From assembly GCA_903925685.1 (NCBI GenBank), contig CAIYGI010000104.1:1-32181 (forward strand): DNA of 32,181 nucleotides. The letters run 5' to 3'. Source of the DNA: an uncultured bacterium (GTDB taxonomy: Bacteria > Verrucomicrobiota > Kiritimatiellia > CAIKKV01 > CAIYGI01). Positions 1 through 32,181 of this stretch are shown here, piece by piece. A program made the position numbers and the translations under genes. Numbering within the stretch: the stretch's first letter is position 1; each line of letters opens with the position of its first letter. Below the pieces are notes generated by a model. The model saw nothing but the letters and a program-made list of their open reading frames with translations. It had not been told where the DNA came from and searched no databases.

Positions 1-86
1 CCGATCCAAACCCACCGCGAAACCAGCCACATTCGCCTCGTTGCGCTCATCCTTGCCCGCTCCTCACGCTCGATCCGCCCACTCCG

Positions 87-1118
87 GTGGCGTCACGGCC
101 CTTACGCGCGGATTTGGGTTACTCCTCCTTTCTTGACAGCAACCCGGATGCTCCTGAAGACCAGCGCTTCAAGGCCATCTATGTGCCCCTTGACGGTGGC
201 GGGCTGCATGTCTTCGGCTCCCCTGACGGAATTCGTTGGAGGGCATTGGCCGACAAACCGTTTATCACCGGAAGTCAAAGTCATGGCGGCTTCGATGGAC
301 AGAACGATGCCTTCTGGGATCCATTACGCAAACTCTATGTCTGCTTTTTTCGGGATAATACCGGCGGCTTGCGGCGTATAGGCATGTCCACTTCCAGGGA
401 CTTCCTCACGTGGACCGATCCGGTGTTGGTGACCTATGCGGACAGCCGTAAGGAACACCTGTACTGGCACGAAATCCGTCCGTACTTCCGTGCGCCGCAT
501 CTCTATGTCGGCACGCCGCCAAGGTTTGTTGTCTGGCGAAAAAAAGAGCCTGAATATCCTGATGGCGGGATCAGCGACGCCATCTTGATGTCCAGCCGGG
601 ACGGATTGCTCTTCGAGCGCTGGGAGGAGGGCTTTGTCCGTCCGGTGGCGGATCCAGATGTCTGGACGGAGCGCAATAATTACCCGGTCATGGGTGATGG
701 CATGGTGCAGACATCGCCCGAGGAGATCAGCCTGTATTGGACTGAGCACTACCGGCATCCGGGCTGTCGGTTACGGCGCGGCACGATTCGCACGGATGGG
801 TTTGTCTCGGTGCATGCTGGGGGCCGGGATGTCGGCGAAATGCTGACCCGTCCGCTGATTTTCACCGGCGGCCAACTCGAAATCAATTACGCCACCTCGG
901 CGGTCGGTGCCCTGCTGTTCGAGCTGTGCGACGAGCAGGGGAAAGCGATCAAGGGATTTACGCTGGCCGACAGCGAAGTGCTTTTCGGCAACGAGATCGA
1001 ACATGTCGTCCGCTGGCACGGTGCCGGCAATCTGGCCGCGCTGGCCAGGAAACCGGTTCGGATCCGCGTGCGCCTGCACGATGCGGACCTGTATTCCATC
1101 AGATTTGCGCCAAATTGA
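87..1118 (+). CDS. 5'-truncated beta-propeller glycosidase-like protein
   Basis: From about base 129 (residue 15) to its end this ORF aligns closely with residues 333-656 of the next gene. They share motifs such as SSRDGLLFERWEEGFVRPVA, NNYP followed by GMVQTSPEEISLYWTEH, and TGGQLE-NYATSAVGALLFE near the C-terminus. It is therefore the C-terminal half of the same five-bladed-propeller family (GH32/GH43-like fold), possibly binding or cleaving a glycan. The N-terminal sandwich domain and first blades are absent. The reading frame stays open to the window edge, but bases 1-110 encode a proline-rich stretch unlike the paralogue, so the GTG at 87 is a nominal start with no convincing ribosome-binding site. 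It is probably a fragment or pseudogene produced by tandem duplication. Activity is doubtful. Confidence 0.6.
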   Translation: MASRPLRADLGYSSFLDSNPDAPEDQRFKAIYVPLDGGGLHVFGSPDGIRWRALADKPFITGSQSHGGFDGQNDAFWDPLRKLYVCFFRDNTGGLRRIGMSTSRDFLTWTDPVLVTYADSRKEHLYWHEIRPYFRAPHLYVGTPPRFVVWRKKEPEYPDGGISDAILMSSRDGLLFERWEEGFVRPVADPDVWTERNNYPVMGDGMVQTSPEEISLYWTEHYRHPGCRLRRGTIRTDGFVSVHAGGRDVGEMLTRPLIFTGGQLEINYATSAVGALLFELCDEQGKAIKGFTLADSEVLFGNEIEHVVRWHGAGNLAALARKPVRIRVRLHDADLYSIRFAPN

Positions 1119-1178
1119 TTGCCGACAGACGCCAAGGAAAGAAAACAGTAATTGTAATTGCAGGCAAGGAAATCAGTT

Positions 1179-3149
1179 ATGGCTCATCAAGGACAGGATT
1201 GTGCAACGAAAGGCGGCACCGTGACTCTTTCAGACATAGTCGGGGACATTGATTTTCCAACCCAATGGACGATCTTCGCCCCGTTGGCGCGGAATGCGCC
1301 GGTGCTCACCGGCGACCGTTTAAAAACCATCCCCAAGACGATCGTCGTGGCCGGTAAGACGTTGAAAGCCCGGACGGTGGTCTCCACATGGAATCAGTTC
1401 GACTTCCAGCCCTTTTTCGGGGAACGGCACGATCCAGCGGCCTTTGAGAAGACCGCGTATGTGTTTGTGCCGCTGAAAGCGAAGACGGAAACCGAGGTTA
1501 CCCTGGGTTTGGGCGGAGACTATTGGATTCAAGCCTGGGTCAACGGAGAGCCGATTCTTGGCGAAAAGGAGGTGGAAGACCAGCATGCTCCGCCTTCCAT
1601 TGGCGACATCAAGATCACGGTGAAACTGAAGGCCGGGGTGAACGTGCTGGCCGTGCGTTTCATCGCGGGCAAGGCCAGTTCCGTGCTCGCGCTGGGCGGC
1701 CCGCGGGAATTGCGCGCCGGTGATTTTCGCTCGATCCTGACTGACCTGTTCCTGAACGATGCGCGGTGGGCACGGCACGAATTGCGGGCAAAACCGGGGA
1801 CGAAACCGGTCGTGAACATCGGGTCGCGCCGGGAACTGTTCATCGACGATTTCCTGGTCGACCGCATGACCGGCGCCGCCGAACGCCGCTTGCATCATCC
1901 GATTCCGAGGGAAGTGGCGCTCGCGTGTGGCCAGAACGGCAAACCCTGGGAGGACAATTGTTGCGGGTATTATAACATTATGCAAGATGGTGACAGGATC
2001 CGGATGTACTACACCGCGGCCGCGACAGAAACGGCTGAAAACCAAAAAACCTGCGTTTTGGAAAGCGCCGATGGCATCCGTTTTACACGCCCCGAACTGG
2101 GGCTTCATGAATTCAACGGCTCGAAGAGGAACAACATTGTCTGGCACGGCCCGTCTGGGCACAATTTTACGCCCTTTCTTGACACCAATCCGGCCGCTCC
2201 CGCGGATCAACGCTTCAAGGCCATCGCCTATCATCCGAAGGGCGGGGGCCTGGGCGCGTTTGTCTCCCCGGACGGAATTCGCTGGAAATTGTGGGTCGAA
2301 AAACCGATCGTCACCAAAGGTCATGGCGGCTTCGACTCGCAGAATCTCGCCTTCTGGGATGCTTTGCGCAAGCGATACGTCTGCTTTTTCCGGGATTATA
2401 CCGGCGGCTTGCGGCGTATAGCCACCTGTACGTCCAGGGACTTCATCAAGTGGACCGAGCCCACGCTGGTGCAGTATAAGGACGGGCGTCTCGAACACAT
2501 GTATATCAATGCCATCCGGCCGTATTTCCGGGCGCCGCATATCTATATCGGCACGCCGGCGCGGTTTGCGGTCTGGCGCACAAAGGTGCTGGATCATCCC
2601 GGTGGATCAGGAGTCAGCGATGCCATCCTTATATCCAGCCGGGACGGACTGCTCTTCGAGCGCTGGGAGGAGGGCTTCGTGCGTCCGGTGGCGGAGCCGG
2701 AGGTCTGGACCGAACGGAACAATTACCCGGCCTGGGGCATGGTGCAGACATCGCCCGAGGAAATCAGCCTGTATTGGACCGAACACACCCGGCATCCGGG
2801 AAACCGGTTGCGGCGCGGCACGATCCGCACCGACGGCTTTGTCTCCGTCCATGCAGGCGGACAGGATGTCGGCGAGATGCTCACCCGTCCGCTGATTTTC
2901 ACAGGCGGTCAACTCGAAGTCAATTACGCCACCTCGGCGGTTGGCGCCCTGCTGTTCGAGCTGTGCGACGAGCGCGGGAAACCGTTCAAGGGCTTTTCGC
3001 TGGCGGATAGCGAAGATCTCTTTGGCAATGAGTTTGAACATCGGGTGCGGTGGCACGGCACCAACAATCTGGCCGCGCTGGCCGGGAGACCGGTGCGGCT
3101 CCGTGTGCGGTTGCATGATGCGGACCTGTATTCGTTCCGCTTTGCATAA
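1179..3149 (+). CDS. Two-domain beta-propeller glycosidase-like protein (GH32/43-like)
   Basis: I chose ATG 1179 over the upstream in-frame TTG 1158 because AAGGA at 1166-1170 sits 8 bases before it; this gives 656 residues. Residues about 15-200 form a beta-sandwich-like N-terminal domain (GDYWIQAWVNGEPI, then LKAGVNVLAVRF), resembling the ligand-binding sandwiches of large glycosidases. From residue 219 (ELFIDDFLVDR) a propeller region begins, with repeated aromatic and Asp-rich blade motifs (GDRIRMYYTA, SPDGIRW, YVCFFRDYTGG, SSRDGLLFERW). The ELFIDDFL opening followed by a propeller is common in uncharacterised PVC and Planctomycetes proteins related to GH32/GH43. No signal peptide is visible, so it is probably cytoplasmic. 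The substrate is unknown. It lies 66 bases ahead of the DUF4838 gene and directly after its truncated copy. Confidence 0.75.
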   Translation: MAHQGQDCATKGGTVTLSDIVGDIDFPTQWTIFAPLARNAPVLTGDRLKTIPKTIVVAGKTLKARTVVSTWNQFDFQPFFGERHDPAAFEKTAYVFVPLKAKTETEVTLGLGGDYWIQAWVNGEPILGEKEVEDQHAPPSIGDIKITVKLKAGVNVLAVRFIAGKASSVLALGGPRELRAGDFRSILTDLFLNDARWARHELRAKPGTKPVVNIGSRRELFIDDFLVDRMTGAAERRLHHPIPREVALACGQNGKPWEDNCCGYYNIMQDGDRIRMYYTAAATETAENQKTCVLESADGIRFTRPELGLHEFNGSKRNNIVWHGPSGHNFTPFLDTNPAAPADQRFKAIAYHPKGGGLGAFVSPDGIRWKLWVEKPIVTKGHGGFDSQNLAFWDALRKRYVCFFRDYTGGLRRIATCTSRDFIKWTEPTLVQYKDGRLEHMYINAIRPYFRAPHIYIGTPARFAVWRTKVLDHPGGSGVSDAILISSRDGLLFERWEEGFVRPVAEPEVWTERNNYPAWGMVQTSPEEISLYWTEHTRHPGNRLRRGTIRTDGFVSVHAGGQDVGEMLTRPLIFTGGQLEVNYATSAVGALLFELCDERGKPFKGFSLADSEDLFGNEFEHRVRWHGTNNLAALAGRPVRLRVRLHDADLYSFRFA

Positions 3150-3164
3150 CCTTCTAAATACTGC

Positions 3165-3208
3165 GCTTGCAGAACCGACGAAGGAGGTTTTGCAAGCACC
3201 TCGAAAGG
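3165..3208 (+). promoter_or_regulatory. Shine-Dalgarno in a hairpin loop ahead of the DUF4838 gene, plus proximal SD
   Basis: A near-perfect SD, AAGGAGG (3181-3187), lies 28 bases before ATG 3216, too far to place a ribosome on it directly. It sits in the 13-nt loop of a 10-bp stem: 3165-3174 pairs with 3188-3197, with one G-U pair. A competing stem, GAGGT 3184-3188 with ACCTC 3198-3202, would bury the same SD. The SD that fits the start is the weaker AAAGG at 3204-3208, 7 bases before the ATG. The arrangement is seen directly; a switching or standby-site role is inference. Confidence 0.35.
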
Positions 3209-3215
3209 TTATTCC

Positions 3216-5906
3216 ATGAAAAAGCAACGCATAGGTCTGTTGGTCGCACGTTATTTATTCGCCCTTGTCTTGCTATCGACGTCCGCCATCGCGCGAGCCG
3301 CCGAACTCGTGCTGGGCGAGAACGGAAAGACGGACTACCAGATCGTGATTCCTGACAAAGGCAAGGATGAGGTCGTAGACAACTGGCTCTTCGCGGCCGC
3401 GAAGCTGATGCAGGCGTCGTTTCAAACGAACGGCTTCCGGATCGACGTCGTGCAGGAGGGTGCAAAGGCGGCGGACAAGCCCGGCATCTACCTCGGCGCG
3501 ACCGAATTCGCGAAGAAAAACGGGATCAAGGTCGAACAGCACGACGACTGGACATATTACCAAAAAACCGTTGGCAAAGACCTGATCATAGCCGGGAACG
3601 ACAAGAAGGATCCTGGCAACACCATCCGGGGTACAAAAACGCCGCTCGCGCTGCTTGGAACGGTCAAGGGTGTCTGCGACTTTCTGCGCGAATATACAGG
3701 CGTGCGGTTCCTTTTCATAAACATGGAACAGAACCAGTACTCCAATGGCGACAAATGGGTCGCATACGACACAGGGGACACATTCAACAAAGACGGATCC
3801 CTCAACATAGACACGAGGAGCATTGCGTTCATCCCGGCGAAAAAGATCGCGGTGCCGGAAAAACTCGACCTCAAAAAGACGCCGATGATGCGCGCCAACT
3901 GCGATTACGCTTATGAAACCTTCCAACTCATAGCGATGAACTTTTTCCCAATGCTGAGCGGCGTCGAGGGGCCTGGAGTCAGCTGGCACAAAGCCATGCC
4001 GTCGGCCGAATACGCCAAGAGCCATCCGGAATATTTTGCGCTGAACAAGGACGGGGAACGCGCATGTGACATAAAAGTTCATTACTCAGCAATGGCGTAT
4101 TGCGTGACGGATAAAGGCGTGCAGGATCTCATGTACAAGGAGGCTGAAAAACTGATAGCGAACGGCGCAAAAACGATCTCGCTCGGAATTCAGGACGCCT
4201 ACGGACTTAGCCAATGCAACTGCGAAGAATGCAACAAGTTTTTCGGCATGAAGGCGGAAAACTGGGATCAAATCGCTGCCAGAGGCCGTTCAGGCAAGCT
4301 CTGGCAGGCGTATTTCAAGATCACGGAACGCCTGCGCGAAAAATATCCAGATGTGAAGATTGTCCTGCTCAACTACCAGGACACCCCGATATCCGCGGAG
4401 ATCATCAAGAAATTTCCGGAGAATGTGATTCCGCAGATCCAGTTTGCCTCGCAGGCCCATTTCGACACGCTAAAGGGTGTTGAATTTCCCGCAGGGATCT
4501 GCGGCTTCGAGGAGACCTTCACCACATTCGGGCAGGCCGGGCCGTATCTGCCGGAACGGACCCCCGAGCATATGTCGGAAGTCGTGCAGGTCCTGGTGCG
4601 CAACAACGTGAAATGGTCTTCGCGCGACGGATCGCTCGGCTATGTGCGCGGGATGCAGGCGCCGGCCTACTACGTCTACGGCCGCATGATGGACGACCCC
4701 TCGGCCGACTGGAAGGCCATCTACAAGGAGTTTTGCACAGCCGCGTTCGGCAACGTGGAACCGCAGATGACAGGGTTCTTCGACCTCCTGCATAGGCAAA
4801 TCGCGGTCTATTCCGACTTTTTCGGCGTCATGATGCCCGCCTGGGACCGCAAGTATTCCCGCTCCACCTACCATGACAGCAAGTGGCACGTGATGAGCAT
4901 GTATCCGCCGGAATACTGCGCCGACGCGGACGCGCTCCTGACCTCGGCGGAAAAGGCGGCGAAGAATCCGGACGTGCGGGCGAGGCTCCATCTGATCCGG
5001 ATCGAATTCGATTATATTAGGAAGATGGCGCGTATCTTCTTTCTTCAGAACGTATGGACAATGAATCCTTCCCGGGCGAACCTGGACCCGCTTGTCGATG
5101 CAATAGATGATTGGCACATGTATCTTGAAAATCTTTCCGGAGGCGCCGCGAGAACTGTCTTCAAACCCTTGAGCGACTGGCCCGAAATGCATCCGTTCCC
5201 CGGCGCGCGCTACCCCCATGCAGCGCTTGAAGTTAGCAATTATCAGCAGCAGTGGGCGAATACGTGCCTCAACTGGGACGCGAAGGCAATCCGCGCCGGA
5301 ATCCTCACGGACAAGCACCAAATCAAGGTCGTCACGGTCGAGGAATCGCCAGGAATTGACTCGAAAGCGTGGGGCAATGCGCCAGAATCGGTGTTCAAAG
5401 TCCGTGGTGGCATGCCGTTCATCAATGCGAGGACGACCCTGAAAGTCCTTCGCGACAAGGATAATCTTTATATCCGTATTGAAAGCATGAACCCCTCGGG
5501 AAACATCTCAAAAAAAGAGCCCGATGGCGATATCTTCAAGCAGGAATACGTCGAACTGGGAATCATGCCGCCGAACTCGGATGGAAAGGTCTACCGGCTG
5601 GCTGCCAATCCTGTCGAAGGCTCTCGCTACGATTCTGTCTTCACGCCTGACCCAGCGAACCGGATGACCGAGGACGTGAAGTGGAACGGCAAGTGGGAGT
5701 ACGCCTTCAGTCCCAGCAAGTCCCCGCTTATAAGAATCTGTACGCAGTGGTACAAGATCCCGTTTTCCGATTACGGGGCCAAGGCGCCCGCGGCGGGCGA
5801 GGTCTGGGGCTTCAACGCGGCCAGAAACAGGATCGGCCAATACATGCTCTGGAGCGACGCCCAGGGTGTGACGGACACCAAGGCGCTTGGCCAGCTCGTG
5901 CTCTGA
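3216..5906 (+). CDS. Secreted DUF4838 protein with C-terminal CBM9-like domain
   Basis: The 896-residue product starts with a signal peptide (KK-R, hydrophobic core VARYLFALVLLSTSAIA, then ARAA), so it is exported. Residues about 30-190 resemble the alpha/beta domain that precedes the barrel in alpha-glucuronidase-like proteins (GIYLGATEFAKKNG; GVCDFLREYTGVRFLF). Residues about 215-560 are the DUF4838 barrel region, with YAKSHPEYFALNKDGER and a CxCxxC motif at residues 334-339, possibly metal-binding or structural. A helical region follows. Residues about 690-896 resemble a CBM9/DOMON-type sandwich (TVEESPGIDSKAWGNAPE, then DKDNLYIRIESMN). DUF4838 proteins are thought to act on glycans but lack an established general activity. 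This copy is longer than and diverged from the three copies at 24.8-31.8 kb, which lack the C-terminal sandwich. AAAGG 7 bases ahead of the ATG supports the start. Confidence 0.85.
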   Translation: MKKQRIGLLVARYLFALVLLSTSAIARAAELVLGENGKTDYQIVIPDKGKDEVVDNWLFAAAKLMQASFQTNGFRIDVVQEGAKAADKPGIYLGATEFAKKNGIKVEQHDDWTYYQKTVGKDLIIAGNDKKDPGNTIRGTKTPLALLGTVKGVCDFLREYTGVRFLFINMEQNQYSNGDKWVAYDTGDTFNKDGSLNIDTRSIAFIPAKKIAVPEKLDLKKTPMMRANCDYAYETFQLIAMNFFPMLSGVEGPGVSWHKAMPSAEYAKSHPEYFALNKDGERACDIKVHYSAMAYCVTDKGVQDLMYKEAEKLIANGAKTISLGIQDAYGLSQCNCEECNKFFGMKAENWDQIAARGRSGKLWQAYFKITERLREKYPDVKIVLLNYQDTPISAEIIKKFPENVIPQIQFASQAHFDTLKGVEFPAGICGFEETFTTFGQAGPYLPERTPEHMSEVVQVLVRNNVKWSSRDGSLGYVRGMQAPAYYVYGRMMDDPSADWKAIYKEFCTAAFGNVEPQMTGFFDLLHRQIAVYSDFFGVMMPAWDRKYSRSTYHDSKWHVMSMYPPEYCADADALLTSAEKAAKNPDVRARLHLIRIEFDYIRKMARIFFLQNVWTMNPSRANLDPLVDAIDDWHMYLENLSGGAARTVFKPLSDWPEMHPFPGARYPHAALEVSNYQQQWANTCLNWDAKAIRAGILTDKHQIKVVTVEESPGIDSKAWGNAPESVFKVRGGMPFINARTTLKVLRDKDNLYIRIESMNPSGNISKKEPDGDIFKQEYVELGIMPPNSDGKVYRLAANPVEGSRYDSVFTPDPANRMTEDVKWNGKWEYAFSPSKSPLIRICTQWYKIPFSDYGAKAPAAGEVWGFNAARNRIGQYMLWSDAQGVTDTKALGQLVL

Positions 5907-6146
5907 GGGTTGCGAACGGCATCGGATACCTGGGGCGCGGCTTCGCCCGTGTCCGCTGTGCCCATTGTTCACTCTTCCTGACGGCGGCGCTGGTTTGTGG
6001 TGATCTTGACGTTTATCCGAGTTTCTGGCAGGCTGCCCAGGCATGGCGATCTTTTGCGGTTTCAGGCATGATTTCGACCTATGCGGGCAGGACGAAAAGC
6101 GATTTCTTATCGATTCAATCGAAATAGTTGGAACGGGAAAAGCATT
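5907..6146 (+). promoter_or_regulatory. Intergenic region with a perfect 13-base palindrome
   Basis: This is the gap between the DUF4838 gene and the MFS gene. It holds TCGATTCAATCGA at 6110-6122, two 6-base arms around one central base, which could be an operator for the transporter. No clear promoter or T-tailed terminator was found. A weak GGGCG/CGCCC hairpin lies just after the DUF4838 stop. The palindrome would fall inside the coding region if the transporter began at ATG 6081, which is one reason to prefer GTG 6147. Confidence 0.25.
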
Positions 6147-7877
6147 GTGACATCCGGATCGAGTTCATGTCCTGTCAAGACGGTCGCGGCGGGCGCTGGC
6201 GGGGCGGCAGACGCCCATTCTCCCGTTACCCATGTGCCGGAATATGACGCGCAAGGGCGCAAGATCTATCGCTGCGGAACGCTGACCTATACCAAGCGCG
6301 GGCTGCTGTTGCTGTTCGCCTGGCTGCTGTGGGGCGACTTCTGTTTCACCCTGATGGAGACCGTGGCCCCGAGCATTATGCCGCTGAAACTGCGCGCCCT
6401 GGGCTCGCCCAACTGGATCATTGCCGCGATCATGAGCACGCTGCCCGGCGTGTTCAACACGACGATCTGTCCCTGGGTCAGTTTCAAGAGCGACCACCAT
6501 CGCAGTCGCTGGGGCCGGCGCATGCCCTTCATCATCTACACCATGCCCTTCCTGACGGCCTCGCTTTTGTTTATCGGCTTCAGCGACACCCTCGGAGGCT
6601 GGCTGCATGCCTGGATGTTCAGCGGCGGCACGATCAAACAGACGACGGTGGTCATCTTTCTGATGGCCGTGTTCGCGGCGATGTTCGATCTCTTCAACAT
6701 GTTTGTGGCCTCGGTGTACTACTACCTTTTCAACGATGTGGTCCCGGAGCAGTTCCTGTGCCGGTTCTTCGGTTGGTTCCGGCTGGTCGGCGTGGTCAGC
6801 AGCGCGATCTATAACTACTTCATCTTCCAGTACGCGCTGAGTCACATGCAGCTGATCTACACCTGCGGAGCCGCGCTGTATTTTGTCGGCTTCGGGATGA
6901 TGTGCTTCAAGGTGAAGGAGGGCGAGTATCCGCCGCCGCCGGACGCCGATCTGCGGCCCAGCCTGAAGCGGGATATCAAGAACTTCACGAGCGAATGTTT
7001 CTCCTCGCCTTTCTATTGGTTCATCTTTTTGAACACCATGTTCGCGGCCATAGCGAGCACCATCGGCGTCTTCGGCGTGTTCTACTCCCAGTCCTTGGGA
7101 CTGGATCTGAGCCTGATCGGCAAGGCCGGCGCGGTCTCCGGTGTCGCGCTTGCCATCTGCCTGACGTTTGCGGGCGTTCTGGCCGATCGCTGGAATCCCG
7201 TGCGCGTGGACGCATACGCGCAGACCCTGGGGGCCTTTCTTGCGTTCACCGGTCTGATCTGGATCTTCATCGATCCGCCCTCCCCCCTCGTTTACTTCTG
7301 GGTCTCGGTGAGCGTCATCCCGTTCAGCGTCCTGCTCTCCTCGATTCACAGCACCGCGGCCATGCCCCGGTATATGACGCTCTTTCCCAAGGGGCGATTC
7401 GGCGCATTCTGCGGGGCGCAGGCGCTCGTCCGTTCCGCCGGCACCATGATCGGCGGACTTCTGGCCGGCGTGTATCTCGATATCATCAAGCGCTTCTTTC
7501 CGGAAGGCAGCCTGCGTCCCTATCGCTACGTGACGGCATGGCAGTTTTTCTGGTGCCTGCTTGCCTACTATTGCTGCTATCGCGTCTATCGGTTTTGGAA
7601 ACGCATGGGGGGCGACGCCGGCTTCACGGCGCCGTTGGCGCCGGTCCAGTTTGCGGACCTGCCGAAGGCCCGGGACACGACGCTCCTGAATGGCATGCTG
7701 GTTCCGCTCATCATCTCGTGGTGCGGACCGCTGCTGACACTCGGGTTCTACTGTTTCTATTTCATTCGCATCGCTCCGAACCCCCATAACGCCATGGCAT
7801 GCGGCGTCATGACCGCCCTTGTGCTCCTCGCGCTGCCCCTGTATCTTCGCTTCCTTCAGTTCATGGAGCGCCCATAG
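6147..7877 (+). CDS. MFS-type sugar transporter
   Basis: This is a polytopic inner-membrane protein with about twelve hydrophobic segments, beginning at GLLLLFAWLLWGDFCFTLME. The loop after the second segment carries SRWGRRMPFI, the conserved basic loop of major facilitator and glycoside-cation symporter proteins. FNDVVPEQFLCRFFGWFR is typical of the MFS sugar carriers found in PVC bacteria. A cytoplasmic loop (KEGEYPPPPDADLRPSLKRD) separates the two halves. It likely imports the mono- or oligosaccharide released by the neighbouring secreted enzymes. The start is uncertain: ATG 6081 has no SD, and I prefer GTG 6147 (576 residues), whose SD is also weak. The long hydrophilic N-terminus before the first membrane segment is unusual. 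Substrate and coupling ion cannot be read from the sequence. Confidence 0.85.
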   Translation: MTSGSSSCPVKTVAAGAGGAADAHSPVTHVPEYDAQGRKIYRCGTLTYTKRGLLLLFAWLLWGDFCFTLMETVAPSIMPLKLRALGSPNWIIAAIMSTLPGVFNTTICPWVSFKSDHHRSRWGRRMPFIIYTMPFLTASLLFIGFSDTLGGWLHAWMFSGGTIKQTTVVIFLMAVFAAMFDLFNMFVASVYYYLFNDVVPEQFLCRFFGWFRLVGVVSSAIYNYFIFQYALSHMQLIYTCGAALYFVGFGMMCFKVKEGEYPPPPDADLRPSLKRDIKNFTSECFSSPFYWFIFLNTMFAAIASTIGVFGVFYSQSLGLDLSLIGKAGAVSGVALAICLTFAGVLADRWNPVRVDAYAQTLGAFLAFTGLIWIFIDPPSPLVYFWVSVSVIPFSVLLSSIHSTAAMPRYMTLFPKGRFGAFCGAQALVRSAGTMIGGLLAGVYLDIIKRFFPEGSLRPYRYVTAWQFFWCLLAYYCCYRVYRFWKRMGGDAGFTAPLAPVQFADLPKARDTTLLNGMLVPLIISWCGPLLTLGFYCFYFIRIAPNPHNAMACGVMTALVLLALPLYLRFLQFMERP

Positions 7878-8004
7878 ACCGAATCCACATCGGGTCATCA
7901 GGAGATGACATGGCATGCTTTCGCATTGAAAACCTGCCCCCCGATTCAGTTTTTCTGAGAGTTGCAAACAGCTATAATAAAACAAAAATGAAGGGGATCC
8001 GGCG
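7878..8004 (+). promoter_or_regulatory. Possible promoter (-10 TATAAT) ahead of the small ORF and URO-D gene
   Basis: A perfect TATAAT lies at 7973-7978, 26 bases before ATG 8005, in a locally AT-rich patch. No good -35 sits 16-18 bases upstream (only a T-run), so this is a weak call. It coincides with the switch from membrane transport genes to the next co-directional cluster. No other feature was seen in this gap. Confidence 0.25.
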
Positions 8005-8232
8005 ATGGAAATAAAATATCGGCAATTGTCGCTTGTAGATGCGCTTAGAACTTATGCCGACTGGCTGCTTGAGCAGCAGATTGAGGAACCGGCCAGGTTT
8101 TTCAAGTGCTGCGAGCACGGGCGGGTTTGTTTCGAATGGTACATGATATTGTGCCGGACTTTCACTGGCGGCGGGCATAACGAAAAATGCAGTGTTCAAT
8201 CTGAAGGGTTGAACGTAAAGAGGCACGGATGA
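8005..8232 (+). CDS. Small hypothetical protein coupled to the URO-D gene
   Basis: This 75-codon ORF has GAAGGGG at 7991-7997, 7 bases before its ATG. Its stop overlaps the next start as ATGA at 8229-8232, the usual sign of translational coupling. The predicted product begins MEIKYRQLSLVDALRTYADW, has an amphipathic helix-like N-terminus and five cysteines, and no signal peptide or membrane segment. I do not recognise the family. It could be a real small protein, a leader that sets URO-D expression, or the remnant of a longer gene. An antisense ORF covers the same bases but has no SD. Confidence 0.35.
   Translation: MEIKYRQLSLVDALRTYADWLLEQQIEEPARFFKCCEHGRVCFEWYMILCRTFTGGGHNEKCSVQSEGLNVKRHG
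8194..8223 (+). promoter_or_regulatory. Inverted repeat and SD before the URO-D start
   Basis: GTTCAA (8194-8199) and TTGAAC (8209-8214) form a 6-bp stem with a 9-nt loop. It is followed directly by AAAGAGG at 8217-8223, 5 bases ahead of ATG 8229. The SD fixes the URO-D start. The stem could be an operator or a modest translational control element; its function is unproven. Confidence 0.3.
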
Positions 8233-9335
8233 ATTCCAGGGAAAGATTTCAAAAATCCATTGCCCATGAGCTTCCGGACCGTCTGCCGGTCGACCTTTTA
8301 TGGCCGCGAGCCGAAACCATCGCCCAATTGAAGGAGCATTTCCAGACGGATTCCAATGAAACCATGCTCCGCAACCTGGGCGTTGATTTGCGTTGGATGG
8401 GGGTGAACGAACGGTATCCCGAGTTTGAGAAAAGCGTGAACGGCGAACTCACCGGGAATGCGCCGGGCGCCGGCAAAAAGTACATCTTTCACGACAAGCA
8501 AACGTTTGAGGATCATTGGGGCATCATGCACCGCGTCGGAGATGACGGGAAATACCTGGAATGGAAGGGGGGACCGCTGGTGGGAAGGGAGACCCTCGAG
8601 GGGTGGGATGTCCCGGCAGTGGAATACCCCTCGCTCGAAGCCATTCGTAAGAGGTTGCAGCCATTTAATGAATACGTGACCATTACCGAGCTGGAATTTC
8701 CGTTCAAACTCGCCTGGCACATTTGCGGCTACGAGCACTTCATGTACTTGATGGCGCTCAATCCCGGCATGGTTTCCGAGCTTTATGACCGAATCTACGC
8801 CTTTCAGACACGAAAGGCGGTGCTTTGCGCGCAGGCCGGCTTTGACGTCATTGCGGTGGTGGGCGACATTGCGGGCCAGAACGGCATGCTGTTTTCTCCG
8901 GATATGTTCGCGGAATTCGACGTGCCGAGGTTTTCAAAACTCATCCGTGAAGTCAAGGCCGTGAATCCCGCGGTGAAGGTCTTTTACCACAGCGACGGCA
9001 ACATGGAGGCCGTTATTCCGCATCTCGTAACGTGTGGCATCGACATCCTCAATCCCATCCAATCCGCTTGCATGGACCCGGCCAATATTAAGGAAAAATA
9101 CGGCAAGGTTCTTTCGTTCCACGGCACCATCTCGGTCCAGGACACCCTGCCGCACGGCACGGTCGACGATGTTCGGCGCGAGGTCATCGCACGGATTGAA
9201 ACCGTGGGGTATAACGGTGGGTTTGTTGTGAGTCCGGAAAACAGCATTCCCTACGATGCGCCGCTTGAAAACGTACTGGCGCTTTACGAAACCGTCCGGG
9301 ATTACGATTACCGAAAACTTGCGGCGCAAATGTGA
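8229..9335 (+). CDS. URO-D/MtaA-family methyltransferase-like protein
   Basis: The 368-residue protein belongs to the uroporphyrinogen decarboxylase superfamily (URO-D, PF01208). It opens with NSRERFQKSIAHELPDRLPV, the typical start for the MtaA/CmuA-like branch. GFDVIAVVGDIAGQNGMLFSP and VFYHSDGNMEAVIPHLV match the barrel segments that carry ligands in corrinoid-dependent methyltransferases. LSFHGTISVQDTLPHGT and FVVSPENSIPYDAPLENVLA complete the fold. It is not a haem-pathway HemE: the N-terminus differs and no haem genes are near. In PVC genomes such proteins are numerous and often sit in glycan loci. A role in methyl transfer, for example removing O-methyl groups from sugars, is inference, because no corrinoid protein or reductive activator is in the window. 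It is cytoplasmic. Confidence 0.85.
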   Translation: MNSRERFQKSIAHELPDRLPVDLLWPRAETIAQLKEHFQTDSNETMLRNLGVDLRWMGVNERYPEFEKSVNGELTGNAPGAGKKYIFHDKQTFEDHWGIMHRVGDDGKYLEWKGGPLVGRETLEGWDVPAVEYPSLEAIRKRLQPFNEYVTITELEFPFKLAWHICGYEHFMYLMALNPGMVSELYDRIYAFQTRKAVLCAQAGFDVIAVVGDIAGQNGMLFSPDMFAEFDVPRFSKLIREVKAVNPAVKVFYHSDGNMEAVIPHLVTCGIDILNPIQSACMDPANIKEKYGKVLSFHGTISVQDTLPHGTVDDVRREVIARIETVGYNGGFVVSPENSIPYDAPLENVLALYETVRDYDYRKLAAQM

Positions 9336-9414
9336 GTGGTTAGGGCTATCTGATCAAACAGAGACGATTTTCACCGGTTTGAATTTCCGACGCCGGTTGT
9401 GGTCGAGCGGATGA

Positions 9415-9621
9415 CCTTCGGGTCTTCGGGTCCTGAAAAAATTGCTTTGGCAAGCGGAGGAGTGCTATTATTCCCGCACGGAATGGATCTTGCACAAGGA
9501 GGAGCAAAAAAGATCACTGGCGCGACGGATTTGGACGGCCAGCGGCGCATTGACCCCGTCTCAGGCATCGTTGATAGCTCCTGCTGTATTCCAAGGTTGG
9601 ATGGACCCGAATAAGTTGTGA
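9415..9621 (+). pseudogene. 3' remnant of a DUF4838 gene
   Basis: The frame ending at the TGA of 9619-9621 reads LTPSQ, then about eight residues, then QGWMDPNKL-stop. This matches the C-terminus of the DUF4838 copies at 25-32 kb (LTAKPSQ, a short linker, QNWLDPNKL-stop). The resemblance continues past the stop: TGATTAG here, as after the other three copies. The frame opens only after a TGA at 9412-9414 and no start codon with an SD is present. Further upstream the similarity to the intact copies is weak. I read it as the surviving tail of a fifth DUF4838 copy (counting the 896-residue protein), lying between the URO-D and Gfo/Idh/MocA genes. Confidence 0.6.
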
Positions 9622-9698
9622 TTAGGCGCTTGCGGCGCCTCTCCGATTTCGATAGATTCAGGGTTTTCGAGAAACGTTATCAATTAAGAGTCAGGCAG
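9622..9698 (+). other. Intergenic hairpin without T-tract
   Basis: A 6-bp stem, AGGCGC 9624-9629 with GCGCCT 9635-9640 and a 5-nt loop, follows the remnant stop. It lacks the downstream T-run of an intrinsic terminator. Nothing else was recognised in this stretch. Confidence 0.2.
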
Positions 9699-9729
9699 TT
9701 GTGAAATAGGCTCACAATAAAGCAAAGGA
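9699..9729 (+). promoter_or_regulatory. Inverted-repeat operator candidate and SD for the Gfo/Idh/MocA gene
   Basis: TTGTGA (9699-9704) and TCACAA (9712-9717) are perfect 6-base inverted arms with a 7-base spacer. They lie immediately before AAAGGAG (9723-9729), which serves ATG 9739. The arms match CRP/FNR-type half-sites, but CRP needs a 6-base spacer, so a different regulator or an RNA hairpin is equally possible. Confidence 0.4.
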
Positions 9730-9738
9730 GCGAGGTCC

Positions 9739-10782
9739 ATGGGTAAAATCCGTTTGGGAATCATCGGCACGGGGCAGAGGGTCTTTCAACATGGAGATGT
9801 GGTGTTCAAGAACTGCACGGACATCGCCGTCCTCGCCGCCATCTGCGACAACAAGAGCGACCGGCTGGCACGCGTCAAGAAGGAGTATGGGCGGGAATTC
9901 GGTTACGAGGCGAACGCATACCTGGATTACCGGGAGATGCTGGCGAAGGAAAAGTTGGACGGCGTGTACATCGCAACCCCCAACGACATGCATTTGGATG
10001 TGGCGCTGGCGGCGTTCAAGGCCGGCGCCCATGTGCTGTGCGAGAAACCCATGGAAGTGTCCCTTGCCAGGGCCGACCAAATGATTGCCGCCGCCAAAAA
10101 GCACAAGAAGCTGCTGGGCATGGCGATGCAGATGCACTACCGCCGGCGCTACCACAAAGTGAAGGAGATCATCGACAGCGGCAGAATTGGCAAAGTCGCG
10201 CAGGTGTGGTGCACGGAATACCGGCCGGAGTACTCCGCGTTGAAGGAGTGGGTATGGGATCCCGCCCGCTCCGGCGGCGCCATCCACGAGAAGAACTGCC
10301 ATCACTACGACATCTTCAACCTCTGGCTGGAGAGCCGTCCGACAACGGTCTACGCCAGCGGCAGCATCATCAAGCACGCAAAGCCGCATGGCGTCGCCAG
10401 CGCCATTATCGACAACGCCTGGATCATCAACGACTTCGAGAACGGGGCCCGAGGCATGGTCGGGATATGCTTCCTGGCGGGGAAGGGGCAGGAGCATACC
10501 AGGGAGTTCGGCGTCTGGGGCGCCGGGGGGAAGATCACGTTCGACGTCACGGACGATGAGATCATCCATGTCGAACTCGCCAACGGCGACAACGAGGAGT
10601 TCAAAATGATGAAAGATGAAGAATTCAGAGGCGGCGTGTTCCGCGACTTCGCCGATTGCATCGTCAGCGGGAAACAACCGCTCGTGACTCCGCAGATGGG
10701 GCGTGACAGCCTGCTTGTCCCGATGGCCGCCGAGTTGTCGATCAAGGAGAAGAGGATCGTTAACGTTTCCGAACTGAAGTGA
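9739..10782 (+). CDS. Gfo/Idh/MocA-family NAD(P)-dependent oxidoreductase
   Basis: The 347-residue cytoplasmic dehydrogenase has an N-terminal Rossmann fold (LGIIGTGQR, then AAICDNKSDR). It carries GVYIATPNDMHLDVALAAFKAG and the family signature EKP in HVLCEKPMEV near residue 100. The C-terminal substrate domain includes GGAIHEKNCHHYDIFNLWL, where the paired histidines fit the catalytic HxxxH-type region. The length is normal for the family. These enzymes oxidise or reduce hydroxyls of sugars, inositols or sugar acids; the exact substrate is unknown. AAAGGAG 9 bases ahead of the ATG fixes the start. A second, broken member of the family lies at 13182-13612, and both end with a similar RIVNV motif. 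Confidence 0.9.
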   Translation: MGKIRLGIIGTGQRVFQHGDVVFKNCTDIAVLAAICDNKSDRLARVKKEYGREFGYEANAYLDYREMLAKEKLDGVYIATPNDMHLDVALAAFKAGAHVLCEKPMEVSLARADQMIAAAKKHKKLLGMAMQMHYRRRYHKVKEIIDSGRIGKVAQVWCTEYRPEYSALKEWVWDPARSGGAIHEKNCHHYDIFNLWLESRPTTVYASGSIIKHAKPHGVASAIIDNAWIINDFENGARGMVGICFLAGKGQEHTREFGVWGAGGKITFDVTDDEIIHVELANGDNEEFKMMKDEEFRGGVFRDFADCIVSGKQPLVTPQMGRDSLLVPMAAELSIKEKRIVNVSELK

Positions 10783-10921
10783 AAATATGATTGACCATTG
10801 CGGATGACGGCGCCTGGGCGAAGAATGAAACGATCGCGGAGCGCTGATCTAAAAAGGCGATTAGGCTGAAGACTGTTAGCCTATTAGGCAGAAAACGAGT
10901 GAGACTCTTGCAAAACCCCTT
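10783..10921 (+). other. Intergenic stretch before the compound palindrome
   Basis: This is the 5' part of a 271-base gap between the dehydrogenase and the propeller gene. I see no gene or convincing promoter in it. It leads into the palindromic repeat at 10922-10970. Confidence 0.3.
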
Positions 10922-10970
10922 GTGGCATGGGCGTCCCGCCCATGAATCACGGGCAAGATGCCCGTGCCAC
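10922..10970 (+). repeat. Compound palindromic repeat (two hairpins inside an outer stem)
   Basis: The outer arms GTGG (10922-10925) and CCAC (10967-10970) enclose two perfect 8-bp hairpins. The first is CATGGGCG/CGCCCATG (10926-10933, 10937-10944, loop TCC). The second is CACGGGCA/TGCCCGTG (10948-10955, 10959-10966, loop AGA). The whole can fold as a three-way junction. On the minus strand it would read as a GILPVIHGRDAHAT-like peptide, a motif I associate with dispersed intergenic repeats of PVC bacteria. A second element of the same design lies at 31811-31866. It is probably a REP/MITE-like repeat, not a terminator, because no T-tract follows. Confidence 0.7.
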
Positions 10971-10980
10971 GTTGGTTGGC

Positions 10981-10990
10981 GGGGGGGGGG
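10981..10990 (+). repeat. G10 homopolymer run
   Basis: Ten consecutive G residues lie between the palindromic repeat and the SD of the propeller gene. Such a run is prone to slippage. It lies outside the coding region if translation starts at 11054, so length changes would not shift the frame, but they could alter spacing in the leader. Confidence 0.5.
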
Positions 10991-11053
10991 CAAGCGGCTC
11001 CAAAGCAAACAACAGCGCGACCGGACATCCGGCCGTGGACAAAGGAGGACACA

Positions 11054-13102
11054 ATGGGTGCAAGAACGTATAAATTCAAATTGTTTTCGGATGATTATTT
11101 CCGCTTGATCAACCAGACCGGCGTGCGGCAGCGCGTCGGCCTTTGCGGTCTTGACTACGCCAACTGCTGGGACTTGAATGTTTCCCCGGATGGCATCGTT
11201 TATTACGCCCCCTGCGATGAGACAGGCCGCAACCGCCACACGCGGCTGATCGCCTATGATTACCAGGCCGACACGGCGAAAATATGCGTCAAGGCGGAAG
11301 AGGTTGCCCTGCCGAAATTTCGCCAGCTTCCGGCCACAAAATTTCACGAGTCGATCTGCTTTCTTCCGGATGGCAGGGTCTTTGCAACCACCCACACGAC
11401 CGACCGCGCTCCGGCGCATCCCGAATTCATGCTTATCGCCCACCATACCCACATCTGGGAAGGGTGGCCGGGCTCGACGATGGTGTGCTACGATCCGAAG
11501 ACGGGCAAGGCCGAGAATTGGGGCGTACCGGCGCCGCGCGAAACCATATACGGCGCCACCTACGACGCGAAGCACAACGCCGTTTACATGATCGGGTTCA
11601 CACGAGGCCACGTGTACCGATTTTCCCTTGACGACCATAGTGTCAAGGATTTGGGCAAGGCTGCCGAGCTTTACTGTTATCGCCTCCATCCCGGGCCCGA
11701 CAAGCACATCTACGGCTGCACAAAGTCGGGGTATTTGTTTAGAATCAATGTGGATACGGAGAAGATCGAGGATCTCAACTGGCGCGTTCCCGAGTATCCC
11801 GGCAACTACTGCAACAACACATGGTACCGCTATATGAGCCAGGCTCATAACGTGGACGACCACACGTTTGTTTTCGTACCCAGTTGCTCGGACGAGTTTT
11901 TTAAGTTTGACACGCAAACCCTCAAGGTTGCGTCCATCGGGCGAAAGGCGCCTTTCGACGAGTTTGTGGACTGCATGCCGACGACCATGACCATTAACGA
12001 GTCCGCGATGGACAAGCACGGCGTGCTGTGGTACGTCATCGGGCCTAACCCCTTGCAGTCAATGGACGATTTCCGCGTCTACGCGGGTCCCGGCTACCTG
12101 ATGCGCTGGGATTACTTGAACAACAAACAGCCCGAATGTCTCGGCGCGACGGGCACACCCGACTACCAGCAAAGACGCGCATCGTGTCTCTGCATTGACA
12201 AGAAGCGGGATATGCTTTACGTGATTGGCGGCCACGAAGGCGGTCTGAGCCTCCTTTGCATCGACCTTGAGAAGTTCCGTCCGCACATGTACGAGCCAGG
12301 CCCGCTGTCCACAGACCCGATTTTCCGCCCCAGGGACATGACGCCCGAGGAGAAAGCGCTCAAGATCAAACGCGGCAAGGCGACCGAAGAGACCACGGCA
12401 TTTAATTCATATTACGCCTTTCCCATCGAAAACATCACGCCCGTCCGACTCTGGAGAAACGTCCCTCATACAAACATCGAGGACTCCAAGGTCATCGGCC
12501 TTGTATGGGATGACGACAATCTGCTCCATGGCCTTTGCGGAGACAAGACCCGGTACTGCTTCACGATCAAGGACAAGAAGGTTGCCAACTTCGCGCCGTT
12601 TGACGAGGCCGACGGGAAATACAAGGCATGGCTTCTCAACGGCATTTATCCCCGGGCCTGCGTTTTTGACGACACCATCGTTCTCCCTCACGTTGTCGGC
12701 CGCCAATATATCGCGAAAGCTTCTGCTGTCGCGGAGTGGAACGGCGGCAGGAAGATTGTGGGGACGAAGGACGGCCTGCTTGCCATTGTCAGCGGGTCCG
12801 ATGTTTATGCCCTGGGCAACGCCGCCGCCTACGGACCGGTGCGCTGTCTTTGTGTCAATGCGCTGAAAACCAGACTGTGGGGCACCGCCGGCGACGATGA
12901 AGACCTGGGGACGGTATTCTATTATGATGACAAGGTTGGGATCCGGCAGCTCGGTTTCCTGATGTATAACATCCACGGCTATTTTGACGGCCCCTCGGCC
13001 AGCAATATTCTTTCCAGCATCGTCGTCAGCAAGGATGAAAAGCTTATCGCCGTCGGCGGCGCCGACCGGATGGGTGCCATTCATATCGCCGACCTCAAGT
13101 AG
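11054..13102 (+). CDS. Cytoplasmic beta-propeller protein of unknown function
   Basis: I chose ATG 11054 because AAAGGAGG lies just upstream; the longer frame from 10958 would run through the palindromic repeat and the G10 run. The 682-residue product has no signal peptide. Recurrent blade-like strands are visible: VSPDGIVYYAP, SICFLPDGRVFATTH, ATYDAKHNAVYMIGFTRG, LHPGPDKHIYGCTKSGYLFR, CIDKKRDMLYVIGGHEGG and SSIVVSKDEKLIAVGGADR. These resemble SMP-30/YVTN/PQQ-type propellers, probably with more than seven blades or two propellers. Histidines are abundant near residues 100-145 (THTTDRAPAHPEF; IAHHTHIW) and might bind a metal. No catalytic family can be assigned. It lies between an intact and a broken Gfo/Idh/MocA gene, so a role as an intracellular sugar lactonase, lyase or isomerase is only a guess. 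Confidence 0.75.
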   Translation: MGARTYKFKLFSDDYFRLINQTGVRQRVGLCGLDYANCWDLNVSPDGIVYYAPCDETGRNRHTRLIAYDYQADTAKICVKAEEVALPKFRQLPATKFHESICFLPDGRVFATTHTTDRAPAHPEFMLIAHHTHIWEGWPGSTMVCYDPKTGKAENWGVPAPRETIYGATYDAKHNAVYMIGFTRGHVYRFSLDDHSVKDLGKAAELYCYRLHPGPDKHIYGCTKSGYLFRINVDTEKIEDLNWRVPEYPGNYCNNTWYRYMSQAHNVDDHTFVFVPSCSDEFFKFDTQTLKVASIGRKAPFDEFVDCMPTTMTINESAMDKHGVLWYVIGPNPLQSMDDFRVYAGPGYLMRWDYLNNKQPECLGATGTPDYQQRRASCLCIDKKRDMLYVIGGHEGGLSLLCIDLEKFRPHMYEPGPLSTDPIFRPRDMTPEEKALKIKRGKATEETTAFNSYYAFPIENITPVRLWRNVPHTNIEDSKVIGLVWDDDNLLHGLCGDKTRYCFTIKDKKVANFAPFDEADGKYKAWLLNGIYPRACVFDDTIVLPHVVGRQYIAKASAVAEWNGGRKIVGTKDGLLAIVSGSDVYALGNAAAYGPVRCLCVNALKTRLWGTAGDDEDLGTVFYYDDKVGIRQLGFLMYNIHGYFDGPSASNILSSIVVSKDEKLIAVGGADRMGAIHIADLK

Positions 13103-13181
13103 GCAGCCGAAGAAATAATCCATCGGGGGTGCCGTGGTTTTGCGCGAGGCTGCACAAAACAGGAACAGGGAAAATTTAATC

Positions 13182-13612
13182 ATGATGCGCATTGGAATTG
13201 TTGGAACCGGCCGCCGGGCCGCCAGTTTCGCCGAGGAGCTACTCAAGTCGAAACACTTCTGCCATCGCGCACAACTTGCCGCGCTCTGCGACATCAATCC
13301 CAAGCGCATGGCGGCTTTCCAGTCGCTCTATGCGCCGGGAGTCGCGACGCACAAGGATTACGACGCGTTTCTGGAGAAAGGGAAGCTGGATGGCGTAATC
13401 GGCGATGTGGTCATGGTCTCCGTTGTCGAAACCCTGGAGGGCAGCAACCATTTCAACCGGTGGCACCGCCATAAGGCCATCAGCGGCGGCATCATGCTCC
13501 AGAAGGGAACGCACACGCTGGATCTGATCATTGGAGCGCCATCGCGGGCATCGCCGCCGAACAATCCATGGCGGAGCGGCGCATCGTGAATGTCGCGGAA
13601 ATGATCCGCTAA
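13182..13612 (+). pseudogene. Gfo/Idh/MocA oxidoreductase, broken by two internal deletions
   Basis: The frame starts MMRIGIVGTGRR, a Rossmann motif, and runs to EKGKLDGV. It then jumps directly to IGDVVMVSVVETLEGSNHFN. Comparison with the intact gene at 9739 shows about 73 residues missing at that junction (near base 13396), including the ATPNDMH and EKP motifs. A second junction, near 13533 after THTLDLI, removes most of the C-terminal domain and shifts the frame, so the ORF ends at 13589. The genuine family C-terminus survives in another frame as AAEQSMAERRIVNVAEMIR, ending at the TAA of 13610-13612. It lacks cofactor and catalytic elements and cannot be active. It is a 5' and 3' remnant of a once complete gene between the propeller and the esterase. 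Confidence 0.8.
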
Positions 13613-13637
13613 CATGGCAACGGGGAGGATATCGTAT

Positions 13638-15653
13638 ATGTCGACCTTTATTCCTTACGGCCAGATGGTACAGGAGTACTATGTGAACCGGGTGCGCGCT
13701 CTGGCGGCGGAACGGCGCCGCCGCCGCGCGGCGATTCGCACCCCCGCCGCCGCCGCGCGGCTGGTCCGGGATGTCCGGGCCAGGATCGCCCGTTGTTTTG
13801 GCCCGTTCCCGCCGCGCACGCCGCTGGCCCCGGTTGTCACCGGCGTCGTCCTGCGGGAGCGGTATCGGATCGAGACCGTGATGTTCAGCAGCCGCCCGGA
13901 CTTTCCCGTCACGGCCAATCTGTATGTGCCGCTCAAAAGGAATGGCGCCTGCCCGGGCGTGATTTTCAGTTGCGGCCACAACCCACTGGGCAAGGCGGCC
14001 GTCAACTACCAGACCTTATGCCGGAGTCTCGCCAGCAACGGATTTGTCGTCCTGATCTACGACCCGATCAGCCAGGGTGAACGACGGCAATACGTGAACG
14101 ATCGCCATCCGCTGGCGCCCAAAGCGCTCTGCGACGAACACAACATGCTGGGTAACCGCATGTCGCTGACCGGGGAGTTCTTTGGCGCCTGGCGGGCGTG
14201 GGACGGTATCCGCGCCCTGGATTATCTGTTGACCCGGCCGGAGGTGGACCCAGCCCGGATCGGGGTCACGGGCAATTCCGGTGGAGGTACGCTGACCTCT
14301 TTTCTCAATGCGTTGGATGACCGGGTTGCGATGGCGGCGCCGAGCTGTTATGTGACGACCATGTTGCGAAACATCGAGAATGAACTGCCGCAGGACAGCG
14401 AACAGATTCCGCCCGGTTTCCTGGCCGCCGGTCTGGACATGGCGGACTTTTTTATCGCGCGGGCGCCGCGTCCAACCTTGTTGCTGGGACAGCGGAATGA
14501 CTTCTTCGATCCCCGCGGGCTGCGGGAAACCTACGAGGAGGTGCGGCGGGTCTACGCTTTGCTCGGGGCGGAGGATCATGTCGCCTGTTTCATCGGCCCG
14601 GACGAGCACGGGCTGCATCGGGAAAACCGGGCGGCCATCGGCCGGTTCATGGCGAGATGCGCCGGGATCCGATGGATGCGGAACGAAGCGCCGATTCCCG
14701 TCGAAGACGAAGCAACGCTTTTCTGCACACCGACCGGACAGGTGGAGGCCGCCATCCCCGCTTGCCGGAAAGTGCCGGAGTTGACCCGGAGCGACGCGGA
14801 CACACTGCGGCGCCAACGGCGGCGGTTTACAGGGTCCGCGCTTCGCACGCGGGCCGCGGCCATGCTTGCTCTGCCGCCTGCCGCGGGTGTTCCCGCTTAT
14901 CGCGTGTTGCGATCCATTTCGGATCTTCCGGTCAAGAAAGCGAAGTATGTCAGCCGGTTTGCGGTGGAAACCGAACCCGGGATTCAGGCCATCCTCCATT
15001 ACATTTCGAATAAGCCTGAGGCGTACCGCAACTACCTCGATGGGGGGGCTGCGGCCGTTCTGCATGTCCCCCACCTTTCCAGTTGGACGGATATACAGGA
15101 CGGCGAAATTCTAGGGGCAGACGGCGGCACCGATGTATTCGCGTTGGATCCGCGTGGGGTTGGGGAGTCATTGCCGATACGCTGCAGCATGACGGATTTC
15201 TTTGCGTCCTATGACAGCGATTTCTTATATGCGTGCAACGGTAGTTTGCTGGGCCAGCCTTATCTCGGCGGCAAGGTGTTTGACGTGCTGCAGACGCTGG
15301 CGTTGCTGCATGAGCGGGGATACAAGACAATCCATCTGGTCGGGCGTGGACTGGGCGCGATCACGGGGGCGTTTGCGGCGCTCTTGTCGGAGCACGTCAC
15401 TCGGGTGACGCTGAAGAATGCGTTGCTTTCTTATGATGAACTCGCTCGCCAGTCGGCCTGTAAATGGCCGCTTTCCCATATGCTGCCCGGCGTGTTGCGC
15501 CATTTCGACCTGCCGGATGTTTATGCCGCCCTGGCGGCCAGGAAGCTGGAGATCATCGATCCGTGGGACGAGCAAATGCGGCTCTGGAAGCCGGTGGCGG
15601 GGCGTCGGCACGCCGCGCGTCTGGGTATCAGAAAGGTTAGAAAGGGTGTATGA
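13638..15653 (+). CDS. Tandem alpha/beta-hydrolase (acetyl-xylan-esterase-like)
   Basis: I chose ATG 13638 because GGGGAGG (13622-13628) lies 9 bases upstream; the alternative ATG 13614 has none. This gives 671 residues. The N-terminal hydrolase holds a complete triad: Ser214 in GNSGGG, Asp288 in QRNDFFDP and His324 in DEHGLH. ANLYVPL and GVIFSCGHN supply the strand and oxyanion region. This pattern fits the acetyl-xylan esterase / peptidase-S9-like esterases of polysaccharide loci. A second hydrolase-like half follows (residues about 400-660), but its elbow reads GRGLG at 569-573, with Gly where the nucleophile Ser should be, so it looks inactive. No signal peptide is visible. Its stop overlaps the amidohydrolase start as ATGA, so the two are probably co-translated. 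Confidence 0.8.
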   Translation: MSTFIPYGQMVQEYYVNRVRALAAERRRRRAAIRTPAAAARLVRDVRARIARCFGPFPPRTPLAPVVTGVVLRERYRIETVMFSSRPDFPVTANLYVPLKRNGACPGVIFSCGHNPLGKAAVNYQTLCRSLASNGFVVLIYDPISQGERRQYVNDRHPLAPKALCDEHNMLGNRMSLTGEFFGAWRAWDGIRALDYLLTRPEVDPARIGVTGNSGGGTLTSFLNALDDRVAMAAPSCYVTTMLRNIENELPQDSEQIPPGFLAAGLDMADFFIARAPRPTLLLGQRNDFFDPRGLRETYEEVRRVYALLGAEDHVACFIGPDEHGLHRENRAAIGRFMARCAGIRWMRNEAPIPVEDEATLFCTPTGQVEAAIPACRKVPELTRSDADTLRRQRRRFTGSALRTRAAAMLALPPAAGVPAYRVLRSISDLPVKKAKYVSRFAVETEPGIQAILHYISNKPEAYRNYLDGGAAAVLHVPHLSSWTDIQDGEILGADGGTDVFALDPRGVGESLPIRCSMTDFFASYDSDFLYACNGSLLGQPYLGGKVFDVLQTLALLHERGYKTIHLVGRGLGAITGAFAALLSEHVTRVTLKNALLSYDELARQSACKWPLSHMLPGVLRHFDLPDVYAALAARKLEIIDPWDEQMRLWKPVAGRRHAARLGIRKVRKGV

Positions 15654-16681
15654 TGGACAGGATTTCAGAAATGAATACAAACTCCGATCCGTATCCCCAT
15701 TCTCCCGACGTTCGGGCCCGTGAAACAGAGGACAACGGTTTTTCCAAAGGGTTGGGCCTTCACTTTCAGCCGAGTGAGGCCTATTGGCTGGATTGTCACA
15801 ATCACTGGGCTGATAATCAGTGGACCCCTGCTGTGATTTACCGGAATCTGGATAAATTTTTCCTGGCCTTGGACGCCTACCGGCTGGGGCGGATGGTCGC
15901 CATTATGAGGGATGAAAGTGCTTTTCCTGTCTGTCAGGATGTCGCCGAGCACGACCCGCGTTTCGGCTGGCTGTACCGGTTAGACTGCGACAAACCCGAT
16001 CCGGACGGCGTGCAACGCGCTTTGGATTGTGGCGCATTAGGGCTCAAACTGCATAATGCGCCTCTGATGAGAGGCGCGGCGGATCCGGACATCTGGCTGA
16101 GGCCGGAATGGAGCGCCGTGTTCGAGCGACTTAGTCAGGCTGGCCGCGCCGTCTTGTGGCACGTTACCCAACGGGTCAGTGCTTCGCCGTATCATGGAGG
16201 AGGGAAAAACTCCTACTGGAAAGACGCCCAGGGCGGCAGTAAAACCTCCAACGAACACCTGTTGCAGACGACCTTGGAGGTGGCGCGCCGAAATCCCTCG
16301 TTGACGGTGATCGGCGCGCATCAGTTGCATCTGGGGCTCGAGCGCCTGGCTGCTTTGTTCGACGAGCATCCGAATCTTTATATCGACACAAGCTGCTCGT
16401 TTTTCCTGAGGTGGGCCGACGAACTGTATGAGAATGATCGCTCCATCCTGCGTCAGTTCTTTTTGAAATACGCCGATCGGATCCTGTTCGGAACGGATGG
16501 TTCGATCGAGAACGGCGCGCTTGATGCGAATGCGGTTGAGGCGTTTTTATGTCACGCCCGATTTATCAAGCAACTACGGTTGCCGGATGGCGTTCTTCAA
16601 CAGGTGGCCCACGCGAACGCCGAACGTGTGTTTAAATGGGCGGCCATAACTCCGACACACCCGGGCAACTCCAGGCCCTGA
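15650..16681 (+). CDS. Metal-dependent amidohydrolase (Amidohydro_2 family)
   Basis: The 343-residue TIM-barrel hydrolase carries the N-terminal metal ligands in DCHNHW (His50, His52). Further residues are GLKLH after strand three, His224 in GAHQLHLG, and Asp283 in FGTDGS at the expected last strand. This set fits the amidohydrolase-related family PF04909 (decarboxylases and lactonases such as 2-pyrone-4,6-dicarboxylate hydrolase and L-fuconolactonase). A lactonase acting downstream of the sugar dehydrogenase would suit the neighbourhood, but that is inference. Two ATGs start the frame (15650, 15653), the first overlapping the esterase stop. It is cytoplasmic. Confidence 0.85.
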   Translation: MMDRISEMNTNSDPYPHSPDVRARETEDNGFSKGLGLHFQPSEAYWLDCHNHWADNQWTPAVIYRNLDKFFLALDAYRLGRMVAIMRDESAFPVCQDVAEHDPRFGWLYRLDCDKPDPDGVQRALDCGALGLKLHNAPLMRGAADPDIWLRPEWSAVFERLSQAGRAVLWHVTQRVSASPYHGGGKNSYWKDAQGGSKTSNEHLLQTTLEVARRNPSLTVIGAHQLHLGLERLAALFDEHPNLYIDTSCSFFLRWADELYENDRSILRQFFLKYADRILFGTDGSIENGALDANAVEAFLCHARFIKQLRLPDGVLQQVAHANAERVFKWAAITPTHPGNSRP

Positions 16682-16863
16682 GAGCGCCAGGACAACTGTC
16701 GTCGCTGGTCATGGACGCTGCCTTGAAAAGCGGGAAAGAGCTTTGTTCTGATACCACTGCCGCATCCAACGCGGCGTGATTGAGGAGGGCGTCCTGCAAG
16801 AGGCCTGCGTTTGGTGGCGTGAGTCTGAATTCGGAACCACGTACGGTAAAAGAAAGGAATACT
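16682..16863 (+). promoter_or_regulatory. Intergenic region with a promoter candidate ahead of the GH4 gene
   Basis: TTGAAA at 16723-16728 and TCTGAT at 16747-16752 are separated by 18 bases and could form a sigma-70-like promoter (5/6 and 4/6 matches). AAAGGAA lies just ahead of ATG 16864. No terminator for the amidohydrolase gene was seen. Nothing else was recognised here. Confidence 0.3.
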
Positions 16864-18201
16864 ATGACTAAGAATAGACTGAGAATTGTCGTGATCGGCG
16901 GCGGCAGTTTTGCCTGGACGCCCACTGTCGTGCGGGACATGCTGTTGACGCCTGCGCTAGGCGATTCCGAATTTGTGTTGCTGGATATCAACAAGCGCGC
17001 CAGCGATTTGACAAAGCTTTTTCTTGAAAAACTAGCCCGTGAACTGGGTGTGAAGGCCCGCTTTGTCTCCACGGACCGGCGGGATGCGTTGCGGGGCGCA
17101 GACTATGTAGTCATCACCATTTCGACAGGCGGGTTCGATGCCATGGCCCACGATTTGGCGATTCCGGAGCGGTTCGGCGTCTATCATACCGTCGGCGATA
17201 CATCGGGGCCAGGTGGCTGGGCGCGATTGATTCGCAACTTCGATGTCTTTGTGTCGCTGGCGCATGACATCAACCGGTACGCACCCGGCGCATTCGTGCT
17301 GAACTACACCAACCCGATGGCGACGCTCACCGACGTGCTGGCGCGCCTGTGCCACGGTCCGGTGGTGGGGCTATGCCACGGACTGTTCGAAAATCTGGAG
17401 CTGATCCAGAAGTTCTATCGGATCGAGAACGAAAATCGGATCGCGGTGAACTATGCGGGCATCAATCACTTCTTCTGGATCACGTCCGCGTATGCGGATG
17501 GACGGGACGTGCTGGCCGACCTGACGCGGCGGTTGCGGCGCCAGAGCCTTACGGATATCTTCTCGTCCCCGCACATGGACCAGAGGGGTTTTTCTTCGAA
17601 GCGTGAGGTTGCCACCGAATTGTTTCACCTGACCGGCATCCTGCCATACATGGGCGACCGTCACACCTGCGAGTTCTTTCCCGAGTACATCACGAACAAG
17701 TCCAACATGAAGAAGTACAAACTGGTGCGCACCACGATTGCCGAGCGTCGTCGGGTTAACAAGATGGAAGGAAAGCAAGTGGTGAACATGATCCGCGGGC
17801 AGATCCCCGATCATTACAAGAAACGCACACGAGAAACGGCCGCGGACATTATTGAAGCTCATTCGCAGGGGAAGGTCTTCATTGATGTCGGCAATGTGCC
17901 CAACATTGGCCAGATTGCGAACCTGCCGCGCGGCCTTGTCGTCGAGACTGCGGTGCGCGTGGACCGCAACGGCGTCACGCCGCTCGTCTTCGGCGAGTTG
18001 CCCCGCGTGGTGCAAGGTTTCATCGAACCCTACGGGCATGTATTTCCCATGGTGGTGGATGCCTGTTTCCGGCGCGACAAGAAACTCGCGCTGCAGGCGT
18101 TGCGGCTAGACCCCGTATGCGCGCATCTCAACGGCGCGCAGGTCGCCGATTTGGGCGAACGACTGATCGCCGCGCATCGTCGGTTCATTACGGTATTTTG
18201 A
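16864..18201 (+). CDS. GH4 family NAD+/Mn2+-dependent glycosidase
   Basis: The 445-residue cytoplasmic protein shows the GH4 hallmarks. These are a Rossmann start (IVVIGGGSFAWTP), NYTNPM at 147-152, the metal cysteine in GLCHG (Cys171) and the metal histidine in GINHF (His202). STGGFDAMAHDLAIPERFG and GDTSGPGG fill the substrate region. GH4 enzymes cleave alpha- or beta-glycosides by a redox mechanism and include alpha-galactosidases (MelA), alpha-glucosidases, 6-phospho-glycosidases and alpha-galacturonidases. The CHG motif favours the MelA/AglA/galacturonidase side over phospho-beta-glucosidases, but specificity is not certain. AAAGGAA ahead of ATG 16864 beats the longer frame from 16780. 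The sialidase-like gene follows after 44 bases. Confidence 0.9.
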   Translation: MTKNRLRIVVIGGGSFAWTPTVVRDMLLTPALGDSEFVLLDINKRASDLTKLFLEKLARELGVKARFVSTDRRDALRGADYVVITISTGGFDAMAHDLAIPERFGVYHTVGDTSGPGGWARLIRNFDVFVSLAHDINRYAPGAFVLNYTNPMATLTDVLARLCHGPVVGLCHGLFENLELIQKFYRIENENRIAVNYAGINHFFWITSAYADGRDVLADLTRRLRRQSLTDIFSSPHMDQRGFSSKREVATELFHLTGILPYMGDRHTCEFFPEYITNKSNMKKYKLVRTTIAERRRVNKMEGKQVVNMIRGQIPDHYKKRTRETAADIIEAHSQGKVFIDVGNVPNIGQIANLPRGLVVETAVRVDRNGVTPLVFGELPRVVQGFIEPYGHVFPMVVDACFRRDKKLALQALRLDPVCAHLNGAQVADLGERLIAAHRRFITVF

Positions 18202-18245
18202 GCGTCTTTGTGCCCGACAAATAGCAGAAACAAAAGGAGACTCTT

Positions 18246-19661
18246 ATGTTGCGTTACAATGGCATGCCGGTCCTGACGAGCGAAGCTGCGGTCCGTAAAG
18301 CGGCAGATGTGACAGTGGAGATTGGGGCGCCGCAGATCGTCGCCTCCAGGGACGAATCGCCGGACGAGGGGACTTTCGTGGCGCCCAAGTTGCAACGCTT
18401 CGGCAAGACCATCTATTTGAACTGGTCGTTTTGGTGGGATGCGGAAGCCCCTTCTCTACCCGACAAACCCAACGGCCGCCTGAGTGAGGACGGAGGACTG
18501 ACCTGGAAGAAGCAGACCGTCCTCTTGCCGTCGGGTGGGTTCGGCACATGCCAAACCGGCGAGCGCGAGATCACCTCCTGGTCCTCGGATTCCTTTGAAA
18601 TCCCGGGCCGACCCGGAGTGTATAAGATCCCCACTTGGCGCTCGTCCGACTTGGGCCAGACGTGGACGGGTCACACATGGACGACCGTCGAGTATCCCGG
18701 AACCAAAGGGCTGGATGCCTACGATCCTCCCGAAGAGTATCGCAAGCGGGACGGCAACTACCTGCGCGGAGCAACCTTGCCGACCCCGCCCGCTTACCTT
18801 GAGCCCTATTTTCGCGAGGTGTCGCGCCTGCGTCCCCTGATGTGGTATGGTATTGTCCCTCAAGGCATGGATCAAGATGGAACTTTGTACAGCCTGACAT
18901 ATGGTAGATACCTCAAGGATACCACCGGTATCCGGGATTGGGACCGCGAGTACTGGCAACGCCTGAACTGGTTCCGCTACGCCGTGCTGATGCAGGTGTC
19001 ACGCGACCATGGCCGCACCTGGACTTTCGCCGGCGTGCCGGTGGACGGGTCGGACTACGAACCGCGCCTGGGCATAAAACCCGGCGGGTCCCAGTACAAC
19101 GAAGATTCGTTTGTGATCAATTCTGGCAATCAAATCGGAGCCGGCTTCAAGGGACGGGTGGACTTCTGTCCTGGCGATGGCTTCAGCGAACCCTCCATGG
19201 TTATTTTCCCGGACGGCGAAATGCTCTGTGCCTTGCGCACGGGCGCCAACAAGCCGCTGTACTGCGTCCGCAGTTACGACCGGGGCCGCACATGGACCCG
19301 GGCCGACCTCTTGTCGCCGAGGTATATTCAGCCCATCTGCGGGAAACTGCCCCAGTTGGTGCTGCTCAAGAACGGCATCCTGGCACTGCAAACCGCTTCG
19401 CCCGACTGCACGGTCCATTTCTCAAAAGACCGGGGCCACACCTGGTTCCTGAGCGAAACGCTGTTCGCCACCCCCCAAACGATTACCTGGGACGGGATTT
19501 ATGCGGGAACTCACGGCAATAACTCCATGATCGCGGTGGACGACAACACGTTGCTTTATGTGCATGATGCCTTACGCCCGGACCCCACAGCATCCATCGC
19601 CTGGATGCGGCATGCCGGACATGGACTCGTCATTGCGCGAAGAATACAGGTAAATGTCTGA
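18246..19661 (+). CDS. Sialidase-like Asp-box (BNR) propeller protein
   Basis: The 471-residue protein has five clean Asp boxes (SxDxGxTW): SEDGGLTW 80-87, SSDLGQTW 133-140, SRDHGRTW 252-259, SYDRGRTW 343-350 and SKDRGHTW 393-400. They mark a six-bladed sialidase-type propeller. FSEPSMVIFPDGEMLCALRT is the typical strand around a catalytic Glu in exo-alpha-sialidases and related glycosidases. A full arginine triad could not be confirmed by eye, so the substrate may not be sialic acid. No signal peptide is visible. AAAGGAG 6 bases before the ATG fixes the start. It lies between GH4 and GH95-like genes. Confidence 0.85.
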   Translation: MLRYNGMPVLTSEAAVRKAADVTVEIGAPQIVASRDESPDEGTFVAPKLQRFGKTIYLNWSFWWDAEAPSLPDKPNGRLSEDGGLTWKKQTVLLPSGGFGTCQTGEREITSWSSDSFEIPGRPGVYKIPTWRSSDLGQTWTGHTWTTVEYPGTKGLDAYDPPEEYRKRDGNYLRGATLPTPPAYLEPYFREVSRLRPLMWYGIVPQGMDQDGTLYSLTYGRYLKDTTGIRDWDREYWQRLNWFRYAVLMQVSRDHGRTWTFAGVPVDGSDYEPRLGIKPGGSQYNEDSFVINSGNQIGAGFKGRVDFCPGDGFSEPSMVIFPDGEMLCALRTGANKPLYCVRSYDRGRTWTRADLLSPRYIQPICGKLPQLVLLKNGILALQTASPDCTVHFSKDRGHTWFLSETLFATPQTITWDGIYAGTHGNNSMIAVDDNTLLYVHDALRPDPTASIAWMRHAGHGLVIARRIQVNV

Positions 19662-19740
19662 AATGCGTCATGGATTCAGGAGTTTCATAATGTGTAAAGG
19701 CAGTTTTTGAAGATAAAGAAGAGGGGAGCTCGATTTTTGT

Positions 19741-22700
19741 ATGGATTCAAAGGATGTTTTGCACCAGGTCCGGTATGACAATGCCTTCAGCGACTGGTCC
19801 GAAGCCCTGCCGCTAGGCAACGGCCACTTCGGCGCGATGGGTTATCTCGACCGCGAAGACGGCCTGGTTTTTACGTTCAATCATTATGACGTGTACTATC
19901 GGAGCAACCTCTCGCCAGAGGCGTTGGCTGCGGGAAAGCCGTACGACCGCAAGGGATGGCGGGAGGTCGATCGCGAAGAGATGAAACGTCGAGCGCTGGA
20001 GGCGCATGCGGATCCGAATCATCCCGCGCATCAAAACTACAATGTTTGCTTTTGGCCCGAACTTGCGACGCGTTGGGGCTTTCCGACCCTTCTATGCCCT
20101 GGTGGCGCCCTGGCGATCGCCGGATCCTTGCGGCTGCTCCCGCGAAAAGGGGCGCTTGAGTCGTCTCCCCATTCGACGACGCTGGAAATCGAAAAGGCGA
20201 GGGTGCGGTTCTCCATGCCGAATCTCGAATTGCGGTCGTTCGTCGCGCAGGGTTCCGATATATTCGTGGCGCGGGTGGCCCAGACGGAGCCGGGCGCCTT
20301 CGAATCCCTCGAGCTGTCCGTCCCGAAAATGCGGTTGCATCCTATCGTTCCCGTGCGCGCCGACGGGGCGAATGGCTCTGTGTTTTTCATCGAAAACAGC
20401 TTCTTCCCGGGCGGGTCGAATCAGGGAGCGGCTCCTTACCACTACGTCATCGCGGTTAAACTCATCGGCGCAAAAGGCGAACTCAAACGTCATGCCGACG
20501 CCGATGTCCTGGACGTTGTTCTGCAACAGCAAACGAAGGACATGACGATTCTGGTGACGGTGATTCCACCGGACGAAGGGCCGGACCTTGTCGCCGCCGC
20601 CTGCCGCAAGTTGGAGGATGCGGCGGAACAACTGGACAAAATCGAAACGGCGCATCAGAAGCATTGGAGCGGTTTTTTCAGCGCGTCGCGGGTCTCTCTG
20701 CCGGATCGGATGCTTGAAACGCTCTGGTATCTCCACCTGTATTCGCTGGCCTCGTGCAGCGGGGAAGGCTCGCGCCTGTACGGCGAGGCTTGTGGCCTCA
20801 ACGGATTGTGGAATATCAAAGGACCGACCCAATGGGGGAGTTCCTGGTACTGGGACGTCAATATCGAGCAGGCGTACTGGCCTGTTTTTACCAGCAATCA
20901 TCTGGAATTGGCCAAACCGTTCCACAAGGGACTGCTGGCCTGGGTCGACGCGGCCCGCGCCCATGCCAAGGAATACCATAAGTTGGACGGCATTGCGTCC
21001 GATTACCCGTTCACCTATTTTATGTCCATCTGGGCCTGGTGCGCGCAGTATTTCTGGTGGTATTACACATATTCCGGGGACGAGTCATTCCTCAAAGAGA
21101 CCGCCTACCCGCTCTTCAAGGAGATCTTACGTTTCTACGAGGGGTATGCCGAGTACGACAAGGAAACCGGGAAACTGGTGATTTTCCCGGATGTCTGTCC
21201 GGAGCAGGGCCCGCTGACGCGCAACTCGATGAGCACCATGAGTTGCTTGAAGTTTCTCCTGCGAATGGGAATTCAGAGCAGTGAAACGCTCGGGTGCGAT
21301 GAGGATCTGCGCAACAAATGGAGGAACATGCTGAACCGGTGCGGGGAATACGCCTGGAACACGTCGCATCAATTTGGCGAATATTACATGGACTGCGAAT
21401 GGTCGGAAGACCTGCTCTACCTGGGCCACAGCGGCATTCTGAAGCCGATCTACCCCAATCGTGAAATAACCAAGCGCAGCCCGCCAACGGAGCGGAACAG
21501 GGCGCTGGGCACCTTTCGCTACTGCGACGGGCTTCAGGCCCACTGCACGCACGCCATCTGGCCGGCCGCCGCCGCCGCCGTCCTCGGGCTGGGTGACGAA
21601 GCGGCTCGGATCCTTTATGACCGGGGCATCTCGTTGCAGATGTCGGCCAGCGGCATGTTCTCCGAAGAAACCGAACGGTGGTTGCAAAATTGCCTGACCT
21701 ACTCCTTCCCGGTCTATAATCCGCCGCTGATCGAGGCCGGCAGCACGGTCGTGGCGGTGATCAACGAGATGCTCCTGCAAAGTTACGACGGAGTGATCGA
21801 GGTTTTCCCGGCCATCCCGGTCGGCGCGCCGACGAAGCGCTATCACAATGACTGGCTCAACCCGCCGCATTGGGCGCCGGCGCCGGTTCATAAGTGGGAG
21901 GAATGCGCTTTCGAAAACCTGCTGGCCGAGGGCGCGTTCGAGGTTTCGGCGTGGTTGCGTGGCGGAAAAACAGCCGCCGTGCGCATCAAGAGTCGCAAGG
22001 GCAATGTCGTGCGCTTGCTCGATCCGTTTTCCACGGAAGCGGCGGTTGTCAGAAACGGCGCCGCCAAGGTCGCGCACACATGTCAGGATGGGATTCTGTC
22101 GTTCCCCACAACCGCCGGTCAGACGTATGAGATTTCCACGGGCGGAGAAGCGCAGGCACCGGTCGAGAAGACGGACGCGGACACTACCCTGCCGCTTGTC
22201 GCAACGGCGTTCACACGCCGCCGCGTTTTTATCGGCAAAGACCGAAATACGGAATTTTACCGCGCCTTGGACTGCGCGTTTCTCGATTTCTATCCAGGGG
22301 ATATGCCGCAATCCAAGTGGACGATTTACAAATTCGACTTCACCCAGCCCCCAGTTTGCAAGGACTACTTCAAGGTCGTTTCCTGGCAGTGGCACATCAA
22401 CCGCAAGGCCGGAGGGGAATTCGTGCCCATTTCAGCCGACAGCAAATATGACTACACGGTGGGACGCGGTTGGGCTGACATTGAGCATTTGACCTATATA
22501 GATCGGGGCGCTCCGGACGAGCTGAGGAGGGACTTCGTCTGCTCCAAGACAGCCGCGGAATTCCTTGTGTTCCTGCGCGCCGGACAATACCAGATTATGC
22601 TTGTTTCCGGGGACCAGGAGGCTGCCAGTGGTATCTCAGTGAGTGTGCCGGGGGGCACCTCATGGGAATCCGGGCCGCTCGCCCCCGGATCGTTTGCCGT

Positions 22701-22815
22701 GGGCACCATACTGCTCAATCACGTTCGGGATGGCGCCGCATCCTTCCATCTCGATTCGCCGAAGCCGTCTCCGGGCTGGGCGCTGTGCGCGTTGCTGATC
22801 AATAAAATCATATAG
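19741..22815 (+). CDS. GH95-like glycosidase with extra C-terminal domain
   Basis: The 1024-residue protein opens with the GH95 N-terminal signature ALPLGNGHFGAMGY (22-35) on a beta-sandwich. An (alpha/alpha)6 barrel follows, with GLWNIKGPTQWGSSWYWDVN (355-374) and IEQAYWP after it. GH95 enzymes hydrolyse alpha-L-fucosides or L-galactosides. Active-site segments differ from the canonical family: the usual NxN reads DVN (372-374), and the IDGNFG segment reads LIEAGST (663-669), followed by the expected INEMLLQS. Residues about 840-1024 form an additional sandwich-like domain (VGRGWADIEHLTYIDRG; LRAGQYQIMLVSGDQE), like the N-terminal domain of rhamnogalacturonan-acetylesterase-type proteins. 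No signal peptide was seen. GAGGGGAG lies somewhat far upstream of the ATG. The stop is followed 9 bases later by the next gene. Confidence 0.8.
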   Translation: MDSKDVLHQVRYDNAFSDWSEALPLGNGHFGAMGYLDREDGLVFTFNHYDVYYRSNLSPEALAAGKPYDRKGWREVDREEMKRRALEAHADPNHPAHQNYNVCFWPELATRWGFPTLLCPGGALAIAGSLRLLPRKGALESSPHSTTLEIEKARVRFSMPNLELRSFVAQGSDIFVARVAQTEPGAFESLELSVPKMRLHPIVPVRADGANGSVFFIENSFFPGGSNQGAAPYHYVIAVKLIGAKGELKRHADADVLDVVLQQQTKDMTILVTVIPPDEGPDLVAAACRKLEDAAEQLDKIETAHQKHWSGFFSASRVSLPDRMLETLWYLHLYSLASCSGEGSRLYGEACGLNGLWNIKGPTQWGSSWYWDVNIEQAYWPVFTSNHLELAKPFHKGLLAWVDAARAHAKEYHKLDGIASDYPFTYFMSIWAWCAQYFWWYYTYSGDESFLKETAYPLFKEILRFYEGYAEYDKETGKLVIFPDVCPEQGPLTRNSMSTMSCLKFLLRMGIQSSETLGCDEDLRNKWRNMLNRCGEYAWNTSHQFGEYYMDCEWSEDLLYLGHSGILKPIYPNREITKRSPPTERNRALGTFRYCDGLQAHCTHAIWPAAAAAVLGLGDEAARILYDRGISLQMSASGMFSEETERWLQNCLTYSFPVYNPPLIEAGSTVVAVINEMLLQSYDGVIEVFPAIPVGAPTKRYHNDWLNPPHWAPAPVHKWEECAFENLLAEGAFEVSAWLRGGKTAAVRIKSRKGNVVRLLDPFSTEAAVVRNGAAKVAHTCQDGILSFPTTAGQTYEISTGGEAQAPVEKTDADTTLPLVATAFTRRRVFIGKDRNTEFYRALDCAFLDFYPGDMPQSKWTIYKFDFTQPPVCKDYFKVVSWQWHINRKAGGEFVPISADSKYDYTVGRGWADIEHLTYIDRGAPDELRRDFVCSKTAAEFLVFLRAGQYQIMLVSGDQEAASGISVSVPGGTSWESGPLAPGSFAVGTILLNHVRDGAASFHLDSPKPSPGWALCALLINKII

Positions 22816-22824
22816 GAGAAGATC

Positions 22825-24834
22825 ATGCTGAAACAACGGAAGAACGTTGTGACGATGTGGACGGGACTGCTGCTGATGTCCGGGAGTCTGGCCCTGACGG
22901 CGGACTTGACGGCGGGCGCGGAGACCATCGGGGCCAAGGCTTCCAAGGAGCCCTCCGCCCAGGAAGTCTACAGCTGCGCCAAGATTAACGAGTCCATCGT
23001 CGTGGACGGCAGACTCGACGAGAACGCCTGGGCGAACGCGCCCTCCATGAAGATCGTCGACATCGTCAAAGGCACGGACCCCTTTTACCGGACCGAGGCC
23101 AAGGTGCTCTGGGACGACGAGCGGCTCTATGTGGGGTTCCGTTTCGAGGATCCAGACATCCGCGGCTACTGGGCAATGGATGATGCCCATACTCCGGAGG
23201 ACTTCAAGCTTCCGGAAAGCTTCGACATAGGCCGCAGAACAGGGAACCCGGAATGGGACAGGAAAGAGTGCGCAATCATGGTGATGGACCGATTCGCCAA
23301 AGTCTTTCTCGACCCGGACGGCGACGGGAGCAACTATCTGGAGTTCCAAGTGAACGCCCTGAACAACGTGTTCGACGCCTGGTATAAGCAAGGCTTACAC
23401 AAAGCAGGGGGGCGGTTTCCGCATGTCGCTTGGAAGTGCCCCGGGCTCATCACCGCCACGCATATCGATGGTTCCATCAACAACCCCACCGACATCGACC
23501 GCGGCTGGTCGATCGAGATGTCCATCCCCTGGAAATCTCTGAAACCGTTCACCAGGGGAAGCAGCCCGCCCAAGGACGGCGATGTCTGGGGCGCGCACCT
23601 CGGCAGGGTCTTCCACAACCACGACGGCTCGCACACCTATTGGGTCTGGCCTTTCATCGGAGCGGTCGAATGCCATAGTCCCAACCTTTACGGCAAACTG
23701 GTTTTCTCGGACAAGCTGCCAAAGTTCGAGCGGTTTTTTGCCTGGGGCGGCAAGGATGACGAGGACTTCATCAAACGCGCCGCCGACATTGGTGTCACGG
23801 ATTTGATTGGAGCCCCGCTCACCCCCAAACTGGTCGAACTCTACGCAAAATACCACATCAAGCCATACTCGGTGGTCACCCTTGCGCTGTCGCCCGCCTG
23901 GAAGGCGCGTCATCCCGATCTGCCCGTTCCCTTCCAAGAACTCTCGGATGCGGAGAAATTGATTCTGGACAAGATCAGCGGCAAGACGTACCAGGAGGAT
24001 GCCCCCGGCACGACAGGCCAGCCGGAGAACTGGCAGGTGACGCCGGCGCAGAAGGCGCTGATCGAGGCGATGGGCAGGAAGAACTATAAAATCCAAAGCG
24101 CCTACGCCTGGGGTGGCGAGCCCGACGGGAAATTTTTCGGGGGGCAAAAACAGGAGATCATGTCGACGGGCGCGTTGTGCTTCCACCACCCGGAGGTCAA
24201 AGAGCTGGCCAAGGAGGCTGTGGCCAAAGCCTTGGCGGTGAATGGGGTGGCGGGTGTGGCTTTTGACGGGATCGGCTACGAGAACTACCACTCCTGCCAC
24301 TGCCCGCTCAGCATGAAACTCTACGGGGAGTACTGCGCCAAGAACCAGCTCAAGCCTAGCGATGAGTCGCTGAACCGCTTCTCGCTCGACACCCTGGTGG
24401 ACTTCCAGAACGAGATGGTGGATTACGCCAAATCCATCCGGCCGGACGCCGTGACCGCCAACCACATCTGGCCGGTCTTCCAACCCGACCCGCTCTACGG
24501 CAACCGCTTGAAAATCGATTATTGCGCGCAGACGGCCGCATGGTTTTTCTATTGGGATCCCTTCCGGATCGCGTCGTACGCTAAAATCATAACGGAGGAG
24601 CAGAACAAGTTCTTCCCGGATGTCAAAGGCGTCGCGTTCATCGGGTATTACGACGCGGCCCTGTCGAACTATATCTTCGACCACAAGAGCCCCCAGCGGG
24701 TCGAACTGGAACTGCGATCCATCCTGAAAGGCGGATCGCGAATGCTCTCGATGAACAATCTGAACGATTTGCTTGCGAACCCGGATGTCGCTGCGGCATT
24801 CAAGAAGTTCATGAAAGGGGCGACGGCAAGATAA
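22825..24834 (+). CDS. Secreted CBM9-like / TIM-barrel glycosidase-like protein
   Basis: The 669-residue protein has a signal peptide (KQRKNVV, core MWTGLLLMSGSLALTA). Residues about 45-290 are a CBM9-type sandwich: INESIVVDGRLDENAWANAP, then DDERLYVGFRFEDPDI, and FLDPDGDGSNYLEFQVNALN, a classic CBM9/DOMON segment. Residues about 300-660 look like a divergent glycosidase barrel. GVAFDGIGYENYHSCHC places Asp481 at a likely strand end, and GVAFIGYYDAALSNYIFDHK lies near the C-terminus. No CAZy family is assigned. TAGGAG ahead of the ATG uses the TAG stop of the GH95-like gene. The first 25 or so residues nearly match those of the protein at 26001. It directly precedes a DUF4838 pseudogene. Confidence 0.75.
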   Translation: MLKQRKNVVTMWTGLLLMSGSLALTADLTAGAETIGAKASKEPSAQEVYSCAKINESIVVDGRLDENAWANAPSMKIVDIVKGTDPFYRTEAKVLWDDERLYVGFRFEDPDIRGYWAMDDAHTPEDFKLPESFDIGRRTGNPEWDRKECAIMVMDRFAKVFLDPDGDGSNYLEFQVNALNNVFDAWYKQGLHKAGGRFPHVAWKCPGLITATHIDGSINNPTDIDRGWSIEMSIPWKSLKPFTRGSSPPKDGDVWGAHLGRVFHNHDGSHTYWVWPFIGAVECHSPNLYGKLVFSDKLPKFERFFAWGGKDDEDFIKRAADIGVTDLIGAPLTPKLVELYAKYHIKPYSVVTLALSPAWKARHPDLPVPFQELSDAEKLILDKISGKTYQEDAPGTTGQPENWQVTPAQKALIEAMGRKNYKIQSAYAWGGEPDGKFFGGQKQEIMSTGALCFHHPEVKELAKEAVAKALAVNGVAGVAFDGIGYENYHSCHCPLSMKLYGEYCAKNQLKPSDESLNRFSLDTLVDFQNEMVDYAKSIRPDAVTANHIWPVFQPDPLYGNRLKIDYCAQTAAWFFYWDPFRIASYAKIITEEQNKFFPDVKGVAFIGYYDAALSNYIFDHKSPQRVELELRSILKGGSRMLSMNNLNDLLANPDVAAAFKKFMKGATAR

Positions 24835-24842
24835 AACATGGA

Positions 24843-25788
24843 ATGGCAATGTGTGGGATCGGCGCGGCGCTGCTCGTGGTGGCCGCCGGGTGCATGGAGA
24901 CGCTGGAAAAGGCGCGGCAGAAGGATGCCGAGGTTCGGGCGGCACCGCTGACCTTGGTGGACAAGGGCCAGAGCCTGGCGCCGATCATCGTGTTCTCGAA
25001 TGCGCCGCCATTCACCCGCAAGGCGGCAGACGAGTTGGCCGCCTATATCGAGAAGGTCGGCGGCGTCAAGCCGCAGGTCATCGAAGGCTTGCCCGATCCC
25101 GTGCCGGCACGCGCCATCTGGGTCGGATTCCAGCCTAAGGTGAAGGAACTCTTCCCGAAAACGGATTTCGATTTCAAGAACCCGGAAGAGATCCTCATCG
25201 CCGCCAACGACAAGAACCTGGTCATTGTCGGCCGCGACCGGTGGGATCCCCAGCACATGTTTGTGAAATCATGGTGGCCCCCCCCCATCAGAAGATCGAG
25301 GGCTGGCAGCAGGAATACGGCACGGTCAACGCGGTGTACACGTTTCTCCAGGATTATCTGGATGTGCGCTGGCTCTGGCCGGGCGAGATCGGCGAGGACA
25401 TAATCAAGAAGGACACGATCGCCTACGGGCCAAGCCTGCCGGCGCCGCTCAAGAACAAGCCGGACGACAACGTGATCGTCCTGTTTTGCTCAAACTGGTT
25501 CGCGGAAATGGGCGACAAGGATCGCGGATCTCTCATTGGCACAACGTTGTCGCAGGAATTCGCCAACTGGGCGGCGATCGGCGCGAATTTGTGGTGGCGC
25601 CCCAACATGAGCGGTGCTGGCGGCTACGATTATGGTCTTCCCTACGTGCCTTTTGGGCGGGTCATGGCAAGCGTGCGCCATATCGTAAAAAACAATTGCA
25701 CAGGGCTATGCTCACTGCGAAACCAACGCAGTATATGCAGATAGCTAATAGTGTAGCCCAGAATTGGCTGGACCCGAACAAACTGTGA
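24843..25788 (+). pseudogene. DUF4838 gene, copy A: frameshift plus two deletions
   Basis: The 5' part encodes a lipoprotein-like signal (ALLVVAAGC) and an alpha/beta domain closely similar to copies B and C (SLAPIIVF-NAPPFTRKAADEL; FPKTDFDFKNPEEIL). At 25279-25286 eight Cs replace the seven needed, shifting the frame. The correct frame continues as KIEGWQQEYGTVNAVYTFLQ. At about 25428 roughly 200 residues are missing, including the CxCxxC motif: IIKKDTIAYG joins PSLPAPLKNKPDD. At about 25712, after NNCTGLC, another block is gone and the frame changes. The tail then returns as MLTAKPTQYMQIANSVAQNW and ends DPNKL at TGA 25786-25788. It is almost certainly inactive. Its position directly after the CBM9-barrel gene mirrors the other two partner/DUF4838 pairs. 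Confidence 0.85.
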
Positions 25789-25925
25789 TTAGAGCAAGTC
25801 GCCAATCAGCCAAGTGCCGCGATAAGCTCGCCGAACTTCAACGCTGACGTTGGTGCAGGAGAGTACAGATCGTTGGTAAGCTCCTAACTCCGGGGCCGAA
25901 CAGGGAAAAATTATTACAAGGAGTG
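25789..25925 (+). other. Intergenic stretch after DUF4838 copy A
   Basis: The first bases (ATTAGAGCAAGTC after the TGA) match those after copy C, so the ancestral duplication included a little 3' flank. No gene was recognised in the rest. Confidence 0.4.
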
Positions 25926-25954
25926 TTGCTTTTTCAGGAGGGGCGGAGTATTAT
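25926..25954 (+). promoter_or_regulatory. Sigma-70-like promoter candidate before the DUF1080-like gene
   Basis: TTGCTT (25926-25931) and TATTAT (25949-25954) are separated by exactly 17 bases, inside the most AT-rich patch of this part of the window. ATG 26001 lies 46 bases further on, with AAGGAGG just before it. This would start a transcript covering the DUF1080-like gene, DUF4838 copy B, the TPR gene and DUF4838 copy C. Confidence 0.45.
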
Positions 25955-26000
25955 TATTTTTTGTTCTTTTGATTTAGCATGTAACACGAAGGAGGCGAGC

Positions 26001-26726
26001 ATGAAACAGCGGAAGAGTGTTGTGACGTTGTGGACGGGACTGCTGGTGATGTCCGGGAGTCTGGCGCTGACGGGGTTTGGGGCGGAGGCATCCACGGCCG
26101 CGGGCCCGGGCGTCGCGGAGAAGGCCGGCTGGACGCTGGTTTTCAGCGATGATTTCAAACGGGCGGAATTGGGGAAAGACTGGGAGGTGGTGGACGGGAA
26201 CTGGAAGATGGAGGATGGCGGACTGCGGGGCAGCGGCGAGTTGATATCCGCCCATGGGTTCCCATCGGATTATCCGCCGGGCTTCCTGCGTATGGAATTC
26301 GAGGCCGTCTCGGCTGTGAAGCCGATCATCTTTTTCAAGAATAGGCCGACGCCGAAGGTCGGGCTCTGCGACTTGAGTTCGTTCATCCATGTCGACACAA
26401 ACAAAGGCGCGTTTAGCTCTGGATATTTCTTTCAGTTTGGCGGGTACTTGAACACCCAGAACAAGTTGCTGAAAAACGGGCAGCAACGGCAGTTCGATGC
26501 GGCGCCGAAAAAGCTGATTTCCCAGGACGCTCTGCACAAGGTGGTGCTGGAAAACGACCAGGGGCAGGTGCGCTGTTTTGTCGATGGCGAACTCGTGTTG
26601 CACGATACGGATAAGCAGCCGGTCGTGGGCGTGGGCTACGACAGGGTTGGTTTTTATTTTACGACCGCGTTCAAGGTGTCGAACGTCAAGGTGTACGTGA
26701 AACGGCTGCCGAACGATATGAAATAA
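26001..26726 (+). CDS. Secreted DUF1080/LamG-like domain protein
   Basis: I chose ATG 26001 because AAGGAGG lies 4-10 bases before it; the longer frame from 25923 crosses the promoter region. The 241-residue product has a signal peptide (KQRKSVV, core LWTGLLVMSGSLALTG). A single concanavalin-like sandwich follows: TLVFSDDFKRAELGKDWEVV, NWKMEDGGLRGSGE, HKVVLENDQGQVRCFVDGEL and GVGYDRVGFYFTTAFKVSNV. This resembles DUF1080 (3-keto-disaccharide hydrolase / LamG-like) domains, which bind or cleave sugars. The leader nearly repeats that of the CBM9-barrel protein, with a different mature domain. It sits 15 bases ahead of DUF4838 copy B and is probably co-transcribed with it. Confidence 0.8.
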   Translation: MKQRKSVVTLWTGLLVMSGSLALTGFGAEASTAAGPGVAEKAGWTLVFSDDFKRAELGKDWEVVDGNWKMEDGGLRGSGELISAHGFPSDYPPGFLRMEFEAVSAVKPIIFFKNRPTPKVGLCDLSSFIHVDTNKGAFSSGYFFQFGGYLNTQNKLLKNGQQRQFDAAPKKLISQDALHKVVLENDQGQVRCFVDGELVLHDTDKQPVVGVGYDRVGFYFTTAFKVSNVKVYVKRLPNDMK

Positions 26727-26741
26727 GAGAGAGGAAGACGC

Positions 26742-28733
26742 ATGAATCGCATGAAACTGTTTTCGATTTCGTTGCTGTCGGTTTCCGCGCTGGTTCTGGC
26801 TTCGGCGGTGTATGCCGTAGACACGGCTAGTTTGCCATCCTCGGCCAAACGCGGGGAACTGGTGTTAACGGAGAAAGGGGCGAGCCTGGCGCCGATCATC
26901 GTCTTCAAAGACGCGCCGAACTTCACCCGGAAGGCGGCGGATGACCTGGCCGCCTATATCGAGAAAGTCAGCGGCGTCAAGCCGAAGGTCATCGAAGGCC
27001 TGCCCGATCCCATGCCGGAGCGCGCGATCTGGGTCGGATTCCAGCCCAAGCTCAAGGAACTGTTCCCTAAGACTGACTTCGATTTCAAGAATCCCGAGGA
27101 AATTCTGATCGCCTGCGACGGCAAAAACCTGGCAATTGTCGGGCGGGATCGCTGGGATCCCCAGCACATGGTGGAAAAAGCATACTGGCCCCCCTTCCCG
27201 AAGATCAATGGCTGGCAGCAGGAATACGGCACGGTCAACGCGGTGTATACCTTTCTCCAGGATTACCTGGAGGTGCGCTGGCTCTGGCCGGGAGAGATTG
27301 GCGAGGACATAATCAAGAAGGAGAAGATCGCCTTCGCGCCCTTTGAATATCGCTATCGCCCCCGGATCCGTTCGCGATGGACAATATTGTGGGATACAGC
27401 TATCGGGGATCCCCGAGGCGGTATTTCCCTGGACTGGTCGCGCTTGCAGCGCATGCTGCTGGATTCGTCAAACCTCATGTACCTTGGTTTTCCCTCTGGG
27501 CACTGGAGCCCGGTTAGGAAAGGTGAAGATTTTCTCAAGACGCACCCGGAGTATTATGCCCTCCAGCCCGACGGCACGCGCGGCACCTGGCCGACGTATG
27601 GGGTCAAGCTGTGCAAGTCCAACCCGGCGCTTTGGGATGAGTGGCTGAGAGAAGTGGAGGAGCAGCTCAAAGAGGATCCGACGCGGACCATGTTCAACGG
27701 TGCGGTCAACGACAACACCCTGGGCGGATTTTGCGTCTGTTCCAATTGCATAGCCTGGGATGTGCCCGAGGCGGAACCGCGTCTGTTGCTGTGGAAAGGC
27801 TTTTCCCAGGAGCACGTGGCGCTGTCCGACCGGCAGACGCGGTTCGCCAACCAGTTGGCGCGCAAGCTGCGGGCGCGCTACCCGGACAAGGAATATTACG
27901 TGCTAATGGACGGCTACGGTACGAGCCTGCCGGGGCCGCTCAAGAACAAGCCGGACGACAACGTGATCGTCATGCATGCCTCCACTTGGTTTGCGGAAAT
28001 GAACGATAAGGACTCAAAATCACCGCTGGGCACAACCTATTCGCGGGAATTCGCCGACTGGGCGGCGGCCGGCGCGAAGAATCTGTGGTGGCGCCCCAAT
28101 ATGAACGGCAATGGCGGCAAGGATTTTGGTCTTCCCGACGTGCCGTTGGGACGGTTCATGCAAAGCTTGCGCCATGCCGTCAAGAACAATTGTACCGGGA
28201 TCTGCCTCTCCGTCTTCGATCATTCCTGGCCGACGCAGGGACCGCTTTACTACCTGATGGCCCAGTTGGCCTGGAACCCCGATCAGGACGGATACAAGAT
28301 CCTCGACGACTATTATCGGCGCGGCTACGGGCCGGCGGCCGGGCAGGTGAAGGCGTACTGGACCCTGATGGAGAAAACACGCAACCGGAAGGTCGATGGC
28401 AATCTGGCGTATTGGAAGGCCTGGGATGACGCGGTGCTCAAACGCGCGGCCGGGCTGCTGGACGAGGCGGACGCCGTGCTGGTCAAGGAGCCGGAGATCT
28501 ACCGGAAGAGGATGGAGAATGTGCGTTTCGGCCTCGATTTTACGCGTCTGATGGTCGAGACGATGGAGTTGAAAGAGCAGTATGCGGCAAGCCAGAAACT
28601 GGACGGCAAGATCGCCGGCAGATTGCGTGAGAACATGAAGAAATTGACGGGTATGCTCACGGCGAAACCATCGCAGTATATGGGGCTATCTGCGAGTGTA
28701 GCCCGGGGATGGCTGGATCCGGATAAGCTGTGA
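26742..28733 (+). CDS. Secreted DUF4838 protein, copy B
   Basis: The 663-residue protein has a signal peptide ending SALVLASAVYAVD. There is no lipobox cysteine, so it should be released by signal peptidase I. Residues about 40-190 are the alpha/beta domain (KAADDLAAYIEKVSGVKP; GTVNAVYTFLQDYLEVRWLW). The DUF4838 barrel follows, with HPEYYALQPDGTRG and the CxCxxC motif at 331-336 (CVCSNC). A helical C-terminal region ends GWLDPDKL. Length and sequence are nearly those of copy C (also 663 residues). An 80-base run (28284-28363) is identical to 31302-31381 even at synonymous sites, pointing to recent duplication or gene conversion. GAGAGGAAG ahead of the ATG supports the start. Likely a glycan-active enzyme; its exact activity is unknown. 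Confidence 0.85.
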   Translation: MNRMKLFSISLLSVSALVLASAVYAVDTASLPSSAKRGELVLTEKGASLAPIIVFKDAPNFTRKAADDLAAYIEKVSGVKPKVIEGLPDPMPERAIWVGFQPKLKELFPKTDFDFKNPEEILIACDGKNLAIVGRDRWDPQHMVEKAYWPPFPKINGWQQEYGTVNAVYTFLQDYLEVRWLWPGEIGEDIIKKEKIAFAPFEYRYRPRIRSRWTILWDTAIGDPRGGISLDWSRLQRMLLDSSNLMYLGFPSGHWSPVRKGEDFLKTHPEYYALQPDGTRGTWPTYGVKLCKSNPALWDEWLREVEEQLKEDPTRTMFNGAVNDNTLGGFCVCSNCIAWDVPEAEPRLLLWKGFSQEHVALSDRQTRFANQLARKLRARYPDKEYYVLMDGYGTSLPGPLKNKPDDNVIVMHASTWFAEMNDKDSKSPLGTTYSREFADWAAAGAKNLWWRPNMNGNGGKDFGLPDVPLGRFMQSLRHAVKNNCTGICLSVFDHSWPTQGPLYYLMAQLAWNPDQDGYKILDDYYRRGYGPAAGQVKAYWTLMEKTRNRKVDGNLAYWKAWDDAVLKRAAGLLDEADAVLVKEPEIYRKRMENVRFGLDFTRLMVETMELKEQYAASQKLDGKIAGRLRENMKKLTGMLTAKPSQYMGLSASVARGWLDPDKL

Positions 28734-28776
28734 TTAGAGTGAGTATTCGAACTGAAGCTGAAAGATGGAGGTTATC

Positions 28777-29763
28777 ATGCCTACTCAACAGAACATGGGT
28801 ATTATGAAGCGGTTTTCTATTGGGTCGCTATTGAAGAGAAGCGTTCTGACGGTCATGCTGTTTTGGGCGCCGCTGGCCTTCTCCGCGGATTTCAAGTACT
28901 TCCACCAGAAGTACCAGGAGAGCGTGGCGGATGGGCTCATGCAGGATAAGAACTATCCGGCGGCGCGCGAGGCCTTCGAAAAGCTGGCCGCCACAGCCAA
29001 AGACGCCATCGAAAAGGCCATGTGGCAGGCGCGTGCCGCCGAGGCTGTCGGGCTTCAGAATGGCAAATTCGATGAGGGGCTGGCGCTGGCGAAAGCCATC
29101 GACGACAAGCCGTACTCCGTGCAGATCCAAATTCAGCTCATGTTTGCGAAAGGCGACTACACGGGCATTGTCAATAGGTTTGGCCAGGAGAGCATTGCCG
29201 CCTGGCCGCCGCGCCGAATCGTGCAGCGGGTCGGGTGGTTCAAGGACGAGGATGCCCGCGGCATGGCGTTGTACCACCGCGGCCTTGCGTACTATCGCAC
29301 GGGCACCGGCGCGGCCGCCGAGAAAGACCTTGAGCAGGCGGCGGAGCTCGCCGTCAACAATGACCAAAAAGTGAGCGTCTATCGCAACTTGGCCGAGATG
29401 GAGGCGCAGCTTCTCAAGAACAAAGCGAAAGCATTCGATGCCAACATGAAACTCACGTATCTTCAAGGAGGGGAGCCGGTCCTGATGGGCTTCCTCCGCG
29501 CCGCAGACTACCTGCGGGAACAGAAAAGGTACGACGAGGCGCTGGAACTTCTGCGCAGGATGCCTGTGTCTGCTGAGCTACAGGATGGCGACAGCTGGAC
29601 GCAATGTAAACTTTACGCCATGGGGCAGGCGCTCGCCGAGGCCGGCAAGACGGAAGAGGCCATCGCCATCTACAACAAACTGGTCGCATCAGAACAATGC
29701 AGCGCTTACTACAAAACAACCGCGAAAAAGGCGCTGGAAAAGCTCCGAAAGGGAAACACATGA
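28777..29763 (+). CDS. Exported TPR-repeat protein
   Basis: ATG 28777 has GGAGG 5 bases upstream, so it is preferred to ATG 28765, which lies in that SD. The 328-residue product has a signal peptide (KRSVLTVMLFWAPLAFSADF). Helix-turn-helix TPR-like units follow: KNYPAAREAFEKLAATAKDA, GMALYHRGLAYYRTGTGAAA, EQKRYDEALELLRRMP and EAGKTEEAIAIYNKLVASEQ. TPR proteins serve as scaffolds for complexes, here outside the cytoplasm. Its stop overlaps the start of DUF4838 copy C (ATGA, 29760-29763). This coupling suggests that the two products are made together and may interact. No enzymatic motif was seen. Confidence 0.85.
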   Translation: MPTQQNMGIMKRFSIGSLLKRSVLTVMLFWAPLAFSADFKYFHQKYQESVADGLMQDKNYPAAREAFEKLAATAKDAIEKAMWQARAAEAVGLQNGKFDEGLALAKAIDDKPYSVQIQIQLMFAKGDYTGIVNRFGQESIAAWPPRRIVQRVGWFKDEDARGMALYHRGLAYYRTGTGAAAEKDLEQAAELAVNNDQKVSVYRNLAEMEAQLLKNKAKAFDANMKLTYLQGGEPVLMGFLRAADYLREQKRYDEALELLRRMPVSAELQDGDSWTQCKLYAMGQALAEAGKTEEAIAIYNKLVASEQCSAYYKTTAKKALEKLRKGNT

Positions 29764-31751
29764 ATCGCATGAAACAGGTTTCAATTCGGTTGCTGTCGGT
29801 TTCCGCGCTGGTTCTGGTTTTGGCGGTGTACGCCGGATGCACGGCCGATTTACCATCGTCGGCACAACGCGGGGAACTGGTGTTGACGGACAAGGGTGCG
29901 AGCCTGGCGCCGATAATCGTGTTCAAGGACGCGCCGCCATTCACCCGGAAGGCGGCGGATGAACTGGCCGTGTATATCGAGAAGGTCAGCGGCGTCAAGC
30001 CGCAGGTCATTGAAGGCCTGCCCGATCCCGTGCCGGAGCGCGCGATCTGGGTCGGATTCCAGCCGAAGCTCAAGGAACTGTTCCCTAAGACTGACTTCAA
30101 TTTCAAGAATCCCGAGGAAATTCTGATCGCATGCGACGGACGGAACATGGTCATTGCCGGGCGCGACCGGTGGGATCCCCAGCACATGGTGGAAAAATCA
30201 TACTGGCCCCCATTTAAGAAGATCGAGGGCTGGCAACAGGAATTCGGCACGGTCAACGCGGTGTATACCTTTCTCCAGGATTACCTGGAGGTGCGCTGGC
30301 TCTGGCCGGGCGAGATCGGCGAAGACATTATCCGGAAGGAGAAGATCGCCTTCGCGCCCTTTGAATATCGCTATCACCCCCGGATCCGTGCGCGATGGAC
30401 AATATTGTGGGATACAGCTATCGGGGATGTCCGTGGTGGTGTTTCACTGGACTGGTCGCGCTGGCAGCGCATGCTGCTGGACTCGTCAGACTTGATGTAC
30501 AGGGGTTTCCCCTCTGGGCACTGGAGTCCGGTTAGGAAAGGTGAAGATTTCCTCAAGACGCACCCGGAGTATTATGCCCTCCAGCCCGATGGCACGCGCG
30601 GCACTTGGCCGCCGTATGGTGTAAAGCTGTGCAAATCCAACCCGGCGCTTTGGGATGAGTGGCTGAAAGAAGTTGAGGAGCAACTCAAAGATGATCCGAC
30701 TCGGACCATGTTCGACGGTGCGGTCACCGACAACAGCCGGAGCGGATATTGTGTCTGCGATAACTGCCTTGCCTGGGATGTGCCCGAGGCGGAATCGCGG
30801 CGTCTGTACTGGAACGGGCTTACCATGGAGTATGTCGCGATGAGCGACCGGCAGACGCGCTTCGCCAACCAGTTGGCGCGCAAACTGCGGGCACGCTACC
30901 CGGACAAGGATTATTACGTGTTAATGGACGGCTACGGTCCGAGTCTGACGGCGCCGCTCAAAAACAGGCCGGACGACAACGTGATCGTCATGCATGCCTC
31001 CAGTTGGTTCGCGGAAATGAACGATAAGGATCAAAATTCAAAGGTGGGCACAACCTATTCGCGGGAATTCGCCGACTGGGCGGCGGCCGGCGCGAAGAAT
31101 ATGTGGTGGCGCCCCAATATGAACAGCGCCGGCGGCAAGGATTGGGGTCTTCCCGACGTGCCTTTGGGACGGTTCATGCAATGCTTGCGCCATGTCGTAA
31201 AGAACAATTGCACCGGAATATGCCTCTCCGTCTTCGATCATTCCTGGCCGACGCAGGGTCCGCTTTATTACCTGATGGCCCAGTTGGCCTGGAACCCCGA
31301 CCAGGACGGATACAAGATCCTCGACGACTATTATCGGCGCGGCTACGGGCCGGCGGCCGGGCAGGTGAAGGCGTACTGGACGCTGATGGAGGAAACGCGC
31401 AACCGGACGGTCGATGGCAAGCTGGCTTATTGGAAGGCATGGGATGAAGCGGTGCTCAAGCGCGCGGCCGGCCTGCTGGACGAGGCGGACGCCGTGCTGG
31501 CCAGGGAGCCGGAGATTTACCGGAAGCGGATGGCGCATGTGCGTTTCGGCCTCGATTTCACGCGTCTGATGGTCGAGACGATGGAGTTGAAAAAGCAGTA
31601 TGAGGTGAGCAAGAAGCAGGACCCAAAGATCGCCGACAGATTGCGTGATCACATGAAGAAATTGACGAGTATGCTCACGGCGAAACCCTCGCAGTATATG
31701 CAGATAGCTAATTCTATAGCCCAGAATTGGCTGGATCCGAATAAGTTGTGA
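29760..31751 (+). CDS. DUF4838 lipoprotein, copy C
   Basis: The start is ATG 29760, matching copy B's MNRMK opening, with AAAGGGAA just upstream in the end of the TPR gene; the longer frame from 29697 is only overlap. The 663-residue protein has the same domains as copy B, with CVCDNC at 331-336 and the tail NWLDPNKL. The leader differs in one key way: it reads LVLAVYAGC, a good lipobox, so this copy should be lipid-anchored while copy B is released. Long stretches are identical to copy B at DNA level. It is co-translated with the TPR gene. Its probable role is extracytoplasmic glycan processing; the activity is not established for DUF4838. Confidence 0.85.
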   Translation: MNRMKQVSIRLLSVSALVLVLAVYAGCTADLPSSAQRGELVLTDKGASLAPIIVFKDAPPFTRKAADELAVYIEKVSGVKPQVIEGLPDPVPERAIWVGFQPKLKELFPKTDFNFKNPEEILIACDGRNMVIAGRDRWDPQHMVEKSYWPPFKKIEGWQQEFGTVNAVYTFLQDYLEVRWLWPGEIGEDIIRKEKIAFAPFEYRYHPRIRARWTILWDTAIGDVRGGVSLDWSRWQRMLLDSSDLMYRGFPSGHWSPVRKGEDFLKTHPEYYALQPDGTRGTWPPYGVKLCKSNPALWDEWLKEVEEQLKDDPTRTMFDGAVTDNSRSGYCVCDNCLAWDVPEAESRRLYWNGLTMEYVAMSDRQTRFANQLARKLRARYPDKDYYVLMDGYGPSLTAPLKNRPDDNVIVMHASSWFAEMNDKDQNSKVGTTYSREFADWAAAGAKNMWWRPNMNSAGGKDWGLPDVPLGRFMQCLRHVVKNNCTGICLSVFDHSWPTQGPLYYLMAQLAWNPDQDGYKILDDYYRRGYGPAAGQVKAYWTLMEETRNRTVDGKLAYWKAWDEAVLKRAAGLLDEADAVLAREPEIYRKRMAHVRFGLDFTRLMVETMELKKQYEVSKKQDPKIADRLRDHMKKLTSMLTAKPSQYMQIANSIAQNWLDPNKL

Positions 31752-31810
31752 TTAGAGCAAGTCTGCAAGCAGCCAGTCATGCCATCTTTAGTTCGCCTTT
31801 GCACTATCGT
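31752..31810 (+). other. Intergenic 3' flank of DUF4838 copy C
   Basis: ATTAGAGCAAGTC matches the flank after copy A. No terminator with a T-tract and no gene were seen before the palindrome that follows. Confidence 0.35.
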
Positions 31811-31866
31811 GGTGGTCCGGGCGCTCCGCGCCCGGCCTGCTCGCGCGACGCGGCGCGCGAGCCACC
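31811..31866 (+). repeat. Compound palindromic repeat, second element
   Basis: The outer arms GGTG (31811-31814) and CACC (31863-31866) enclose two perfect hairpins. The first is CCGGGCGC/GCGCCCGG (31817-31824, 31828-31835, loop TCC). The second is GCTCGCGCG/CGCGCGAGC (31839-31847, 31854-31862, loop ACGCGG). The design matches the element at 10922-10970: a GTGG/CCAC-type outer stem, a first hairpin with a TCC loop and a second hairpin, all on different arm sequences. It fits a REP/MITE-like family held by structure rather than sequence. Confidence 0.65.
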
Positions 31867-32022
31867 TGATGGAATCAGGCAATTGCACTCTGCAACCAGT
31901 ATAAGGCAAAGTGGCGTATGAATCCCCGGGCCGCGCCGTTCGCGGAAGATGTCGGACCAGACTGGCCGTAACTTCTGGGCGCTACGCCCGACGCCGATTG
32001 CGTCTAAACAAAGGAAGAGAAT
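31867..32022 (+). other. Intergenic stretch with a small palindrome
   Basis: It holds a GGGCG-CTA-CGCCC hairpin around 31978-31990, reminiscent of the small hairpins in the repeat just upstream. AAAGGAAG precedes the ATG at 32023. No other gene was supported. Confidence 0.25.
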
Positions 32023-32154
32023 ATGTTCATCGACGGTAATGCTAACCCAAGTTTCGCGGGTACTCAACGGTTTCGGGCAAAATCGGTTCGATTTCAGTCG
32101 CAAGTCCCTGATATATCGTGTGGGTTTCGGTTTGTAGTGCCCATAAATGCCTGA
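32023..32154 (+). pseudogene. 43-codon ORF, possible FGE-sulfatase C-terminal remnant
   Basis: A good SD (AAAGGAAG) precedes ATG 32023. The product ends VRFQSQVPDISCGFRFVVP, loosely like the C-terminus of formylglycine-generating-enzyme-type domains (a basic/aromatic stretch, then GFR and a hydrophobic strand). At 43 residues it cannot be a working enzyme. The start region and tail may be the ends of a gene whose middle was lost, as seen at other sites in this window. Chance resemblance is quite possible. Confidence 0.25.
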
Positions 32155-32181
32155 GTTCCATTGACGCGCGTGGGGCCGCAG

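Follow-up and report, generated by a model that had tools for sequence, protein, structure and literature searches.

Duplication and decay of DUF4838 genes at a Kiritimatiellia locus and their association with exported TPR proteins

DUF4838 proteins are without an assigned function and are nearly absent from the literature that we searched, with a single mention in passing, yet up to 76 matches to the family are found in one genome. The locus described here raises the question of which neighbouring proteins a DUF4838 protein works with. The window, which is the whole stretch of 32,181 nucleotides analysed, is contig C104 of a 347-contig, 4.12 Mb assembly from an uncultured member of the Kiritimatiellia; the named genome collection yielded a single close relative, a MAG labeled “uncultured Lentisphaerae bacterium” (G058), which would suggest that the window is Lentisphaerae-like. 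A sequence-only reading of the window had described three DUF4838 genes (copies A, B and C), each directly following a gene for a different secreted protein, and had proposed that each DUF4838 protein acts in a machine together with the product of the gene directly before it.

Gene content of the locus

The gene order given in that reading is correct (pA, copy A, pB, copy B, the TPR gene and copy C, all on the plus strand; Table 1), as are the spacings of 8 nt, 15 nt and an ATGA overlap at 29760-29763. Copies B and C were rightly called DUF4838 genes, scoring 101.7 and 106.7 bits respectively against a Pfam cut-off of 26.6 (PF16126), and the third proposed partner is indeed a TPR protein, with TPR_14, TPR_12 and TPR_2 above cut-off. 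The descriptions of the other two partners held in part. For the first, described as a CBM9-TIM barrel protein, the CBM9 portion was recovered as a CBM9_1 match of 29.7 bits (cut-off 23.4) that spans part of the profile. The second, described as a DUF1080-like sandwich, belongs to a family with weak, sub-cut-off matches to PF06439 (formerly DUF1080), Laminin_G_3 and DUF6250, the ConA-like families matching together; the PF06439 cut-off itself is not reached, the best match among pB relatives having E=0.0017, and pB itself gives no PF06439 match at E<=0.1.

Table 1. Features of the window that bear on the DUF4838 locus.
Feature	Coordinates	Strand	Remarks
Fourth, distant DUF4838 gene, 896 aa	3216..5906	+	~22% identical to copies B and C
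BNR-repeat (sialidase-like) protein	18246..19661	+	Pfam BNR_2; relatives recurrent in DUF4838-TPR-sandwich loci
GH95-family glycoside hydrolase	19741..22815	+	
pA, exported protein	22825..24834	+	CBM9_1 domain, and a C-terminal part without an assigned family
Copy A, DUF4838 pseudogene	24831..25788	+	Start codon replaced by ATA; frameshift within 25250-25283; two large deletions
pB, exported ConA-like sandwich protein	26001..26726	+	Weak PF06439, Laminin_G_3, DUF6250
Copy B, intact DUF4838 protein, 663 aa	26742..28733	+	
Exported TPR protein	28765..29763	+	Member of a family dedicated to loci with DUF4838
Copy C, intact DUF4838 protein, 663 aa	29760..31751	+	ATGA overlap with the TPR gene

Genes of GH95, GH4, BNR, esterase-like and oxidoreductase-like type lie nearby, and an MFS transporter is encoded at 6081-7877. 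A relative ~90% identical to the GH95 protein adjoins DUF4838 genes in G058 (contig C287). The protein at 10958-13102 has no confident family; relatives of it are found in G058 after a DUF4838-TPR-DUF4838 arrangement (C549, 87% identical) and on a second contig (C305, 78%), so it may share in the DUF4838 system.

The genes for pA and pB have a 72-nt signal-peptide stretch in common (22829-22900 and 26002-26073; 92% identical) and unrelated protein bodies. The core of this stretch has no further occurrence in the genome, and the likeness suggests an exchange between neighbouring genes.

A pseudogene and a gene-sized duplication

The count of three DUF4838 pairs failed at copy A. Translated matches to copies B and C across this region are split over three frames, with residues 9-151 in frame 1 (up to 25283), residues 140-200 and 392-488 in frame 3, and residues 637-663 in frame 2. 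No counterpart remains of residues 201-391 and about 489-636, some 339 of the 663 codons being deleted, and a +2 frameshift lies within a C-run between 25250 and 25283. The residues of active-site type that are conserved in other family members (H254, C291, D324, C331, C333 and C336) are all in the deleted part. The original start (MKHGMA or MRHGMA in relatives) is now an ATA codon, at 24831-24833, that overlaps the pA stop, so that the 8-base spacing in fact runs to an internal Met (24843). No intact single-frame domain remains, and the best fragment scores 16.5 bits, under the DUF4838 cut-off. Copy A is a non-functional gene, which leaves one of the three pairs without a working DUF4838 protein.

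The final 27 codons of copy A (25705-25788) are nearer to copy C (31670-31775; 89%) than to copy B (69%), which suggests gene conversion. This tail, and the fragmented state of an assembly that carries more than 30 DUF4838 matches on its 347 contigs, could also be read as signs that the lesions are an assembly artefact in a MAG rich in DUF4838 paralogues and that three intact pairs exist. We find this scarcely credible: there are multiple lesions (start codon, frameshift and two deletions) and divergence is seen along the whole length, at ~65-75% protein identity, which excludes a B/C chimera, and DUF4838 fragments are also found at C171 and C198 in the same genome (G000). Further broken or partial copies are present in G058 (C329 and C579). 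Decay of paralogues is thus recurrent, although some of the incomplete copies in the two genomes end at a contig edge.

Copies B and C share 86% identity and, in a comparison of 31 relatives, group as sisters (support 100/100). Their DNA homology is limited to 26733-28739 and 29752-31757, that is, from ~9 nt 5' of the ATG to 6 nt 3' of the stop, and the genes upstream of them (sandwich and TPR, respectively) are mutually unrelated. The DUF4838 gene was copied alone, without its upstream gene, and came to lie beyond the TPR gene. Duplication of a partner and its DUF4838 gene as one unit was rejected on this confinement of the homology.

The TPR gene and its linkage to DUF4838 across genomes

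The TPR gene begins 31 nt 3' of copy B, a point omitted from the sequence-only reading, and the window alone therefore cannot assign it to copy B or copy C. We compared the genes around members of the close DUF4838 subfamily, which share 41-86% identity with copy C, in this genome and G058, together with those around more distant relatives. In the close subfamily the TPR gene is downstream of DUF4838 in 11 copies, nine of them largely intact: window copy B, C185 and C226 in this genome (C226 with one small ORF between), and C369, C239, C105, C490, C549 and C398 in G058. The two with fragments are also in G058, C356 having a TPR fragment and C579 only the end of the DUF4838 gene. The reverse order, a TPR gene immediately 5' of an intact close-subfamily DUF4838 gene, is essentially limited to window copy C; on G058 C226 the upstream TPR is a fragment, on G058 C58 a sandwich gene lies between, and on C88 of this genome the preceding TPR relative is distant (~30%) and the DUF4838 ORF has an N-terminal extension. 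A substantial minority of loci, chiefly long-type ones, also have TPR ahead of DUF4838. The usual order in these two genomes is DUF4838 then TPR, and the “partner upstream” register is mostly wrong.

A recurrent gene order could be read from these loci: DUF1559 pseudopilin, DUF4838, TPR, sandwich, BNR. The DUF1559 pseudopilin is the commonest readable upstream neighbour of DUF4838 in G058; none is found upstream of copies A, B and C in the window. Sandwich genes occur on either side, being after or fused to DUF4838 on C112 of this genome and on G058 C287, C222 and C133, and before it at window copy B and on G058 C58 and C356. Natural fusions are varied: DUF4838-sandwich proteins of 892 and 897 aa, with the sandwich at the DUF4838 C-terminus, are encoded on G058 C287 and C222, and this genome encodes a DUF4838-CBM9 fusion (C226), a DUF4838-CBM9-TPR fusion (C149) and TPR-DUF4838-GH2N fusions (C265 and C201). 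Relatives of pA in G058, G004 and G017 have no adjacent DUF4838 gene, which excludes pA as a general DUF4838 partner.

These observations bear directly on the proposal that each DUF4838 protein forms a machine with a different secreted protein encoded upstream. The order and tight spacing in the window, and the fusion of all three module types to DUF4838 somewhere, are in keeping with it; it is contradicted by the dead copy A, the usual 3' position of the TPR gene, the occurrence of pA relatives away from DUF4838 and the duplication of copy B or C without a partner, and we regard it as improbable.

Some further rearrangements were seen in passing. On G058 C579 a TPR body (L099, 3646-4611) carries the signal peptide that elsewhere heads a sandwich protein and is followed by a sandwich C-terminal remnant, an apparent swap of signal peptide or domain. 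A 568-aa protein without a Pfam match (MKKELHVTVDF...; L096, 3014-4720) lies near TPR/DUF4838 genes in G058, and a stretch similar to it forms the 400-aa N-terminal DUF4838 extension on C88 of this genome (L049, 327-3464).

The TPR family is beside or fused to DUF4838 at 12 of its 14 loci in this genome and at 22 of 31 in G058, and linked genes are always on the same strand in both. Uniform placement gives P values of ~7e-17 and ~5e-23 respectively, which overstate the linkage since paralogues share history and are not independent events. Nearly all of the unlinked TPR loci start at the end of a contig, which cuts off whatever lay upstream; the clear exceptions are C74 of this genome and C217 of G058. 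Distances among DUF4838 and TPR proteins are correlated (Mantel r=0.83, p=0.007; nine neighbours), a result driven largely by two clades.

Scanning six other genomes of the order gave 31 upstream and 31 downstream close same-strand neighbours of DUF4838. Six of the 31 on each side are another DUF4838 gene and one has TPRs; the others are diverse carbohydrate genes. Upstream neighbours in these genomes are thus heterogeneous, and the TPR linkage, nearly absent there, is clade-specific; the cassette is numerous only in this genome and G058. Matches to DUF4838 number 33 here, 76 in G058, 62 in G007 and 0 in the genus-mate G001, an extreme and patchy expansion. A DUF4838 search of viral contigs gave no match.

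What stands of the earlier proposal is a functional link between DUF4838 and the TPR, sandwich and CBM9 modules, supported by adjacency and natural fusions; the fixed upstream partner does not. Paralogous DUF4838 enzymes could instead be merely co-transcribed in a carbohydrate operon, acting on a common substrate with no physical complex, as the heterogeneous neighbours in other genomes and the gene-precise duplication would allow. We consider this possible although rather unlikely, since one TPR family hardly occurs outside DUF4838 loci and forms fusions in which either it or DUF4838 comes first.

Candidate function of DUF4838 and of the cassette

A DUF4838 profile was built from 29 diverse proteins, and a separate profile from the barrel core. 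The former matches the GH67 alpha-glucuronidase 1k9d (E=2.9e-6) in its N-terminal domain and a C-terminal stretch; no match extends across the 1k9d catalytic barrel, only the flanking stretches, which speaks against membership of GH67, and unlike that enzyme DUF4838 has a conserved Cys4 motif. The barrel-core profile gave five matches, among them weak ones to GH42 beta-galactosidases (E 0.11-0.25): 1kwg leads the list at E=0.11 and 3tts ranks fourth at E=0.21. In the weak 1kwg alignment C..D..CxCxxC is in register with DUF4838, as is CxCxxC for 3tts; the other domains of the GH42 enzymes differ. These GH42 Cys residues presumably hold zinc, and the presumed acid/base Glu of GH42 has no counterpart at the aligned DUF4838 position. 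H254, C291, D324 and CxCxxC (C331, C333, C336) are present in 27-29 of the 29 aligned DUF4838 proteins, with D324 invariant, and copies B and C retain all of them.

From these likenesses we infer that DUF4838 is a retained hydrolase barrel of GH67/GH42 type, in which D324 is likely important; the invariant D324 together with Cys4 is suggestive of hydrolytic activity. Searches of PDB sequences with single proteins gave nothing informative, and a search of NCBIfam nothing useful. AlphaFold2 models of a DUF4838-sandwich fusion (892 aa, five alignment rows; pLDDT 34, pTM 0.27) and of the sandwich domain (two alignment rows; pLDDT 34) were too poor for a fold search.

For the TPR protein a working analogy is found in systems where an exported TPR region binds a polysaccharide-processing enzyme and makes it more active: PgaB gains in both deacetylase and hydrolase activity when bound by the TPR region of PgaA (PMC9384988), and PelB boosts deacetylation by PelA (PMC12022489). 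On this precedent we propose TPR scaffolding of DUF4838 as an analogy and not as membership; no porin, synthase or deacetylase was seen at the DUF4838 locus, the enzyme families are unrelated to DUF4838 by our tests, and the DUF4838 setting is catabolic. The locus resembles polysaccharide utilization loci in its clustered glycoside hydrolases, binding modules and MFS transporter; there is no Pfam match to SusC or SusD among the scanned window proteins, which speaks against a SusCD-type locus.

The reading that we favour, with a probability of roughly 0.6, is of an exported glycan-degradation cassette amplified by duplication and shuffling of DUF4838 genes. The cassette would consist of a predicted DUF4838 glycosidase, the dedicated exported TPR protein and a ConA-like sandwich protein, often with DUF1559 before and BNR after, and would serve to break down an external glycan. 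Most likely the DUF4838 barrel, as the putative enzyme, would act on the polysaccharide, with the TPR protein as a scaffold for enzyme and/or polymer and with the sandwich and CBM9 modules as putative glycan binders. DUF4838 genes would spread through duplications the size of one gene, their copies entering cassettes or being exchanged between them; in the window, copy B would have given rise to copy C beyond the TPR gene, and copy A has decayed. A more specific version is speculative, and we hold it to be unlikely: a SusCD-independent, exported glycan-degrading assembly in bacteria of Lentisphaerae type, in which a dedicated TPR scaffold holds many interchangeable DUF4838 hydrolases and binding modules, the enzyme slot being refreshed by gene-precise duplication and conversion. 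Here the ConA-like and CBM9 modules would act in trans or fused, perhaps with a link to the DUF1559 pseudopilins.

The linkage evidence from adjacency and fusions is independent of what the sequence-only reading had available, and it corrects the pairing hypothesis: copy B becomes the first candidate partner of the TPR protein, followed by copy C, and copy A and pA drop out as candidates. For DUF4838, the near restriction of one TPR family to its loci, together with the natural fusions, provides a concrete experimental entry point.
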